Shown: piece by piece, positions 1-56,031 of the stretch
How the letters are laid out: every line of letters starts with the position of its first letter
Position numbering within the stretch: position 1 is the stretch's first letter
Source of the DNA: a virus
IMG/VR virus record: IMGVR_UViG_3300046837_000115
Coordinates: 1 to 56,031 of that record
Strand: one strand, 5' to 3'
Length of the DNA: 56,031 nt
Position numbers and translations under genes: made by a program
Notes under the pieces: model-generated
What the model saw: the letters and a program-made list of their open reading frames with translations, nothing else
Databases searched by the model: none
Told to the model about the DNA's origin: nothing

Positions 1-117
1 GGCCCGTTCGGGACCGTGCTTATGACCCGCGGGCGGGGCGGCCTCGGCAGCGGGACCGGCGCGGCGGGCGCCGACGGAGAACCAGGAATCGTCTACACCA
101 TCTACGCAGCGGAGTAG
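1..117 (+). CDS. C-terminal end of a glycine-rich virion protein (continues from window end)
   Basis: Frame 1 is open from the first base to a TAG at 115-117 and gives 38 residues, rich in Gly and ending in GIVYTIYAAE. There is no start codon in a sensible place. The open frame at 55519-56031 also ends on a complete codon at the window edge in a glycine-rich stretch (GGKGGDSPIH). Joined across the edge, the two make one 209-residue protein with a continuous Gly-rich tail. This is inferred to be a minor structural protein because the gene directly follows the portal. The alternative is that the window is linear and both pieces are unrelated fragments. Confidence 0.7.
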   Translation, partial: GPFGTVLMTRGRGGLGSGTGAAGADGEPGIVYTIYAAE

Positions 118-126
118 GAGCCCAGA

Positions 127-300
127 ATGGAACACCGCGGAATCATCTACTGCCCCGATTGTGAGCAGACACTTGAGGTCACACCGTCCGAGTTCGTCGC
201 CCACCGGCAAACGGAACACCCGCCCGAACCCCGTGCCGTCGCTGTGTCGGGGATCCAGACACGCGAGGCGCACGGCTACCAACCCACCGAGGAGGACTAG
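127..300 (+). CDS. small C2H2 zinc-finger-like protein
   Basis: A 57-residue protein starting at ATG 127, with GGAG at 117-120 as a plausible ribosome binding site. It carries C9-x2-C12 and H26-x4-H31 (CPDC ... HRQTEH), the spacing of a classical C2H2 zinc finger. Nothing else is recognisable. It lies between the structural gene that crosses the window edge and a leftward homing endonuclease whose stop codon overlaps its own by 3 bases. A DNA- or protein-binding role is possible but not shown. Another C2H2-like small protein is at 50233-50466. Confidence 0.6.
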   Translation: MEHRGIIYCPDCEQTLEVTPSEFVAHRQTEHPPEPRAVAVSGIQTREAHGYQPTEED

Positions 301-731
301 AGCGTGACCGTCGCGACGCGGGGCTTGCCGCCGTACGCACGACGTGTGGCGAGGCTCTCGTTGTAGATCGCCACAGCAGCCAACGCCTGCTCGCGCTTCG
401 GCCCCGACAGCCACGGCCAGATCGTGCGAAGGATCTCCACGGCCGCTGGGCCATTCTTCGATAGACGATAGAGCGGTCTGCGGCCGGGCCGGTTCTTCGT
501 GATCGGGCCAATGATGTTTCCATCGCCGACCGCTTGTTGGAAGCGTTCGAGCGTCGACCGTTCGGCTTGCGTGACGATGATCCTGATCGTCGGGTAGTCC
601 TTGTTGCGGTACGGCTTCTCGCGTTTCAGGTGGGGACGCACGTGCATTAGTTGCGTGCAGCCTTCTCCGTCATAGAAGCCTGCCGCCCAGGCCAGCTCGT
701 GCGAATCCCTAGTCGTTTGCACACCGTACAT
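297..731 (-). CDS. LAGLIDADG-type homing endonuclease
   Basis: A 144-residue leftward gene among rightward structural genes. The LAGLIDADG helix is visible near the N terminus as WAAGFYDGEG (about residues 15-24). It is followed by the usual basic segment and a Trp-rich C-terminal part. Only one LAGLIDADG motif is present, so it should act as a homodimer, as is known for single-motif family members. These enzymes cut a recognition site in DNA and spread by repair-driven copying. The opposite orientation, and the position exactly in the gap between two virion genes, fit a free-standing mobile gene rather than a phage structural gene. No intron or intein features are seen around it. Confidence 0.8.
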   Translation of the reverse strand: MYGVQTTRDSHELAWAAGFYDGEGCTQLMHVRPHLKREKPYRNKDYPTIRIIVTQAERSTLERFQQAVGDGNIIGPITKNRPGRRPLYRLSKNGPAAVEILRTIWPWLSGPKREQALAAVAIYNESLATRRAYGGKPRVATVTL

Positions 732-745
732 TCTACCGCTAAGGG

Positions 746-1177
746 GTGAGTCCGATTGCCAATTTGCTGACAGACACGGGCCGCGAGGCGTTTCTCGTAG
801 CGAGCTATGGTTGGAAGGCGGGCTCGGTCCCGGCTACATGGGTCCCCTATGTCTCGGGGTCGATGGGGAACGCCCCAGGCGGCATCGTGTTCCTGTCCGA
901 CATCACCTCAGCCGTATGGCGGGCAAGAGGGACGTACCTGACGACGAAGACGACGGCGTCCGGGATCGCCGACAGCGACGACACCACGTTGGTCGGTGTC
1001 GGGTCGGCTGGTTCGGCCACCGCCGTCTACATTCTGCTCGTCAACGAGACGGGTGCGTCGCAGACGTCTCTGGTGGGTGCCGTGATCGACACCGCGACCG
1101 GCCTGCCGTTCCTCCCGAACGGAGGCGACGTGACGGTCTCGTGGGACAACGGGGCCAACCGTATCTTCAAGTTGTAG
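746..1177 (+). CDS. putative minor virion protein
   Basis: A 143-residue protein with GTG start at 746, 15 bases beyond the divergent start of the homing endonuclease. It is Gly/Ala/Thr-rich, mostly predicted beta (VTVSWDNGANRIFKL at the C terminus), with no signal peptide or catalytic motif. The N-terminal NLLTDTGREAFL resembles the opening of small phage structural proteins that cap fibre or head genes, but I cannot assign a family. It heads the 13-kb adsorption-type block between portal and minor head protein. Confidence 0.55.
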   Translation: MSPIANLLTDTGREAFLVASYGWKAGSVPATWVPYVSGSMGNAPGGIVFLSDITSAVWRARGTYLTTKTTASGIADSDDTTLVGVGSAGSATAVYILLVNETGASQTSLVGAVIDTATGLPFLPNGGDVTVSWDNGANRIFKL

Positions 1178-1208
1178 CTTCAAACTGTAATCCCACCAGG
1201 AGGCGCCA

Positions 1209-1463
1209 ATGCCGTCGGCGAGCCTGCACGTGCCGGTGATGGCCGAGACCGCCGACGTCGCCGCGGCCCGGCAGGCGCTGGTCGCGTTCCACGACGAGCT
1301 GCCTGCGTCGTCGCTGTTCAAGAAGTGGCAGCAGGCGAACCCGAACGAGGCCGCCCACCTTGAGGCGTACTGGCTGAACCGGTCGATGCGACCGATCATC
1401 GCCACGGCGTTCGGGATCGCGTACCGGTCGGCGATCGACGCCTACCACGACCTGGGGGTCTAG
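1209..1463 (+). CDS. hypothetical 84-residue helical protein
   Basis: Starts at ATG 1209 behind a strong AGGAGG site. The protein is predicted to be mostly helical, rich in Ala and aromatic residues, without cysteines, membrane segments or a recognised motif. It is followed after 2 bases by the next structural gene and is therefore probably co-translated with it. No function is assigned. Confidence 0.6.
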   Translation: MPSASLHVPVMAETADVAAARQALVAFHDELPASSLFKKWQQANPNEAAHLEAYWLNRSMRPIIATAFGIAYRSAIDAYHDLGV

Positions 1464-1465
1464 AT

Positions 1466-1894
1466 ATGGCGACGCAAAAGGTGGGGTTCCCGGTCACCCC
1501 CGGTGCAGGAGCGACCCTCGCCGCCGAGACCGACTTCAGCGGCGTGAAGGTGCCTGTCCATTTCGCTCACCAGGCGAGGACTGTCCCCGTCTATGGCGGG
1601 AACGCGAGCTTCCATGTCGGCACGTTGGGTGTGGCGTCTTCGAAGGATCTGCTGGCGATGGTGCCCGGCGGGACATCAACCCCGTCCGCGAACTTCCTCC
1701 GCGTCTACGTCCCCGCCGGGGGCCAGGCGGCGTTCTGGTCGAACGGGCTCGATCCCGTGGTGCAGACGGGGGCGCCGCAGATCAGCGGCGACTCGTACTA
1801 CGACTTCCCGAACGTGCTCGAACTGACGCACCTGTACGCGGTCGGGGTGTCGACGGCATGCCCGGTCGCGCTGCAGTGGGAAAAGACCGGGTAG
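1466..1894 (+). CDS. putative virion-associated protein
   Basis: 142 residues from ATG 1466. The protein is beta-rich, with alternating hydrophobic residues and many Gly/Pro turns, and no signal peptide. Its size, composition and place in an unbroken series of structural-type genes suggest a small fibre or decoration protein. No domain is recognised. The stop at 1892-1894 is followed at once by the GTG start of the beta-helix gene. Confidence 0.55.
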   Translation: MATQKVGFPVTPGAGATLAAETDFSGVKVPVHFAHQARTVPVYGGNASFHVGTLGVASSKDLLAMVPGGTSTPSANFLRVYVPAGGQAAFWSNGLDPVVQTGAPQISGDSYYDFPNVLELTHLYAVGVSTACPVALQWEKTG

Positions 1895-1895
1895 G

Positions 1896-3275
1896 GTGCA
1901 CGGCCGCAGCCACCTCGTCCGTATCGTCGGCACGCTGTTCGTGCTCGGCGCCCTCTCCGGCGGCATCTACCAGGGCGTGGCGTCGACCGGCGGCAGCTCG
2001 CCTCCTCCGACTGGAACAGCGAACCTCTGGGTCGACGGGAACGGCGGCACCTGCACCCGCCAATCGACCGCCGGGGCCTACGTCGACGCTGCAGCGTGCT
2101 CGTCCCTCCCCGCCGCCTACACGGCAGCCAACGCAGGCGACCTTGTTCTGGTCAAGTGCGGGACGTACGGTCAGCAGGTGTTCACCACGAACAAGACATC
2201 CGGCGCGAACGTCGTGTTCCAGGCCGAGACGACGCAATGTGCGACGTTGGGGTCGGTTCAGTTCACCGACGGCGGCGACCGTTCCACCGTTCAAAACTTC
2301 GTCATCAGCGACGGCTTCTACGCCGTCCTGAACGACAACAACAGCCGTAGCTCGTCGTTCGTCACGATCAATAACAACATCATCGACCCCGGTGTGGAGG
2401 CGCGCCACCAGGTCATCCTCGTTAAGAGCGCGCAGGACTGGGTGATCTCGAACAACACGATCGGCCCGGTCTGCTGCGGCACCGGCACCGACAGCCCTGA
2501 GGGGATCAGGATCGTCCCGCAAAGCAACAACGTGACGATCTCGAACAACCTGATCCAGTACGTGAGTCGCGACTGCGGATATTGGCCTAGCTCCGGCTGG
2601 GGCTCCTGCCCAGGCACGACGTGCAACCCGGCCTGCCACACCGACGGGATCCACATATGGGGCTTGACGAACGGCCACATCATCGGGAACCGCATCTACG
2701 CGGACGACTGCCAAGGGATCTACATCGAGCATCCAGGTAACGAGACGTTGGGTCCGATCGACGTGATCGACAACGCCGTCGGCCCGTTGGCGGAGAGCTG
2801 CGGCAGCGCCGGGATCAAGATCCACGCCGACAACGCGACCGTTCAGGGGACGTGGACTATTGCGTTCAACAGCGGGGCGGAAGCATTAGAGATCGGGTCG
2901 TTCTCGGGATGCTCCCCCTGCACGTTCAACCTCATCGGTAACTACATGCCTCTGTTCACACTGGACTCCGGCGGCAACGACGCCGGGTGCAACCCTCCGA
3001 ACGTGGCTGTCAACTACTCGTACAACGTGTGGACGTTCGTGAACGGCGGAACGAACACGGCGTGCGGGTCGCACGACATCTACACCGGCGCGGGAGGGTC
3101 GTTCGTGAACTCGACAGGGGCGCCCAACCTGGGCGTCGACCTCCACACGACCGGCTCCGTGTCGGCAGACAACTACGTCCCGACAGGGATCTGCACCCCG
3201 GTCGCCCCCGCTGACTTCGACGGCCAGGTCAGGCCGATCGGGGCCGCGTGCGACGCCGGGGCGGACGAGCGCTAA
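1896..3275 (+). CDS. right-handed parallel beta-helix protein with N-terminal hydrophobic segment
   Basis: 459 residues, GTG start at 1896. Residues about 8-27 form a hydrophobic stretch after a basic N terminus, looking like a signal peptide or signal anchor. The rest shows Asn-ladder motifs (NNNII, SNNTIG, SNNLIQ, IDNAVG) typical of right-handed beta-helix proteins of the pectate-lyase/tailspike type. Many cysteine pairs are present. The C terminus (DFDGQVRPIG...DAGADER) matches the closing motif of bacterial secreted beta-helix proteins. Known relatives bind or cut polysaccharides. A secretion signal is unusual for a virion protein, so it could be a secreted enzyme or a gene captured from a bacterium. 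Confidence 0.75.
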   Translation: MHGRSHLVRIVGTLFVLGALSGGIYQGVASTGGSSPPPTGTANLWVDGNGGTCTRQSTAGAYVDAAACSSLPAAYTAANAGDLVLVKCGTYGQQVFTTNKTSGANVVFQAETTQCATLGSVQFTDGGDRSTVQNFVISDGFYAVLNDNNSRSSSFVTINNNIIDPGVEARHQVILVKSAQDWVISNNTIGPVCCGTGTDSPEGIRIVPQSNNVTISNNLIQYVSRDCGYWPSSGWGSCPGTTCNPACHTDGIHIWGLTNGHIIGNRIYADDCQGIYIEHPGNETLGPIDVIDNAVGPLAESCGSAGIKIHADNATVQGTWTIAFNSGAEALEIGSFSGCSPCTFNLIGNYMPLFTLDSGGNDAGCNPPNVAVNYSYNVWTFVNGGTNTACGSHDIYTGAGGSFVNSTGAPNLGVDLHTTGSVSADNYVPTGICTPVAPADFDGQVRPIGAACDAGADER

Positions 3276-3875
3276 ATGGCGTTCCCGACCACCTCCGTCC
3301 TCGACCAGTTCACCCGCGCGAACGGCGACCCTGGAGCGAACTGGAACGGTCCGTCGTTCGGCGACGCGAACAAGCTGACGATCTTCTCGAACCAGATCGA
3401 GAGCGCGGCGGCGGCGTTCGGCTCGGAGTGCTGGGTAGCATCGACGTTCGGGCCGGGGATCGAGGTGTACGCCGACCTCGCCTCGGCGATCTCGGGCGGC
3501 GGCTCTGTCCGGCTTCTCATCCTCGACTCGCCGACGAGCGGCACCGCCAACGGCTACTACCTCGTCGCCGACTCGGGCAACAACTTCAACCTAGCGAAGT
3601 CAGTCTCCGGCTCGGGGTCGACGATCCAGACCGGGACGCAGGCTGTCGCGTCCGGCGACTCGTTCGGCTTGCAGTGGATCGGCACCACCGTCGCGGGCTG
3701 GTACAAGGCGGCGGCCGGGGCGTGGACGCAAATCGTGTCTATCGTCGATGCGTCGGTTGCGAACGCGGCCGGTTTCTACATCGGGATCGAGCTGTCGACC
3801 AACATCGGCGGCAACCTCCTCGACAACTTCGGCGGCGGCACCGCCGTCACGATGAAGACGGGGGCGTTCCAGTGA
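3276..3875 (+). CDS. lectin-like (jelly-roll) structural protein
   Basis: 199 residues from ATG 3276, immediately after the previous stop. The pattern of beta strands (SGGGSVRLLIL, GYYLVAD, FGLQWIGTTVAGWYK, NLLDNFGGG) resembles concanavalin/LamG-type sandwiches found in phage fibres and in bacterial sugar-binding modules. There is no signal peptide. It is probably a carbohydrate-binding part of the adsorption apparatus; this is inference from fold-like pattern and context. The next gene starts with a GTGA overlap. Confidence 0.55.
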   Translation: MAFPTTSVLDQFTRANGDPGANWNGPSFGDANKLTIFSNQIESAAAAFGSECWVASTFGPGIEVYADLASAISGGGSVRLLILDSPTSGTANGYYLVADSGNNFNLAKSVSGSGSTIQTGTQAVASGDSFGLQWIGTTVAGWYKAAAGAWTQIVSIVDASVANAAGFYIGIELSTNIGGNLLDNFGGGTAVTMKTGAFQ

Positions 3876-4312
3876 CCGCGAATTTCGGGTGGCCCCAGCC
3901 TGCGGCGCACGCTGACGGGTTGCAGCCCGCCCTGAACGCCATGATCCGCGACCTCGACGCGATGGTCCATAGCGTCGCCACGTTCGGCACGGCTGGCGCC
4001 CTCACAACCCTGGTCGGGGTCGGCAGGTTCCTGTTCCCTGCGGCGGCAAGGATCATCAACGTCACGTTGGCGGTGGATACTGCCCCGACGGGGGCGTCGA
4101 TCATCTGTGACGTGAACAAGAACGGGACGACGGTGTTCACGACGCAGGCGAACCGGCCGTCGATCGCCGCAGCCGCTAACGCGTCGGCGGCTGCCGTCCC
4201 GAACGTGACAGCCATCGCCCTCGGCGACTACCTGACCGTCGACATCGACCAGGTCGGTTCGACCATCGCCGGCGCCGATCTTGTCGTCCAGGTGTATTAC
4301 GTGTTCGCGTGA
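3872..4312 (+). CDS. minor fibre/virion protein
   Basis: 146 residues. The start is taken as GTG 3872, which overlaps the previous TGA by 4 bases as elsewhere in this genome; upstream codons in the same frame antisense or overlap the preceding gene. The N-terminal NFGWPQPAAHADGLQPALN fits a short helical attachment segment, followed by a beta-rich domain ending in VVQVYYVFA. No enzymatic motif. Co-translated with the hydrolase-like gene that begins with another GTGA overlap. Confidence 0.55.
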   Translation: MTANFGWPQPAAHADGLQPALNAMIRDLDAMVHSVATFGTAGALTTLVGVGRFLFPAAARIINVTLAVDTAPTGASIICDVNKNGTTVFTTQANRPSIAAAANASAAAVPNVTAIALGDYLTVDIDQVGSTIAGADLVVQVYYVFA

Positions 4313-7300
4313 CGTTCCCGCTCGGAACAGCCCCATCGTACTACGCCACCTGCTCGTTCCCGAATGCGAGGCACGGAATCTTCTACGTTGGCGACAGCGT
4401 CACCATCACCTTGAGCCAGTCCACGCCCACCGCGTATTACGTGAAGGACTACTACGGCACCACCGTCTCGAGCGGCAGCACGTCAGGGACGACCTGCACC
4501 CCTACCCCGCCTGGTGGTGGCTGGCTTCCCGGCTGGTACCGGATCTACTTCACCGGGGCGAACACCGACGCCGTCTACGGCCCGTCGTATGGAGCGACGA
4601 ACTTTTGTGTCATCCGTGCCAACAGTCACTTCCCTACGTTGCCGAGTCCGTCTGTGAAGGGGAACGGGTCGCCAGGTCATCATGGCGTTCCGCCAGATTT
4701 GATTACACGTGGTTGTATGGGAATGGCGACAGCTCGGCTGAGTATCGTGCCTATGCCTGACCCCAATAGTGGCACAGCCGACCGTCTGTCTGACATAGCG
4801 TTGGATGCACCACTCGCAACTACTTGGTGGACGCAGCCACCCGACAATGATACGTGGGAACAGGGTCGCTCGCGGTATTTGTGGGTGGCGTTCTCCAACC
4901 AGGCGTATGACAGGCTTACGGCCGGGGGTACTGTTTCTTTCTACCCGAAGGACGAGACACAGGTGGCGCATGCCGATAAGATTTTTGTGTCAACGTCTGC
5001 GGGAACAGTTAGCGGCGACAAGTATGTTGTCTACTATCCGGACGCTTCTACGGTTGTTGAGACGTATGACAATCAGGCGGACGCGGTAGCTGCGGCGGCT
5101 GTGATCAACGCGGCGTCTGCTTATATTTGGATGTTCGGCCCAAGCGGGCGTCCAAGTTACATAACTGCGACCGCAATCGGTAACGCCTACTACACAGGTG
5201 TAAAGCTGTGCTCATCCACCTTGTTCCCGCTGGGCATCCCGTATTACGAGGGGCCGATTAACGAGCCAGGGATAGGTAGATACCTTGGGCAGCAGATGCG
5301 TATGTTCCGTGCCGCCGTGAAAGCGGGCAACCCTGACGCCCAGGTGATCGGGCCGTGCCCTGTTGACATCACTAATCCAGCGTGGAGCAATTTCTTCATC
5401 TCTGGCGGGCTTAACTACATAGATGCACTCTCGTTCCATGACTACAACACTGCCGTTTGTGGCGACCTAAACCAGGGCCGCACACAGATTGAGGCGTTCC
5501 TGGCGCTGTTGGCTGCGAACGGATGGACAGGTCCGCTATGGCAGACGGAGGCGCAGAGCGCGATGACTTGCGTGTATGGCGTTCATCATCCGCGCCGCGC
5601 CCGGACTTGCATGCTGCACATGCTGTTGTGGGAGCAGTACGGTATACCGCGAGAACGGAACTGCTACTGGTACGACGTCTCGATCGGGTTTTGGGGATTC
5701 CCGGTGTGGGCGTGGAATGGCGACGAAAGTTCTCAGCCTCAGGTGCCGATGTACCGGACACTGACGGAGGAAACATTCAATATGCCGCACCATCATCGGG
5801 TGTATTTCGGTAGCCCTGCCGCAGACGCGATCTTCCTCGGCAGCGTCTACGGGAGTTCCACTACACTCGGCCCGTCTACCTTGGTGCTGATCTCTGCTAG
5901 CCATATCCCCGGCGCTACCGTCACGATCTCAGTAGCGGGCACCACCTCGCCGCTGACGGTCGTGGACGCTTTCGGGAACACATCGACGGTCACGATCTCG
6001 TCCGGGCTGGCCGTCATCCCTGTGGATGACGTCCCCACTTACGTGCGCCTGCCTGCCGGCGTCACCGTCACTGTCAGCTCGGTACTCGATTGGGGCACGT
6101 CTCCGCATCCGAACGTGGCTGCACTCGGCGCCGCAACCCTCGGCGGTGCAGCCACTCCCGACATCAACGACGGACAGTTCCTCAATCTGTATGCCGCCTA
6201 TCCGGGCGGCATCGGGATCGCGTACTCGCCGGTCACCGTCCCAGACGACATCGCCATCGCGTTTGATCAGGCGGTCACTGTTGACCGCGTCATCATCTGG
6301 TGTGGCCCCTGCTGGCAGTCGATGGGCGTCCTCGTCGATTTTGACATCGACACGTCGAGCGACGGGGTGACGTGGACGACCCGCACGACGGTCACGAAGA
6401 CGACGCCGAGCTCGTTCAACCACGGAACTAGTTCGACCAACGCTGGTTGCAAGCAGGAGACGTACAGCGACGAGCAGTGGATCTTTCCGGTCACGTTGCC
6501 GTCTCCAGTGTCATGCCAGTACATCCGCGCGCATGTGCGGGCGACGAGTTATGGAGGGGAGCCGGACGCAGCGGCGGTTGCTGCCGGCGGCCAAGGAAGG
6601 AATGAACAACGTGTCGCCGTCGAGGAGATGATGGTGATGTCGTCGACGGTGCCCACTCTGCCAGGCCAGTACGACACGGAAGTGTTGGCTGACAGTCCGA
6701 ACGGCTACTGGAAACTCGCGGAGGCGTCCGGGGCGACTGCCGTGGGTCAGGTCAATTCACCAGCACTTGACGGTGTGTACTCAGCAACATGCGTTCTAGG
6801 CGTGCCCGGCCCATTGAGCAGCTCCGCCACCGCTGTATCGCTGCCGAACGCATCCCCGATCGCCGACATCCAGATTCCGAACAACTCCCTCCTCAACCTT
6901 GGGGCCACAGACGTGCTTACCGTCGAGTGCTGGTTTAAGCCTCCCCCGACGATTTCGTCGACGCGGACTATCGTTGAGCGCGGGTCGGGACGGTGGGGCA
7001 TCAGCCTGCTCTCCACCGGATTCGTTCAGTTCGCGAAGCCTGGCGTGGCGGGCATTGTTACTTCTACTGTCGCCTGCTCGAGCGGCTGGAACCATGTAGT
7101 CGCTACCAAGAGCGGCGCCGACATCCACATCTACCTTAACGGCGTCGACGTGTCCGGGACGGTAACCAACACGGCGCTCACCGACGGGTCGGGAGTGTTC
7201 TATATCGGCGACAACGCGGGTGCGTCAACGTTCGCTGACGGACAAGTCGCGTGCGTCGCCCTATACCCGACCGCGCTTACGGCCGCCCGTGTATTGGCGC

Positions 7301-7620
7301 ATTACAAGGCTGGGTTGCGGCCGCAAGTTCCTGTGAACACTGTGGCGCCGGCAATTGTCGGGAGCACCCGGCTAGGAATGCAACTGTCCTGCACGACTGG
7401 CGTCTGGACAGGCGGTGCCACCGGCTACGCCTATCAGTGGAAGCGCGACGGCAGCAACGTCTCAACAGGGCCGCACTACCTGAAAACTTCGGCTGACATC
7501 GGCCACTCTGTCACTTGCACGGTGACAGCATCGAACGCGGCCGGGTCAGCGTCCCAAACGTCCAATTCAATTACCGTTGCCGCCGCACAAGCGTCAGCAG
7601 TGGGGATGGTGAGTATTTAA
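4309..7620 (+). CDS. multidomain glycoside-hydrolase-like adsorption protein
   Basis: 1103 residues. Residues about 130-500 look like a clan GH-A TIM-barrel glycoside hydrolase: INEPG with E319 in the acid/base position and WQTEAQ with E414 in the nucleophile position, separated by the usual distance, with LSFHDY between. Residues about 600-760 resemble an F5/8-type discoidin domain (SSDGVTWTTR). Residues about 775-1005 resemble a LamG/concanavalin module (NGYWKLAE, WNHVVATK). Residues about 1010-1095 are Ig-like (YQWKRDGSNVS). The order suggests a polysaccharide depolymerase with several sugar-binding modules. Much of 4600-5800 is visibly poorer in G+C than the flanks, suggesting recent acquisition. 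Substrate unknown. Confidence 0.75.
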   Translation: MTFPLGTAPSYYATCSFPNARHGIFYVGDSVTITLSQSTPTAYYVKDYYGTTVSSGSTSGTTCTPTPPGGGWLPGWYRIYFTGANTDAVYGPSYGATNFCVIRANSHFPTLPSPSVKGNGSPGHHGVPPDLITRGCMGMATARLSIVPMPDPNSGTADRLSDIALDAPLATTWWTQPPDNDTWEQGRSRYLWVAFSNQAYDRLTAGGTVSFYPKDETQVAHADKIFVSTSAGTVSGDKYVVYYPDASTVVETYDNQADAVAAAAVINAASAYIWMFGPSGRPSYITATAIGNAYYTGVKLCSSTLFPLGIPYYEGPINEPGIGRYLGQQMRMFRAAVKAGNPDAQVIGPCPVDITNPAWSNFFISGGLNYIDALSFHDYNTAVCGDLNQGRTQIEAFLALLAANGWTGPLWQTEAQSAMTCVYGVHHPRRARTCMLHMLLWEQYGIPRERNCYWYDVSIGFWGFPVWAWNGDESSQPQVPMYRTLTEETFNMPHHHRVYFGSPAADAIFLGSVYGSSTTLGPSTLVLISASHIPGATVTISVAGTTSPLTVVDAFGNTSTVTISSGLAVIPVDDVPTYVRLPAGVTVTVSSVLDWGTSPHPNVAALGAATLGGAATPDINDGQFLNLYAAYPGGIGIAYSPVTVPDDIAIAFDQAVTVDRVIIWCGPCWQSMGVLVDFDIDTSSDGVTWTTRTTVTKTTPSSFNHGTSSTNAGCKQETYSDEQWIFPVTLPSPVSCQYIRAHVRATSYGGEPDAAAVAAGGQGRNEQRVAVEEMMVMSSTVPTLPGQYDTEVLADSPNGYWKLAEASGATAVGQVNSPALDGVYSATCVLGVPGPLSSSATAVSLPNASPIADIQIPNNSLLNLGATDVLTVECWFKPPPTISSTRTIVERGSGRWGISLLSTGFVQFAKPGVAGIVTSTVACSSGWNHVVATKSGADIHIYLNGVDVSGTVTNTALTDGSGVFYIGDNAGASTFADGQVACVALYPTALTAARVLAHYKAGLRPQVPVNTVAPAIVGSTRLGMQLSCTTGVWTGGATGYAYQWKRDGSNVSTGPHYLKTSADIGHSVTCTVTASNAAGSASQTSNSITVAAAQASAVGMVSI

Positions 7621-8501
7621 TGGGGCTACTTGCAGGAACCCTGTACGACCCGGCTGCGGCTGTGACAAAGGCTACTTCAGCTTTGTTGGCGATGACAGCT
7701 CTCGACACCACAAACCTGAGACTGACGTTTACCGCTCCTGCGAACGGTGCGGTGCTTGTCCGTCAAGCCTGTACTCAAACAGGGGCGACAACTATTCCCC
7801 GTATCCATTTCGGGGTTCTCGATGGTGCGACAGTGCGTGGTAGGACGTATCCGATGGACGGGGTGACTACCCGCCTGGCGGCGGTCTCATACGGTCAAGA
7901 AAGCGTTTGCGTAGTCAGTGGTCTCACCCCGGCGGGGTCGTACACGTGGGATGCTGCTTATAGTGTGGATAACGCTATAGCGGGCACCAACTTAAAATAC
8001 GGCGGTCCAAATGACGCGTCCGGTGCGGACGCTTGGGGTGGATACTCCTTTGAGATTTGGGACACGCCGACACTGCTCGGTTCTGTGTTGTACGATCCGG
8101 GGACTGCGGCGGGTGCTGTGATGACGTCGCTGATCGCGATGACAGCGCTGGATACGGCGAACGCCAGGATCACGTTCACGGCGCCCGCATCTGGACAAGT
8201 GTTCTGGCGTATACGTACTTGTTACACCGGGTCGGCCACGTTGCCCTCAGTTCTGCTAGGAATCCTTGACGGAGCCACGGTCAAAGCTAGAGCGGTGCCG
8301 ATATACGGTTCCGCCGCGAACACGATCTGGGACGCTAGTGGTCTCGTCGCTGTAACACCGACCACGTCGTACACGTGGGACGCCGCTTACGCTGTCCAGG
8401 TGGTGTCCGGTGCCGGTGGGACGTTGAAGTGGGGTGGCCCGAACAACACTTCTGCTAACGATGCGTGGGGCGGACTGGCCTACGAGATTTGGACTGCCTA
8501 G
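7620..8501 (+). CDS. virion protein with an internal tandem domain duplication
   Basis: 293 residues. The start ATG at 7620 shares its A with the preceding TAA. The protein consists of two homologous halves of about 145 residues: each begins with a G-[TS]-[LV]-LYDP motif, continues with ALDT-N-R-TFTAPA, contains LDGATV, then SYTWDAAY and ends with WGG--FEIW or WGG-AYEIW. Base composition is again a little lower in G+C than the rest of the window. The role is unknown; placement suggests a fibre or receptor-binding component built of two beta domains. Confidence 0.6.
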   Translation: MGLLAGTLYDPAAAVTKATSALLAMTALDTTNLRLTFTAPANGAVLVRQACTQTGATTIPRIHFGVLDGATVRGRTYPMDGVTTRLAAVSYGQESVCVVSGLTPAGSYTWDAAYSVDNAIAGTNLKYGGPNDASGADAWGGYSFEIWDTPTLLGSVLYDPGTAAGAVMTSLIAMTALDTANARITFTAPASGQVFWRIRTCYTGSATLPSVLLGILDGATVKARAVPIYGSAANTIWDASGLVAVTPTTSYTWDAAYAVQVVSGAGGTLKWGGPNNTSANDAWGGLAYEIWTA

Positions 8502-8588
8502 ATGCCTTTCACCGCTAATCAGTTGATCCTGGCCGAACAGCAGCCGCCTCCGCCTCCGCCCCCGCCCCCGACCGGCGCGTTCCACTAA
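8502..8588 (+). CDS. 28-residue proline-rich microprotein
   Basis: ATG at 8502 directly follows the TAG of the previous gene. The frame encodes MPFTANQLILAEQQ followed by nine prolines and TGAFH, ending at TAA 8586-8588, whose last bases form the AAAGGAG binding site of the next gene. A polyproline run of this kind would form a stiff extended rod. It may be a real small peptide or simply a translational bridge between two genes. Confidence 0.4.
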   Translation: MPFTANQLILAEQQPPPPPPPPPTGAFH

Positions 8589-8598
8589 AGGAGACCAG

Positions 8599-9153
8599 AT
8601 GGCTGTCACCCACAAGTTCGTGTCGTCGGTCGCGAACATCGGCGGAGGGACGTACATCCAGCCGACCCACTGGAACGACCAGCACGCGGCGCCCATGTGG
8701 CGCGCCTACGACTTCGACCCAGGGTTGGCACCCGCGTCGTTCGGGATCCCGTCGACCGCAGGCGCGTCAGGGATGGAGTTCCCGAACAACACGCCGCTCC
8801 TCCGTGGCGCGTACGACTTCACGAACGTCACGAACATCTACGTCGCCGCCGTTGTCGCGTCGACGTTCGCGCTCGGATCGACGGCGCTCAGGTTTCAGTA
8901 CGCCCCCTCGGGGTTCCCCGGCTCCTGGTACTCGTTCGACGCCACCGGCGGGTCGGCGCCGTTCGTGAGCGTCGCGTCCGGGAACAACGCGTCGATGTAC
9001 CTTGCGGGGTCGAATGGCGCGATGTTCGGTCCGACCGCCGCCGTGTCCGCCGCCGCGAAAGCGCTCCCACAACCCCTGAACGTGAGGCTGGCAGGCTACG
9101 GCGGCAACGGGTCGGCGCCCCAGCTAGGACCGATCGACGTCTTCGTGACCTAA
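8599..9153 (+). CDS. fibre-type structural protein
   Basis: 184 residues, ATG 8599 after an AAAGGAG site at 8587-8593. The N terminus contains QPTHWNDQH, a motif I know from the attachment ends of phage fibre and tail proteins. The rest is beta-rich with Gly/Ser/Asn turns. No enzyme motif. Ends 15 bases before the large repeat protein. Most likely part of the adsorption apparatus. Confidence 0.6.
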   Translation: MAVTHKFVSSVANIGGGTYIQPTHWNDQHAAPMWRAYDFDPGLAPASFGIPSTAGASGMEFPNNTPLLRGAYDFTNVTNIYVAAVVASTFALGSTALRFQYAPSGFPGSWYSFDATGGSAPFVSVASGNNASMYLAGSNGAMFGPTAAVSAAAKALPQPLNVRLAGYGGNGSAPQLGPIDVFVT

Positions 9154-9168
9154 CCGGGAGGGGGCGCC

Positions 9169-10911
9169 GTGCCGATCGCCCCGATGCAGCAGGCGTTCGA
9201 CAGTCCCGGCTTCCAGTCCGCCGACCCAGAAGCGTTCCAAACCGGGCTACGAGCCCAGTCCACCCCCGATCTTGTCGATACGGCGTTCCAGCCGGGGGCG
9301 TTCCAGGAGGAGAACAACCCGGTAGGCACCGGCGCTATCGCGTCGCTCGAAGCGTTCGGGACCGCAGCCCGAATCGTCAGGATCCAGTCGCCGGTAGCGC
9401 TCGCCACCGCAGAGGCGTTCGGAGCCGCCGATCATGTGCTCAGGGTCGTCGGGAACGCTGGCGCCGTCGGATCGCTGGAGGCTTTCGGTGTCGCGGATGC
9501 CCTCCGAGTCGTTCGCAACGCCGGGGCTGTCGCCAGCCTTGAGACCTTCGGGACGACCCGCTCGGTGTTCCTGGTCAAACCGGTCGCCCTGGCGTCTCTG
9601 GAGGCGTGGGGGACGCCGACGATCGCCCCGGTTGTGCTCGGCGGCATCACCGCCGCCGGAGGCATAGCGTCCCTCACAGCGTTCGGGACAGCCAACGTCG
9701 TCCGGATCCTCGCCCCGGTCGCTGCCGCGACGGCGGAGACGTTCGGCGTCCCGCGCTCCGTCTTCCTCATCGAACAGCAGGGGCTTTTCCCGTTCCCGTG
9801 GCAGCCGCTCGCGTTCCAGGAAGACAGCCCGCTCGCCTACGGCGCGATCGTCAGCCAAGAAACGTTCGGGACCCCGCGGGCGGTGTTCCTTACTAAACCG
9901 GTGGGGATCGCGACCGCGGAGGCGTTCGGGACGCTCACCACGAACATGCTGTACGCCGCGGGCGCGATCCCGTCCGCTGTCGCGTTCGGAACCGCCCACG
10001 TCCTGTTCGTCGTCAAGCCGGTCGGGCTCGGAAGTTCGGAGGCGTGGGGCACCTCGACCCTACACCTCGGCGCCACGACCATCACCAGTGCCGGGGCGGT
10101 CGCTTCGCTTGAGGCGTTCGGTGTCGGCCGGGTCGTCCGTCTTATCTACCCGCTCGGCGTCGTCTCCGCGGTAGCGTTCGGAACCCCGACCCGTGTCGTC
10201 GTACCGGCCGGGATCAGTATCGCCGGAGCGATCGCGAGCCTCGAAGCATTCGGCGTCGGCCGCGTCCTGTTCGTTGTCAGCGCCCAGGGCGTCGTCTCGG
10301 GGCAGGCGTTCGGGGTGGCGCATCCCGTCCGGATGGTCAACAACTCGGGCGCGATCGCAAGCGCCGCCCTGTTCGGCACCACGCGCGCCATCAGGGTCGT
10401 CGGCGCACAAGGCGTCGCGAGCCTCACCGGGTTCGGGAACCTGACCATCAACGCGCTGTATCTGCTGGGTATCGGGACGGCCGAGAGCTTCGGGACGTCT
10501 CACGTGATGTTCGTCGTCCGCAACACCGGCGCGATCTCGTCGGCGCAGTCGTCCGGGACAAACGGGCGCGTCCAACGAGTCACCGCGCCGACCGGAACGG
10601 GATCGGCCGAGTCGTTCGGTCAGGCCTCCCACGTGCTGCGGATCGTCACGGCGGTCAACATCACGACCGGCGAACAGTTCGGCACCGCCACACTCGTCCC
10701 GCCACAGCTCGGGGGCGGCTTCCTCGGCGGGCTCCGCGTCCAAGACCGGAACGTGTACGACGTGGCCGTGATCGACGGCGAAACCTACCTGGTCACGGTG
10801 CAGGACATCCCGGTCGGCGGTCTCACTGTCGGCGACCTCGAACGCTACGGCGTCGGCGCCGCAGACAACGGGGTCGGGGATGTGCTGGTCGGCGACCTTC
10901 AAGGAGGCTGA
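9169..10911 (+). CDS. EAFGT-repeat structural protein (long copy)
   Basis: 580 residues, GTG 9169 with GGGAGGGGG just upstream. Most of the protein, from about residue 50 to 510, is made of roughly 21 copies of a ~20-residue unit: G-A-I-A-S-x-E-A-F-G-T followed by a hydrophobic R-V-V/V-L-F-V-V segment. Each unit looks like two short beta strands with a tight turn, so a solenoid or fibrous shaft is likely. An AFQE- motif precedes the array and recurs mid-protein. The last 60 residues (LRVQDRNVYDVAVIDG) are non-repetitive. A shorter paralogue follows at 11254. Function in fibre or tail is inferred from repeats and context only. Confidence 0.65.
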   Translation: MPIAPMQQAFDSPGFQSADPEAFQTGLRAQSTPDLVDTAFQPGAFQEENNPVGTGAIASLEAFGTAARIVRIQSPVALATAEAFGAADHVLRVVGNAGAVGSLEAFGVADALRVVRNAGAVASLETFGTTRSVFLVKPVALASLEAWGTPTIAPVVLGGITAAGGIASLTAFGTANVVRILAPVAAATAETFGVPRSVFLIEQQGLFPFPWQPLAFQEDSPLAYGAIVSQETFGTPRAVFLTKPVGIATAEAFGTLTTNMLYAAGAIPSAVAFGTAHVLFVVKPVGLGSSEAWGTSTLHLGATTITSAGAVASLEAFGVGRVVRLIYPLGVVSAVAFGTPTRVVVPAGISIAGAIASLEAFGVGRVLFVVSAQGVVSGQAFGVAHPVRMVNNSGAIASAALFGTTRAIRVVGAQGVASLTGFGNLTINALYLLGIGTAESFGTSHVMFVVRNTGAISSAQSSGTNGRVQRVTAPTGTGSAESFGQASHVLRIVTAVNITTGEQFGTATLVPPQLGGGFLGGLRVQDRNVYDVAVIDGETYLVTVQDIPVGGLTVGDLERYGVGAADNGVGDVLVGDLQGG

Positions 10912-10913
10912 GT

Positions 10914-11237
10914 GTGTCTACACCGCAAGGCGTCTCACGCTACGACCTCCACGACCTGGTGCGGTTCACCGGCAACTTCGTCGGCACCGACGGGATCACC
11001 CCCGCGGACCCGTCGACGGTCACGTTTCTGTTCAAGGACGCCAACGGCAGCGTCGGGTCGTATCAATACATCGGAGGGCCTGGCGGTGGCTCGATCACTC
11101 GGATCAGCGCAGGCGTGTATGCGAAAGACGTCACCGTGGTAGTGGCAGGTACGCATTTCTACCGGTGGGAAGGCACCGGCGGGCCGCAAGCGTCCGAGGA
11201 GTGGACAGTCACAGTCGCGCAGAGCTTCATCCTCTGA
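10914..11237 (+). CDS. ~100-residue partner protein of the repeat protein (copy 1)
   Basis: 107 residues, GTG 10914, three bases after the previous stop. Beta-rich: YDLHDLVRFTGNF, ADPSTVTFLFKD, GVYAKDV, FYRWEGTGG, EEWTV. It is clearly paralogous to the protein at 12889-13191, which has the same motifs in the same order (DLVR, ADPS, FL--D, YRWEGTG, EES). Each copy follows an EAFGT-repeat gene, so the two are probably functional partners. The fold looks Ig-like; this is inference. Confidence 0.6.
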   Translation: MSTPQGVSRYDLHDLVRFTGNFVGTDGITPADPSTVTFLFKDANGSVGSYQYIGGPGGGSITRISAGVYAKDVTVVVAGTHFYRWEGTGGPQASEEWTVTVAQSFIL

Positions 11238-11253
11238 TTAAGGAGGAGGAGCT

Positions 11254-12876
11254 GTGCCCAGCAACATAGGGTTCCAGCTCAACGCGTTCCAGGAAGACCC
11301 CTACGCCTCCGGCGCGGGCGCGCTCCCCAGCCTGGAAGCGTTCGGCACACCACGTATTGCGCAGCCGAGGAACCCGGTGGCGACGCTCGTCTGGGACAGC
11401 AACGGGTTCGAGGCCGGAACCGCGCTCAGCACCTATTTCTTCACGACCGGCGGGGCGCCAATCATCGACACCGCCGTCTCGAAGAACGGCCAAAACTCGT
11501 TCAAGGTCAGCGGCGATCCGTCCTGGGGGAGGAAGAGCCTCCCGGCAGGGCAGAAGGTCGCCGTCGCGAGGTTCTACATCAAGCTCGACACGCTCCCGTC
11601 GGCCGGTATCGAGCTAGCCACGCTCGGCGGCTTCCGGCTCGGCTACGACAGCACCCACCAGTCATTCGGTGTTATCGCCGGGACATCGCAGGACTTCACC
11701 GGGAACCACAGCGCCGCGATCTCGGCCGGGCGGTGGTATCTGATCGACATGCGGGCAGACCAGTCGGCATCCACGTGGGTGTTGGACTGGCAGATCGACC
11801 GTGTCGCCCAGACGCAGCTCGCGTTCGTGAACCCTGCCGCGAACGTCTCCGACATCTACCTCGGACACACAACCGGGTTCCCGGTGTCGGTCACGGCCCA
11901 CTACGACGACGCCGTCGTGTCGAACACGTGGGCGGACTACCCGATCGGCGCACCTGCCCTTCCTATCACCCCGGCCGGTATCCCGGCCCCTACCATCTCG
12001 ACGTTCCTGACACCGTGGGCGCAGGCTGACGCGTTCGGCGTCATCGGTCTCAACCGGACGGGGACGACCCCTAAGACGATCTACCCGGCCGGTATCCCGG
12101 TCGCGTCCGGGTGGGGTGACGACTGGGGGGACAACTGGGGCGGCGGCGGCCGGTTCGGCACGGCGCGGGCGGTGTTCGTCACCCGTCCGCCTGGGTTAGC
12201 GAGCGTCACGGCGTTCGGGACACCGACACGGGTGGTCATCCCTGCCGGTGTCAGCGCGACAGGGCATATCGCGTCGCTTGAAGCTTTCGGGACAGCGCAC
12301 GTTCTGATCGTTGTCAGGTCGACAGGGCTCGCGTCGAAGGAAACATTCGGGATCGCGCACCCGACCCGGATCGTTCGAAACACTGGCGCTCTCGGGTCGG
12401 CGGAAGCGTTCGGGACGCCGACCCGGGTCGTTCCCGGCCTGATCCTCTCCGCCGGGCAGATCGCCTCGCTCGAAGCGTTCGGGGCCGCGACCATCCTCGG
12501 CGGTGTCGCCCCACCTGCACCATCGCTACCGGCCCGGCTGTTCATCGGCGACGGCGGCCTGGTCGTGCTTGCATACGGCGACCAGCCACTCTCCGCCGCG
12601 AGGATGGCCGACGGGGCCGCCGCCATCGCGCAAGCGGACGCAGCAGTCGCTGCAGCTGTCGTCGACGGGCAGCTCGGGCTCCTCATCGTGACCGACAGGG
12701 TGACGTCGCTACCGCGGGTGTTCATGAGCGACGCCAGCCTCGCCTCACTGTTGACCGCGGATCTAACCGGCGCAGTCACGTTGTCAGACGCGGCTCTCGT
12801 CGTCTCCCTGTCTGAACTGGTCGGGGTGCGGTTAGCGCCGCTCGACACGTCGGCGACCCTCAACGTGGTGGCGTGA
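11254..12876 (+). CDS. EAFGT-repeat structural protein with lectin-like insert (short copy)
   Basis: 540 residues, GTG 11254 behind AAGGAGGA. It opens with AFQED and one EAFGT unit. Residues about 48-230 then form a non-repetitive jelly-roll-like domain (VWDSNGFEAGTALS, FYIKLDTLPS, GRWYLIDMRAD, AHYDDAVVS). About seven more AFGT-type units follow to residue 415, with a Trp/Gly/Asp-rich interruption (GWGDDWGDNWGGGG). The C-terminal 120 residues are Ala/Val/Leu-rich and different. It is a paralogue of 9169-10911 in which a probable sugar-binding domain has been inserted. Confidence 0.65.
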   Translation: MPSNIGFQLNAFQEDPYASGAGALPSLEAFGTPRIAQPRNPVATLVWDSNGFEAGTALSTYFFTTGGAPIIDTAVSKNGQNSFKVSGDPSWGRKSLPAGQKVAVARFYIKLDTLPSAGIELATLGGFRLGYDSTHQSFGVIAGTSQDFTGNHSAAISAGRWYLIDMRADQSASTWVLDWQIDRVAQTQLAFVNPAANVSDIYLGHTTGFPVSVTAHYDDAVVSNTWADYPIGAPALPITPAGIPAPTISTFLTPWAQADAFGVIGLNRTGTTPKTIYPAGIPVASGWGDDWGDNWGGGGRFGTARAVFVTRPPGLASVTAFGTPTRVVIPAGVSATGHIASLEAFGTAHVLIVVRSTGLASKETFGIAHPTRIVRNTGALGSAEAFGTPTRVVPGLILSAGQIASLEAFGAATILGGVAPPAPSLPARLFIGDGGLVVLAYGDQPLSAARMADGAAAIAQADAAVAAAVVDGQLGLLIVTDRVTSLPRVFMSDASLASLLTADLTGAVTLSDAALVVSLSELVGVRLAPLDTSATLNVVA

Positions 12877-12888
12877 AAGGAGGGCCTG

Positions 12889-13191
12889 TTGCCGAACGTC
12901 TACGACATCGGAGACCTCGTCCGGGTGCAGGCCACGTTCCTCGGGTCCGGCGGGCTGGCCGACCCGTCCCAGGTGTGGTTCCTGATCCGTGACGGGGCCG
13001 GGAACAACGCCACCCACCGGTACGGACTGACCCCGTCCGCGATCTTCCGGGCCACCGTCGGCGGCTACTACATCGACGTCGACGTCGCGTCGTCCGTAGG
13101 CGACTGGCGGTACCGGTGGGAAGGCACCGGCAACAACGTCCAGGTGGCGGAAGAGTCAACGTTCAACGCGCGACGCACCTTCAAGCTGTGA
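12889..13191 (+). CDS. ~100-residue partner protein of the repeat protein (copy 2)
   Basis: 100 residues, TTG start at 12889 chosen because AAAGGAGG lies just upstream and because the protein then aligns end to end with its paralogue at 10914-11237 (YDIGDLVR, ADPSQVWFLIRD, GGYYIDV, YRWEGTG, AEES). The next gene starts inside its stop (GTGA). It completes the second copy of a two-gene module. Confidence 0.6.
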   Translation: MPNVYDIGDLVRVQATFLGSGGLADPSQVWFLIRDGAGNNATHRYGLTPSAIFRATVGGYYIDVDVASSVGDWRYRWEGTGNNVQVAEESTFNARRTFKL

Positions 13192-13991
13192 GCCCTGTTG
13201 TTGATGGAGTCTTCGTCCCCCGCACCCCGCTCGTCACCGCCGAACAGCACGTCGGTTTCCTCGCTATCGACACCCACATTCTCACGCGTCGCCGCCGTCT
13301 TGAGTCTGAAGGTGCGCCGTTTGCTCGACGAATCGGATACGTCACCGCCCACCTCGGCATCACCCCCGCCGGAATCCAGGAACGACTCGCCGACCGGCTA
13401 GCGGCAGGTCTCGAAGAGACAGCACGGTTCGGGTACAGGACGGTGCAAGCTGAGGTACGCAGCCTCCGCCGGGCGCGACCTCGGGACGCCCGACATGCGG
13501 CCCGCGCCGGTCTTCTTCTCCCGGACGCGGGCCGCTACGGGCGCCTCGCCATGCAAGGACTCCCCGGCCTGTTGCTCGTGATGAAACACCGCGGCATCGT
13601 CGTCGCCGCCGCCGTCTCGCAAGCCGCCTCCGACGCCGCGAAGAAAACCGAGGACAAGACCGCCGCCTCCCTGGCGGCCATCGCCGCAGCGCAACGGCAG
13701 CTACACAACGGCGTGCTCGAACTCATCGGGGAAGCCCTAAACATGGGGCGTACAGCGGGGGCGCTCGCGATGCCGGAACCGCCGACGTTCGCGATGCGGT
13801 CCGAGCAGCTCGACGGCAACACGTGCGACTCCTGCAACGAACTGCACGGCACCATCGTCGAGGTCGACTCCGCCGACTACTACAGCTACATGCCGCCGGA
13901 GGACTGCGAAGGCGGCGGCCGCTGCCGCGGTGTCTACGTGTACGGCGACGCCGCGGCGGATGTCTCTGCGCCAGTTGAGGAGGCCGCATGA
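13188..13991 (+). CDS. minor head protein, MuF-like
   Basis: 267 residues, start GTG 13188 overlapping the previous TGA. A long helical, Ala/Arg-rich middle part precedes the C-terminal motif RSEQLDGNTCDSCNELHG (about residues 205-222), the hallmark of the phage Mu gpF/SPP1 gp7 minor head family, followed by Cys-rich CEGGGRCRG. Known members sit near the portal inside the capsid and help in assembly or DNA ejection. Here the gene is about 13 kb away from the portal gene, although normally it follows it directly. Confidence 0.8.
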   Translation: MSPVVDGVFVPRTPLVTAEQHVGFLAIDTHILTRRRRLESEGAPFARRIGYVTAHLGITPAGIQERLADRLAAGLEETARFGYRTVQAEVRSLRRARPRDARHAARAGLLLPDAGRYGRLAMQGLPGLLLVMKHRGIVVAAAVSQAASDAAKKTEDKTAASLAAIAAAQRQLHNGVLELIGEALNMGRTAGALAMPEPPTFAMRSEQLDGNTCDSCNELHGTIVEVDSADYYSYMPPEDCEGGGRCRGVYVYGDAAADVSAPVEEAA

Positions 13992-14188
13992 ACTGGAAGT
14001 TCCACATAGTCAGCGCCATCCCGCGCAGCGCCCCCAACTGGTTCATGCGGATCCCCGTCTACGCGCAAACACAGACCCACGCTGCTATTACCGGGCGGAT
14101 CGTCGCCGAGGTCACCGGCGCCCGATTGTGGGACGCCCGGGCTTTTTTCGCCACCGGACTGAAGGAGCCAGATGACAACGACGACTAA
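13988..14188 (+). CDS. small hypothetical protein
   Basis: 66 residues, ATG overlapping the previous TGA (ATGA at 13988). Mixed alpha/beta composition, acidic tail (EPDDNDD), no motif. It overlaps the next start by 17 bases and so is part of a tightly coupled head operon. Function unknown. Confidence 0.55.
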   Translation: MNWKFHIVSAIPRSAPNWFMRIPVYAQTQTHAAITGRIVAEVTGARLWDARAFFATGLKEPDDNDD

Positions 14189-14360
14189 GACGCACAAGGC
14201 GACCGCCAAGCCGGTCGACGACCCCGAATTCGTCGCCGCCTACGGCGGCGCGTACCAGGCGTCATGCGGATGCGGCTGGACGGGTGAGGTACGCAGCCGT
14301 CAAGTTCGGGCGCAGGCCGAGGCCGACGGTCACGTCGCCGCAGAGAAGGAGGACTCATGA
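14172..14360 (+). CDS. small protein with CxC motif
   Basis: 62 residues from ATG 14172. The middle segment ASCGCGWTGEVRSR resembles one half of a zinc ribbon, and the flanks are charged. It overlaps the following protease gene by 4 bases. Similar short 'CGCGW' proteins are common in phage head operons, but their role is not known to me. Confidence 0.55.
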   Translation: MTTTTKTHKATAKPVDDPEFVAAYGGAYQASCGCGWTGEVRSRQVRAQAEADGHVAAEKEDS

Positions 14361-15805
14361 ACGATGCCCCACGTCTCGCGGAGTTCGTCGCGCTCGGCGC
14401 CGAAACGATTGACGCTCAGGGCCGCCAGTGGATCGAGGTGATGCCAACCGCGGACAAGATGCGGAACGGACCGTGGTTCTTCACCGTCGAAGCAGGCGAC
14501 CTCGAAACGTACGCGCAGTCGATCCGCGACAACCCCGACAAGATCCCCGTCGACTACGAGCACGCCGCCCAGACAGGCAGGGCGGCCGGGTGGTTCACCG
14601 GTCAGGCCGAAGTCCGCGACGACCGGTTGTGGGCGGAGGTGCAGTGGACACCGAAAGCCAGGCAGGAGATCACCGACGGTGAGTACCGGTTCATCAGCCC
14701 TGAGTTCACGTTCAACCAGAAGGACGGGAAGACCGGCCTGATGACGAGGGCGAAGGACATCATCGCGGCCGCCCTGACGAACAAACCGGCGTTCAAAGAA
14801 CTCGCGCCCGTCGCCGAGCTGCTGGAGTCGGACGAGGTCGACGCGATCTCAGACCTGTACGGAAGCGAGGTCGCCGACATGGTGCTCGCAGCGATGGGTG
14901 GCGACCTCGAGAAGGTGCGGGCCGCTGTGTGGTCGACCGCTTTCGTGAACGACCTGCCTGACTCGTCGTTCTTGCACGTCGAAGGTGGCGGCACGAAGGA
15001 CAGCAGCGGGAAGACGACGCCCAGATCGCTGCGGCATTTCCCGGTCAAGGACGCGTCGGGCAAGGTCGACATGCCGCACGTCCGCAACGCGCTCTCCCGG
15101 ATCCCGCAGTCGAGCCTGCCTGCCAACGTAAAGGCTCAATGCACGAGCGCGGCCCAGAAGATGATGTCAAACGCCGGGGGAAACCCCAGCGCCCAACTGG
15201 AAAGCGAGGCACCGATGAATGTCGAAGAGACCCTGAAGGCGCTGGGTATCGACGAGAGCGCCAGCGTCCCCGAGAAGGTGGCGGCTGTCATGAAGCAGAT
15301 GCAGGACGAGCTGCTAGTGAAGTCGGCCAGGATCGCCGAGCTTGAGGCTGCCGAGGGTGAGTCTGTGAAGCTGAACGACAGGATCGCCGAGCTTGAGGTT
15401 CGTGATTGGCAGCGCGAAGTCGACGTGCTGCTTTCGAAGGCCATCGACAACGGGCAAATCTATCCGCGTGAGAAGGACACATACGCGGAGATGTTCAGCA
15501 CTAGCGGGGAGCGCGTGGTTGAGCTGAAAAAAATCTTGGCGTCGCGTGCCCCGGGAACCGCTGTTTCTCGCAAGGAGCGGGGATCTGGCGGCGGGTCGCC
15601 GCTGTCGTTCGACGATCCTGACATGGTCGCGATCGCGTCCGAGCTTGGCATCAAGGACGACGGAGACCCGCTCGATGCCGACTCTGCCTTCCTGCACATG
15701 CGTGCGATGGCGAGCCTGAAGGAGCAGGGCAAGGGCAGCAACTACACCGCCGAGGAGTACTCGGCAGCTCTCGACGATGCGCAGCGTGTCGGTGTCGCTT
15801 ACTAA
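14357..15805 (+). CDS. prohead protease/scaffold, Mu gpI-like
   Basis: 482 residues. Residues 1-150 match the Mu I-type prohead protease pattern: IPVDYEH (D66-H69), AAGWF, WTP-A, ITDGEYRFISPEF with S114. Here H69 and S114 are candidate catalytic residues. Residues about 203-270 form a second domain I recognise from phage proteins (RSLRHFPVKD ... HVRNALSRIPQS). Residues about 285-375 are predicted coiled coil, as expected for a scaffold, and the C terminus is acidic/helical. The protein would template procapsid assembly and then be cleaved. It precedes the decoration and capsid genes, as in Mu-like head operons. Confidence 0.8.
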   Translation: MNDAPRLAEFVALGAETIDAQGRQWIEVMPTADKMRNGPWFFTVEAGDLETYAQSIRDNPDKIPVDYEHAAQTGRAAGWFTGQAEVRDDRLWAEVQWTPKARQEITDGEYRFISPEFTFNQKDGKTGLMTRAKDIIAAALTNKPAFKELAPVAELLESDEVDAISDLYGSEVADMVLAAMGGDLEKVRAAVWSTAFVNDLPDSSFLHVEGGGTKDSSGKTTPRSLRHFPVKDASGKVDMPHVRNALSRIPQSSLPANVKAQCTSAAQKMMSNAGGNPSAQLESEAPMNVEETLKALGIDESASVPEKVAAVMKQMQDELLVKSARIAELEAAEGESVKLNDRIAELEVRDWQREVDVLLSKAIDNGQIYPREKDTYAEMFSTSGERVVELKKILASRAPGTAVSRKERGSGGGSPLSFDDPDMVAIASELGIKDDGDPLDADSAFLHMRAMASLKEQGKGSNYTAEEYSAALDDAQRVGVAY

Positions 15806-15835
15806 CCCGCTGCCCTAACCAGAAGGAGATCAGTC

Positions 15836-16243
15836 ATGGCTTTTGAAGGCCAGAAGCACTCCAAGACCTACCTTGCAGGGACGACGATCCCGGCGATGTG
15901 CCCGGTCGCCTACATCGGGAACATCACCGCCGGATCCGCGCAGGTTGCTGAGAAGGTGTGGCCTGTCGGATCGTCCAGCTTCCCGGTGCTCGGCGTCGCC
16001 CGCGCATCGGCCGCCGCCGGACAGCCCGTCGAGGTTGACCTGCCTCACTCGTACGTGAAATGCGTCGCCGTCGCCTCGATAGGCGCTGGGGCACTGGTCG
16101 CGGTCGGCTCCCTCAACGGCGCCCTCGGCCTGATCGCTATCGGGGGCGCGTCCGCGATCAAGTACACGGTCGGCACCGTCGAGCAGCCCGCCGCCGCCGC
16201 CGACGTCTTCACGGTGCTGCTGAACCCGCAGAACATCATCTAA
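15836..16243 (+). CDS. capsid decoration/stabilisation protein
   Basis: 135 residues, ATG 15836 after AGAAGGAGAT. Small, Ala/Val/Gly-rich and beta-rich (VAYIGNITAGSAQ, VLGVARASAAAGQPVEVDLP, YTVGTVEQPAAAADVFTVLL). Composition and motif order fit the DUF2190-type small decoration proteins that sit between protease and major capsid genes. No catalytic residues are expected. Good contextual support. Confidence 0.7.
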   Translation: MAFEGQKHSKTYLAGTTIPAMCPVAYIGNITAGSAQVAEKVWPVGSSSFPVLGVARASAAAGQPVEVDLPHSYVKCVAVASIGAGALVAVGSLNGALGLIAIGGASAIKYTVGTVEQPAAAADVFTVLLNPQNII

Positions 16244-16272
16244 CGCCCGCCCGCTAAAGGAAGGATAGAGAG

Positions 16273-17280
16273 ATGCCTAACCCGACCACGGTGGGCGTTG
16301 TCCATGTCAGCGCACCACTCACGAACCTCGCCCGGCTGTACCGTCCGCTGGACGAAGGCTTTATCGCCGACGAGATCGTCCCACGGCTCCCTGTCGTCCA
16401 CGAGACCGACCTGTACTACACATGGTCGCAGGGAGAGTTCTACGGGACGGAGGTCACCGACCTGACCGCCGACCGCACCGAGCCACGCGAGGTCGACTTC
16501 AACGCAACCACGGCAAGCTACTCGGCCGTCAGGCGCGAGCTTGCGTGGACGATCTCGCAGCGGGAGCGTCAGAACGCCGACAACCAGCTGCGGCTGCAGG
16601 AAGTCAAGCAACTCGGAGTCCTCGGCCGCCTTCAGATGCTCAGGGAGATGCGGTGCGCCGCGATCCTGAACGCGTCCGGTGTCTCGACCGTGATCAACGG
16701 CGAGACGTTCACGGGCGGCTTGAACTCCGGTGCTACGGCGTCGAAGACGGCGTTCTGGGATGGTGCGTCGACGACGTTCCAGCAGATCACCGGCGACATC
16801 ATCAAGGGGATCACCGGGATGCGGCAGGCGATCGGCTTGCGTCCGAACATGATCGTCGTCCCCGCAGCCGTCGCTGAGGGACTGAACAAGTCGCTGTACT
16901 ACAGCGGCACCGCTGGCCCGTTGGTGCAGTACTCCGGACGGCCGGAAGAACTCCCGGCCTACAGCCAGTATCCGCTGCTCCCGTCCCAGATCGCCGGGAT
17001 GCGTGTGCTGGTTCCGGGGAACATCAAGAACACCGCGAACGAGGGCCAGACCGCCTCCTATTCGGACATTTGGGGCGAGACCGTCCTGCTGGCGTACGTG
17101 ACTCCGGGTCCGGCGATGGAGACCCCATCGCTCGCCTACACGTTCACGGCCGAGTCACGCCAGACCCGGACGGCACGCGACGACATCCGCCGCCTAGACT
17201 GGTACGCCGTCGGCGAGACCTCTGTCGAGAGCGTGGTCGCCCCGGCGGCCGGTTGGACGATCACCGACACCCTCACCTAG
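16273..17280 (+). CDS. major capsid protein
   Basis: 335 residues, ATG 16273 behind AAAGGAAGG. It lies directly after protease and decoration genes and has the size and composition of HK97-fold capsids of the Mu/lambda gpE type: helical N-terminal arm, VVHETDLYYTW, a long helix (RQNADNQLRLQEVKQLGVLGR), PNMIVVPAAVAEGL, and the C-terminal motif DDIRRLDWYAVGE. Alternative roles are unlikely given order and length. Confidence 0.85.
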   Translation: MPNPTTVGVVHVSAPLTNLARLYRPLDEGFIADEIVPRLPVVHETDLYYTWSQGEFYGTEVTDLTADRTEPREVDFNATTASYSAVRRELAWTISQRERQNADNQLRLQEVKQLGVLGRLQMLREMRCAAILNASGVSTVINGETFTGGLNSGATASKTAFWDGASTTFQQITGDIIKGITGMRQAIGLRPNMIVVPAAVAEGLNKSLYYSGTAGPLVQYSGRPEELPAYSQYPLLPSQIAGMRVLVPGNIKNTANEGQTASYSDIWGETVLLAYVTPGPAMETPSLAYTFTAESRQTRTARDDIRRLDWYAVGETSVESVVAPAAGWTITDTLT

Positions 17281-17292
17281 AGGGGAGCCTTC

Positions 17293-17580
17293 ATGCCGAA
17301 CCCTGTCGGGTTTGAGTTCCAGTCGTTGGCGTCCGGTGTCGTGGGATTGTTGGCGTCGGTGCCGACCACCGCGGATTCGTTCCGGGTCCGTGTCGAGTTG
17401 GCGTCGTGCCGGTGGCTGTCGTCTGCGACACCGAACGCCTCCGTAGGGCTGTTGATCACACCCGGGGACGCGCCGATGCATTTCGCGTTGGCGTCCCCGG
17501 CGCAGTTCAAGTTGTTCCCCTTGGTGGCTGCGCAGTTCACCGTGCAGTACTTCGCGGGCAGCGACCAGTACAAGCTCTAA
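17293..17580 (+). CDS. small capsid-adjacent protein
   Basis: 95 residues, ATG 17293 with AGGGGAG upstream. Beta-rich, hydrophobic, no motifs. It follows the capsid gene by 12 bases. Could be a second decoration protein or head-completion factor; the assignment rests only on position. Confidence 0.55.
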   Translation: MPNPVGFEFQSLASGVVGLLASVPTTADSFRVRVELASCRWLSSATPNASVGLLITPGDAPMHFALASPAQFKLFPLVAAQFTVQYFAGSDQYKL

Positions 17581-17593
17581 GGGAGGCCCAGAT

Positions 17594-17785
17594 ATGGCTC
17601 GACGGAGCACGTCGTACAGCGTGTACGACAGCAAGGGCCGCCTCCTCGGGGGCGGCAAGAACGTCGACCGCGACACCGCCGTCAAGGTGAAAGACCGGGC
17701 GGTCCAGTCCGGTATGCATGACGTCCAGATGATCCGCAGAGGCCAAGAGGGCAAAGAGCCCGGGCCGCGGGTCCTCGACGCCTAA
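17594..17785 (+). CDS. small basic hypothetical protein
   Basis: 63 residues, ATG 17594 after GGGAGG. Charged, with YSVYDSKGRLLGGGKNVDRDTA suggesting a small beta-hairpin/helix fold. Last gene of the capsid transcript before the stem-loop region at 17787-17894. Function unknown. Confidence 0.5.
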   Translation: MARRSTSYSVYDSKGRLLGGGKNVDRDTAVKVKDRAVQSGMHDVQMIRRGQEGKEPGPRVLDA

Positions 17786-17786
17786 C

Positions 17787-17894
17787 TGCGAAGGAAGGGG
17801 CGCTACTGCCTGGCGTCCCTTCCCGTCGCAGGGCTGGAGGACAGCGGTGTAACCCTCATCTGGGCGGGCTCGCACCGCTGTCCTCGAACCCTGC
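17787..17894 (+). other. two adjacent stem-loops downstream of the capsid genes
   Basis: Within the 148-base gap after the capsid operon there are two inverted repeats. The first pairs 17787-17802 with 17812-17830 (TGCGA and GGAAGGG cores, one bulge). The second is strong: 22-base arms at 17828-17849 and 17873-17894, with 13 contiguous pairs in GAGGACAGCGGTG, two mismatches, and a 23-base loop. The two overlap slightly, so they could be mutually exclusive. There is no U run, so this is not a classical intrinsic terminator. It may attenuate or stabilise the abundant capsid mRNA, or encode a structured RNA. Confidence 0.55.
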
Positions 17895-17933
17895 CCAGAT
17901 ACCAATCGCGACACGTGAAGGAGTTAAGCCCAG

Positions 17934-20900
17934 ATGATCGTTCCGAAGATTGCTGCCTGCATGATCGTGAAGAACTCCGAGCAGGTGATCGAGAAGGCGC
18001 TGGAGTCGATCCGCCCCTACGTGGACGGGATCTTCATCTACGACACCGGGTCGACCGACAACACCCGAGACGTGCTGGCCGCCCTGGCGAAGATAACGCA
18101 CTGCGGCAAAGACGACGAGGGCGACCTGATGGCCGCCGCACCGATCACCGTGAAACAGGGCGAGTGGCGCGACGACTTCTCGTGGGCGCGTGAGCAGTCG
18201 TTCGCGATGGCGAACGATCCGGGGGAAGACTTCACCCACTACCTGTGGCTGGACGACGACGACGAGATCGTCGGCGCCTCCAACCTCCGCCACCTCGCGG
18301 CGAACATGCCGGAGGACATCCACGCGCTGTCGTTCTACTACGACTACGCCCGCGACGAGGACGGGAACAACGTCTGCCAGCTGTGGCGGGAACGGCTGAT
18401 CTGGCGGCACGCCGACTACCACTGGGTCGAGCCCGTCCACGAGTGCTACGTCCCCCGAGAAGGACAGGCACGACTGTCACCGGTCCCTCCGGGCGTGACG
18501 CACTGGAAGCACCATCGGCCAGCCACCGACCGGTACGACCCGTCCAGGAACCTCGACATCCTTCATGCCTGTCGCGAGAAGGCGGAGGCCGCTGGGGAGG
18601 AGATCAGCCCACGCATCCTCGCCTATCTCGGCACCGAGTACATGGCGAAAGGCGATTTCACCGAGGCCGTCAAGTGGCTCGACCTGTACACCAAGCGTGA
18701 CGACGCCGGGTGGTCGGACGAGCGCTGCCAGGTACGGCACAAGCTCGCGCTGTGCTTCCGCGCGATCGGGAACACGGAGGCGGCGATCAACTGCGAGTTC
18801 ACCGCGATCCGTGAACGCGACACATGGGCGGAGAACTCGATCGGGTTGGCGGCGTGCTTCGCGTCGATCGGCCGGTGGGACCGGGCGGAACACTGGGCGA
18901 AGCAGGCGCTCGCGATCGGCCTGCCGCAGTCACCGCTGATCCTGAACCCGGTCGAGCACAACCTGTTCCCGTGGCTGATCCTCACCGACGCGTACCTGAA
19001 CCGGCAGTCGTACGAGGAGGCGCAGGCCGCCATCGCGAAAGCGCTGGAGGTCGCGCCGATCGACGACGTCAAGGAGAAAAAGCAGGAGGTCGACGTGGCG
19101 GCCAACACCGCCGAACTCGTCGGCGCCGCGCTGATGCTCCGGGAGATCCTGATCCGGCACGACGAAAACCTCAAGGCGTACGACCTGCTGAAATCGGTGC
19201 CGTACGTGATCGAGGACGACCCGAGGATCGTGCACGCCCGCTCGTCCGCGCGCCTTAACATCATCCACGCGGTCGAGCCGGACGAGTACACCCGCTGGTA
19301 CAAGGACGTCCCGAAAGAGTCCACGGTCGGCGACGAGCACGTCGACCAGATAGACCAGTACATCGAGCGGGTCGCGTACCTCGCCGAAGGACTCGCAGAG
19401 CAGGAGACGGAGCTAGGCAGGAAGCCGGAGGTTCTCGACCTCGGCTGCAACGACTTCTGGTTGGAGTGCTTCCTCTGGAAACGCTACGGCATCCACGCCG
19501 ACGGGGTCGAGTTGAACAAAAAGTCGTTTGACCTCGGGCTGAAACGGCGGCGGAAATTCAAGGCGCCCGGCAAGCTACACCACGGCAACCTTCACGACGC
19601 CGCCAAGATCACCGGCAAGAAATACGACGCCGTCGTCCTGTTCGAGGTGCTCGAACACGTCCCTGACATGTCCGCCACCCTCGCGGTGTGCGAGTCGATG
19701 CTGAACCCCGGCGGCCGCGTGTACCTGACGACGCCGAACGGTGCGTTCGACCGCGGCATGATCGACTGGGAACGCGTCGAGCCGAAGGGACACCTCCGCG
19801 CGCTCACGGCAGGGCAGCTGGCCGACCTGCTGCTCACACGCGGGCAGATCGACGACTACCGCGTCCACTGCAACGGACGGCTCACGTTCGCCCGATACAA
19901 GGCACAACCCGCGAAATCGACGGTGAACTTCTACCTGGGCGGCCAGTGGGAGCCCTGGAGCCCGGCGTCGTTGAAAGACGGCGGCATCGGCGGGTCAGAG
20001 ACCGCCGCCGTGCAGGTCGCGACCCGGCTGGCCGCCAGGGGCCACCGGGTTCGCGTCTTCTCCAGCTCCGAGGAAGGACTGGCCGGTGGGGTGCTGTACC
20101 GGCCTCACACGTCATGGGACCCGACGGAGACCACCGACCTCCTCATCGTGTCGCGGTTGGCGCACGTGTTCGACAACCCGATCGGCGCCAGGAAGACCGC
20201 GCTCTGGTGCCACGACCACTCCTACCCGAACGAGCTGACGGCGGAACGCGCGGGGAAGATCGACCATATCGTCACCCTGACCGAGTGGCAGCGGGCGAGG
20301 TTCGCCCGCCTCTACCCGTGGACGGAGAACCGTCTGCGGGTGATCGGGAACGGCATTTCCTACAGGGAGATCGACAGCGGGGAGCCGCGCTATCCGAACG
20401 CCTACAGGCCTTTCGGTGAGCGGCTCCCCCGTGTCGTCTTCAGCCACTCCGCCGACCGTGGCCTGGACGTGATGCTCGACCTGTGGCCGCGGATCCGCGA
20501 GCGGGTGCCGGACGCAGAACTCCACGTGTTCTACGGGTTCAACACCATGGACAGGCTGCTGCCGTTCAGCCCGAACCTCGCCGCCTACAAGGGGGCGCTG
20601 CTGGAGAAGGCGAAGGAGCTTGGCGGCGAAGAGGGCGGCGTGTTCCTCCGCGGCCGTGTCGGACAACTCGAACTCGCCGAGGAGATGCAACTCGCCCGGA
20701 TGGAGGGCTACCCGACTGCGTTCCTCGAAACGTTCTGTATCACCGCCCTTGAAGCGCGGGCGGCCGGGCTGCCGATGCTCACCTCCGACCTCGGCGCGTT
20801 GCGTGAGACCGTCGGCGACCACGGGATCCTCCTGCCATGGGGTCCGGACGAGGACGAGCCCTGCAACCAGACCCCGGAATATCAGGACCGCTGGGTTCAT

Positions 20901-21062
20901 CTGGCGTGCGACCTGTTGACAGACGAGACGGTCTGGAACCACTGGCACGAGTGCGCTCTCCTTGGCGCGGAGCTTCTGGATTGGGACCACAAGGTCGCCA
21001 GCTGGGAGCTGTTGGTCGGTGGCGCGACGGCGAAGGCACGGAGGGAGAAGGTAGCCGCGTGA
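17934..21062 (+). CDS. glycosyltransferase-methyltransferase-glycosyltransferase fusion
   Basis: 1042 residues, ATG 17934 after GAAGGAG. Residues 1-190: GT2-type domain (IAACMIVKNSEQVIEKAL, DTGSTDNT, and a metal-binding DDDD run at D107-D110). Residues about 195-400: TPR-like helical repeats. Residues about 490-640: class I SAM methyltransferase (VLDLGCND, LFEVLEHVPDM). Residues about 660-1030: GT-B/GT4-type domain (GGIGGSETA near residue 683, VIGNGI, SHSADRGLDV, and the EX7E pair E932/E940). Such a protein could build and cap a methylated glycan. It sits between capsid and connector genes, so virion-protein glycosylation is a reasonable inference, but host surface modification is also possible. 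Confidence 0.85.
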   Translation: MIVPKIAACMIVKNSEQVIEKALESIRPYVDGIFIYDTGSTDNTRDVLAALAKITHCGKDDEGDLMAAAPITVKQGEWRDDFSWAREQSFAMANDPGEDFTHYLWLDDDDEIVGASNLRHLAANMPEDIHALSFYYDYARDEDGNNVCQLWRERLIWRHADYHWVEPVHECYVPREGQARLSPVPPGVTHWKHHRPATDRYDPSRNLDILHACREKAEAAGEEISPRILAYLGTEYMAKGDFTEAVKWLDLYTKRDDAGWSDERCQVRHKLALCFRAIGNTEAAINCEFTAIRERDTWAENSIGLAACFASIGRWDRAEHWAKQALAIGLPQSPLILNPVEHNLFPWLILTDAYLNRQSYEEAQAAIAKALEVAPIDDVKEKKQEVDVAANTAELVGAALMLREILIRHDENLKAYDLLKSVPYVIEDDPRIVHARSSARLNIIHAVEPDEYTRWYKDVPKESTVGDEHVDQIDQYIERVAYLAEGLAEQETELGRKPEVLDLGCNDFWLECFLWKRYGIHADGVELNKKSFDLGLKRRRKFKAPGKLHHGNLHDAAKITGKKYDAVVLFEVLEHVPDMSATLAVCESMLNPGGRVYLTTPNGAFDRGMIDWERVEPKGHLRALTAGQLADLLLTRGQIDDYRVHCNGRLTFARYKAQPAKSTVNFYLGGQWEPWSPASLKDGGIGGSETAAVQVATRLAARGHRVRVFSSSEEGLAGGVLYRPHTSWDPTETTDLLIVSRLAHVFDNPIGARKTALWCHDHSYPNELTAERAGKIDHIVTLTEWQRARFARLYPWTENRLRVIGNGISYREIDSGEPRYPNAYRPFGERLPRVVFSHSADRGLDVMLDLWPRIRERVPDAELHVFYGFNTMDRLLPFSPNLAAYKGALLEKAKELGGEEGGVFLRGRVGQLELAEEMQLARMEGYPTAFLETFCITALEARAAGLPMLTSDLGALRETVGDHGILLPWGPDEDEPCNQTPEYQDRWVHLACDLLTDETVWNHWHECALLGAELLDWDHKVASWELLVGGATAKARREKVAA

Positions 21063-21253
21063 AAGCCTCGCCTCTCAACGGGTTCGTGAAAGCAGACCCC
21101 GCACTGCTGCTCGCGTGCGGGCATGTCGCCTCCGGCTGGACGGACATCGTCTGGCAGCCGCACGGCGAAACGAACCAGGTGCCGTTCTTCGTGTGCCGTG
21201 AGGGCTGCGGAGCGCAGGACTGGGTTCCCGACCCCGAACTCGTCACCGCCTAG
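21059..21253 (+). CDS. small Cys-containing protein
   Basis: 64 residues, GTG 21059 overlapping the previous TGA by 4 bases. ACGH and CREGCG provide three cysteines and a histidine spaced as in a small zinc-ribbon (LLACGHVASGW ... FVCREGCGAQDW). Translationally coupled to the glycosyltransferase fusion and ends exactly where the connector gene starts. Role unknown. Confidence 0.5.
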   Translation: MKASPLNGFVKADPALLLACGHVASGWTDIVWQPHGETNQVPFFVCREGCGAQDWVPDPELVTA

Positions 21254-21748
21254 ATGCCGTACCTCGCAGCAACCGAACTAACGTCGATTCTGCCGTGGGG
21301 AGCGACGATCGGCGACACGACGTATCCGCTCAATCTCGGGGAGGTCGCCTCCATCTGCGACGAGGTGTCCGCCGAACTCGACGGCGCCGTGTCCGCGGCC
21401 GGGTACACGGTCCCGATCGGCACAGCGGCACCGCTCGCGCTGTCCCAGATGAAACGGTGGACGAAGTTCGGCGCCGGGGCGATCGTCATGGAGACCCTGT
21501 TGCCGAACGTCGGCGGTGTAGGCGGCAAGTCGTCGCCGATCGCCGACAGGTGGCAGACCGCGTACGACAACGCGATCAAGGCGATCGAGGACGGCAAGTT
21601 CGCGCTCCCAGGTGTCGCCAAGGACTCGGGGGAGACGGGGCGGGCGCTGCCGCGAAGCTACACGACGTCGCATCCGTCCGATGACGTGTTCGTGTCCGGG
21701 TATCAGAGCGGGGCGAGCGTGTTCATCCCGATCGACTGGATGCCGTAG
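21254..21748 (+). CDS. head-tail connector/adaptor protein
   Basis: 164 residues, ATG 21254 directly after the previous stop. The helical pattern at the N terminus (AATELTSILPW ... EVASICDEVSAELDGAVSAAG) and the helices around QMKRWTKFGAGAIVMETLL fit gp6-like/Mu gp36-like head completion proteins. Order (capsid, connector, morphogenesis protein, terminator, tail tube) supports this. Confidence 0.65.
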   Translation: MPYLAATELTSILPWGATIGDTTYPLNLGEVASICDEVSAELDGAVSAAGYTVPIGTAAPLALSQMKRWTKFGAGAIVMETLLPNVGGVGGKSSPIADRWQTAYDNAIKAIEDGKFALPGVAKDSGETGRALPRSYTTSHPSDDVFVSGYQSGASVFIPIDWMP

Positions 21749-22249
21749 ATGCCCAGGGGTGTCGGCCCGACGTCGAGCGGCAAGGGCGGCGTCGCGATCG
21801 ACTTCGAGCCCCCCATTGAGTTCATCCTCAAGCAGGCCGGGGCGTTCCGGCGCAGGCTGGAGGAGTTCGCGTCGTTGTGGGAGCTGTTCAAGCCGATCAT
21901 GGGAGCCTACGAGCAGGAGGTGTTCTCGACCCACGCTCACGGCGCGTGGCCCGAACTGGCCCAGTCGACATTGAGGTACAAGACCGGCGAGCTGATGGTC
22001 GAGTCGGGAGCTTTGCGAGCGTCGCTCGTCGACCCCGGGCAGGCCATGCATATTCAGGGTCGCAGTGCCTGGTACGGCACCGAGGTCGAGTACGCCCATT
22101 GGCACCAGGACGGAGGGTCGATCCCCGGCCGACCGCCGCAGCGTCAGCTGATCGAGGATCCGTTCCCGACCAGCACCCGACGGGAGCTTGAGGCGGCAAC
22201 GATCACATGGGTCAACGTGCTCGCACGTGAGACGTGGGGGCTGATCTGA
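21749..22249 (+). CDS. virion morphogenesis protein, Mu gpG/HK97 gp10-like
   Basis: 166 residues starting at ATG 21749 with no gap. The motif TGELMVESGALRASLVD and the following AWYGTEVEYAHWHQDGG and IPGRPP-RQLI are characteristic of the phage tail-completion/virion morphogenesis family. Known members join head and tail. The family assignment is fairly firm. Confidence 0.75.
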   Translation: MPRGVGPTSSGKGGVAIDFEPPIEFILKQAGAFRRRLEEFASLWELFKPIMGAYEQEVFSTHAHGAWPELAQSTLRYKTGELMVESGALRASLVDPGQAMHIQGRSAWYGTEVEYAHWHQDGGSIPGRPPQRQLIEDPFPTSTRRELEAATITWVNVLARETWGLI

Positions 22250-22250
22250 C

Positions 22251-22781
22251 ATGGCGCCCGCCCAACTTCAGCTGTCCGAGCCGGTCATCGACGCCGCCCT
22301 CACGAAACTCCGGGCGGGCATGGCGTCCAGGCTGCAGGCGATCAACACACAGTTCGCGGACAACATGCCGCTATGGATCCCGAGCGATTCCGACTTCTAC
22401 TTCGCCGGTGTCGCCGACAGCGCCCCGATACCGCTCGTCGTCGTCACCGACGGAGGCACCGGAGACCAGGGAAGATTCGCCGAGGAAGGGCCGCACTCGC
22501 TCGCGATCCAGCTCCAGCTCGTGATCCTCGTGTGCGACCAGGATGCCGACCGGCAACGGCTCGCCCGGAAACTCCTGCGGCTAGAGCGCGCCGTCACCGA
22601 AGTCCTCTACGACGACGAACCGAAAGAACAGCTCGTCGTCACCGTCGACGGCGTCACGAACTACCCGTATATCCGTCCGGCCCGTCTCGTACCTGGGCCG
22701 GTGTTCAACCCGGAGGACGACTCAAGCATGTTCCGGCAATGGAGGATCGTCGTCTTCGACGTCCTGAAGTACGAGAACTAA
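22251..22781 (+). CDS. putative tail terminator/completion protein
   Basis: 176 residues, ATG 22251. The order of predicted helix and strands (helical N terminus, then VVVTDGG, LQLVILVCD, helical ARKLLRLERAVTEVL, WRIVVFDVLKYE) fits small tail-terminator proteins, which cap the tail tube. The next gene is the tail tube. The assignment is from size and position. Confidence 0.55.
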   Translation: MAPAQLQLSEPVIDAALTKLRAGMASRLQAINTQFADNMPLWIPSDSDFYFAGVADSAPIPLVVVTDGGTGDQGRFAEEGPHSLAIQLQLVILVCDQDADRQRLARKLLRLERAVTEVLYDDEPKEQLVVTVDGVTNYPYIRPARLVPGPVFNPEDDSSMFRQWRIVVFDVLKYEN

Positions 22782-22796
22782 AGGAGCTGATGACAC

Positions 22797-23786
22797 ATGG
22801 CGATCTCGACCGCCGACCCGAACGCCTTTCTGGCGGTCGGGATGCAGTCCGCCCTAGGGACGCCGCAGACAACAGCAGGGAAGCTGCGGTTCGCGAAGTA
22901 CCTCTCGGGCACGAACTTCAACGACGCCCCCGAGGTCGTCTTCCTCCGCGAGGGCGGAGACGGCCTCGACTGGGGGTTCGGCTACAAGAAGAGCCAGAAG
23001 ACGGAGGGGCAGATCGTCATCAACCTCCGTCCGGAGATCACCGGACAATTGTTCCAGGGGATGCCCGCCGGTGCGACATGGGGCGGAGCCTCCCTGATGG
23101 CACAGCATATTTTCATGACCGGCCACGCGTCGTTCCCTTGGATGACGCTGTTCTGCCAGTTCCCCGGCTCGACGATGATCCACATGATCTCCGACGTCCT
23201 GTTCACCGGGTTCACCGTGGAGGCCATGTCGGGGGAGCCGCTGAAGCTGACGCTGCCGTTCATCGGCATCAACCACGGCGCCTCAGCGGCGGCGATCGTG
23301 CCGACGTACATCAACGAGAACCCGTTCATCTACCACTTCAACCCGTCCTACCAGATCGACGGCGCGGCCGACTCGGCGATCAACAGCTGGAAGATCGACG
23401 CCGGTCTCGGGATCGAAGAGCTGCAGGCGCAGTCGTTCAAGCTCGACGACATCGCCGTCCAGAACCGCGACTTCAACTTCGAGGTCACCCGTAGGTACAC
23501 GAACTCGTCGCAGTGGTCGAAGATCCTGTTCGGAGGCGGCATCGTCGCCACGAACACGGTGCCGACCGGGGCGTTTCGTGCCTACAACAACTACGGTGCC
23601 ACCCCCGCGTTCGCGAGTATCGACTTCAACCTGCCGCTGATCGGGTACGCGGACGACAACCTGACCGAGCTGGACCCGGACGGCAAGACCGTCTACGAGA
23701 CAGTCACCGGGAAGGCGCTGAAGTCAGCGACGCACGCGATGATCGTCACGCTGAACAACACGCACGCCTCCGCCTACGCCTCCTAG
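22797..23786 (+). CDS. major tail tube protein
   Basis: 329 residues, ATG 22797 after AAAGGAG. Begins FLAVGMQSALGTPQT, which is typical of long tail-tube proteins; beta-rich middle (VFLREGGDGLDWGFGYKKSQKTEG), and C-terminal helix-strand region. It is followed by a bidirectional terminator, then chaperone and tape-measure genes, the expected order. High contextual support. Confidence 0.75.
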   Translation: MAISTADPNAFLAVGMQSALGTPQTTAGKLRFAKYLSGTNFNDAPEVVFLREGGDGLDWGFGYKKSQKTEGQIVINLRPEITGQLFQGMPAGATWGGASLMAQHIFMTGHASFPWMTLFCQFPGSTMIHMISDVLFTGFTVEAMSGEPLKLTLPFIGINHGASAAAIVPTYINENPFIYHFNPSYQIDGAADSAINSWKIDAGLGIEELQAQSFKLDDIAVQNRDFNFEVTRRYTNSSQWSKILFGGGIVATNTVPTGAFRAYNNYGATPAFASIDFNLPLIGYADDNLTELDPDGKTVYETVTGKALKSATHAMIVTLNNTHASAYAS

Positions 23787-23808
23787 CCTGCCGGAGAACC
23801 TAGCGATG

Positions 23809-23857
23809 ACGGCCCCGTCTGCCCTCGCCTCAACAGGGCGGGCGGGCGGGGCCGTTT
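23809..23857. terminator. intrinsic terminator between convergent genes
   Basis: Perfect 9-bp outer stem ACGGCCCCG (23809-23817) with CGGGGCCGT (23847-23855), further G/C pairing inside, followed by TTT. It lies between the tail-tube stop and the stop of the leftward membrane gene, so it can serve both strands, although the U run is short on each side. Confidence 0.7.
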
Positions 23858-24086
23858 AGCGTCCGCCGAATACGTCCTCGTGGAATTGCTCCCACCTGTC
23901 ACGCGGCCCATGCTCTGTCTCGGGTTCAAGTGGCGGGAGCAGGAAGATCATCAGGACGCCGATCCAGCCGAGCAGCAAACCCCACGCCCACCCGTTCCGG
24001 TTCCTGACGTCGCCTTGTGCGACGCACACCCAGACGGGGAGAATCCATAGGACGGTGACGGCGACGAGTACCTCGATGACTGTCAT
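23856..24086 (-). CDS. small two-helix membrane protein (candidate moron)
   Basis: 76 residues, leftward, ATG ending at 24086 behind a GGGAGG site. Residues about 3-24 and 33-52 are strongly hydrophobic (VLVAVTVLWILPVWVCV; GLLLGWIGVLMIFLLPP), with a short RNRNG turn between and a charged tail of about 24 residues. The pattern resembles PLDc_N-like and superinfection-exclusion proteins. It is the only leftward gene in 20 kb, lies between tail genes, and has its own probable promoter and terminator, so it is likely an independently expressed inserted gene. Confidence 0.75.
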   Translation of the reverse strand: MTVIEVLVAVTVLWILPVWVCVAQGDVRNRNGWAWGLLLGWIGVLMIFLLPPLEPETEHGPRDRWEQFHEDVFGGR

Positions 24087-24106
24087 GTCGCCTCCCTTCT
24101 GACTTC

Positions 24107-24112
24107 ACTATA
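24107..24112 (-). promoter_or_regulatory. probable -10 element for the leftward membrane gene
   Basis: The leftward strand reads TATAGT here, 21 bases before the ATG and just upstream of GGGAGG. No good -35 hexamer is seen at the standard distance (TGGGCG), so strength is uncertain. Its presence supports independent expression of the antisense membrane gene. Confidence 0.4.
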
Positions 24113-24134
24113 CCTCCCTTTTAGGAGCCCGCCC

Positions 24135-24614
24135 ATGCCCGCCCGCATCGTGAACATGGACGACCTCGTCCCCGACGAGCTTGTCTTCAACTACCACGGC
24201 AAGGACTACCGACTGCCCGGCGACATCGACACAGAGACGGTGTTCACGCTTGAGCAGTTGCTTATCGAGATGGCCGAGGCGGAGGGGGATGTCCTCACCG
24301 CGATGGCGGCCAACGTCGAGTCGACTTCGGCTGCCGCTACGAAGAAGGCGCAGGCCGACCAGAAGAAGGCGAAGGAGCATCAACGCCGGGTGACCCGGAA
24401 GACGGAGGCGGAGATCCTCGGCCTGTTCCAGGTCAACCACCCGGAGCTTGAGAAGCTGCCGTTCGGCGTGGTCGGCTTCACGGTCGTGCTCACCTATGTG
24501 CTGGCCGAACTCGGGTTCGCTCAGGCGCCCGCACCGGACCCTACGCCGCCGAGGCCGAACAGGGAGACGAGGAGAGCGAAGTCTCGGCCATTGAATACAT
24601 CGCGGTCCTCGTAG
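24135..24614 (+). CDS. tail assembly chaperone, short form (gpG-like)
   Basis: 159 residues, ATG 24135 after AGGAG. Acidic/helical N-terminal part and a Lys/Ala-rich helical centre, then LPFGVVGFTVVLTYVLAELGF and a Pro/Arg-rich end. It lies between tail tube and tape measure, where all long-tailed phages encode a chaperone pair. A second frame overlaps its end and looks like the gpT extension reached by -1 frameshifting. Confidence 0.75.
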   Translation: MPARIVNMDDLVPDELVFNYHGKDYRLPGDIDTETVFTLEQLLIEMAEAEGDVLTAMAANVESTSAAATKKAQADQKKAKEHQRRVTRKTEAEILGLFQVNHPELEKLPFGVVGFTVVLTYVLAELGFAQAPAPDPTPPRPNRETRRAKSRPLNTSRSS

Positions 24615-24802
24615 ACGAGTTCAGGTTCCAGCCGGACTACTGGCGACGCGGCGGCGGCAAACCACGCGGCGGCATGCCTTGGCGTGAGTTCCGCGCCTGG
24701 ATGACGCTCGCGGCGAAACGCAGGCTGGGACGGACGGTCGCGCAGCGGAACGAAGAGCTGCGGCAAGAGTGGGTGCAGCGCAAGCCGGAGGGGAGGCGTT
24801 AG
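24452..24802 (+). CDS. -1 frame extension of the tail assembly chaperone (gpGT-like)
   Basis: In the -1 frame relative to the short form, the sequence is open from 24452 to TAG 24800-24802 and encodes AEAEQGDEESE, then VSAIEYIAVLVDEFRFQPDYW and a basic helical tail; the tape measure starts on the next base. There is no ATG, GTG or TTG in this frame before about 24674, inside the conserved-looking part, so independent initiation is unlikely. The slip must lie between 24452 and 24614. A CCC-T next to the GAC codon near 24537-24541 would permit tRNA-Pro re-pairing, but no canonical X XXY YYZ heptamer is evident. Coordinates give the open extent, not the product start. Confidence 0.65.
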   Translation, partial: EAAVRRGRLHGRAHLCAGRTRVRSGARTGPYAAEAEQGDEESEVSAIEYIAVLVDEFRFQPDYWRRGGGKPRGGMPWREFRAWMTLAAKRRLGRTVAQRNEELRQEWVQRKPEGRR

Positions 24803-27800
24803 ATGGCCGAGTCGACCGTCAGGGTGATGTTCCTCGGCGACGCCGCCGGACTATCCGCCGCGACGAAGAAGGGCGAGGCCAGCTTCGGCGCGCTCGGTCG
24901 GGCCGCGAAACTCGCTGGGACGGTGATGGCGGCCGGGCTCGGTATCGCGGTCGTTGAGTCGGTCAAGCTCGCCGTCCAGTTCCAGAAGTCGATGACGATG
25001 ATCCAGACCCAGGCGGGGGCGTCCGCGGCCGAGGTGAAGAAGCTGTCCGGGGAGGTGTTGAAGCTGGCGCCGAAGGTCGGCACCGGCCCCGACGCGCTAG
25101 CGCAAGGGCTGTTCCATCTGGAGTCGCAGGGTCTCCGGTCCGCGAAGGCGATGGACGCGTTGAAGATCGCCGCCGAAGGGGCGAAGGTCGGCAACGCGAA
25201 CCTCGAAGACGTCACCAACGCGTTGGGTGCTGTGATGGTGTCCGGGATCAAGGGCGCCGGTGACCTAAACAACGTGATGGGCGAGCTGAACGCCACGGTC
25301 GGCGCCGGTGACATGCGGATGCAAGACCTCGCCGACGCGCTCGGGACAGGTCTTGCCGCAAAGGCCAAGGTCGCCGGGGTCTCGATCAGGGACATCTCTT
25401 CCGCCCTCGCCGTGTTCGGTGACAACAACATCCGGGGCGCCCAGGCCGGGACGCTGCTCGGTTCGACGATCAGGATCATGGCCGCCCCGTCCGGTGCTGC
25501 CGCGAAAGCGCTGAAGAGCGTCGGGATCTCCGCCACCGAACTCGCGGACGACATCAGGAACAGGGGGCTGGTCGCCGCGATTCAGGACCTGAAAAGTCAC
25601 CTTGAGTCCGCTGGGCTAACAGCGTCGGAGCAGGCCCGCGTGTTGACGCAGGCGTTCGGCGGCCGCCAGTCGACCGGCGTCCAGATCCTCGTCGGGCAGT
25701 TGGAGCGGCTGAAGACGAAGGAGCAGGAGGTCGCGGACGGCGGTAACAAGTTCGGGGCGGCGTGGAAGGCAACCACGGACACGCTGAAGTTCCAGCTGGA
25801 CAAGACGAAGGCGTCGCTTGAGGCGGCCGCGATCCCGATCGGGAACCTGCTGCTCCCGGCTTTGGGGGCGGCAGCCGGGAAGGTTGCCGATTTCGCGGGG
25901 GCGGTGCAGGCGCACATGCCGGAGATCAAGGCGGCATTCGGGGACATCTCGTCGGCGATCGGGGATGTGGGGTCCAAACTTGCTGGTCTCGCCACGTCGC
26001 CGACGGGGATGTCGGCGATCGGTGCGATTGCGGCGGGCGGACTGACCGCCAAAGGCATCGTCGGGGTCAGTGGCGCGATCGCGGGACTCGGCAGCATGTT
26101 GGGCAGGCTCGGCCCGTGGGGACTCGCCGCCTCGGCCGCTATCGGGTTGATCACGTTTGCGTTCATCCGCAGCCGCTTCCAGGTCAACGAGTTCGACGAC
26201 GCCGTCAAGAAGATCCAGAGCACACTCTCAGGCACTCAAAGTGCTGTAGCGCAACATACGGCCGCGGTGAACCAGCTCTCCCAGGCGCATTTGAACGTGA
26301 AGACGTCGGGGGAGCAGCTGCGGGCGGCGGAGCAGGCGCTGGGGGCCTTGTGGCGCGCCGGGAAGGTGGGAACGGATGAGTACACCAAGGCGCAGGATGT
26401 TCTGACGCAGGCCAAGATCAACTCGCGGGTGGCGTCCGCAGAACTCAAGGCGGCAGAGCAGAACGAGGGGAATACGCGGAAAGCGCAGACTAAGGCGATC
26501 AGCGATCAGAAGGATGCGTTTGCGGCGCTCGACAAGAAGTCCGCCGACCTGTCTGGGAGATACGACCGGCTGATAGCCCAGAACAAAACCTTGGCGCAGG
26601 GCGGCTCGGTCGTGTCGCAGCAGCAACGCACCTACAACAAGGAGCTGATGGCGGGGTTGGTAGACAACTACGCGTCGTCGATCTCCAAGCTGCGCGGCGC
26701 GCTGGGGCTGTCCGGGGTGAGCGCCAGAGACGTCAGCAAAGCCGTGCACGAGATCGCCAACCAGATCCACGGGATCCCTCCGCTGAAAGAAGTGCTGGTG
26801 AGGTTGAGGGTGCAGCAACTGTTCGTGACCATATGGGACACGATCCGGCGTACAACCACGCAAGTAACAAAGCCTCTTGCGGGTAGGGCGGGCGGCGGGT
26901 TCGTGCCCGGGTCGTCGCCGGGGGCGCCGACGTTGATCCTGGCGCACGCGGGCGAGGTTGTGTTGAACCAGCAGCAGCAGGAAGCGCTCGGAGGTCAGCA
27001 GGCGATCGCGTCGATGTTCGGGTTCACCGGCCAGGAGGGGCCGGGGTTCGCGTCCGGCGGCATCGTCCGCAGCCGGAAAAGCCCGCACCACTCCCCGAAA
27101 TACACGAAGCCGCTGCGGCGCGCGACGGCGGCGGTGAACCGCGTGAACGCGGCGTTGTCGGCGATCGCCGACGTGATCCAGCGCACCGACCGCTCCTACG
27201 GGCAGCAGGTCCGTGAGGACGACATCACGCAGGAGCAGTTCCTTGTTGATGTGCCGGACGGGAAGGGCGGCACCGTCACCGTCCTCGACAAGGACGCCGT
27301 CGCGCAAAGGTTGAAGGAGATCGCCGGGCTTGTCGGGATGCGAGGCGACATGCTCGCCCTGTTGGACGAGAAGAAGGCCGATTTGGACGAGGCCGTGAAG
27401 GACATGACGATCGCGATCGCTGCGGTGAAGAAGGCGATCGAGGAGGAGCAGAAGGCGATTGCGGCGGACACGAAAGAGATCAAGGAGCTGAACGACGACA
27501 TCAAGAAGCGGCAGGCACGGGTTGACGATGACCGGAAGGAGATCCGGGAGCAGAACAAGGCGATCGCCGACCTCCGCGACAAGGAGAGCGGGGCGCGGAA
27601 GCGGCTGGCTGCGGAGCGGGCGAAGAAGAAGCCGGACAAGGCCGTGGAGGCGAGGATCGTCGCGGAGATCGCCGGGTACGAGAACCAGATCGACAGCCGC
27701 GACGACCGCAAGAAGGTGCTGTCCGACGATGTCGCGACCCAGATCATCGGTGAGCGGAAGGACCGGAACAGGATCAGTGCGGTCACCGCCGACCGTGAGA

Positions 27801-28489
27801 AACACACCCGGATTCTGGGTCAGCTCAGGACGGAGTTGAAGGACTGGCAGTCCGGGCTGGCGGACGACCAGAAGGCTAGGTTGGACTGGCCGCTCGACCG
27901 GCGCGACGTCGAGCTTGACGTGGAGACGTTGAACTACGAGGCCAGCCAGATCCGGGCGATCAAGGCGCCGGAGCCGCAGCCGGACCAGACAGGTGGGGAA
28001 ACGGGCGGCGGCGGGGGCGGGGACACGGGTGGCGCTGGGGGCGGTGATACGGGGCATACGCCGCAGCAGCAGTGGCAGCAACAGAACCAGGGGATCATCA
28101 TCGAACAGCTAAAGGCGTACATCGCGCAGCTGCAGCAGGCTTTGGCGATCGGGGCTGCGCAGCAGGGTGTGATCGCGGCGTTCCAGCGCGGGACGCTGAA
28201 CGTTCCGGTGACCGGCAACTACCAGCTACACGCCGGTGAGCAGGTCACCCCCGCCGGGATAGTCCGCCACCCGATGCCTCCATACCGGATCGGCGGAGAC
28301 GGCAGTCCGGGGGGCGAGTGGGTATACGGCGGCGGCTCGGGCGGGGGGCGCCAGGGGCCGATGCACATCACGCTCGTCGTCGAAGGGAACGAAGGCACCC
28401 TCAAGGACTTTGTTTCGCTCCGCGCCGCCGAGGTGTACGACGAACGCGGACGGCGTGTCGACTACTACCTCCGCGAAGGACGACGGTAG
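24803..28489 (+). CDS. tail tape measure protein
   Basis: 1228 residues, the longest gene. The N-terminal 320 residues match the TP901-type tape measure pattern (FQKSMTMIQTQAGAS, LAPKVGTGPDALAQGLFHLES, DALGTGLAAKAKVAGVS, FGDNNIRGAQAGTLL, VLTQAFGGRQST). Hydrophobic segments follow at about 400-455, then an extended coiled-coil at about 850-1040, a Gly-rich linker (TGGETGGGGGGDTGG) and a Gln-rich helix. It sets tail length and is ejected with DNA. By the known rule of about 0.15 nm per residue, a tail near 180 nm is expected. Confidence 0.9.
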   Translation: MAESTVRVMFLGDAAGLSAATKKGEASFGALGRAAKLAGTVMAAGLGIAVVESVKLAVQFQKSMTMIQTQAGASAAEVKKLSGEVLKLAPKVGTGPDALAQGLFHLESQGLRSAKAMDALKIAAEGAKVGNANLEDVTNALGAVMVSGIKGAGDLNNVMGELNATVGAGDMRMQDLADALGTGLAAKAKVAGVSIRDISSALAVFGDNNIRGAQAGTLLGSTIRIMAAPSGAAAKALKSVGISATELADDIRNRGLVAAIQDLKSHLESAGLTASEQARVLTQAFGGRQSTGVQILVGQLERLKTKEQEVADGGNKFGAAWKATTDTLKFQLDKTKASLEAAAIPIGNLLLPALGAAAGKVADFAGAVQAHMPEIKAAFGDISSAIGDVGSKLAGLATSPTGMSAIGAIAAGGLTAKGIVGVSGAIAGLGSMLGRLGPWGLAASAAIGLITFAFIRSRFQVNEFDDAVKKIQSTLSGTQSAVAQHTAAVNQLSQAHLNVKTSGEQLRAAEQALGALWRAGKVGTDEYTKAQDVLTQAKINSRVASAELKAAEQNEGNTRKAQTKAISDQKDAFAALDKKSADLSGRYDRLIAQNKTLAQGGSVVSQQQRTYNKELMAGLVDNYASSISKLRGALGLSGVSARDVSKAVHEIANQIHGIPPLKEVLVRLRVQQLFVTIWDTIRRTTTQVTKPLAGRAGGGFVPGSSPGAPTLILAHAGEVVLNQQQQEALGGQQAIASMFGFTGQEGPGFASGGIVRSRKSPHHSPKYTKPLRRATAAVNRVNAALSAIADVIQRTDRSYGQQVREDDITQEQFLVDVPDGKGGTVTVLDKDAVAQRLKEIAGLVGMRGDMLALLDEKKADLDEAVKDMTIAIAAVKKAIEEEQKAIAADTKEIKELNDDIKKRQARVDDDRKEIREQNKAIADLRDKESGARKRLAAERAKKKPDKAVEARIVAEIAGYENQIDSRDDRKKVLSDDVATQIIGERKDRNRISAVTADREKHTRILGQLRTELKDWQSGLADDQKARLDWPLDRRDVELDVETLNYEASQIRAIKAPEPQPDQTGGETGGGGGGDTGGAGGGDTGHTPQQQWQQQNQGIIIEQLKAYIAQLQQALAIGAAQQGVIAAFQRGTLNVPVTGNYQLHAGEQVTPAGIVRHPMPPYRIGGDGSPGGEWVYGGGSGGGRQGPMHITLVVEGNEGTLKDFVSLRAAEVYDERGRRVDYYLREGRR

Positions 28490-29926
28490 ATGGATTCTTA
28501 TATCGTGACCAGCCCGGCGGGTAGCCAGATCGACATCGGGTCGTATCTGATCAAAGACACCGGTTTGGACTTCGGGCTGAAAGACGTCGTCCACCACGTC
28601 TACGTGAAGAACCCGCACGCCGAGGCTGTGGTTCAGGCGTTCGACGAGACGAACCCGCGGCAGATGACGTTTCGTGTCCGGTTGGCGTCGAGCGGAAACT
28701 TCACCCAGGGGCTGACGGGGGCGGAGGCGTTCCTCCGCGGCGCCGCCCGCGCCGGAGGTTACATCGACCTGAAACCGGACGGGGTCGCCACGGGTGACAT
28801 GGTCCGCTTCGATATCGTCGGCGGCCGGTACGAGCCCGAGTACGGCCTCGACCTTCAGAAGATCGCGCGTCGCGAGGGGATGCTGTACCTCGATGTTGAG
28901 CCGTTCGGGTACTCGCCGTCCGTGATCACGATCGCCTCGGTGGCTAGTACCTATCTGGGGGCGGTCGCTGTCCCTGGCGCCAGTGTGATCGGCGACGCGC
29001 TCGCCCAGGCCGAGGTCGTCCTCCAGGCCACTGTCGCGTCGAGCTACCCGATCGGGTGGGTGTCGGATGTTGTCGCGTGGTCGCTCGCGGGCAGGGCGTC
29101 GTTCGTGGCGTTCTGGCCTGCCGCGTCGATAGCGTCTGCTGTAGTCGGCGGTGTCGCTGCGGCCGACACCTTCGCGCCGGGCGGGAACGTGCTTCAGCTG
29201 CCGGTCAACCGCACCGCGGGGGCGTGGTCGAAGGTCGCCGTCGCGACGATCCCTGTCGCGCGGGAGCCCGCGTACCGCGGACGGTTCCGGGCGTTCGCGT
29301 TCGCGAAGTGGGCCGCGGCGCAGACGCAGCCCGCCTACCTGTCGATCGACGCTGCTGTGGGTGCGAGCGCGCCGTTCGCGTCATGGGCGAACATCGCTAC
29401 CGTCTTCACCAGCGCGGCGTTCGCGGGCTCGCCTGCCCACCAGGTGCTCGACCTCGGCGAGATGTACCTTCCGCCGGGGGCGTCCGGAATGCCCCAGGAC
29501 GTTCAGCTCCGCGTGTGGGGAGCACCTGGCGCGTCCGGGTTTGCTGCCACGCCGCTCCTCAACCTCGCTGGACTGTACCTGCTGCCGGTCGACGGGCCCG
29601 CCGGTGTGTTGGTTAAGGGTGTTGCGCAGCCGGGGTTCCCTCCGACCAGGGCGGCGTTCCTGTCTACCGACACGCGGCGGACGATCATCGGACAGGCCAC
29701 CCAGGACATGGGGTCCTACTATCCGCTCGCGATCGGCGACCCGAACTACCGCGGTGTCGCGCCGTACATCGGGGCGTCGACTGTCCAGCTAGACTCGTTC
29801 GTCGCTCAGCGTCCTACCACGGCGCTGGTCGGGTCTGCCGGTAACCCGTACGCGCTCGGAGGCGTGAACTTCCAGGCCGCCCGGGTCGCCTACCAGCCAA
29901 GGTTCTATTTCCTGAAGGCGGTCTAG
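28490..29926 (+). CDS. distal tail protein-like
   Basis: 478 residues, ATG 28490 directly after the tape measure. The N-terminal 150 residues (YIVTSPAGSQIDIGSYLIKDTGLDFG ... RQMTFRVRLASSG ... GRYEPEYGLD) fit the distal-tail/siphovirus tail component fold. Residues about 200-400 look like one or two inserted beta-sandwich modules. Position between tape measure and tail-tip gene supports a Dit-like hub protein. Confidence 0.7.
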   Translation: MDSYIVTSPAGSQIDIGSYLIKDTGLDFGLKDVVHHVYVKNPHAEAVVQAFDETNPRQMTFRVRLASSGNFTQGLTGAEAFLRGAARAGGYIDLKPDGVATGDMVRFDIVGGRYEPEYGLDLQKIARREGMLYLDVEPFGYSPSVITIASVASTYLGAVAVPGASVIGDALAQAEVVLQATVASSYPIGWVSDVVAWSLAGRASFVAFWPAASIASAVVGGVAAADTFAPGGNVLQLPVNRTAGAWSKVAVATIPVAREPAYRGRFRAFAFAKWAAAQTQPAYLSIDAAVGASAPFASWANIATVFTSAAFAGSPAHQVLDLGEMYLPPGASGMPQDVQLRVWGAPGASGFAATPLLNLAGLYLLPVDGPAGVLVKGVAQPGFPPTRAAFLSTDTRRTIIGQATQDMGSYYPLAIGDPNYRGVAPYIGASTVQLDSFVAQRPTTALVGSAGNPYALGGVNFQAARVAYQPRFYFLKAV

Positions 29927-29927
29927 C

Positions 29928-31568
29928 GTGGCGCTCGACGCCGGAGGCCCGCAAGGGTTCCAGCTCGAAGACATCCGGGTCGTCCTCGACCGGCCAGGCA
30001 TGCCCGACATCGAGATCACCCCGAACTTCGACACGATGACGTTCGCCACGCTAGCCGTCGGCGGGTTCGGGTCGTGTTCGTTCAGCATCCCCGGGGCGCC
30101 GTCGAAGTGGCGGCAGCAGATCCCCCACCTTTCGCTGCTCCGCGCCAGCTACGGCGGCCGAGTGTTGTACGAAGGCCAGGTCGAAGACATCGCCTTGTCG
30201 ATGTCCGGAGACCAGATGTCGACACGGATCGCCGCGTTCGGGCTGCAGCGGCTACTCGCCGAGGTGGGAGTCAGGCGCGTGTGGCTGCTCCGGTCGATCG
30301 ACTGGCAGACCGGCCGTTTGATCACCGGCAGCTCCGGCGGCGTCATCTTTGTGTACGACCCGGCGAACTGGGGCGGTGTCGCGACCGGCCAGTTCGACCC
30401 GACGTTGCTGTCCAGGATCGGCGTCGAGCTGAAGGGCACGACCGACAGCGGCCCGTCTCCGCTCGGGTCCTGCCAGGGCGTCTACTGGTACACCGGCGGC
30501 GCCACCCTGAACAACATGTTCTTCACGGCGAACAACCAATCGGGGAAAGACCCGTGCGCTATGGCTGTCCAGGCATCGTCGAACGGCACCGCCTGGACCG
30601 ACGTCGCGACCCACACTGGGGCGACGTTCTTCGGTCCGTTGGCGTTCAACGCAGCGCTACCGGCCGGGACGAACTGGGTCCGGATCGTGGCGTACATGCC
30701 GGTGTCTCACACCGGCGGATTGCACGCCTATCTGCAGGTCGAGAACATCGGGGTGACGGGGATCGCGAACGCCCTCGACGCCGCGGGCGGCTACTACGGC
30801 GGCACCATCCTCAACGACCTCCTTGCGCTCGTCCCCGGGTTGACGGTCGGGACGATCGAGTCCGGTAGCGACTTCACCATCGAAGAGATCCAGCGCGCCG
30901 TCCGCTCCAGCATCCTCGACGTTGTCTCGGAGGTCGCGGGGTACTACACCCGCGAGTGGGGGGTGTGGGAGGACGGCCGGTTCGACTGGATCACCCGGAA
31001 CCTCGACCAGCCGCAGTGGGTCGCCCCGCTCTCTGGCTTCACGGCGCTCGATCTGACGGCCACCGTCGACGGGATGGGAAAGTCGTTGTACGTGATCTAT
31101 CAGGACGCGGCGTCGAAGGCGACGTCGGAGCAGTCAGCGGTCGGGACGAGCCAGCGTAACCCGTACGTGAAGACCGGACGGATCAAGGACGCGTTGATCC
31201 AGCCGGGGTTCGCAATGACCGCCGCGTCCGCGTCGCAGCTCGCCGCGAAGCTCGTCGGCGACGTCGCGTCTTATCCGTTGATCCGCGGGACGTTCACCCT
31301 CCCCGCCCGCGCTCCTGTCGCTCATACCGCGCACGGACCGCAGCCTGCGTGGACGATCCGGGCAGGAGACAACATCCTGATCCCCGACCTCCCCACAAGC
31401 GAGCTGGCGTCGTCTGGGAAGAGGGACGGCGAGACGCTGTTCCATATCGTCACGACCGACACCGACCTGGGCGCCAACACGATCCAGCTCACGGTCGAAG
31501 GCCAGCTGAACCGCAGCGACATCCTGGTGGCACGGCTCGCCGCGGTCACCCGGGTCATCGGCGGCTAA
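29928..31568 (+). CDS. tail tip/baseplate hub protein
   Basis: 546 residues, GTG 29928 two bases after the previous stop. The N terminus (IRVVLDRPGMPDIEITPNFDTMTFATLAVGGFGS) and C terminus (AGDNILIPDLP ... RDGETLFHIVTTDTDLGANTIQLTVEG) look like the split hub domains of tail-tip proteins. Between about 140 and 280 lies a sugar-binding-like sandwich (VQASSNGTAWTDVA). Probably the hub that organises receptor binding or cell-wall penetration. Confidence 0.65.
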   Translation: MALDAGGPQGFQLEDIRVVLDRPGMPDIEITPNFDTMTFATLAVGGFGSCSFSIPGAPSKWRQQIPHLSLLRASYGGRVLYEGQVEDIALSMSGDQMSTRIAAFGLQRLLAEVGVRRVWLLRSIDWQTGRLITGSSGGVIFVYDPANWGGVATGQFDPTLLSRIGVELKGTTDSGPSPLGSCQGVYWYTGGATLNNMFFTANNQSGKDPCAMAVQASSNGTAWTDVATHTGATFFGPLAFNAALPAGTNWVRIVAYMPVSHTGGLHAYLQVENIGVTGIANALDAAGGYYGGTILNDLLALVPGLTVGTIESGSDFTIEEIQRAVRSSILDVVSEVAGYYTREWGVWEDGRFDWITRNLDQPQWVAPLSGFTALDLTATVDGMGKSLYVIYQDAASKATSEQSAVGTSQRNPYVKTGRIKDALIQPGFAMTAASASQLAAKLVGDVASYPLIRGTFTLPARAPVAHTAHGPQPAWTIRAGDNILIPDLPTSELASSGKRDGETLFHIVTTDTDLGANTIQLTVEGQLNRSDILVARLAAVTRVIGG

Positions 31569-31591
31569 CCCCTTTTTAGAAGGAGGGTCGC

Positions 31592-32395
31592 ATGGCGCAA
31601 CCAAGCGTCAAGTTCGACCGTGTCGTAAAGGCCGGGATGACCGGCGACGACGTGATCGCGATCAAGATCATCACGTCCCGGGCCGGGTGCTGGCCGTGGC
31701 AGGAGTTCGACAACGTCGCCCACCCCGACTTCATGAACGGCAAGGGGAAGTGGCCGGGGTTGAAAGGGCTGCAGCGCCTGCTCGGCGTGAAGGTCGACGG
31801 TGTCTACGGGCAGAACACCCACGCGACGTCGCTGCCGTTCCGGGTGCCGAAGGGGAAGACGCATGGAGGGGAGTACGTGTGGGACGGCCACGCCCAGGCG
31901 TTGTATGAGGGCGCCTATCCCGACCTCCACGCCCGCACGGTCGTCGCCGACGTCTTCACGTGGTGGCAGTGGATGGTCGACCGGGAGCCGCAGATCGGCT
32001 ACCGGATGTGGCGGCCCATGCAGGAGCTTCGGCTCCACCACGAGCCGCCGCATCTGCCGTTCGACGAGGACTGCTCATCGACGTTCATCTACTGCGCGTT
32101 CCTCGGGGGCGCCAAGAGCCCGGATCTCGCCTATGGGTTCAGCGGGTTCGGGAACACCGACAGCCTGGTCCGGTGCGGGATCCCGATCCTGCAGTCGCAG
32201 ATCGGGGAGTACTGCCAAACCCACTACGTCGGTGTCTACTACGGGACGAGCGTGTGGTCGACGCATCATGTCGCCGCCGCCAAGTCGCCGACGAAGTTCG
32301 GCAGCATGGGACGGCAGGGCGCGCCGGAGTGGTACCACTCGATCGGCGACGGACCCGGGAACGTTGCCGCCATCAGGGCGCACGAGGTTCTGTGA
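31592..32395 (+). CDS. endolysin: NlpC/P60-like cysteine peptidase with N-terminal binding domain
   Basis: 267 residues, ATG 31592 after AGAAGGAGG. Residues about 12-90 resemble a peptidoglycan-binding helical domain (GMTGDDVIAIK ... GLKGLQRLLGVKVDGVYGQNT). The C-terminal part has the catalytic pattern FDEDCSSTF with C161 and THHVAAA with H225/H226, matching NlpC/P60-type endopeptidases known as endolysins in phages of high-GC Gram-positive bacteria. No signal peptide, so a holin is needed for export; several candidates follow. Confidence 0.75.
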   Translation: MAQPSVKFDRVVKAGMTGDDVIAIKIITSRAGCWPWQEFDNVAHPDFMNGKGKWPGLKGLQRLLGVKVDGVYGQNTHATSLPFRVPKGKTHGGEYVWDGHAQALYEGAYPDLHARTVVADVFTWWQWMVDREPQIGYRMWRPMQELRLHHEPPHLPFDEDCSSTFIYCAFLGGAKSPDLAYGFSGFGNTDSLVRCGIPILQSQIGEYCQTHYVGVYYGTSVWSTHHVAAAKSPTKFGSMGRQGAPEWYHSIGDGPGNVAAIRAHEVL

Positions 32396-32422
32396 CCCGC
32401 TACAGGGAGGGAGGGCAGGGTT

Positions 32423-32458
32423 GTGACGACTGCCGTCAGCCACAGCCGTGGCCGCTGA
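32423..32458 (+). CDS. 11-residue leader peptide overlapping next gene
   Basis: GTG 32423 follows a strong GGGAGGGAGGG run, while the downstream coiled-coil gene has no binding site of its own. The frame reads MTTAVSHSRGR and stops at 32456-32458, inside the next gene (start 32448). Ribosomes finishing here could re-initiate downstream. The peptide itself may have no function. Confidence 0.35.
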   Translation: MTTAVSHSRGR

Positions 32459-33050
32459 TGACGTACCGCTCCGCGAACTGCTCGAACAACGCCTCGCGGA
32501 CGAGCGACGCTACTACGACAAACGCTTCGACGAGATCGCCGACGCGCTCGCCAAGGCCAGCGAAGCGAACGAACGCCGCCTCGAAGGACTCAACGAGTGG
32601 CGGCAACAGTCGAAAGACCGGGAGGCGAACTGGACAGGCATCGAAGATTTCCGCACGTTCCGGGAAACCTGGCGGATCGCCCACGAAGACCTCGCCGGAC
32701 GGTTCAGCGAACTCGCCGCTAACGCCGTCGCCATCGACCGCTTCGACGCGCTGGAACGGGCAGTCAGTGTGTCCGCGGGCAGGCGCACCGCGATCGCAGG
32801 CGGCGCCGGTGTATTGGTCGCCGTCGTCGCGCTCCTGTTCACGCAGTTGTCGCGCAGCATCCCCACCCACGCGCAGATACAAGGGCAGATCGTGACCGAA
32901 GCCCCCTGGCTACAGGACAAACCCGCCATCGAGGCACGGATCACCCGACTGGAAGTGAGCGAGGCGAAACAGGACGACAGCCTCGCGGGCATCGTCGCGC
33001 TCGACAAGTTCTTCTGCCACACCCGCGCCCCGAAACTACCGGGATGCTGA
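32448..33050 (+). CDS. coiled-coil membrane protein of the lysis region
   Basis: 200 residues, GTG 32448. Residues 1-110 are charged and predicted coiled coil (RELLEQRLADERRYYDKRFDEIADALAKASEANERR in short heptads). Residues about 116-136 are one transmembrane helix (AIAGGAGVLVAVVALLFTQL), and the last 60 are extracytoplasmic by the positive-inside pattern, with a terminal CHTRAPKLPGC. It could be a spanin-like or holin-associated protein. A stop codon just before the GTG rules out a longer form in this frame. Confidence 0.6.
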   Translation: MAADDVPLRELLEQRLADERRYYDKRFDEIADALAKASEANERRLEGLNEWRQQSKDREANWTGIEDFRTFRETWRIAHEDLAGRFSELAANAVAIDRFDALERAVSVSAGRRTAIAGGAGVLVAVVALLFTQLSRSIPTHAQIQGQIVTEAPWLQDKPAIEARITRLEVSEAKQDDSLAGIVALDKFFCHTRAPKLPGC

Positions 33051-33115
33051 CCGTGATCATCGCCATCGTCGTCTGCCTGATCGTCGCAGGCGTCCTGATC
33101 GGCAAAGCACTCTAG
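33044..33115 (+). CDS. 23-residue transmembrane peptide
   Basis: ATG 33044 overlaps the TGA of the previous gene. The product is almost one hydrophobic helix (TVIIAIVVCLIVAGVLIG) with a C-terminal KAL, TAG at 33113-33115. Single-helix micro-proteins of this type occur in phage lysis cassettes and may be pinholin-like, antiholin-like or modulators. Small size limits certainty. Confidence 0.5.
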   Translation: MLTVIIAIVVCLIVAGVLIGKAL

Positions 33116-33129
33116 AAAAGGAGGCGCCG

Positions 33130-33216
33130 GTGCTAGCGACTACCGAGCACGACCTGATCGTGGTCGTCCTGATCCTCGCGGTCATCGCGCTCGTCATCTT
33201 CATCGTCAAACACTAG
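33130..33216 (+). CDS. 28-residue transmembrane peptide
   Basis: GTG 33130 preceded by AAAAGGAGG with good spacing. The product reads MLATTEHDL then a hydrophobic helix (IVVVLILAVIALVIFIV) ending KH. A second micro-protein next to the first, in the same coupled series. Possible role in membrane permeabilisation; inferred only. Confidence 0.55.
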   Translation: MLATTEHDLIVVVLILAVIALVIFIVKH

Positions 33217-33225
33217 GAGGCCATC

Positions 33226-33477
33226 GTGCCCAACATGCCGGTAACCCCGGTCACTCCGAAAGCCGCACCAGGGCAGTTCGCATCCCCAGACATCACCGCC
33301 GCCCAGGTCCTGTCCGTCATCTCCGCCGTCGCCGCGCAGGTCGTCGCGTGGGGGATCATGACGCAGGGCACGTCGGCGCAGCTCGTGTCGATCGCCGGGA
33401 TCGTGCTCCCCGCCGTCTGGGCGGTCGTTGACTCCGTCATCCGCCACGGACGCGCCACCGGGAGCGCCACAAAGTGA
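33226..33477 (+). CDS. putative holin with two transmembrane helices
   Basis: 83 residues, GTG 33226 after TAGGAGG. Two hydrophobic segments (AAQVLSVISAVAAQVVAWGIM and AQLVSIAGIVLPAVWAVVDSVI) with a short loop and a basic C terminus (RHGRATGSATK) fit small class II holin-like proteins. Next gene starts with GTGA overlap. Best holin candidate together with 34635-34868. Confidence 0.65.
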   Translation: MPNMPVTPVTPKAAPGQFASPDITAAQVLSVISAVAAQVVAWGIMTQGTSAQLVSIAGIVLPAVWAVVDSVIRHGRATGSATK

Positions 33478-33785
33478 CCGACGAGGAGAGCCATCACCGA
33501 CCCGACGTAGGGCCTCAGCTCGCGTGGATCGACCAGCGGCTACAGGTGATCGAGCGGCACCTGGAGTCGATCATGCGGAAGCTCCGCTCTGTCCAACACG
33601 ACGAAAGGATCATCATGGCCGACCAGGACGCACTCGACGCAGCTATCGCGTCGCTCCAGACCGCTGTTGACGCCATCGTGGCGAAGCTCGGCGAGGTCCC
33701 GAACGCGCCGGACTTCTCCGCCGAGGTCGCTTCGTTGACGGCGGCGACGGACGAGATCAACGCCGCCCTCGCCCCGCCCGCCTGA
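33474..33785 (+). CDS. coiled-coil protein of the lysis region
   Basis: 103 residues, GTG 33474 overlapping the holin stop. Two amphipathic helical stretches (WIDQRLQVIERHLESIMRKLRSV; ALDAAIASLQTAVDAIVAKL) and an Ala-rich end. No membrane segment. Similar small coiled-coil proteins are often found among phage lysis genes, but their role is unclear. An internal ATG at 33615 (MADQDALDAAI) could give a shorter form. Confidence 0.55.
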   Translation: MTDEESHHRPDVGPQLAWIDQRLQVIERHLESIMRKLRSVQHDERIIMADQDALDAAIASLQTAVDAIVAKLGEVPNAPDFSAEVASLTAATDEINAALAPPA

Positions 33786-33790
33786 CGAAG

Positions 33791-34543
33791 ATGCCGAAGC
33801 TCGGCAAACGTCCGTACGTCCCGGACATTCGGGACATCACGTTCGCCGCGATCAAGCCGGAGGCTCCGCTCCCCATGCCGGAGCCTCCGGCGCGTTTCGG
33901 TCACGGCGGCGCGTTCAAAGACTGGCGCATGCTCGGCAACGACAAGTACGGCGACTGCGTCTTCGCCGGGGGCGCCCACGAAACGATGCTGACGGCGAAG
34001 CTGGGCGGGCATGTAGCGGCGTTCAACGACACTGGTGTCCTGTCCGACTATTCGGCGGTCACCGGGTTTCAGCCGAACGACCCGTACTCAGATCAGGGCG
34101 CCGACGTCCGCGAGACGCTCGGCTACCGCCGTCACACCGGCCTCGTCGACTCCTCGGGGCACCGACACAAGATCGGCGCATACGTCTCCCTCAATGCGGG
34201 CGACTGGACGGAGCTATGGCAGGCAGTCTTCATCTTCACCGCCGTCGGCATGGGCTTTCAGTTCCCCGACACCGCGATGGACCAGTTCGACGCCGGGGAG
34301 CCGTGGGACATCGTCCCGAACGCCCAGATCGACGGAGGTCACTACGTCCCCGTCGTCGGCCGTTCAAGCGTCGGTGTCGGGGCGTGCGTGACGTGGGCGA
34401 AACGCCAGCCGTTCACCCGCAAGTTCTACGAGACATATGCGGACGAGGCGTGGGCGATCATCTACCCCGAAGAGCTAAAGGTGGGGCACACGGAGCACGG
34501 GTTCAGCCTCGCCACCCTCAGAACCTATCTGGGGCAACTGTGA
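33791..34543 (+). CDS. papain-like cysteine peptidase (second putative lytic enzyme)
   Basis: 250 residues, ATG 33791. The motif NDKYGDC with C56, then GGHYVPVVG with H184 and VTWAKRQPFT/DEAWAII, is the arrangement of a papain-fold (C1/C39-like) peptidase seen in actinobacterial phages and prophages. No signal peptide. Its neighbours are small membrane proteins, so it may be a second endolysin cutting the peptide cross-links, or a virion-associated peptidase. Active-site residues are present. Confidence 0.65.
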   Translation: MPKLGKRPYVPDIRDITFAAIKPEAPLPMPEPPARFGHGGAFKDWRMLGNDKYGDCVFAGGAHETMLTAKLGGHVAAFNDTGVLSDYSAVTGFQPNDPYSDQGADVRETLGYRRHTGLVDSSGHRHKIGAYVSLNAGDWTELWQAVFIFTAVGMGFQFPDTAMDQFDAGEPWDIVPNAQIDGGHYVPVVGRSSVGVGACVTWAKRQPFTRKFYETYADEAWAIIYPEELKVGHTEHGFSLATLRTYLGQL

Positions 34544-34638
34544 CCCCCGGCTGGGTCATCCTCATCGTTGTCCCGACCCTGCTCGTCGGGCTCCCCGCGC
34601 TGATCGTGTTCGGGATCCCGGCACTCATCCGCCGGTGA
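34540..34638 (+). CDS. 32-residue transmembrane peptide
   Basis: GTG 34540 overlaps the peptidase stop by 4 bases. The product is MTPGW followed by a single hydrophobic helix (ILIVVPTLLVGLPALIVFGI) and a PALIRR end. It ends with a GTGA overlap with the next membrane protein. Third micro-membrane protein of the cassette. Confidence 0.55.
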   Translation: MTPGWVILIVVPTLLVGLPALIVFGIPALIRR

Positions 34639-34868
34639 GTGGCGTGTCGCCGCGGCGTCAGCAGATCGCCGCCGCCTCCTGCGGCGCCAGCGCGGGCGTT
34701 CTGTTCGTGTGGTTCCTCGACCTGGCCGGTGTCGCGTTGACCCCGGCCGCTGGCGCCGTCCTCGCGTCGATGTTCACGACCGTCGTGATATCGCTCGGCC
34801 GCGACGGTGTGCGCGGGTTGGCCCGCAAGTTCTGGCGTGGAGTGAACGGAAACGGAGGTGGCACATGA
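34635..34868 (+). CDS. putative holin with two transmembrane helices (second)
   Basis: 77 residues, GTG 34635. Two hydrophobic segments (IAAASCGASAGVLFVWFLDLAG; AGAVLASMFTTVVISLG) separated by a short loop, with a basic C-terminal tail (RKFWRGVNGNG). It may be the holin, with the similar protein at 33226 as antiholin or the reverse. Confidence 0.6.
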   Translation: MSGVSPRRQQIAAASCGASAGVLFVWFLDLAGVALTPAAGAVLASMFTTVVISLGRDGVRGLARKFWRGVNGNGGGT

Positions 34869-35905
34869 CCCGCCCCCCGTGGTGGCTTGACGCGTGCAGG
34901 CTCCGCGTCGGCCTGCTGAAACGCCCGCAACCCCAGGTTCCGCACCTCACCCGGCCGAACCACGACGCCGAGCTGGACGAACTCGACAGGTTCGCAGCCT
35001 GGCTGGTCTGGTTTGAAGGATCGAAGAAAGGGTTGCGGCCGAAGGTGTGGAAACGCGTCCCCGCCTACGCCTGGAAGATTTGGGGCGAATACGCGGTCGC
35101 GCACCCGAAGCCGCCGATCCCGACGCCGAAGCCGCCTCCGCTGGACGGGCCGCCGTCACGGTGGAAGAACACGCCGTGGACGATCAAGCACGTCCACATC
35201 AGCCACGGACTCCGCACCGTCGACCCCGTCTGGACGATCGACCAGCTGATCGGCCGCGCCCGGCAGGCGGGGTGCGGCGCGATCGTCGCGCAGATCGGCG
35301 GCGACTGCCCCGACCCCGACTGGGCGGAACACTGCCGCGCTCTGTACGCGGCGGGGAAGCAGGCGGGGCTCCGCATCGGCGCGTGGGGACGCATGGACTA
35401 CATCGGGTGGGAGCAAGTCAAGCAGGCGATCCGCTCCGTGCTGCCTTTGGACGGTGTGCTCGCCGACGTCGAGGCCCGCTGCTCAGACCAGCAGCTACCC
35501 GAGCACCTCGTCGCCGAGTTCCCGGGGCTGCCGCTGGGCGTGATCGCCACCGGGGCGATCGACCAGGCGTTCGACAACCACTCGCCGCAGCAGGTGGCTG
35601 CCCGGTTCGGCGATTACTTCGACTACGTCGGTCAGGACTACCACAAGACCGAACTGCCGTTGACGCCGGACGACGGCGAGAACTTCGTCTACTGGCGCTC
35701 AACCGCCAAAGTGGCGCACGGGTTCCGCCACCTGCCTGACGCGGCTAACCACTGGCACGTGCCCGTCGTGATGCCGAACGCGGAGACGTGCCCGCCGCTC
35801 GAGGCCCACCGCGAGTGGCTCAAGGGTTACACGCCGCACTACGGAGTGTGGGACGGTGAACTCGTCGAGGCGAACGGCGAGTGGGACGTGTTCGCCAGCA
35901 TCTAG
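34865..35905 (+). CDS. TIM-barrel glycoside-hydrolase-like protein (third putative cell-wall enzyme)
   Basis: 346 residues, ATG 34865 overlapping the previous TGA. Residues 1-100 are basic with a Pro-rich linker (PKPPIPTPKPPP). From about 105 a barrel-like series begins: VHISHGL, GCGAIVAQIGGDC, GLRIGAWGRMDY, VLADVEARC with a D-x-E pair, LPLGVIATGA, FDYVGQDYH, WHVPVVM. The D-x-E on a strand end recalls GH25-type muramidases and DUF1906-like barrels. A muramidase role fits the context but the family is not certain. Last gene before the terminator. Confidence 0.55.
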   Translation: MTRPPWWLDACRLRVGLLKRPQPQVPHLTRPNHDAELDELDRFAAWLVWFEGSKKGLRPKVWKRVPAYAWKIWGEYAVAHPKPPIPTPKPPPLDGPPSRWKNTPWTIKHVHISHGLRTVDPVWTIDQLIGRARQAGCGAIVAQIGGDCPDPDWAEHCRALYAAGKQAGLRIGAWGRMDYIGWEQVKQAIRSVLPLDGVLADVEARCSDQQLPEHLVAEFPGLPLGVIATGAIDQAFDNHSPQQVAARFGDYFDYVGQDYHKTELPLTPDDGENFVYWRSTAKVAHGFRHLPDAANHWHVPVVMPNAETCPPLEAHREWLKGYTPHYGVWDGELVEANGEWDVFASI

Positions 35906-35945
35906 CCGTCCGCGGCACCTTGTACGTTTAGTGCGCGCGTCCTAG

Positions 35946-35980
35946 CGCCCGTCTCTCCACATGGAGGGGCGGGCGTTTTT
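35946..35980 (+). terminator. intrinsic terminator at the end of the late operon
   Basis: Stem CGCCCGTCTCTCC (35946-35958) pairs with GGAGGGGCGGGCG (35963-35975) including two G-U pairs, small loop, and is followed directly by TTTTT (35976-35980). The best terminator in the window; it marks the end of the rightward structural/lysis transcript. Confidence 0.9.
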
Positions 35981-35986
35981 GTCGTT

Positions 35987-36199
35987 CTACGGGTCGAGTA
36001 GTCCCGCGAGCCTGAGGAGAGCTAGCGTCGCGTCGTAGTTCGGCCGCGAGGATCCTTCGCGCCACCGTCTGACCCTGCCCGGCGAACTGTAGGCGCCGAG
36101 GTCGAGTGCGCGGGACAGCTTCGAGGATGCGTGGGAGTCGTCTGGCTCTATCTGTGCGCCCTCCATCGCTAGGCGGATCAACTCCATGGGCTCCACCAT
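35987..36199 (-). CDS. small helix-turn-helix regulator
   Basis: 70 residues when started at ATG 36197-36199. The C-terminal part (SSPGRVRRWREGSSRPNYDATLALLRLAGLL) fits the recognition-helix region of small XRE-like repressors. The frame stays open to an ATG ending at 36268, giving 93 residues, but that start would lie inside the -10 box of the rightward promoter; another ATG ends at 36187. It is divergent from the ribbon-helix-helix gene, so it is likely a regulator of the switch between early and late expression. Confidence 0.6.
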   Translation of the reverse strand: MVEPMELIRLAMEGAQIEPDDSHASSKLSRALDLGAYSSPGRVRRWREGSSRPNYDATLALLRLAGLLDP

Positions 36200-36242
36200 G
36201 GAAGCCAAACACGGCCTAGTTGTAATGTCTGCGCGGGCGTAC

Positions 36243-36271
36243 TTGACAGTGCTTGTTTGGACGTGCATACT
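36243..36271 (+). promoter_or_regulatory. strong sigma-70-type promoter of the DNA-metabolism operon
   Basis: TTGACA (36243-36248), 17-base spacer, CATACT (36266-36271). Transcription would begin near 36278, only about 5 bases before ATG 36283, so the first mRNA may be almost leaderless. A GACATTGTC palindrome (36285-36293) overlaps the start codon, and TACTTG occurs at both promoter boxes; these are candidate operators. Confidence 0.7.
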
Positions 36272-36282
36272 TGCGCCCTAGT

Positions 36283-36450
36283 ATGACATTGTCGGACGAA
36301 AAGGCAAGAGAAGTGATGCTTTCGGTGCGCGCTGAGCGCGAGTTACGCGATGCGCTTAGTCGCATCGCCACACGAAACGACCGCACGTTGAGCGCCGAAA
36401 TCCGCCGTGCTCTCAAGAAGTACGTGACAGCTGAGGCGAAGGCGGCGTGA
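36283..36450 (+). CDS. ribbon-helix-helix (Arc/CopG-type) transcription factor
   Basis: 55 residues from ATG 36283. The pattern MLSVRAERELRDALSRIA, NDRTLSAEIRRALKKYV is a classical ribbon-helix-helix: one beta strand with alternating basic residues, helix, turn, helix. An in-frame TTG at 36253 would start within the promoter and is rejected. First gene of the rightward early operon, so probably autoregulatory. Next gene overlaps with GTGA. Confidence 0.75.
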   Translation: MTLSDEKAREVMLSVRAERELRDALSRIATRNDRTLSAEIRRALKKYVTAEAKAA

Positions 36451-36671
36451 CCGACCGTGAGCTTCGTCTTCGGGAGCGGATCGACCGGCTCAGCGACGAC
36501 CTGGAAAAGATCGAGGCGGAGGCCGCGCGTCTGCGTCGCCGTCTCAAGCGGGCGAGCGAGCGTTCGGTCAGGTACCGCAAGCAGGCTCAGAGCTGGCGCC
36601 ACCGTGCCATGTCAGGAAAAGCAACGAGACGCGCAACAACCGCCAAGGCAGCGCGCGTCTCGTCGACGTGA
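36447..36671 (+). CDS. small basic coiled-coil protein
   Basis: 74 residues, GTG 36447. Strongly basic heptad-type sequence (RIDRLSDDLEKIEAEAARLRRRLKRASERSVRYRKQAQ) ending in an Ala/Thr/Lys/Arg tail. It could bind nucleic acid. Co-translated with the regulator before it. No family recognised. Confidence 0.55.
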   Translation: MTDRELRLRERIDRLSDDLEKIEAEAARLRRRLKRASERSVRYRKQAQSWRHRAMSGKATRRATTAKAARVSST

Positions 36672-36682
36672 GGAGGATACAC

Positions 36683-36955
36683 GTGAACATCTACGACGGG
36701 GCGTTCCTCGACGAGCACCGAGGCTTCGTGCAGCAGGTCGCCGAAGTCGCCGCGACCGCTGTAAAGGCCAGGCTCGCTGATGAGGTCGACCGACGCGACC
36801 TGGACGACATGTACGTCGAGGTCTCGGTCTGGTACTCGGGCCGCACCGGCGGCAACGTGAAGCTGATGACCGGCGACGCCGACCTTCAGAAGGCCGACCT
36901 GCGCGAGACCGAGCCGATCGCGTCGCGGCGTGCATCGTTCGAGGTCGTCAGGTGA
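36683..36955 (+). CDS. hypothetical early protein
   Basis: 90 residues. The start is set at GTG 36683 because AGGAGG lies at 36671-36676; another GTG at 36668 would be without a site. Acidic, mixed alpha/beta (VQQVAEVAATAVKARLADEVDRRDLDDMYVEVSVWYSG). It directly precedes the RecT-like gene with a 4-base overlap and may act with it. Function unknown. Confidence 0.55.
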   Translation: MNIYDGAFLDEHRGFVQQVAEVAATAVKARLADEVDRRDLDDMYVEVSVWYSGRTGGNVKLMTGDADLQKADLRETEPIASRRASFEVVR

Positions 36956-38022
36956 GCGTCGCCGTCCGCACCCCCACGCAGGAGCTGGTCGCGCAGGTTC
37001 GGAGCGACGGCTTCGTTGAGCAGGTCAAGCTCGCGCTGCCCGAGGGCATCCCGGAGCGCAGGTTCACCCGGGCGGCCATCACGGCGCTTATGACCAATAC
37101 TGACCTGCAGGGCTGCACGAACGACTCGATCCTCTACGCGCTGATCCAGTGCGCGCAGACCGGGCTCATGCCGGACGGGAAGCAGGCCGCCCTCGTCAAG
37201 TTCAAGGACACCGCGGTATTCATGCCGATGGTCAACGGGTTCCGCTCGATCGCTGCCGACCACGGCTGGGCGCTCGAAGCCACCGTCATCTACGAGAACG
37301 ATGACTTCGATTACGAACTCGGCCTCACCCCGATCATTCGGCATCGACCGGCGAGGCTCGGGACGGACCGCGGCCAGATGATCGGCGCCTATGCCGTCGC
37401 TACGCATAAGGACGGGCGGAAGCTGGTCGAGGTCATGGACGCCGCCGCGATCGCCAAGGTGCGCGCCGTGTCCCGCGCAAAGGATTCCGGGCCGTGGCGG
37501 GACTGGACGGAACGCATGTGGGAGAAGACACCCGCCCGCCGTCTGTTCGGGAAGCTACCGCTCGGAGAACGGGATCAGGACGTCCGTGTCTCCCGTGTGA
37601 TCCAGGCCGACGGCGACTTCGACAAGTCCACACGGCTCCTATACGGGCCGCAAGCTAGGCCCTCGTTGAGGGCCGAACGGGCAGGGGGCGACGCAACGAG
37701 CGGCGGCGATCTCGACGGCGCCGCGTCCTCCTCGTCGCTCCCTGCTCCTGACCTTGATCTGAGCGACGAGCCGATCGACGACGATCCGGGGTCGGAGGAG
37801 CAGGAGACGCTGCTCGCGATCGACGACGCCACCCGGGCGATGGCGATGTTCGCCGCCGACATGGAAGTCAACTTCGGCCGCAAGTACCGCGGCAAAACAA
37901 TCGCCGCCGTCGCCGCCGTCGAGCCCTCCTACCTCGTCTGGTACGCCGACAAGGGCGGCACCGACACGATGAGCCTCCACGTCCAGGCCTACGTCAAGAC
38001 CTACCTCGGCGGCTCCTCGTGA
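36952..38022 (+). CDS. recT: RecT-family single-strand annealing protein with ExoX-like C-terminal domain
   Basis: 356 residues, GTG 36952. Residues about 35-225 match the RecT family (FTRAAITALMTNTDLQGCTNDSILYALIQCAQTGLMPDG, QAALVKFKDTAVFMPMVNGFRSIA, GAYAVATHKDGRK, WTERMWEKTPARRLFGKLPLG). After an acidic linker, residues about 300-350 (VNFGRKYRGKTIAAVAAVEPSYLVWYA) resemble the small C-terminal domain of exodeoxyribonuclease X-like proteins. RecT anneals complementary strands and works with a nuclease, here likely the SbcCD-like pair downstream. Confidence 0.85.
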   Translation: MSVAVRTPTQELVAQVRSDGFVEQVKLALPEGIPERRFTRAAITALMTNTDLQGCTNDSILYALIQCAQTGLMPDGKQAALVKFKDTAVFMPMVNGFRSIAADHGWALEATVIYENDDFDYELGLTPIIRHRPARLGTDRGQMIGAYAVATHKDGRKLVEVMDAAAIAKVRAVSRAKDSGPWRDWTERMWEKTPARRLFGKLPLGERDQDVRVSRVIQADGDFDKSTRLLYGPQARPSLRAERAGGDATSGGDLDGAASSSSLPAPDLDLSDEPIDDDPGSEEQETLLAIDDATRAMAMFAADMEVNFGRKYRGKTIAAVAAVEPSYLVWYADKGGTDTMSLHVQAYVKTYLGGSS

Positions 38023-38099
38023 CCTACCTCTACCTCGTCGGCATCATCGTCTGCTCGCTCCGTCTCTGCTACCTCGCCGCCACCTGGGACGAGCGATGA
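38019..38099 (+). CDS. 26-residue membrane-type peptide
   Basis: GTG 38019 overlaps the RecT stop and the frame ends at TGA 38097-38099, overlapping the next ATG. The peptide (TYLYLVGIIVCSLRLCYLAA then TWDER) is hydrophobic enough for one membrane helix. Both overlaps follow this genome's coupling pattern, which supports translation. Confidence 0.45.
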   Translation: MTYLYLVGIIVCSLRLCYLAATWDER

Positions 38100-38278
38100 G
38101 CGAGCACGACAACGGGCAGGTCGAGCAGAAGTCGAGCGTGAAGCTGTCGTTGAACGCGAAGGGAGACTGCCAGGTCGAGGTCAAGTGCTACCAGGGCACA
38201 ACGAACGACGAGATGGAGGCGACCAGGCAGCTCGCGATCTCCACGTTTAACGAGACGCTCAAGGCGGTCGGACGATGA
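38096..38278 (+). CDS. small hypothetical protein
   Basis: 60 residues, ATG 38096. Charged N terminus, then SVKLSLNAKGDCQVEVKCYQG as a beta-hairpin and a helix TNDEMEATRQLAISTFNETLKAV. Common short proteins near phage recombination genes have this shape, but no function is known to me. Overlaps the HNH gene by 4 bases. Confidence 0.55.
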   Translation: MSEHDNGQVEQKSSVKLSLNAKGDCQVEVKCYQGTTNDEMEATRQLAISTFNETLKAVGR

Positions 38279-38778
38279 AAGGCGAAGATCCCCGCGAGCG
38301 CTTCATGGAGAAGGTCGCGGTCGACGGGGTCTCCGGGTGCTGGCTCTGGCAGGGCTTCGTCGCCAACAACTCGCACGGCTATGCGACCTTCTGGCTAAAC
38401 GGCAAGAATCGCTTGGCGCATCGCGTCGCCTATGAGTTCTTCGTCGGGCCGATCCCCGAAGGACTCACGATTGACCACGTAAAGGTGCGCGGATGCACGT
38501 CCAAGTCGTGCGTCAACCCCGCTCACCTAGAGGCGGTCACGACCTGGGAAAACACTCTCCGAGGTAACGCGTTGCCCGCGCTCAACTTCCGCAAAACGCA
38601 CTGCGACAACGGCCACCCGTACGACGAGGAGAACACCTACATCACGAAGCAGGGGTGGCGAGCGTGTCGCGAGTGCCACCGCATCTGGAAGCAATCTCCG
38701 AAATACAGGGCTCGCAAAGCTCAGAGCGACGCACGCCGTTATGCGCTTCGTAAAGCAGAAGCGAGGCAGGCGGCATGA
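38275..38778 (+). CDS. HNH homing endonuclease
   Basis: 167 residues, ATG 38275. Pattern GCWLWQG, HGYATFWLNGKNRLAHRVAYEFFVG, LTIDHVKVRGCTSKSCVNPAHLEAVTTWENTLRG is that of the HNHc_3 group: H of IDH, N of VNP, H of AHLE, plus zinc-binding Cys. A second C/H-rich segment (HCDNGHPYDEENTY, CRECHRIW) follows. Inserted between the small early gene and the SbcD-like gene with perfect overlaps on both sides, so it is well settled in the operon. Confidence 0.85.
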   Translation: MKGEDPRERFMEKVAVDGVSGCWLWQGFVANNSHGYATFWLNGKNRLAHRVAYEFFVGPIPEGLTIDHVKVRGCTSKSCVNPAHLEAVTTWENTLRGNALPALNFRKTHCDNGHPYDEENTYITKQGWRACRECHRIWKQSPKYRARKAQSDARRYALRKAEARQAA

Positions 38779-39911
38779 CGAGAATCTTGGCGAGCGGAGA
38801 TTGGCATGCGCGAGAGAACGGCCTGTATCCGGGCTGGCTCGCCGAGCAGGAGGCCGTGTTCAACCAGGTCATCGACCACGCCAACCGGGAAGATGTCGAC
38901 GCGGTCCTGTTGTGCGGCGATCTTTTCGACCGACGTAACCCGTCCACGGCGGAGATCCGGGCGGTGCAGCGTGCCCTCGAGCGGCTGGACTCGCACATTG
39001 ATCTGGTCGCGATCCCCGGCAACGGCATCCATGACGGCAACTACGACGGCGACATCGCCCTCGACATTTTCAACGGCGGCGCGATGCGAGTGTTCCGACG
39101 GCCCGGCATGTGCCAGGTCGGCGACGTCACCGTGTGCGCCCTGCCGTGGACGCCCGACTCGCACCTTGTCGCCGCGATGGGCGGCGGTGAACGGTCGGAG
39201 ATTCATCTGGCAGCGGCTGAGCATCTGATCGACATCGCCCGCGGCCTCCGCGGCCAGGCCGAGGGTGCGGCGGTGCTGATGACCCACTTCGCCATCTCGG
39301 GCGCGGGGTTGCCGACCGGACTCGCAACAGACGACCTACGCGAGCCCGTCCTCCCGTTGGTCGAGCTGATTGATCTTGGCTTCGTCGCGGTGATCGCCTC
39401 CCACATCCACAAGGGGCAGATCCTTGAGACCGACCCGCTTGTTGCGTACACGGGGGCGCCGATGCCGATGAACCACGGAGACCGCGAACCAGCGTACGGC
39501 TGCCTCCTCGTCAACGTCGGTGTCGGCAAGACCGAGTGCCAGCTGCTTCCGTGCCAGTCGCGCCCGTTCCTGACCGTCCCTCTTGATGGGCGAGCGCTCG
39601 CCGACGGTGACGTGACGTTCCTGCGCTCCTTCGACGGTGCTGTCGTCCGCGCTAAGTACTCGTGCACAAGAGAGCAGGCCGAGCAGATCGACCAGCGCGG
39701 CATTCGGCAACAGCTCCTCGACGCCGGTGCGTGGCATGTTCAGATCGAGGCTGACATCGTCCGGGAACAACGCGCTCGGGCCGCTGGTCTCACCGAAGAC
39801 ATCGACGCGGTCGAGGCGATGGGGCGGTTCCTTGAGGCCGAAGGGATAGCACCCGACCGGCGGACTGTCCTGGTCGAGCGCGCTCGCGAGTACATGGAGG
39901 CGGCGCGGTGA
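38775..39911 (+). CDS. sbcD: SbcD/Mre11-like metallophosphoesterase nuclease subunit
   Basis: 378 residues, ATG 38775. Phosphodiesterase motifs in order: GDWHAR (D-x-H), CGDLFDRR (GD), MTHFAISG and ASHIHKGQ (metal-binding His). Motif III is unusual: it reads PGNGIHDG instead of GNHD, a two-residue insertion between N and H. The C-terminal part resembles the capping/SbcC-binding region. It should process DNA ends together with the SbcC-like ATPase encoded next. Overlaps that gene by 4 bases. Confidence 0.85.
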   Translation: MTRILASGDWHARENGLYPGWLAEQEAVFNQVIDHANREDVDAVLLCGDLFDRRNPSTAEIRAVQRALERLDSHIDLVAIPGNGIHDGNYDGDIALDIFNGGAMRVFRRPGMCQVGDVTVCALPWTPDSHLVAAMGGGERSEIHLAAAEHLIDIARGLRGQAEGAAVLMTHFAISGAGLPTGLATDDLREPVLPLVELIDLGFVAVIASHIHKGQILETDPLVAYTGAPMPMNHGDREPAYGCLLVNVGVGKTECQLLPCQSRPFLTVPLDGRALADGDVTFLRSFDGAVVRAKYSCTREQAEQIDQRGIRQQLLDAGAWHVQIEADIVREQRARAAGLTEDIDAVEAMGRFLEAEGIAPDRRTVLVERAREYMEAAR

Positions 39912-41920
39912 GACCGCTCGCGTTGCGCTGCGAGAACCTACGTACCTACGAGCGCGTCGATCTGGACATCCCGGAGGGCTTGACGGCGATCGTGGGTCCG
40001 AACGGTTCGGGGAAGAGCACGCTCGCGAACGCCATCGACGTCGCGCTTTTTGGCGCCGACGGGCGGTCGCTCGCCCCGTTGTTCAGTGACGGAGCGGCCG
40101 GAGACCTCCTGGTCGAACTGGAGTTCTCGCACGCTGGCGGCACGTTCCGTGTCCGGCGCGGCTATTGCCCAGCTGGACGCGGAAGGTCGACCCTCGACTT
40201 CGAGGCGTGGATTATCGATGTCTTCGATCCCGGTCTGGCGGCGTGGGCGCCGCTCACGCGGGAGACGCAGGAGCAGACGCAGGAGTCGATCGACGCCGTC
40301 CTGCATTTCGACCGGGAGACGTTCCGCGCGTCGTCGTTCCTAGCCCAGGGTGAGGGCGACTCGTTCACGACCGCGCAGCCGCGTGACCGTAAACGGATCC
40401 TCGGGCAGATCCTCGGCCTGTCGGTGTACGACCGCCTGCTTGAACTCGTCCGCGTCGACAAAAAGATCGCGGAGACGCGGGTCGCTGAACTCTCGGGCGC
40501 GATCGAACGCGCCGAAGCAGAACTCGCCGAGCGCGGCACGGTCTCCGAGCGGCCTGGGGAAGCCGCATCCGTTGAGGCCTCCCTCACCGCCGCGCTCGAC
40601 GAGGCTGAAGACACACTCGCGGGGCTGAATAAGCGTTACATGGCTGCGAAGAGCGCGGTTGAGCGCCGCCAGTCCGCCGAGGCCGCGCTCACAATGGCCC
40701 GTGAGGCGTACGACCGGCAGCGCCAATCGGAGTTCACTGTCGTCTACGAGGCGTGGCGCGCTCGGAGCCGCGCCCGCGACCAGCAGATCGCCGAGTCTGA
40801 CCGGTTGAAAGTGGAGGCCGCGAAGCTCTCCGCCGGGATTTTGGAGCTGTCAGATAAGGCTGCCTTGCTGAAAGTATCGGCTGACAGGCTCGACCGTCCA
40901 GGAGACGAAACCTGCGACCGATGCGGTCAGGAGCTACACGCCGAAGCGCGGCAGCGGGCGCTCGTCAGCATCGAGGCCGAGATCGTCGCGCTGGAAGCGC
41001 GCGGCGGCCAGCTCGCGGACGAACTACAAGCCCTTCCCTCGTGGATGGCGCTGCGACGGCAGGCCGAGCGGATCCTTGTCGGCCCGGAGCCGGTGATCGA
41101 CAGTCATGACTTCGGAGACCGTCTCTCGCTCGCCACCGAAGCCATCACGTCAGCCGAGACCCTTGTCTCCTTTTGTATCAGTCCGGAGCAGCTGACAAAG
41201 CTAGTCCGCGCCGGCCATGTTGCGAAGGCCGAGGTTGACTCGCAACGGGCACGGCTCGACGTGGCGCGCGCCGAGAAGGTCCGGCTAGAGGAGAAGACCG
41301 CGCGGCTCAAGACGGTCGGCGAGCAGCAGGGCGCCTATCTGCTGGAGCGCGGCAAGCTGCGAGACGACCTGGCGCTGCTAGCGATCCTGGAGAGGGCGTT
41401 CGGCCGGAACGGCATCCCTGCGCTGATCCTTGAGTCGACCGCCATCCCGGCGATCGAGACCGAGGCGTCCCGGATCATGCAAGCCCTCGCCGGCGAGCCC
41501 GGACACCCGGTCCGCTGCGAACTTTTGACCCAGCGGGAGACGAAGACTGGGTCCCTGTCGGACGTCCTCGACATCGTGCTCTTCACCGGCGACGACACTC
41601 CGAGGCCGTACGAGAGCTTCTCCGGGGGCGAGCGCACACGGGCAGACCTCGCCCTGCGCATTGCCCTGGCCCGGCTGTTGGCGAACCGGCGTGGGGCGGA
41701 CTCGCAGCTCCTAGTCATCGACGAACCTTCAGGACTCGACGAGCAGGGCATGGCCGCCCTCGTCGAAGTGCTACGCGGGCTACAGGACGAGTTCGCGGTG
41801 CAGCTGATCGTCTCGCACGTCCCCGCGCTTAGAGACGCGTTCGACCACTCGATCCAGATCGTCAAGGACGAGCAGGGCCGCTCCCGGATCGTGGGCGACC
41901 GAGATCCGGTGGGCGTGTGA
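39908..41920 (+). CDS. sbcC: SbcC/Rad50-like ATPase
   Basis: 670 residues, GTG 39908. Walker A GPNGSGKS with K36, Q-loop region SSFLAQGEGDSF, coiled-coil arms about 190-330 and 345-470, a zinc-hook CDRC (C336, C339) at the apex, signature motif SGGERTRADLALRIALA, and Walker B LLVIDEP. All motifs are intact. Shorter coiled coils than bacterial SbcC, as in other phage versions. With SbcD it forms a DNA-end-processing complex that could feed the RecT protein. Confidence 0.9.
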   Translation: MRPLALRCENLRTYERVDLDIPEGLTAIVGPNGSGKSTLANAIDVALFGADGRSLAPLFSDGAAGDLLVELEFSHAGGTFRVRRGYCPAGRGRSTLDFEAWIIDVFDPGLAAWAPLTRETQEQTQESIDAVLHFDRETFRASSFLAQGEGDSFTTAQPRDRKRILGQILGLSVYDRLLELVRVDKKIAETRVAELSGAIERAEAELAERGTVSERPGEAASVEASLTAALDEAEDTLAGLNKRYMAAKSAVERRQSAEAALTMAREAYDRQRQSEFTVVYEAWRARSRARDQQIAESDRLKVEAAKLSAGILELSDKAALLKVSADRLDRPGDETCDRCGQELHAEARQRALVSIEAEIVALEARGGQLADELQALPSWMALRRQAERILVGPEPVIDSHDFGDRLSLATEAITSAETLVSFCISPEQLTKLVRAGHVAKAEVDSQRARLDVARAEKVRLEEKTARLKTVGEQQGAYLLERGKLRDDLALLAILERAFGRNGIPALILESTAIPAIETEASRIMQALAGEPGHPVRCELLTQRETKTGSLSDVLDIVLFTGDDTPRPYESFSGGERTRADLALRIALARLLANRRGADSQLLVIDEPSGLDEQGMAALVEVLRGLQDEFAVQLIVSHVPALRDAFDHSIQIVKDEQGRSRIVGDRDPVGV

Positions 41921-42219
41921 CGACGGCGTTCCATCTGTTCCTGGTCGTCTCCGCCTGTTATGCGGTGTACCGGCTGATTTGCTGGCTGGACGACCGTGAG
42001 GTCAGGTTGGACGAGCGGCAGCGGGACGGGCTTCCTAGCCCAGACCGGGATGCGTCTTGCGGAAGCAGCGCGGCCCGTCCCGACCGCTCGTCGAGCCTGA
42101 ACCCGGTCGTTCTCCGCACCGACCTAGGCACTGAGTTCGAGTGCCGGGATTTCTGGCACGCGATCGAAGTCAGCCGCGCCGTGGGCGAGCTGCACCGTGA
42201 ACAAGACCGGGCCGCATGA
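41917..42219 (+). CDS. single-pass membrane protein
   Basis: 100 residues, GTG 41917. Residues about 4-24 form one membrane helix (FHLFLVVSACYAVYRLICWL), followed by a charged helix and a polar, low-complexity tail. Coupled to the SbcC-like gene by overlap. Function unknown; no signal cleavage site is obvious. Confidence 0.5.
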   Translation: MTTAFHLFLVVSACYAVYRLICWLDDREVRLDERQRDGLPSPDRDASCGSSAARPDRSSSLNPVVLRTDLGTEFECRDFWHAIEVSRAVGELHREQDRAA

Positions 42220-42260
42220 CCGCCGCGTCCGTGTCTAGGTACGTCGAGGCGGCCCGTTGA
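42216..42260 (+). CDS. 14-residue bridging peptide
   Basis: ATG 42216 overlaps the TGA of the membrane gene, and the frame (MTAASVSRYVEAAR) ends at TGA 42258-42260, overlapping the TTG start of the next gene. It looks like a translational bridge or a gene remnant rather than a functional protein. Confidence 0.35.
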   Translation: MTAASVSRYVEAAR

Positions 42261-43273
42261 GTCATGCGGTACGTCGGCGACATAGAGACCAGAGGTCTGA
42301 CCACGGCGAGTGTGTCTACGTCATGTGGAGCGCTCGCCAGGGCCAATTCAAGATCGGAACGGCCGAAAACACGTGGAAGCGTCAGAAGAACCACGCGACA
42401 TCTAGTCCGGACATTGAACTGGTCGCCGCTGTCCAGCACGCCTCGGCCGGTGCGATCGAGACGAGACTTCTGTCCCATTTCAAGCGCGAGCGGGTCGGCA
42501 TGAGCGAATGTCTTGAGGACTCCGCGGATGTGCGCGCCTGGGTCGAGCGGTTCCGTTCCCGACCAAACGTCGCCACGAGCCACGAGCAGGTTGCGAACTC
42601 CTACACGACCCCTGACTTATGGCCGTGGAGCGAGGACGCCGGGCCGATCAGGATGGACGGACAGATCGGCCTGGACATGACGCTCGGCCCTTACGTTCCC
42701 GACCAGGGGAGCGGCAACGGCCAGACGAGCGCGATCAGCGAGGACTGGTACACGCCAGCGGTCTACGTCGAAGCCACGCGAGAACTTCTCGGCACGATCG
42801 ATCTCGACCCGGCCTCATGCCCGGAAGCCAACCTCACTGTGCGGGCTGAGAACATCTACACGGCCGAGGTTGACGGGCTCCGCCATCGCTGGTTCGGGAA
42901 CGTCTTCCTGAACCCCCCGTGGGGGCGAGTCGGAAAGCCTAAGCGCGCGTTTGTGACGAAGGCGATCGCCGCCTACGAAGCCGGAGAGATCACGGCGGCC
43001 GTCCTGGCGCTCAACTCGAACGCCACCACGTCAGCATGGTTTCAGCCTTTGTTCCGCTACCCGATTTGCTTTCCAAACCACCGCGTCGAGCATCGCGGCC
43101 CGGGCGGCAGTGGGGGCGCTCCGAACAGCGGAACCGTGTTTGTCTACCTCGGCCCGGATGTCGAAGGCTTTGCCCAGATTTTCAGCCGCTTCGGCGCCAT
43201 ACTCCATGAGCTACGGGCAGCTACCGCGGTTTCCCGCAAGCTCGCCGCGGATTACGAGGACGAGGCCGCATGA
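42257..43273 (+). CDS. GIY-YIG-type domain fused to Dam-like adenine methyltransferase
   Basis: 338 residues, TTG 42257 (start uncertain). Residues about 18-100 fit the T5orf172/MUG113 group of GIY-YIG domains (VYVMWSARQGQFKIGTAENTWKRQKNH, AIETRLLSHFKRERV). Residues about 140-310 match the phage Dam-type N6-adenine methyltransferase (DWYTPAVYVEA, TIDLDPASCPEAN, and NPPW at 219-222). A single protein that could cut and methylate is unusual. It may protect phage DNA, or be a self-contained modification/restriction or homing element. The next gene is a cytosine methyltransferase. Confidence 0.75.
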   Translation: MSHAVRRRHRDQRSDHGECVYVMWSARQGQFKIGTAENTWKRQKNHATSSPDIELVAAVQHASAGAIETRLLSHFKRERVGMSECLEDSADVRAWVERFRSRPNVATSHEQVANSYTTPDLWPWSEDAGPIRMDGQIGLDMTLGPYVPDQGSGNGQTSAISEDWYTPAVYVEATRELLGTIDLDPASCPEANLTVRAENIYTAEVDGLRHRWFGNVFLNPPWGRVGKPKRAFVTKAIAAYEAGEITAAVLALNSNATTSAWFQPLFRYPICFPNHRVEHRGPGGSGGAPNSGTVFVYLGPDVEGFAQIFSRFGAILHELRAATAVSRKLAADYEDEAA

Positions 43274-44019
43274 CGGCGGCGTTGCCGATTACGCGGCGGG
43301 AGCGGAAGATGCTCGACGAGCTACGCGCGATAACGCGCGAGAGCGTGGGCGGCCGTCCGCGGCTCCTCGACCTGTTCTGCGGCGCCGGCGGCGCGGCGAT
43401 GGGCTACCACCGGGCCGGGTTCTCCGTGGTGGGGGTGGACATCAAGCCCCAGCCGAACTATCCGTTCGAGTTCGTAGAGGCGGACGCCCTCGACGTGCTC
43501 TCTCCCGGTACGCACTTCGGCGGCTATGTGCTCTCCGTCCAGTTCGACGCGATCCATGCGTCGCCGCCATGCCAGGAGTACAGCTCGGCCGGGAAGGCGT
43601 CCAAGGTAACTAATGGCTCTGTCTACGCCGACCTGTACGGGCCGACGCGTGGCCTGCTCGGGCAAACCGGGGTGCCCTGGGCGATCGAGAACGTCACAGC
43701 AGCGCCGTCGCGTTCGGGGATTCTGCTTTGCGGCTCGATGTTCGGGCTGCCGATCGTGCGGCATCGGATCTTCGAGACGTCGCATCTGATCCTGTCTCCG
43801 TTCGTTTGCGATCACGTTGAGGACGCCATCACCGTCACGGGTCATTCTCCTCAGCGATGGCTGAAAGGCGCCCGAAAGACGGTGCCTAAATCCGAATACG
43901 AGACGGCCATGGGCATCGACTGGATGAAAGTGTCCGAGTTGGTGCAGGCGGTCCCGCCGGCCTACACGGAGTTCATCGGCGACCAGTTGTTGCAGCACGT
44001 CCGGCGGGCGGCGGCGTGA
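43270..44019 (+). CDS. C5-cytosine DNA methyltransferase
   Basis: 249 residues, ATG 43270 with ATGA overlap. Motif I LLDLFCGAGGAAMGYHRAGF, motif IV SPPCQEYS with catalytic C101, motif VI ENV, motif VIII-like region VRHRIFETS, and a C-terminal motif around AVPPAYTEFIGDQLL. The target-recognition region is short, as in other phage enzymes. It transfers a methyl group from SAM to cytosine, probably to protect phage DNA from restriction. Confidence 0.85.
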   Translation: MTAALPITRRERKMLDELRAITRESVGGRPRLLDLFCGAGGAAMGYHRAGFSVVGVDIKPQPNYPFEFVEADALDVLSPGTHFGGYVLSVQFDAIHASPPCQEYSSAGKASKVTNGSVYADLYGPTRGLLGQTGVPWAIENVTAAPSRSGILLCGSMFGLPIVRHRIFETSHLILSPFVCDHVEDAITVTGHSPQRWLKGARKTVPKSEYETAMGIDWMKVSELVQAVPPAYTEFIGDQLLQHVRRAAA

Positions 44020-44096
44020 CTGACGCGAAAGATCGTCGCATCGCCGATCTGGGAGCTGACTGTCATCGTCGTCATCACCGGGAGACCAAGTCGTGA
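44016..44096 (+). CDS. 26-residue His/Arg-rich peptide
   Basis: GTG 44016 overlaps the preceding TGA and the stop (44094-44096) overlaps the next GTG. Product MTDAKDRRIADLGADCHRRHHRETKS. The overlaps at both ends support translation, but function is unknown. Confidence 0.4.
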   Translation: MTDAKDRRIADLGADCHRRHHRETKS

Positions 44097-44536
44097 CCGC
44101 CGGGGCTGACCGCGCCAACCGCATCCGGGAGGCGCTGCTCGATGAGCGTCCCTACGACCGATGGGAAGACGCTGGCTCAGAACTACAGGCTCTGCTTCCT
44201 CCAGGCGCAGTGGTGCTGACCGCCGAAGAACTTCGGGAGCTTGAAGACCGCACCAAGCGCGCCCAACATGCTCAGATCGGCTTGGCGAGAGATCTGGAGC
44301 GGAAGCGAGCAAAGTACGCAGCCCTGGTTCGTGCGGGTGACGTGCTCGCCACCCGGCTAGACGAAACACCGGTGCCGTCTCTCTTCGGCTTCGAGGATCT
44401 CGACAAAGCGAAGGAGCAGCAGCAGGCGGTGCGGGCGTGGCTGGCCTTAGCGCACCCGGACGGGGAAGGCCACGCAACAGAGATCGGTGAGCGCGGCGAG
44501 GTTAGCGGCGCCACATGGGAAAGCGCGACGGAGTGA
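44093..44536 (+). CDS. hypothetical coiled-coil protein
   Basis: 147 residues, GTG 44093. Helical throughout with a heptad-like centre (LTAEELRELEDRTKRAQHAQIGLARDLERKRAKYAALV). Low in Cys, acidic C terminus. No domain recognised. It lies among methyltransferase genes. A 61-base gap follows before the secreted lysozyme-like gene. Confidence 0.5.
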   Translation: MTAGADRANRIREALLDERPYDRWEDAGSELQALLPPGAVVLTAEELRELEDRTKRAQHAQIGLARDLERKRAKYAALVRAGDVLATRLDETPVPSLFGFEDLDKAKEQQQAVRAWLALAHPDGEGHATEIGERGEVSGATWESATE

Positions 44537-44597
44537 GGTTTGTCCTATCAACCCACGTCGGTCCCGCCGGGATCGGCACGCAACGATGGAGGCAGCC

Positions 44598-45161
44598 ATG
44601 CGGGCAGGTATCACGCTGGTGTGCGCCCTCGCCATGTGTTCGTTGGCGGGGCCAGGTGAAGCGCAGACCATGAAACCACCGAGCAGGGCGCCGCATTCCG
44701 CGGCGTTCTACACGAACACGGTGCCGCGTCATTCGGCCCGGTATCTGACCGCGGCCAAGCTCGCTCGCGGGCTGCGCGGGCTGTGCTCTCGTGGCTCTGG
44801 GGGGTGTGCTCTGGCCGGTCAGGCGTTTGTGATCGAGCAGGCCGGTTGGGAGACGCATACGTCGCCGGGCGCGATGGTCGGCGCCAGCTTCACGGAGAGC
44901 AGCGGGGGTGACGCTGCTTGTGGTGGGAACCCGAAGAACATCTGGGGGTTGTCGTCGTGCGGATCAGGCTGGTACGTGCCTTACTTCCGCACGTGGCATC
45001 AAGCGTTCGTGTTCTTCGCCCGGTTTCTGCACCGTCAATGGCCGGGCGCCAGAACCGTCTACGATTTCCCTGGCTATTCCGCGTGTGATTCGTGCTGGGG
45101 GCCGAGAACAGCACTATGGGCGTCGCGTCTCGGATTCGGCCCGGGGCTGCGGTACCCGTGA
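44598..45161 (+). CDS. secreted lysozyme-like protein
   Basis: 187 residues. ATG 44598 is chosen over ATG 44586 because GGAGG lies at 44588-44592. The first 24 residues form a signal peptide (MRAGITLVCALAMCSLAGPGEAQ). The mature part has GASFTESSGG with E100 and NPKNIWGLSSCG, the pattern of lysozyme-fold muramidase/glucosaminidase proteins, and conserved Cys pairs. It is far from the lysis cassette and would use the host Sec pathway, so it may weaken the wall from outside, act in exclusion, or aid virion release. Confidence 0.7.
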   Translation: MRAGITLVCALAMCSLAGPGEAQTMKPPSRAPHSAAFYTNTVPRHSARYLTAAKLARGLRGLCSRGSGGCALAGQAFVIEQAGWETHTSPGAMVGASFTESSGGDAACGGNPKNIWGLSSCGSGWYVPYFRTWHQAFVFFARFLHRQWPGARTVYDFPGYSACDSCWGPRTALWASRLGFGPGLRYP

Positions 45162-45198
45162 CGTGCTCGGCCTGCCGCCGGTTCCGTCCCTGCCTCCG

Positions 45199-47553
45199 AT
45201 GCCTCGGGCTGCTGCCGTGATCTACCTGGCGGACCCGGACGTGACGATCCACCAGGGCGACGCCCTGGATGTGCTGGCCGCGATGCCGGACGGGTCGGTG
45301 CATTGTTGCGTGACGTCTCCGCCGTACTGGGGTTTGCGTGATTACGGGACGGGAGCGTGGGAGGGCGGCGACGAAGGCTGCGACCACGCGAAGCCAACGA
45401 CGACCTACAACCACGGCTTTAACGAGCGGTGGGGCCAGGGCGGCGGACAGCTGAAGCAGGAGAAGAAGTCGGAGGGCCAGTACGCGCAGGAGTGCCCGAA
45501 GTGCGGCGCCCGCCGTGTCGACCAACAACTCGGCCTCGAGGCCACCCCGGACGAGTACGTGGCCCGGATGGTCGAAGTGTTCCGCGAGGTGCGCCGCGTG
45601 CTGCGGGCGGACGGGACGTTGTGGCTCAACATCGGCGACAGTTACGCGCAGGGGCCATCCGGCAGCCCAGGCCCGACAGGTTTAGAGGGCCGGTCGCAGG
45701 ATTCGACACGCGTGCACGTCTCGAAACTTGGAAATGGGCTCAAGCAGAAGGATCTCGTCGGCATCCCCTGGCGGCTCGCGTTCGCCCTCCAGGCAGACGG
45801 CTGGTATTTGCGCTCGGACATCATCTGGGCGAAACCGAACCCGATGCCCGAGAGCGTGACGGACAGGCCGACCAAAGCCCATGAGTACGTGTTCCTACTC
45901 AGCAAGTCGCCGCGGTACTTCTTTGACGCTGATGCCATTCGTGAGCCGCACAAAGAACCCTGGCGCGGACAGGGCGAGGCGGAGAAGAACAACTGGTCGG
46001 TAAATGGCGAAAGGGGCAGCCACGACACCGTGCGCCAGTACAACCCTGCTGGCCGCAACGTCCGTTCAGTGTGGGAGATAGAGCAGACGGGCCGCGAGCG
46101 AGGCGGTACCAAGCACACGCTCATCGAGGACTACTTCAACGACATCTACACCGAGGAGCAGGCGTACTGGCTCGGCTTCCTCTACGCAGACGGCTACCTC
46201 GGACGCCGACACGTCGATCTACAACTCGCAGCGAAGGACGCGGGACACGTTGAGCGGTTCCAGCGTGCTCTCGGTTCAAGTCGTGAGGTCACGATCTCGA
46301 GAGATGGCAGGGCGCGCTTTATCGCCTCATCGCTTCGGATGGCGAATGATCTCGGCCATCTTGGGATGCGCGAGCGCAGCACCATGCCGATCCTCAATGG
46401 CGAACTGACCCGGCACTTTGTCCGCGGCGTGTTCGATGGCGACGGCAGCGCATGGAGCTACCTGCCCGCCGGACGAACCAAGAGACGCTACGGCGCCGCG
46501 TTCCTCGGCAGCCAAGGCCTCCTCGATGAGATCCGGGAAGAACTCGGCCTGCGCGGCAAGCCCAAGTTTTCGCGTGGGATTCATCGCCTGTCGGTTGCTG
46601 CAGGAGATGATATTGCTCGCCTCTACGCCTATCTCTACGACGGGGCCACGGTGTGGCTCGAGCGGAAGCGTGTCGAGTTCCCACAGGCGCAGAGCATCGC
46701 GCCGGCCACATGGAGCATCGCCACACAGCCGTACCCGGAGGCGCATTTCGCCACGTTCCCGGAGGAACTCGTCAGGCGGTGCGTGCTGGCGGGTTGCCCT
46801 GAGTTTGTCTGCAGCGAGTGTTATACTCCGTGTGTAAATGCCGAAGCCACCGAGTCTGATTCCGTACAAGCGGCACTGCAACGTATGCGGCCGGTACTAC
46901 GAGGGTCGGGGAAAGATGTTTTGCAGCCGGTCTTGTCAGACGATTGCGGCAAACCGAGCGCGCGGGAAGAAGCAGCGCCCGCCGTGCCGGAACTGTGGGA
47001 AGCCCGTCAAGACGATGAGGCACAAGACTTGTTCGACCAAGTGCGCCGGCCAGTGGGCAACCAAGACGGGGGCGAATCGTCACCCATTCCCGCCCGAGCG
47101 CCGAGCGGCGAACTGGAAGGGCGGCAGGGTGATCGACGTGAGCGGCTACGTGCGGGTCTACAGTCGCCAGAAGCGTCGATACCTGCTCGAACACCGAGTG
47201 GTGATGGAGCAGAGGCTAGGGCGGTCGCTGACGCGGGGCGAGTTCGTCCATCATCGCAACGGGATCAAGACGGACAACCGGCCCGAGAACTTGGAGCTGA
47301 TGACGCGGAATCCGCATCGGGGAACGGTGGAGTGTCCCCACTGCGGCGAGCGGTTCGCGATTCGCTGAGCCCCTGCTGTGGCGCGCCGCTGAGCCCAGGG
47401 ATCGTCCTAGACCCGTTCATCGGCAGTGGCACCACCGGCCTGGTAGCACGCAAACACGGCCGCCACGCGATCGGCATCGAGCTGAACGCCGACTACTGCG
47501 AGTTGGCGTCGAGACGGTTGGCGCAACAGTCGCTGTTGACGGAGCTGGCGTGA
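45199..47553 (+). CDS. N4/N6 DNA methyltransferase interrupted by two endonuclease insertions
   Basis: The methyltransferase halves are clear: IHQGDALDVLAAMPDG, catalytic motif TSPPYWGLRDYG (S40-Y43 when counted from ATG 45199) and, at the far end, DPFIGSGTTGLVARKHGRHAIGIELN. GTG 45163 and GTG 45217 are alternative starts. Between 46075 and 46713 an in-frame LAGLIDADG domain interrupts W-x-I-ATQPYPEAHF, a segment conserved in this family. Further on, an HNH gene (46838-47368) lies in another frame between two Cys pairs (CSEC, CCGAP). The host frame stays open through both inserts (784 codons). Whether the product is one long protein, is spliced, or is inactive cannot be decided by eye. Confidence 0.75.
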   Translation: MPRAAAVIYLADPDVTIHQGDALDVLAAMPDGSVHCCVTSPPYWGLRDYGTGAWEGGDEGCDHAKPTTTYNHGFNERWGQGGGQLKQEKKSEGQYAQECPKCGARRVDQQLGLEATPDEYVARMVEVFREVRRVLRADGTLWLNIGDSYAQGPSGSPGPTGLEGRSQDSTRVHVSKLGNGLKQKDLVGIPWRLAFALQADGWYLRSDIIWAKPNPMPESVTDRPTKAHEYVFLLSKSPRYFFDADAIREPHKEPWRGQGEAEKNNWSVNGERGSHDTVRQYNPAGRNVRSVWEIEQTGRERGGTKHTLIEDYFNDIYTEEQAYWLGFLYADGYLGRRHVDLQLAAKDAGHVERFQRALGSSREVTISRDGRARFIASSLRMANDLGHLGMRERSTMPILNGELTRHFVRGVFDGDGSAWSYLPAGRTKRRYGAAFLGSQGLLDEIREELGLRGKPKFSRGIHRLSVAAGDDIARLYAYLYDGATVWLERKRVEFPQAQSIAPATWSIATQPYPEAHFATFPEELVRRCVLAGCPEFVCSECYTPCVNAEATESDSVQAALQRMRPVLRGSGKDVLQPVLSDDCGKPSAREEAAPAVPELWEARQDDEAQDLFDQVRRPVGNQDGGESSPIPARAPSGELEGRQGDRRERLRAGLQSPEASIPARTPSGDGAEARAVADAGRVRPSSQRDQDGQPARELGADDAESASGNGGVSPLRRAVRDSLSPCCGAPLSPGIVLDPFIGSGTTGLVARKHGRHAIGIELNADYCELASRRLAQQSLLTELA
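46075..46713 (+). mobile_element. in-frame LAGLIDADG homing-endonuclease insert in the methyltransferase
   Basis: About 213 codons inserted at a W-E-I/W-S-I duplication: TGG at 46072 and TGG at 46711 are 639 bases apart. The insert holds two LAGLIDADG motifs (AYWLGFLYADG and FVRGVFDGDG), so it can act as a monomer. The ends lack an intein Cys/Ser start and a His-Asn ending, and there is no splicing domain of about 130 residues. It is therefore not a standard intein. It could be a group I intron with an in-frame ORF or a rare direct protein insertion. Boundaries are uncertain by a few codons. Confidence 0.7.
46838..47368 (+). CDS. HNH homing endonuclease nested in the methyltransferase gene
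   Basis: 176 residues, ATG 46838, in a different frame from the methyltransferase. The N-terminal half has Cys-pair motifs (CNVCGRYY, CSRSCQ, CRNCGKP, CSTKC), the next part is SGYVRVYSRQKRRYLLEHRVVMEQRLGRSLTRGEFVHHRNG and KTDNRPENLELMTR, the HNH nuclease pattern (HH, N, E). It ends with a Zn-type CPHCGERF. The start follows TATACT (46822-46827) by 10 bases but there is no good -35 box or ribosome site. Second mobile gene in the same host gene. Confidence 0.8.
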   Translation: MPKPPSLIPYKRHCNVCGRYYEGRGKMFCSRSCQTIAANRARGKKQRPPCRNCGKPVKTMRHKTCSTKCAGQWATKTGANRHPFPPERRAANWKGGRVIDVSGYVRVYSRQKRRYLLEHRVVMEQRLGRSLTRGEFVHHRNGIKTDNRPENLELMTRNPHRGTVECPHCGERFAIR

Positions 47554-47783
47554 GTCATCACCCGGACGGCTGGATCTGCGCCCGAGGCCACTGGGTCCCG
47601 CCCGGCGTCACTCACTGCACCGCCTGCCGGTGGCGCACCGAGCGTGACTCGTGTGATTGCGGCGGGTTGAAGTGGAAGACGTCGACCAGGTGCCGGGATT
47701 GCGACACGGACCGGAAGCGGGCGGCACCCGTGCCCCGATCTCCGGTGGCGCGTGTGACCTCTACCCAGAAGGAGGAGTTGTGA
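47550..47783 (+). CDS. Cys-rich zinc-ribbon-like protein
   Basis: 77 residues, GTG 47550 overlapping the methyltransferase stop. CARGH, CTAC, CDCGG and CRDC provide four Cys clusters, as in double zinc ribbons. The tail is basic and ends with a GGAGG in its coding sequence that serves the next gene. Probably nucleic-acid or protein binding; no exact family. Confidence 0.55.
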   Translation: MSHHPDGWICARGHWVPPGVTHCTACRWRTERDSCDCGGLKWKTSTRCRDCDTDRKRAAPVPRSPVARVTSTQKEEL

Positions 47784-48577
47784 CGGTAACTCTTGACGCG
47801 ACCCGTGACCTGATCGCGGGCATGAACGCGCAGAGCGCGCGTTGGCTGGTGGACTACTACTACGCGGTGCAGGACTTCCGCATCCAGGCGCAGGGGCAGC
47901 TGCGCGCGATCGTGCAAGAGGCCGACGAAGGAACATTCCTGATCGGCGAGCAGCTCCTCGACGACACGTCTGAGATCGAAAAGAGAATCAGGAAGGCGCT
48001 GGACAAGTACACGGATGAGGTGGTACCGACGGTGTGGGCGAAGTCGATCCACGGCATCGGGCCTGTCCTCGCAGCCGGTCTCGCGGCCCATATCGACATC
48101 GAGAAGGCACCGACGGTCGGCCATATCTGGCGGTTCGCCGGGCTCGACCCGACGGTGAAGTGGGGGAAGGGCGAGAAGAGGCCGTGGAACGCGTCGCTGA
48201 AGGTGCTGTGCTGGAAGATCGGCGACTCCTTCGTGAAGGTCAGCGGGAAAGACACCGACGTGTACGGGAAGGTTTATCGGGCCAGGAAGGAGCAGGAGAT
48301 ACGGAAGAACGAGGCAGGCGACTTCGCCGACCAGGCCGCGGCCGCCCTCGCCGAACGGAAGTTCAAAGTGTCCGATACCCGCAAGGCGTACGAGGCAGGT
48401 CGGCTACCGGACGGCAGGATCGACCTGCGCGCCCGCCGGTACGCCGTCAAGCTGTTCCTCGCCCACTACCACCACGTCGCATACGAGGATCACTACGGCG
48501 AACCCCCGCCGAAACCGTACGCCCTCACCCACCTCGACCACGCCCACTTCATCGCACCACCAAACTGGCCGCTGTAG
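47780..48577 (+). CDS. IS110-transposase-related helix-hairpin-helix protein
   Basis: 265 residues, GTG 47780 preceded by GGAGGAG and overlapping the previous stop. The region from residue 88 (KSIHGIGPVLAAGLAAHIDI ... GHIWRFAGLDPTVKW ... RPWNASLKVLCWKIGDSF) matches the C-terminal helix-hairpin-helix domain of IS110/IS116 transposases. The N-terminal DEDD catalytic domain of those enzymes is absent. Phages carry such standalone versions; the function is not known. It ends the operon immediately before the repeat array. Confidence 0.7.
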   Translation: MTVTLDATRDLIAGMNAQSARWLVDYYYAVQDFRIQAQGQLRAIVQEADEGTFLIGEQLLDDTSEIEKRIRKALDKYTDEVVPTVWAKSIHGIGPVLAAGLAAHIDIEKAPTVGHIWRFAGLDPTVKWGKGEKRPWNASLKVLCWKIGDSFVKVSGKDTDVYGKVYRARKEQEIRKNEAGDFADQAAAALAERKFKVSDTRKAYEAGRLPDGRIDLRARRYAVKLFLAHYHHVAYEDHYGEPPPKPYALTHLDHAHFIAPPNWPL

Positions 48578-48588
48578 CCGTGAAAGTG

Positions 48589-49119
48589 GAGGGCACCGAG
48601 AAGAGAGAGCGAGCCGTCCTCAACGAGAGTGCCGTAGCTCGCGAGCGAGCCACCATAGGCGAGGGCACCGTCCCAGGTGAGCGAGCCGTGGTGTCTGAGA
48701 GCACCGTATGGAGCGAGCGAGCCGTCGTTCAGGAGAGCACCGCCCCTGAAGAGCGAGCCGTCACCGCCGATAGCACCGTGCTTCGTGAGCGAGCCGTGAT
48801 CGAAGAGGTAACCGACGATCCCGAGCGAGCCGCCCGTAGGGAGAGTGCCATCGCCACCGAGCGAGCCGTAGAGGGTGAGGGCGCCATTCGCCTAGAGCGA
48901 GTCGAAGTAGTCGAGAGCACCGACGCCTACGAGCGAGCCGAGGCCGTTGAGGGCACCCAGACGCAGGAGCGAGCCGCTAGGCGGGAGAGCACCGATAGGA
49001 GCGAGCGAGCCGCTGATACAGAGAGCACCGTCGACGATGATCGAGCCACCAACCCTGAAAGCACCTCACCCCTGGAGCGAGCCGAGCTGGTCGAGGGTAC
49101 CGAAGATGCTGAGCGCCCA
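48589..49119. repeat. array of two alternating 9-bp boxes at exact 18-bp spacing
   Basis: Box A (GAGCGAGCC, near invariant) and box B (GAGRGYRCC) alternate strictly. B starts at 48589, A at 48607, B at 48625 and so on to B at 49093 and a decayed A at 49111: 29 boxes, no indel. The 9-bp stretches between boxes are all different. In the rightward frame from GTG 48580 the array encodes ERA-xxx-E[SG][TA]-xxx and has no stop until 49465. In the leftward frame it encodes GSL-xxx-GAL-xxx but has two stops and no start codon. Box A shows no synonymous change (CGA every time), which points to a nucleotide-level role. It fills the 614-base gap between two convergent genes. Function unknown. Confidence 0.85.
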
Positions 49120-49128
49120 GAAACACGA

Positions 49129-49146
49129 ACGGCCCCGAAGGGCCGT
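49129..49146 (-). terminator. hairpin terminator for the leftward zinc-ribbon gene
   Basis: Seven-pair stem ACGGCCC/GGGCCGT closed by a stable TTCG-type loop on the leftward strand, followed by TCGTGTTTCT. It lies 46 bases beyond the stop of the leftward gene and just before the repeat array. Confidence 0.55.
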
Positions 49147-49191
49147 CCGGTCGCAACCCCGGCCCGGAGGCGAGGCTGTCGAGGTCCCGCT

Positions 49192-49398
49192 CTAGGCGGG
49201 GGTCACGTCTTCGACGTGTGTGACGCTCAGCGCTCGGCAGGAGCCGTCGCAGTAGACCGTCTCGCCCATCGGGTCGAACGGTCCGGATGGGTGGCCTTCG
49301 CACTCGGGCGCGAAGTTCACCGGCAGGCCGCAGCGCCGACAACCAGCGTCGACCTCAATGTCCATGACGGGCGTCTCGCAGTTGCAGTAAAGGGTCAT
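49192..49398 (-). CDS. leftward zinc-ribbon protein
   Basis: 68 residues, ATG ending at 49398, behind a strong AAGGAGG. CNC, CRRCG, CEGH and CDGSC provide at least six metal-binding residues (MTLYCNCETP ... GCRRCGLPV). The third leftward gene of ordinary type in the window, after the membrane protein and the HTH gene. Divergent from the replication-initiator-like gene with 65 bases between them, in which I see no clear promoter. Role unknown; a regulator of the replication region is possible. Confidence 0.65.
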   Translation of the reverse strand: MTLYCNCETPVMDIEVDAGCRRCGLPVNFAPECEGHPSGPFDPMGETVYCDGSCRALSVTHVEDVTPA

Positions 49399-49463
49399 CT
49401 CTGCCTCCTTGGTAGCGGAACCTCGACAAAGGGAAGTGTACCACACATGGCGGACGGTGTCAA

Positions 49464-50024
49464 GTGAGCCCATGGCTACGCGTAGACGACGGCTTCACCG
49501 GCAACCGCAAAATCCTCGCGCTCGGCACCGACCAACGACGCTGGACATGGATGCGAATCCTCTGCTACGCCGCCCACCAATCCAGCCCAGAAATCCCCCA
49601 CCACATCGGCCACGAAATCAACGGAGCCACCCCCAAATACATCGCAGACCTCCTCGAAATCGGCCTCCTCGACGAAGACGGCCCACACAACTACGTCATC
49701 CACGACTGGGACGACTACAACCCCAAAGACCCCACCAACCCCATGCGCCAAGCCCGCTACCGACAACGCCAACGTAACGCACAAAGTAACGCCACCAGTA
49801 ACGCCGAAGTAACGCACACCGTAACGCCACCCGTAACAGACGAAACCGTTACCGAAGTAACGCCCCACGCGCTGGCACGCGCGCGCGTTCCCACCCCACC
49901 CCAAACAACAAGACCCTTAGAGAGAGATGTATCTGTGGGTTCAAACGTAACTGGGGGCAACGGCCGCAAAGTCAAACCCCCAGACTTGAAAACAGTCGAC
50001 CAGCAGATCGGAGGCGCAGCGTGA
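49464..50024 (+). CDS. replication-initiator-like protein carrying iterons
   Basis: 186 residues, GTG 49464. The N-terminal 95 residues (WLRVDDGFTGNRKILALGTDQRRWTWMRILCYAAH ... YIADLLEIGLLDEDG ... VIHDWDDYNPKDPT) match the winged-helix N-terminal domain of phage replication proteins of high-GC hosts. The second half is a low-complexity linker (NAQSNATSNAEVTHTVTPPVTDETVTEVTP) that holds DNA repeats. Composition is C- and A-rich with many GAA/AAC/CAC codons, unlike neighbours that prefer GAG. A six-codon frame (MADGVK, 49447-49467) ends in a GTGA overlap with its start. Confidence 0.65.
   Translation: MSPWLRVDDGFTGNRKILALGTDQRRWTWMRILCYAAHQSSPEIPHHIGHEINGATPKYIADLLEIGLLDEDGPHNYVIHDWDDYNPKDPTNPMRQARYRQRQRNAQSNATSNAEVTHTVTPPVTDETVTEVTPHALARARVPTPPQTTRPLERDVSVGSNVTGGNGRKVKPPDLKTVDQQIGGAA
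49774..49951 (+). repeat. GTAAC(GC) iterons inside the initiator-like gene (candidate origin)
   Basis: GTAAC occurs at 49774, 49786, 49798, 49809, 49821, 49833, 49857 and 49947, with a GTTAC at 49848; most are GTAACGC. Spacings are 12, 12, 11, 12, 12, then looser. The change from 12 to 11 moves the repeat into another codon phase, so the DNA, not the protein, is conserved. Iterons inside the initiator gene are the arrangement known for phage lambda O. Confidence 0.65.
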
Positions 50025-50236
50025 GCACAGTCGCAGAGAGCATCCAAGAACACCCAGACCTCGCAGACTCGTCCATGTGTCACTGGAACCCGAACGGCGG
50101 CTGCACCGGCGCCTGCGGAACGCGCCTCAAGGAGCCGGGAGCCTACTCCCACCGGACGGATCAGTGCGCGGCGATGGGACATCAGACGTGCATGGTTTGC
50201 ATAGACCTTTGGCGCTCATCGAGGGCCGCAGCGTGA
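50021..50236 (+). CDS. Cys-rich small protein
   Basis: 71 residues, GTG 50021 overlapping the previous stop. MCHWNPNGGCTGACGTR and CAAMGHQTCMVCIDLW give seven cysteines and two histidines, fitting one or two zinc sites. It is the first of three short genes linked by GTGA overlaps. No function assigned. Confidence 0.55.
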   Translation: MSTVAESIQEHPDLADSSMCHWNPNGGCTGACGTRLKEPGAYSHRTDQCAAMGHQTCMVCIDLWRSSRAAA

Positions 50237-50466
50237 GAACCGACGACCCGGTGATCCTCGGGCAGCTCAAGGCGATCGAGGCGGCGTGCGCTGGACTGCG
50301 GATGGCGTGCGGATTCCCACCGCTCGTCGAGACACCCGAGACGACTGCGAAACGGAAGCCGCTGTACGAGTGTCAGGAGCCGAGCTGTAGTCGCATGTGC
50401 TACACCCGCGACGACCTGGAGGCGCACCGGCTGATCGACCACGACGTCGAAAGGACGGCAGCGTGA
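50233..50466 (+). CDS. C2H2-like zinc-finger protein
   Basis: 77 residues, GTG 50233. The C-terminal segment YECQEPSCSRMCYTRDDLEAHRLIDHD has C-x4-C and H-x4-H, a C2H2-like finger. The N-terminal half is helical. Probably binds nucleic acid or protein. Linked by GTGA to the next gene. Confidence 0.55.
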   Translation: MRTDDPVILGQLKAIEAACAGLRMACGFPPLVETPETTAKRKPLYECQEPSCSRMCYTRDDLEAHRLIDHDVERTAA

Positions 50467-50675
50467 CCGGCCTCGACGACATCCGGCGGCGGCTCGAAGG
50501 AACACCCGCGCTCCGCGCGTTCCCAGACATCCTCGCCGACGTGGAGCGGCTACTCGCCATCGCAGAAGCGGCGAGCAACCTTTACGACTGCGCTACCGTC
50601 AGCGACTTCCTGATCGGCGCCTGGCACGCGCTTGATGAGGCATTAGTCGCCCTCGACGCGGAGGAACTCGCGTGA
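50463..50675 (+). CDS. small helical hypothetical protein
   Basis: 70 residues, GTG 50463. Predicted all-helical and acidic (IRRRLEGTPALRAFPDILADVERLLAIAEAASNLYD). No motif. Translationally coupled to the zinc-finger gene before and to the radical SAM gene after it. Confidence 0.5.
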   Translation: MTGLDDIRRRLEGTPALRAFPDILADVERLLAIAEAASNLYDCATVSDFLIGAWHALDEALVALDAEELA

Positions 50676-51376
50676 AGTACCCACGCCCGCTGACCCGGAT
50701 CCAGCAGATCGAGCCGACGACGTTCTGCGATCTCCGCTGCCACTACTGCCCGTCCAAGGACCTGGTTCGTATCCGGAATCAGGAGCGGATGCACATGACC
50801 TTGGACACGTTCGGCCGGTCGCTTGAGTGGTGCCAGCACTTTGCACGGAAGGGCACCCAGGCCGACCTCAGCCTCACCGGCATCGGGGAGACGCTACTCC
50901 ACCCCGACGTGCTGCAGCTCGCCGTCATGGCCCGCGAGATGCTGCCGTACACGCCGATCAACTTCTCCACGAACGGGCTGAAGCTCACCGACGAGCTGTG
51001 CGCCCACTTTCGCGACCACAAGATCATGTTGTTCATCTCGCCGCACCGGCCTGAGAAGGCCGCGTGGGCGTCAGAGCGGGCCGCGAAGTACGGGATCCTG
51101 ATCGGCAACAACTTCGGTGCGAGCGTCTCCAGCTTCGACTGGGCCGGTGTCGTCAAGCACCCCGTCATGGCACCACGCACCGTGTGCGAGTGGTTGCGTG
51201 ACGGGTGGGGGAACGTCCTCGTCGACGGCCGCATGACCACGTGCTGCCTCGACAGTCCTGCGCTCGGGGTGGTCGGGTCTGTCTGGGACGACATCGGGTC
51301 GCTCGCCACCCGACCGTTCAAGCTCTGCGACACCTGCCACATGGTGCCGCCCGCCGAAACGAAGGAGGCCGCTTGA
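50672..51376 (+). CDS. radical SAM enzyme
   Basis: 234 residues, GTG 50672. The cluster-binding motif C19-x3-C23-x2-C26 (CDLRCHYC) is followed by the usual barrel elements (LSLTGIGETLLHP, INFSTNGLKL, IMLFISPHR). Near the end, MTTCCLD and CDTCHMVP look like extra cluster ligands as in SPASM-type enzymes. These use SAM radicals to modify peptides or nucleotides. Substrate unknown; it is too short for a full SPASM enzyme and differs from queuosine-pathway QueE. A base or protein modification role is possible. Confidence 0.75.
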   Translation: MKYPRPLTRIQQIEPTTFCDLRCHYCPSKDLVRIRNQERMHMTLDTFGRSLEWCQHFARKGTQADLSLTGIGETLLHPDVLQLAVMAREMLPYTPINFSTNGLKLTDELCAHFRDHKIMLFISPHRPEKAAWASERAAKYGILIGNNFGASVSSFDWAGVVKHPVMAPRTVCEWLRDGWGNVLVDGRMTTCCLDSPALGVVGSVWDDIGSLATRPFKLCDTCHMVPPAETKEAA

Positions 51377-51960
51377 GCACCGAAGACCTGACCGCCCAGC
51401 AGCGCGTCGTGCACCTGCTCCGCAGCCTGAACGACGCGAAGAACGACTACGGCGAAACCTCCACGGGCGACGGGGTGCGGCTCATGCCATCCGGCTACCA
51501 CGAAGGCTCCTACGCCGAACTTGAGCGGGTGTTGGCCCTCATGCGCGGGTGCCTGCCCGGATGCGGCAGGAAGCGTCCTGGCGTCGCGTACAGGCATCTG
51601 GGCGCGTGCCTCGCCTACCCGTACTGGCACGTCGCCGAGCGCTACCTGCGAGGCGACACGCAGACGATCGAGGTCGGCGTGGTCATCCGGCGGGGAGGGT
51701 CGGAGCTGCTGATCCCGAGACACTGCGAACTCGTGATCGGACAGGCCGTCAGCGGCGTCAAGACCGCGAGGGTCCGCGTCTACCGGTGGAACCCGATCGT
51801 GAAACAACGCGAGATCGAACGCGGCGTCCGCTGGATCACGCAGACGATGTACGACGGCCGCCGGTCAAAGATCCAGCTACCCGACGACCTGTACCGCCGT
51901 GTCCTCGGACTACCGCCGAGGGACGAACGGCTCGGGAAGCGCGTGAAGGTGGCGGCGTGA
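51373..51960 (+). CDS. hypothetical protein
   Basis: 195 residues, TTG 51373 overlapping the radical SAM stop (TTGA) and preceded by GAAGGAGG. N terminus helical (LTAQQRVVHLLRSLNDAK), then Cys-containing RGCLPGCGRKRPG, a beta-rich centre and WITQTMYDGRRSKIQLPDDLYRRVLGLPP at the end. Comparable proteins occur before terminase genes in phages of high-GC hosts, but no function is known to me. Confidence 0.55.
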   Translation: MSTEDLTAQQRVVHLLRSLNDAKNDYGETSTGDGVRLMPSGYHEGSYAELERVLALMRGCLPGCGRKRPGVAYRHLGACLAYPYWHVAERYLRGDTQTIEVGVVIRRGGSELLIPRHCELVIGQAVSGVKTARVRVYRWNPIVKQREIERGVRWITQTMYDGRRSKIQLPDDLYRRVLGLPPRDERLGKRVKVAA

Positions 51961-51989
51961 ACCGTGCAACGTTCGACGATTGCTGCTAA
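51957..51989 (+). CDS. 10-residue peptide frame before the terminase operon
   Basis: GTG 51957 overlaps the previous TGA; the frame MNRATFDDCC stops at TAA 51987-51989. After it the 73 bases to the next gene hold a short inverted repeat (CTTCCCG ... CGGGAGAAG) and a GTAAC copy. Might be only a bridge or chance frame. Confidence 0.25.
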   Translation: MNRATFDDCC

Positions 51990-52062
51990 CGTAACTTCCC
52001 GTGAGCGGGAGAAGTGCGCCCTTGCGCCTTCGACCCCCCGAGACCCTCTCGATCGTAGGTAG

Positions 52063-52263
52063 GTGACCCAGATGCCAGCACGACCCGTCGACCCTGACCT
52101 GCAGGCCCGTGCCCGGGCCGCGTACCTGATGCTGCGCGGGTTGCGGCCCGGGCAGGTCGACCCGATCCTGCTGCTGTCGTACGTGGTGTGGCCCGACGTC
52201 GAACTCGACGACCCCAACGCGGGCACGACCGGCGCCGACGTGAAGCTATCGGCGGCCGCCTGA
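52063..52263 (+). CDS. hypothetical protein upstream of terminase
   Basis: 66 residues from GTG 52063 (ATG 52072 is an alternative). Helical N terminus (DPDLQARARAAYLMLRGLRPGQ), then ILLLSYVVWPDVELDD. No motif. Its stop overlaps the ATG of the small terminase gene (TGATG). Function unknown. Confidence 0.5.
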   Translation: MTQMPARPVDPDLQARARAAYLMLRGLRPGQVDPILLLSYVVWPDVELDDPNAGTTGADVKLSAAA

Positions 52264-52736
52264 TGGCGCGCACACCGGCGATCACGAAGCAGCAACGAGA
52301 CGAGTTCCTTGAGCACGTCCGCGAGGGCATGAACCGCGCCCAGGCCGCCGCGCACCTAGGCATGACCGGACGCCGGTTCCGCAGCCTCGCCAACCGCGAC
52401 GACGAGTTCGCCGCCGCATACGAGGAGGCAAGCGCCGAGGGGCGCGCCACCTTTCAAGACGACCTCCGCGAACAGTGGCGACAGCGGGCCGAAGGATCAG
52501 ACCGTCTCTTCACCCTCCGGATCATCACCCACCTCCCCGAACTCTCCTGGAAACGAGACGCCGGACGCGGCGCCGTCATCACCGCGGAGGAGGCAGTCAA
52601 GCAGTCCATCGACGTCGCCATCGAGTCCGTCCTGGATGAGCTTGCCGCTCGCCGAGAAGCACGATCTCTATCGGCAGGGACGACAGCTGCTGTGGCAGGA
52701 AACGGCAAGACCAGCCCAACTCGAACCACCGGGTGA
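52263..52736 (+). CDS. terminase small subunit
   Basis: 157 residues, ATG 52263. The N-terminal helix-turn-helix (FLEHVREGMNRAQAAAHLGMTGRRFRSLANRDDEFAAAYEEA) is the pattern of small terminase subunits, which recognise the packaging site. The centre is helical for ring assembly. The last 34 codons overlap the large subunit gene in another frame by 101 bases. Confidence 0.75.
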   Translation: MARTPAITKQQRDEFLEHVREGMNRAQAAAHLGMTGRRFRSLANRDDEFAAAYEEASAEGRATFQDDLREQWRQRAEGSDRLFTLRIITHLPELSWKRDAGRGAVITAEEAVKQSIDVAIESVLDELAARREARSLSAGTTAAVAGNGKTSPTRTTG

Positions 52737-54030
52737 CTGGCGAACCTGGTACATCCGAGGCGGACGCGGCTCCGGCAAGACACGCACGGGGTCGGAGACG
52801 CTCGCGAACTGGATCGTCCAAGGCGGGCCTGATTGTGAGTGGGCGATCGTCGCCCCCACATACGGTGACGCCCGCGACGTCTGTATGGAAGGCAAGTCGT
52901 CTGGTCTGATCCAGGCGCTCGGCGGCCTGCAGTCGCCGCTGGTTATGAACTGGAACCGGTCGATCGGCGAGCTGTACCTCACGAACGGGTCGAAGGTCTA
53001 CATCGACGGCGCCGACGACGGCGCCCTACGCATCCAGGGGAAGAACCTGTCCGGCGCGTGGTGCGACGAGATCGGGCTGTGGCGGTCGTGGGACCGGGCG
53101 TGGAACGAGTCGCTCGCGTTCGCCGTGCGTATCGCGCCCGGCCGGATCGTCGCGACCGGGACACCGAAGATCGGCCATCCATTGGTCGGCCGTCTGATCG
53201 AAGACCCGAACGTGCCGGTCACGTGGATGCGGACGATGGACAACATCGCGAACCTCGACGCGACCACCGTCCGCGAACTCCACGAGCGCTACAGCGGCAC
53301 CCGCGAGGGAGAGCAGGAGCTTGAGGGCGAATACCTGTCCGACGTCGAAGGCGACGTGTTGCGCCGAGACTGGTGGCAGGCGTTCCCGCTCGACTGGCTC
53401 GAAGACACCTGGCGTGGCCCTCCCCCGGACGGGCTGATCTCCAGCTGGGACACGTCGCTGAAGGCGAAGACGTACTCGGACTTCACGGTCGGCACCTTGT
53501 GGATCACAGCAGGGCCGAACGTGTATTTGGCCCGAGTGTTCCGGCAGCGCTGCGGCCTACCCGACGCGATCCAGGCCGTCCGGGATCAGGTCGCCTGGGC
53601 CACGTCGACGTTCACGTTCCTGCCGATGCAGGTGTTGGTCGAGAACACCGCGAACGGCCCCGAGATCATCGCGCGCCTCCGCATGGAGATCCCCGGGATC
53701 ATCCCCGTCAACCCGGACCGCGACAAGATGTCGCGCGCGCAGGCCGCCTCCGTGCTGCTCGAAGCCGGGAACGTGTACGTCCCCGCAGTTCGGCGCGGCG
53801 ACGGCTTGTTGGACACGTCGACCGGTGAGACCCCCGCGTGGGTCGCTGAACTCGTCGACGAGTGCGCCCTGTTCGACGGCACCCCCGGACGGCCCGACGA
53901 CCAGGTCGACTCGTGCTCGATGGCGTGGACGAGGTTCCTCCGCCGCGGCCACGGATTGGACTGGCGCGCCGACGACGCCCCCGACCCGCAGCCGCAGTTC
54001 AGCGCCGGGGTGATGGTCAAGACTTTCTAG
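52636..54030 (+). CDS. terL: terminase large subunit
   Basis: 464 residues, ATG 52636 within the small subunit gene. ATPase: GGRGSGKT with K48, Walker B-like WCDEIGLW with D144/E145, and a motif III-like TGTPK. Nuclease domain: SSWDTSLKAK (first Asp), VLVENTANG and a late PDDQVDS (last Asp). The protein cuts and pumps DNA into the procapsid. All expected motifs are present. Confidence 0.9.
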   Translation: MSLPLAEKHDLYRQGRQLLWQETARPAQLEPPGDWRTWYIRGGRGSGKTRTGSETLANWIVQGGPDCEWAIVAPTYGDARDVCMEGKSSGLIQALGGLQSPLVMNWNRSIGELYLTNGSKVYIDGADDGALRIQGKNLSGAWCDEIGLWRSWDRAWNESLAFAVRIAPGRIVATGTPKIGHPLVGRLIEDPNVPVTWMRTMDNIANLDATTVRELHERYSGTREGEQELEGEYLSDVEGDVLRRDWWQAFPLDWLEDTWRGPPPDGLISSWDTSLKAKTYSDFTVGTLWITAGPNVYLARVFRQRCGLPDAIQAVRDQVAWATSTFTFLPMQVLVENTANGPEIIARLRMEIPGIIPVNPDRDKMSRAQAASVLLEAGNVYVPAVRRGDGLLDTSTGETPAWVAELVDECALFDGTPGRPDDQVDSCSMAWTRFLRRGHGLDWRADDAPDPQPQFSAGVMVKTF

Positions 54031-54039
54031 GAGGCGCCC

Positions 54040-55518
54040 GTGCGTGTAGGCCCGTTCCGCATCGAGCGCCACGCCGTGGAAGCAGCAGCCACGCCCGCGC
54101 CGACACCGCCGCGTGCCGAAGCAGAGCGCGGCGCATCAGGCACCCTGAACCTTCACGGGTTCCTCACCCCCGACGAATACTCGCCCGATCTCCGCTGGCC
54201 GCAGAACCTCCTCGTCTACTCGCGGATGCGCCGCTCGGACGCCGCCGTCCGCGAGGCGCTGCAACACATAATCTCGCCGGTCGCCGGTGCCACATGGGAC
54301 GTCGAACCAGCGTCCGACGACCCCGACGACCTGGAGATCGCCGCGTTCGGCCGGAAGGCTTTGTTCGACTGGCCGCACGAGCCATGGGGGGAAACCCTCC
54401 GGACAGCGATGCTGTATCTGGCGCAGGGCTACCAGGTGTTCGAGCTTGTCGAGGACGTGTTCGACGAGCAGCTGTGCTGGGACGACCCGGCCACCCGGCA
54501 ACAGGTCGAAGGCGAGAAGCGCCAGTTCGTGGGGTGGCGGAAGATCGCGCACCGACGGCCGGAGACGATCTACCGGTGGCCCGAGACGAACGGCGACCTG
54601 GAGGGTGTGCAGCAGCTCGCGTACAAGGACGGCAAGTATCAGCTCCTCGACATACCGATCGAAGCGCTCGTGCTGTTCGTCCACGAGAAGGAGGGCGACG
54701 ACTACACCGGCGTGCCGATCCTCCGCTCCGCCTATAAGGCGTGGTGGATGAAGGAGACGATCGAGAAGATCGCCGCCGTCGCCTACGAACGCCACGGCGT
54801 CGGCCTCCCAGTCGCGTACGTGCCCGAGGACGTTAAGGCCGACACCGCCCAGATGTCACGGATCGAGGCGATGCTGGCAGGGATCAAAGCCGGGGAGTTC
54901 AGCTACCTCGTGTTCCCAGGCCCGAAAGGCGCCGCGCCCACCAGTGGCGGCGGCGTTGGCGGCTACACGTTCGAGATCGTGTCACCCTCCGGCGGCATCC
55001 CAGACTTCTACCCGTTCCTTGAGTACCTCCGCGGCGAGATCAAAGGCAACGTGTTGGCCCGCTTCTCCGAGCTGGGCCACGGCCGCACCGGCGCTAGGGC
55101 GACGGGTGACACCCAGTCTCAAATCTGGTACGACGCGTTGAAGGCCACCGCCGCCTACGTCGCCGAGGTGTGGCAGGAAGCCCTGAACCGGCTGATCGAC
55201 AAGAACTACACGACCGACAAGTACCCGACCGTCGTCGCGAACGACATCGAAACACGGTCGCTCGAAGAGTTCGCTGACGCGACTGCGAAGCTCGTCGGGT
55301 CCGGCGCTGTGGTGACGGACAAGTCGTTCCGGCAGGCGGTCAGGGACCAGATGGGCTGGCCCGACGAGGACGAGGTCGACGAGACGACGCCTGCCGAGCC
55401 GGGCGGCCCACTAGAGGAAGACCCAACCGCGCTACCGCAACCAGGACAGCCGCAGCAGAACGGCAACCCACCGCCAGGGCAGATGCCCACCCAGCAGCCG
55501 CAACCGACCAGGTACTAG
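54040..55518 (+). CDS. portal protein (Mu gp29/DUF935-like)
   Basis: 492 residues, GTG 54040 after TAGGAGG. The core (RMRRSDAAVREALQHIISPVAGATWDVEP, GYQVFELVED, GVPILRSAYKAWWMKETIEKIAAVAYERHGVGLPVAYVP, LARFSELGHGRTGARATGDTQSQIWYDALKATAAYVAEVWQ) fits DUF935-type portals of Mu-like heads. Pro/Gln-rich low-complexity C terminus. It forms the 12-fold ring for DNA passage. Confidence 0.85.
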   Translation: MRVGPFRIERHAVEAAATPAPTPPRAEAERGASGTLNLHGFLTPDEYSPDLRWPQNLLVYSRMRRSDAAVREALQHIISPVAGATWDVEPASDDPDDLEIAAFGRKALFDWPHEPWGETLRTAMLYLAQGYQVFELVEDVFDEQLCWDDPATRQQVEGEKRQFVGWRKIAHRRPETIYRWPETNGDLEGVQQLAYKDGKYQLLDIPIEALVLFVHEKEGDDYTGVPILRSAYKAWWMKETIEKIAAVAYERHGVGLPVAYVPEDVKADTAQMSRIEAMLAGIKAGEFSYLVFPGPKGAAPTSGGGVGGYTFEIVSPSGGIPDFYPFLEYLRGEIKGNVLARFSELGHGRTGARATGDTQSQIWYDALKATAAYVAEVWQEALNRLIDKNYTTDKYPTVVANDIETRSLEEFADATAKLVGSGAVVTDKSFRQAVRDQMGWPDEDEVDETTPAEPGGPLEEDPTALPQPGQPQQNGNPPPGQMPTQQPQPTRY

Positions 55519-56031
55519 ATGTCCAGTCTTGAGGTCGACCCGGTCGCGATCGGCACCGGCGAAACGTTCGGCACCACGGGCGTGTCCCGAGACTTCCTCG
55601 GCGGCCTCTACCAGGGATCCACGCTATACGGCGCCGGGCTCGACGGCGCCCTGGTCGTCGACACCAACCCCTTCAACGCGAACGACAGATTCGGCGAACC
55701 ACTCGTTGTCGCGAACGTGCTGCAACGCGACGCGTCGTTCACCGACCTGACCATCTTCCAGGAATGCCAGCTTGAACTGGTCATGCCCCGCGCCCTGTAC
55801 GCGAACGACGTCGTCGCGTCGCTGTTCGTGTCCGGGGCTCTTCTCAACCAGGGCCGGATCACCGCCACACCCGCAGCGGCCAGCAGCTTCACCGCAGCGC
55901 ATCCGGTGGCTGGTCTGATCGGAGGCGGCGACGCGTTCGGCGCAGATGGCGCCACTGGGGTCGGCACGGTCGGCAGCGGCTACGGCGGGCTCGGCAACAA
56001 AGGCGGCAAAGGCGGAGACTCCCCCATCCAT
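55519..56031 (+). CDS. N-terminal part of glycine-rich virion protein (continues at window start)
   Basis: 171 codons open to the last base, ATG 55519 directly after the portal stop. The N terminus contains GTGETFGTTG and later FGEPLVV and DAFGADG, related to the EAFGT units of the large repeat proteins at 9169 and 11254. The end is Gly-rich (GSGYGGLGNKGGKGG), as in phage tail or collar proteins with a glycine-rich core. The frame continues at base 1 and ends at 117. Confidence 0.7.
   Translation, partial: MSSLEVDPVAIGTGETFGTTGVSRDFLGGLYQGSTLYGAGLDGALVVDTNPFNANDRFGEPLVVANVLQRDASFTDLTIFQECQLELVMPRALYANDVVASLFVSGALLNQGRITATPAAASSFTAAHPVAGLIGGGDAFGADGATGVGTVGSGYGGLGNKGGKGGDSPIH

Follow-up and report, generated by a model that had tools for sequence, protein, structure and literature searches.

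A GT2-TPR-methyltransferase-GT4 fusion protein encoded behind phage capsid genes is a probable virion glycosylation enzyme

The stretch of viral DNA analysed here (hereafter the window; 56,031 nucleotides, IMG/VR record IMGVR_UViG_3300046837_000115) contains a head-gene operon with the order head maturation protease, cement-like protein, major head protein, 95-aa ORF, a large fusion gene, neck and tail completion proteins, tail protein and tape measure. The protease (14357-15805) and the tape measure (24803-28489) were recognised with Pfam and PHROGs, and a terminase and a Mu-like portal are encoded near the other end of the record (52636-55518). The cement/decoration-like protein (15836..16243, + strand) shows a weak match to Phage_cement_2, under the cut-off of that family, and the major capsid (head) protein (16273..17280, +) matches phrog_1005 (3.9e-42). 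Both are candidate acceptors for the enzyme described below; no obvious glycosylated tail was found in the capsid protein. The fusion gene (17934..21062, +), delimited from its ORF, Pfam matches and an AlphaFold2 model, is separated from the capsid gene by 653 bp that include the 95-aa ORF (17293..17580, +; without family match, and not conserved in this position among relatives), a possible 63-aa ORF and hairpins. The initial annotation placed the fusion gene beside the capsid gene in the head operon: the two are close neighbours in the same operon but, given this gap, do not abut.

Other genes of the window deserve mention. In the region from the window start to the head genes, two long tail-like proteins (9169-10911 and 11254-12876, both +) are encoded that consist of numerous degenerate repeats of a unit such as 'GAIASLEAFGTARVV', and several relatives encode a related repetitive protein 5' of their head genes. 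A radical SAM protein (50672-51376, +; PF04055) weakly matches a QueE-like family of phage proteins. A LAGLIDADG-like homing endonuclease segment apparently splits, in frame, a gene for an N4/N6 DNA methyltransferase (44908-47553, +): residues ~400-600 of the gene product match a phage endonuclease family and the methyltransferase resumes near residue 830; Pfam gave no match to an intein domain.

The fusion ORF starts with ATG preceded by AAGGAG, has no internal stops and encodes a protein of 1042 aa with four domains, all matched in Pfam above the gathering cut-offs. The N-terminal domain (residues ~1-200; 17934..18533, +) matches Glycos_transf_2 (residues 9-130, 1.2e-9) and carries the motifs DTGSTD (37-42), DDDD (107-110, the DXD motif) and HE (169-170); this combination of Pfam match and DXD motif assigns it to glycosyltransferase family 2 (GT2), with a GT-A fold. 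It is followed by a TPR helical-repeat domain (residues ~201-470; 18534..19343, +), delineated by Pfam (TPR_2, TPR_1 and TPR_14 across residues ~225-375), the structural model and fold matches, which is likely to be the part that binds an acceptor protein. The middle domain (residues ~471-655; 19344..19898, +) matches Methyltransf_23 (residues 481-637, 3.2e-16) and possesses the SAM-binding motif expected of a class I SAM methyltransferase (DLGCND 502-507, VELN 525-528). Finally, the C-terminal domain (residues ~656-1030; 19899..21023, +) matches Glyco_transf_4 (residues 685-808, 1.3e-8) and Glyco_trans_1_4 (residues 841-969, 1.4e-9), and combines a GT-B fold with GGIGGSET (683-690) and E932-x7-E940, as in glycosyltransferase family 4 (GT4). 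In PHROGs, the first 377 residues match a beta-1,4-glycosyltransferase family of the category moron and residues 744-975 match a glycosyltransferase family.

The AlphaFold2 model, built from an alignment with 20 diverse homologues, has a mean pLDDT of 89.5 and a pTM of 0.64, indicating that the domains are well defined and their relative placement less certain (an earlier model from 7 sequences, with a pLDDT of 60.2, was discarded). The Pfam matches, motifs and model thus bear out the initial reading of a 1042-residue chain combining GT-A, TPR, SAM methyltransferase and GT-B domains, for which domain search and structure prediction had been proposed as checks. Among solved relatives of the GT2-TPR half, GmaR is nearest by sequence (7.2e-11, over the start of GT2) and SunS/ThuS are nearest in their fold (7msp_B, with a TMt of 0.69 and an rmsd of 4.1 across 322 columns), so that this half, with GT2 followed by TPR and related by sequence or fold to these enzymes, groups with GmaR, SunS and ThuS. 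OGT and SPINDLY, which are TPR-containing protein glycosyltransferases, also score as fold matches to the fusion, with a poor overall superposition. The best fold match of the GT4 domain has a Z of 31.9 and an rmsd of 2.9, with 335 residues aligned to 6kih_A; the VIA-align matches cover this GT4 part alone, the other domains lying outside that comparison. In BFVD, the fold matches comprise further long glycosyltransferase fusions from uncultured phages, some of them named FkbM methyltransferases.

Three further metagenome contigs carry an identical fusion sequence, complete in two of them and ending at residue 928 in the third, and ten diverged full-length homologues with 45-58% identity and unchanged domain order were found in other metagenomic phage contigs. 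An additional relative with 29-32% identity also retains the domain order, its contig ending inside GT4. A megablast search of window positions 12000-30000 against phage records gave no matches. The catalytic motifs are intact in all 11 full-length phage sequences, that of the window among them, and the few changes are mostly conservative; loss of catalytic residues would have contradicted the initial annotation. The GT2 motifs DTGSTD, W.DDDD (DXD), RER and HE are kept (WLDDDD at 105-110, with WADDDD in one sequence), as are DLG(C/S)ND, (V/I)ELN and FEVxEH(V/L)PD in the methyltransferase and GGxGGSE, SADRG and E-x7-E in GT4. Mean pairwise identity is 0.54 for GT2, 0.51 for TPR, 0.53 for the methyltransferase and 0.56 for GT4, an even level along the chain indicating that no domain is in decay. 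We read this pattern, from the sequences, as all three active sites probably being under selection.

Wherever its position could be tested, in 13 lineages of 13, the fusion gene follows shortly after the major capsid gene, and the head-gene order around it is the same in every relative long enough to show it. Conversely, a search starting from the capsid gave 15 contigs whose capsid protein is 32-100% identical, three being identical to the window; the fusion follows closely in every one, as against neither of the two contigs with capsid relatives at 27-28% identity. The divergence of the capsid correlates moderately with that of the fusion (Mantel r 0.41, p 0.004); for the TPR domain alone, the correlation with the capsid is not significant (r 0.08), so that this domain may diverge independently of the capsid itself. 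The fusion displays the genomic features expected of a virion glycosylation system, enzymes encoded among head genes and linkage to the capsid gene; this linkage alone does not prove that the capsid is the substrate.

A very stable hairpin is also found in the gap between the capsid gene and the fusion in all 13 lineages (roughly -35 to -45 kcal/mol for 60 nt). In the window, strong hairpins occupy 17786..17893 (+), and in relatives they are located at 7914 (L005), 7674 (L006), 7365 (L008), 7614 (L009), 1483 (L016), 5368 (L017), 8251 (L020), 7059 (L021) and 10966 (L043). The stems are wholly different in sequence between lineages (nothing shared in MAFFT alignments); in the loop region, GGCTCC is kept in nine lineages and the window has GGGCTCG. 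By a rough composition estimate this is far above chance, although the motif was chosen after the fact. There is no U-tract, and Rfam searches of the window at the gathering threshold gave no matches. The hairpin is possibly a terminator, a processing site, a control element or a protein-binding RNA.

More distant homologues, retrieved from records of phages and collections of bacterial genomes, extend the association to three more PHROG capsid families, i.e., four with that of the window; four of these homologues are encoded within head operons. A GT2-TPR-methyltransferase-GT4 protein with 27% identity is encoded behind a phrog_1357 capsid gene (contig L023), whereas GT2-TPR-GT4 proteins with no methyltransferase in the chain are encoded behind phrog_1328 capsid genes (MW202718 and L026) and, at a distance of ~2.9 kb, behind a capsid gene of phrog_14242 (L035). 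The capsid profile of the window did not match the capsids of L023 and MW202718. L035 (JAHEYD010000029.1) is filed under Candidatus Nitrosotalea; it encodes tailed-phage terminase, portal, scaffold and capsid proteins and is therefore a virus, a provirus or a binning error. In addition, GT2-TPR homologues are encoded near the prohead protease gene in PaBG and between terminase and portal in ctf1B273. No capsid gene was recognised among the inspected neighbours of three bacterial-type relatives (L024, L025 and L027), indicating that the enzyme architecture is common to bacteria too. One of them, an Ignavibacteria contig, encodes a longer fusion, GT2-TPR-MT-GT-GT2-GT4 (L024:9971-14332), adjoined on the opposite strand by a gene for a collagen-like protein with G-x-Q/T repeats (L024:14982-16190), a possible substrate.

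Comparable enzymes are known from several systems. In cluster O (Corndog-type) mycobacteriophages, genes for an O-methyltransferase and three glycosyltransferases occupy the portal-protease interval, and modification of the capsid was suggested (PMC4351075); these enzymes are elsewhere cited as modifying capsid and tail tube (PMC11600133). As for the fusion, methyltransferase (Corndog gp35) and glycosyltransferases (gp36-gp38) are thus encoded among head genes, but as separate genes, between portal and protease and without TPR. Firecracker, used in place of Corndog for the enzyme comparison, encodes a TylF-type methyltransferase and small glycosyltransferases. The capsid of Che8 is reported to carry glycans (PMC11256854), and Che8 gp108 (neighbours gp109-gp110) is, according to Pfam, likewise a phage GT2-methyltransferase fusion; it differs in its length of 391 aa, its TylF-type methyltransferase, the lack of TPR and GT4 and the location of its gene at the genome's far end. 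Neither BLASTP nor domain profiles detected homology between the Firecracker and Che8 enzymes and the domains of the fusion, which suggests the same kind of system built from different enzymes. A further counterpart is the protein annotated as 'beta4glucosyltransferase' in MW202718 (Podoviridae sp. ctxSa4), the GT2-TPR-GT4 homologue two genes behind the phrog_1328 capsid gene; there, methyltransferases are encoded by separate genes further downstream.

Outside tailed phages, chlorovirus PBCV-1 A064R finishes a capsid glycan with two glycosyl transfers and a methylation in one chain (PMC9614988). It resembles the fusion, in its manner of working only, by uniting two glycosyltransferases and one methyltransferase in one viral polypeptide; it differs in size (638 aa), order (GT-GT-MT), lack of TPR, enzyme families and host (an alga), and it adds to the end of an existing N-glycan, unlike what we propose for the fusion. 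The trifunctional WsaE of Geobacillus stearothermophilus combines a methyltransferase, thought to cap the glycan, with two glycosyltransferases (PMC2943079), but its methyltransferase is N-terminal, it has no TPR and its target is a lipid-linked S-layer glycan. GmaR, which adds GlcNAc to flagellin and whose TPR was proposed to recognise or bind flagellin (PMC9638930), and SunS/ThuS share the GT2-TPR arrangement of residues 1-420; they lack methyltransferase and GT4 domains and act on bacterial flagellin and bacteriocin peptides. The type of system is therefore already known, since phages with reported capsid glycosylation encode these types of enzyme in separate genes or, in Che8, join GT2 and methyltransferase in a smaller fusion; new here are the GT2-TPR-MT-GT4 chain, its GmaR/SunS-like starter module and its fixed position behind the capsid gene.

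We propose that the fusion is probably a one-chain virion glycosylation enzyme, in which GT2 starts, GT4 extends and the methyltransferase methylates a glycan. The TPR superhelix would hold a phage structural protein, most likely the capsid or decoration protein and possibly the tail tube; the adjacent GT2 would add the first sugar to a side chain, as GmaR and SunS/ThuS do; GT4 would extend this sugar and the methyltransferase would O-methylate the glycan, perhaps as a cap. A methyl cap is plausible by analogy with A064R, WsaE and the O-methyltransferase of cluster O phages. The analysis shows the chain, its domains, the intact catalytic motifs, the conservation and the association with four capsid families; from these we infer the protein nature of the acceptor, the identity of the virion protein, the order of the steps, the sugars and the attachment of the methyl group to sugar rather than protein. 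The initial annotation had envisaged a single-chain builder acting on virion proteins or the host surface; its domain reading and single chain stand, and of its two targets the virion is favoured over the host surface on account of the association with four families of capsid genes. Points against our proposal are the capsid protein's lack of an obvious glycosylated tail, the only moderate correlation between capsid and fusion divergence, the failure to detect homology to the Firecracker and Che8 enzymes, and the occurrence of similar fusions in the bacterial contigs L024 and L025, where no capsid gene was recognised in the vicinity. More tentatively, the GT2-TPR and GT4 module, with an optional methyltransferase, may have been joined to at least four head-gene cassettes with different capsid families, the fusion of the window being a core head gene and an all-in-one cytosolic synthase that could start, extend and cap a glycan on a TPR-held virion protein with no lipid carrier.

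Among the alternatives, the one that survives best, though we consider it unlikely, is that the fusion acts on the host envelope, building or capping a methylated glycan there, e.g., to prevent superinfection. GT2 and GT4 enzymes are common builders of envelope glycans, which makes such a function possible. WaaG, TarM and PimA are among the fold neighbours of the GT4 domain, the N-terminal half falls with a moron-category PHROG, and the fused WsaE makes a bacterial surface glycan (PMC2943079). However, this function would leave the fixed position in the late head operon, behind four capsid families, unexplained; the closest resemblance of the GT2-TPR half is to protein glycosyltransferases, and no transporter, polymerase or sugar-nucleotide gene was recognised in the scanned parts of the window. 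It is less likely still that another structural protein (tail, fibre or the 95-aa product) is the acceptor and that the position behind the capsid gene merely reflects operon timing. Modification of both capsid and tail tube as reported for cluster O (PMC11600133), the long repetitive tail-like proteins (9169-10911 and 11254-12876) and the divergence of the TPR, which does not follow that of the capsid, would agree with it, but the fusion lies by the capsid gene and not by tail genes in every lineage, including those with unrelated tails, and the relatives show no conserved 95-aa ORF at this site.

Glycosylation of modified bases in phage DNA is very improbable: many phage glycosyltransferases target DNA (reviewed in PMC12619734) and the window encodes several DNA methyltransferases besides the radical SAM protein, but the TPR-GT2 architecture and the head-operon site argue against it, and the partner genes it would call for, base-hydroxymethylating or thymidylate-synthase-like, were not recognised among the scanned genes. 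Although the window derives from a metagenomic contig, there is next to no chance that the fusion is an assembly artefact or a chance ORF, given the identical copies in three more contigs, the ten diverged homologues with the same architecture and the confident structural model; misassembly is ruled out by the independent contigs bearing the fusion.

To our knowledge, virion glycosylation in phages is known mainly from mycobacteriophages. If the fusion is indeed a virion glycosylation enzyme, this modification would reach uncultured phages with several capsid types, and one soluble enzyme would suffice to start, extend and methylate a protein glycan. The glycans of mycobacteriophage virions are reported to lower antibody binding (PMC11256854). 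The presence of a GT2-TPR gene downstream of a capsid gene would then provide a simple sequence rule for predicting glycosylated phages.

What the first reader, a model, noticed from the sequence alone, without database searches (positions are those of the whole stretch)
48589..49119. Strict 18-bp array of two alternating boxes with variable 9-bp spacers
29 boxes, A (GAGCGAGCC) and B (GAGRGYRCC) in perfect ABAB order, no indel in 530 bp, and all spacers different. Box A has no synonymous variation in either strand frame, so selection seems to act on DNA or RNA. Rightward it could encode a hexapeptide-repeat protein (ERAxxxESTxxx). Leftward it reads GSLxxxGALxxx with two stops and no start; box B variation falls largely on leftward third codon positions, as in a decayed gene. 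Possible roles: protein-binding array (partition, replication, packaging), structured RNA, or a repeat protein.
Basis: partly seen in the sequence, partly recalled or inferred. Interest (0 to 1): 0.85.

Follow-up and report, generated by a model that had tools for sequence, protein, structure and literature searches.

The report
Phage TIGR guide-RNA array beside TasA
The repeats are a phage-borne set of 15 short dual guide RNAs next to the gene for their carrier protein, a member of the TIGR-Tas family of RNA-guided DNA-binding systems described in 2025; what its guides target is unknown.

Summary
In detail: 29 nine-base boxes, strictly alternating, exact 18-bp period, with 30 different spacers. 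It is a dual-repeat TIGR array (Tandem Interspaced Guide RNA). Box A is the edge repeat and box B the loop repeat; with a truncated edge repeat at each end it encodes 15 guides of 36 nt. Directly upstream, on the same strand, lies the tas gene (47780-48577, 265 aa); its stop codon falls inside the 5' truncated edge repeat. The protein matches NCBIfam NF052498 "TIGR-Tas" (E 4e-58), and its predicted fold matches solved TasH and TasR (Z 20 and 19). It starts where their Nop domains start, so it lacks a nuclease: a TasA. The same repeats occur in at least 120 viral-contig stretches; arrays adjacent to tas were always on its strand. Where tas is 93.5% identical the guides can be entirely different; where guides are shared, whole edge-A-loop-B cassettes are shared, often reordered. 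It is not a gene, not a decayed gene and not unusually structured RNA. Own-genome targets were not found. New member of a known kind; the cassette turnover bears on an open question.

The parts
47770..47775 (+). Shine-Dalgarno-like AGGAGG of the tas gene
   Evidence: sequence read directly
47780..48577 (+). tasA gene, GTG start (inferred), 265 aa, Nop-domain TIGR-associated protein without nuclease domain
   Evidence: NCBIfam NF052498 TIGR_Tas_endo E 4.1e-58, 197 bits over cut-off 100; PDB sequence hits TasR 9mty 1e-16 and TasH 21kl 3e-10; AF2 pLDDT 90.8, VIA Z 20.1 TasH, 18.9 TasR, 13.6 IS621
48571..48579 (+). 5' truncated edge repeat GCTGTAGCC; contains the tas stop codon TAG (48575-48577)
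   Evidence: sequence; same arrangement GACTAAGCC in L122
48571..49119 (+). TIGR array: 15 guide units of 36 bp (spacer A, loop repeat, spacer B, edge repeat); 15 loop repeats, 14 full and 2 truncated edge repeats
48580..48606 (+). first guide: spacer A GTGAAAGTG, loop GAGGGCACC, spacer B GAGAAGAGA; 14 more follow at +36 each
49111..49119 (+). 3' truncated edge repeat GAGCGCCCA (GAGCG retained)
49126..49149 (.). G+C-rich hairpin directly after the array; T-rich tail only on the - strand, so a convincing intrinsic terminator for leftward transcription and only a possible stop for the array transcript
49192..49398 (-). convergent small gene (about 68 aa, Cys-rich, no family), not part of the system
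   Evidence: sequence with SD GGAGG; no Pfam, PHROG or NCBIfam hit; promoter-like TTGACA-17-TACACT at 49463-49435

Best explanation
It is a TIGR-TasA system of a tailed phage. Shown here: a Nop-fold Tas gene followed on the same strand by a dual-repeat array that starts in a truncated edge repeat overlapping the tas stop codon, holds 15 spacer pairs and ends in a truncated edge repeat. Inferred from the characterised relatives (Faure et al. 2025, PMC12045711): the array is transcribed with tas; a host RNase cuts in the edge repeats in a TasA-dependent way; each 36-nt tigRNA sits across a TasA dimer through the GAG...CC motifs shared by edge and loop repeats; spacer A pairs with one strand and spacer B with the other strand of an about 18-bp target, which is opened and bent but, without a nuclease, not cut. 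The most likely use (inference, about 60%) is to silence or handicap other mobile DNA in the host (competing phages, prophages or plasmids). Guides are gained, lost and moved as whole 36-bp cassettes.
For: Family model and fold. Array anatomy equals the published definition (8-12-nt alternating repeats, 9-nt spacers, truncated edges, up- and/or downstream of tas). Recurrence: at least 120 stretches in IMG/VR with this repeat pair, 4 in 84,980 species genomes; 83 loci with a Tas relative; 59 with an array within 100 nt downstream and 46 with one upstream, all on the strand of tas. Non-coding. Spacers unconstrained between relatives, boxes fixed. Cassette as unit: of 49 distinct shared A spacers 34 keep their own B partner and only 8 the B spacer across the edge repeat. 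No nuclease: alignment starts at residue 112 of TasR and 64 of TasH, after their N-terminal nuclease domains.
Against: No RNA-seq, so transcription and processing are inferred. No target was found, so the DNA-binding role and the anti-competitor role rest on the family. The hairpin after the array lacks a T-tract on the array strand. The NCBIfam model name says endonuclease, but no nuclease domain is seen in this protein.
Confidence: 0.96

Rival explanations
1. Still TIGR-TasA, but the guides act on the phage's own genome, as a guide-RNA repressor or DNA-bending aid (for example for integration or replication).
For: TasA lacks a nuclease, so self-binding would not be suicidal; the locus lies next to a replication-initiator-like gene.
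Against: No guide matches the window itself better than chance: best 2 mismatches, once. Guides do not match their own loci above expectation, and true spacer pairs match no more often than shuffled pairs. Guides are replaced completely between phages with 93.5% identical tas, which fits poorly with a housekeeping role. Most other contigs were only partly searched.
Confidence: 0.08
2. A DNA site array (iterons, parS-like or packaging sites) bound by a protein in double-stranded form.
For: Strict periodicity; multiple arrays per genome.
Against: Same strand as tas in all 105 adjacencies, starting at the tas stop codon; spacers are inherited in pairs across the loop box but not across the edge box; the protein next door belongs to the tigRNA carrier family.
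Confidence: 0.02
3. A repeat protein or its decayed gene (ERAxxxESTxxx rightward or GSLxxxGALxxx leftward).
For: The rightward frame is open through the array to 49467.
Against: That frame has 3 and 1 stops in the two 29-box relatives, the leftward frame 2 and 4; spacer identity between relatives is at chance level; over 132 arrays stops occur in every frame; the open frame runs on through the hairpin and antisense to the convergent gene.
Confidence: 0.01

Closest known systems
TIGR-TasA systems (FpTIGR of Flavonifractor plautii as example; Faure et al. 2025, PMC12045711)
   Same: Solo Nop-domain protein, dual-repeat array with 9-nt spacers and 36-bp period, truncated edge repeats at both ends; phage setting is typical of the family
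   Different: Repeat sequences GAGCGAGCC / GAGRGYRCC; 15 guides; not tested experimentally. Whether this very repeat pair is in the paper's supplement could not be checked
TasH of Salicola phage CGphi29 (PDB 21kl, 9vzx, 9w03, 9w04)
   Same: Nop fold, VIA Z 20.1; the only relative found among 50,697 phage records
   Different: TasH carries an N-terminal HNH nuclease; the window protein begins after that point
TasR (PDB 9mty)
   Same: Nop fold, Z 18.9, 32% identity over 193 residues
   Different: TasR carries an N-terminal RuvC nuclease
IS110-family RNA-guided transposases (IS621, PDB 8wt6)
   Same: Shared Nop-like RNA-binding domain, Z 13.6; hence the 'transposase' label in PHROGs and Pfam
   Different: No DEDD domain and an array of many guides instead of a single bridge RNA; NCBIfam IS110 model far below its cut-off (25 vs 140 bits)
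CRISPR arrays
   Same: Repeats separated by unique spacers
   Different: Two alternating short repeats, 9-nt spacers, no sign of addition at one end

Membership tests
TIGR-Tas (dual-repeat type) | Adjacent gene for a Nop-domain Tas protein | tested here: met
   NF052498 E 4.1e-58 over curated cut-off; fold matches TasH/TasR
TIGR-Tas (dual-repeat type) | Two alternating 8-12-nt repeats separated by about 9-nt unique spacers | tested here: met
   29 strictly alternating boxes, 30 unique spacers
TIGR-Tas (dual-repeat type) | 5' truncated and 3' truncated edge repeats at the ends | tested here: met
   GCTGTAGCC 48571-48579 and GAGCGCCCA 49111-49119
TIGR-Tas (dual-repeat type) | Rho-independent terminator after the array | tested here: inconclusive
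   Hairpin 49126-49149 is there, but its T-rich tail is on the other strand
TIGR-Tas (dual-repeat type) | Edge and loop repeats share the motifs at their ends (box D-like and box C-like) | tested here: met
   Both repeats are GAG...CC followed by a purine (28 of 30 spacers)
TIGR-Tas (dual-repeat type) | Processing into 36-nt tigRNAs bound by Tas | not testable with these tools
   No RNA data
TIGR-Tas (dual-repeat type) | Spacers A and B direct binding to opposite strands of a DNA target | not testable with these tools
   Needs biochemistry; target searches found nothing above shuffled pairs or above chance
TasA subtype | Nop domain alone, no HNH or RuvC domain | tested here: met
   265 aa; structural alignment begins at TasR residue 112 and TasH residue 64; no nuclease-domain hit by Pfam above cut-off
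IS110 transposase | DEDD (RuvC-like) catalytic domain plus serine Tnp domain | tested here: not met
   NCBIfam IS110 model 25 bits against cut-off 140, only residues 57-126; no N-terminal domain in 265 aa
CRISPR array | One repeat type of about 25-36 nt | tested here: not met
   Two 9-nt repeats alternating

The most novel reading that the evidence does not exclude
In phages, TIGR guide arrays turn over by exchange, insertion, duplication and reordering of whole 36-bp guide cassettes at internal positions, without CRISPR-like end polarity and without any adaptation gene, so fast that phages with almost the same tas gene carry entirely different guides; TasA is then a fixed carrier in an inter-phage contest in which the guides are the changing part.
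Probability: 0.55. Interest if true: 0.65.

Novelty: new member of a known kind. Interest (0 to 1): 0.42.

Why it matters
TIGR-Tas was described in 2025 and its natural role, targets and the way its arrays grow are open. This locus adds a clean TasA example in a tailed-phage contig with terminase, portal and capsid genes. The set of more than 100 viral stretches with the same repeat pair gives material to study turnover: shared guides travel as complete edge-A-loop-B cassettes, which also shows from sequence alone which repeat is edge and which is loop.

Tried and rejected
Coding in any frame: rejected. Structured RNA or known RNA family: fold z 0.15, no Rfam match. Targets: 1946 spacer pairs against 1.1 Mb of array-bearing loci in both possible geometries with gaps of 0-2, with shuffled-pair controls: no excess; 15 window guides against the window and its capsid relatives: no excess. 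Two recurrent guides against all viral contigs: one gave no hit; the other gave 4 hits in unrelated genes, judged chance. Array length as a conserved ruler: the window, L122 and L123 all have 29 boxes, but other relatives differ (16/36, 22/14, 8/52), so probably coincidence. Arrays in relatives found by capsid gene: none in the five contig fragments. First window guide repeat unit as exact pattern in other contigs: none. Literature on the box sequence itself: only unrelated sequence matches. A parB-like partner of TasA, reported for some loci: not seen among the neighbouring genes tested.

Full report
Observation. The array is there as described: 29 boxes at 48589-49101, strictly alternating, 18-bp period without a single indel. 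Box A is GAGCGAGCC in 12 of 14 copies; box B has eight variants of GAGRGYRCC; all 30 spacers differ. Shuffled windows give runs of 2-3 boxes at most. A partial box stands at each end: GCTGTAGCC (48571-48579) and GAGCGCCCA (49111-49119).

Recurrence. In those arrays spacers are mostly 9 nt, occasionally 8 or 10, and stop codons occur in all six frames. So the array is not a gene, and the open rightward frame in the window is incidental.

Neighbouring gene. The gene just upstream on the same strand was labelled 'transposase' by PHROGs and has a weak Transposase_20 match. Its likely start is GTG 47780 behind AGGAGG, giving 265 aa. NCBIfam NF052498, 'TIGR-Tas system RNA-guided endonuclease', matches with E 4.1e-58 and 197 bits over a cut-off of 100; the IS110 model stays far below its cut-off. 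By sequence the closest solved structures are TasR (9mty) and TasH (21kl). The AlphaFold2 model (pLDDT 90.8, pTM 0.88) aligns to TasH at Z 20.1, TasR at 18.9 and IS621 at 13.6, and then Z drops to about 9-10; Foldseek agrees. The alignment starts at residue 112 of TasR and 64 of TasH, beyond their nuclease domains, so this is the nuclease-free TasA type.

Association. Of 83 loci with a Tas relative, 59 have an array within 100 nt downstream and 46 one upstream; in every case it lies on the strand of tas. In the window and in L122-L124 the first full box begins 11-12 nt after the stop codon, because the stop codon lies inside the 5' truncated edge repeat (window and L122).

Comparison with the description. 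Faure et al. (PMC12045711) define TIGR arrays as alternating 8-12-nt edge and loop repeats with 9-nt spacers, a 5' truncated edge repeat at the start and a 3' truncated one at the end followed by a terminator, up- or downstream of a Nop-domain tas gene, processed into 36-nt RNAs whose two spacers pair with opposite DNA strands. All sequence features are met except the terminator, where the hairpin 49126-49149 has its T-rich tail on the other strand. Box A is therefore the edge and box B the loop repeat, and the array holds 15 guides.

Array evolution. Between the window and L122/L123 boxes are about 85-87% identical and spacers 22-25%, i.e. chance. L122 and L123 have tas genes 93.5% identical and the same box count, but no spacer identical in place and one shared elsewhere. 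Other related pairs share some guides. Among 174 non-redundant arrays, 49 distinct A spacers are shared exactly and can be judged on both sides; 34 keep their own B partner, only 8 the B spacer on the other side of the edge repeat, and 15 have neither, about the number of chance 9-mer coincidences I would expect (a count with redundant pairs gave 49 and 10 of 51). Shared guides occur at internal positions, and in five of six informative pairs in changed order or with a duplicate. The 36-bp cassette edge-A-loop-B is thus the unit of inheritance, with no sign of addition at one end. This is my own inference from a modest sample.

Targets. True spacer pairs match the 1.1 Mb of array-bearing loci no more often than shuffled pairs in either geometry. 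The 15 window guides find nothing beyond chance in the window or in capsid relatives. Scans of all viral contigs with two recurrent guides gave none and four unrelated hits. With 16-18 informative bases per guide, and without the co-sampled competitors, this cannot exclude targets in trans. Spacers (positions 4-9) are lower in G+C than their own loci (0.52 vs 0.61, lower in 88 of 97 loci), compatible with an origin outside the own genome or with selection for unpaired RNA.

Setting. The contig is a tailed phage with terminase, portal, capsid, protease, tape measure, RecT, SbcCD and several DNA methyltransferase genes. The phage collection holds only one Tas relative by this search, Salicola phage CGphi29, the source of the published TasH.

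Conclusion. A TIGR-TasA locus: known kind, new member. Identity is well established by sequence and predicted fold; transcription, processing, DNA binding and the role against other mobile DNA are inferred from the family.

Noticed in passing
window 44908-47553 (+), residues about 393-600 of the frame: A DNA methyltransferase frame is interrupted in frame by a homing-endonuclease-like stretch (phrog_4645...AYWLGFLYADGYLGRR...), with methylase parts on both sides, like an intein or another in-frame mobile insertion; no Rfam intron match.
   Followed up: partly
window 50672-51376 (+): Radical SAM protein with a weak match to prokaryotic viperin models (PADLOC pVip, E 7e-8) but also to QueE-like families; identity left open.
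   Followed up: partly
window 49765-49837 (+): A second, short repeat (about 11-12 bp, AACGCC...AGT) inside the replication-initiator-like gene 49464-50024; could be iterons of an origin inside the initiator gene.
   Followed up: no
L005, L016, L116 (array regions): Internal duplications of whole guide units within one genome, e.g. taacggaga/aaaaaacaa twice in L116.
   Followed up: partly
97 array-bearing loci: Spacers are consistently poorer in G+C than the phage that carries them (0.52 vs 0.61).
   Followed up: partly
L129, L130, L133: Three short contigs of other samples carry a capsid protein 100% identical to the window's, so this virus population recurs; none holds the array.
   Followed up: partly
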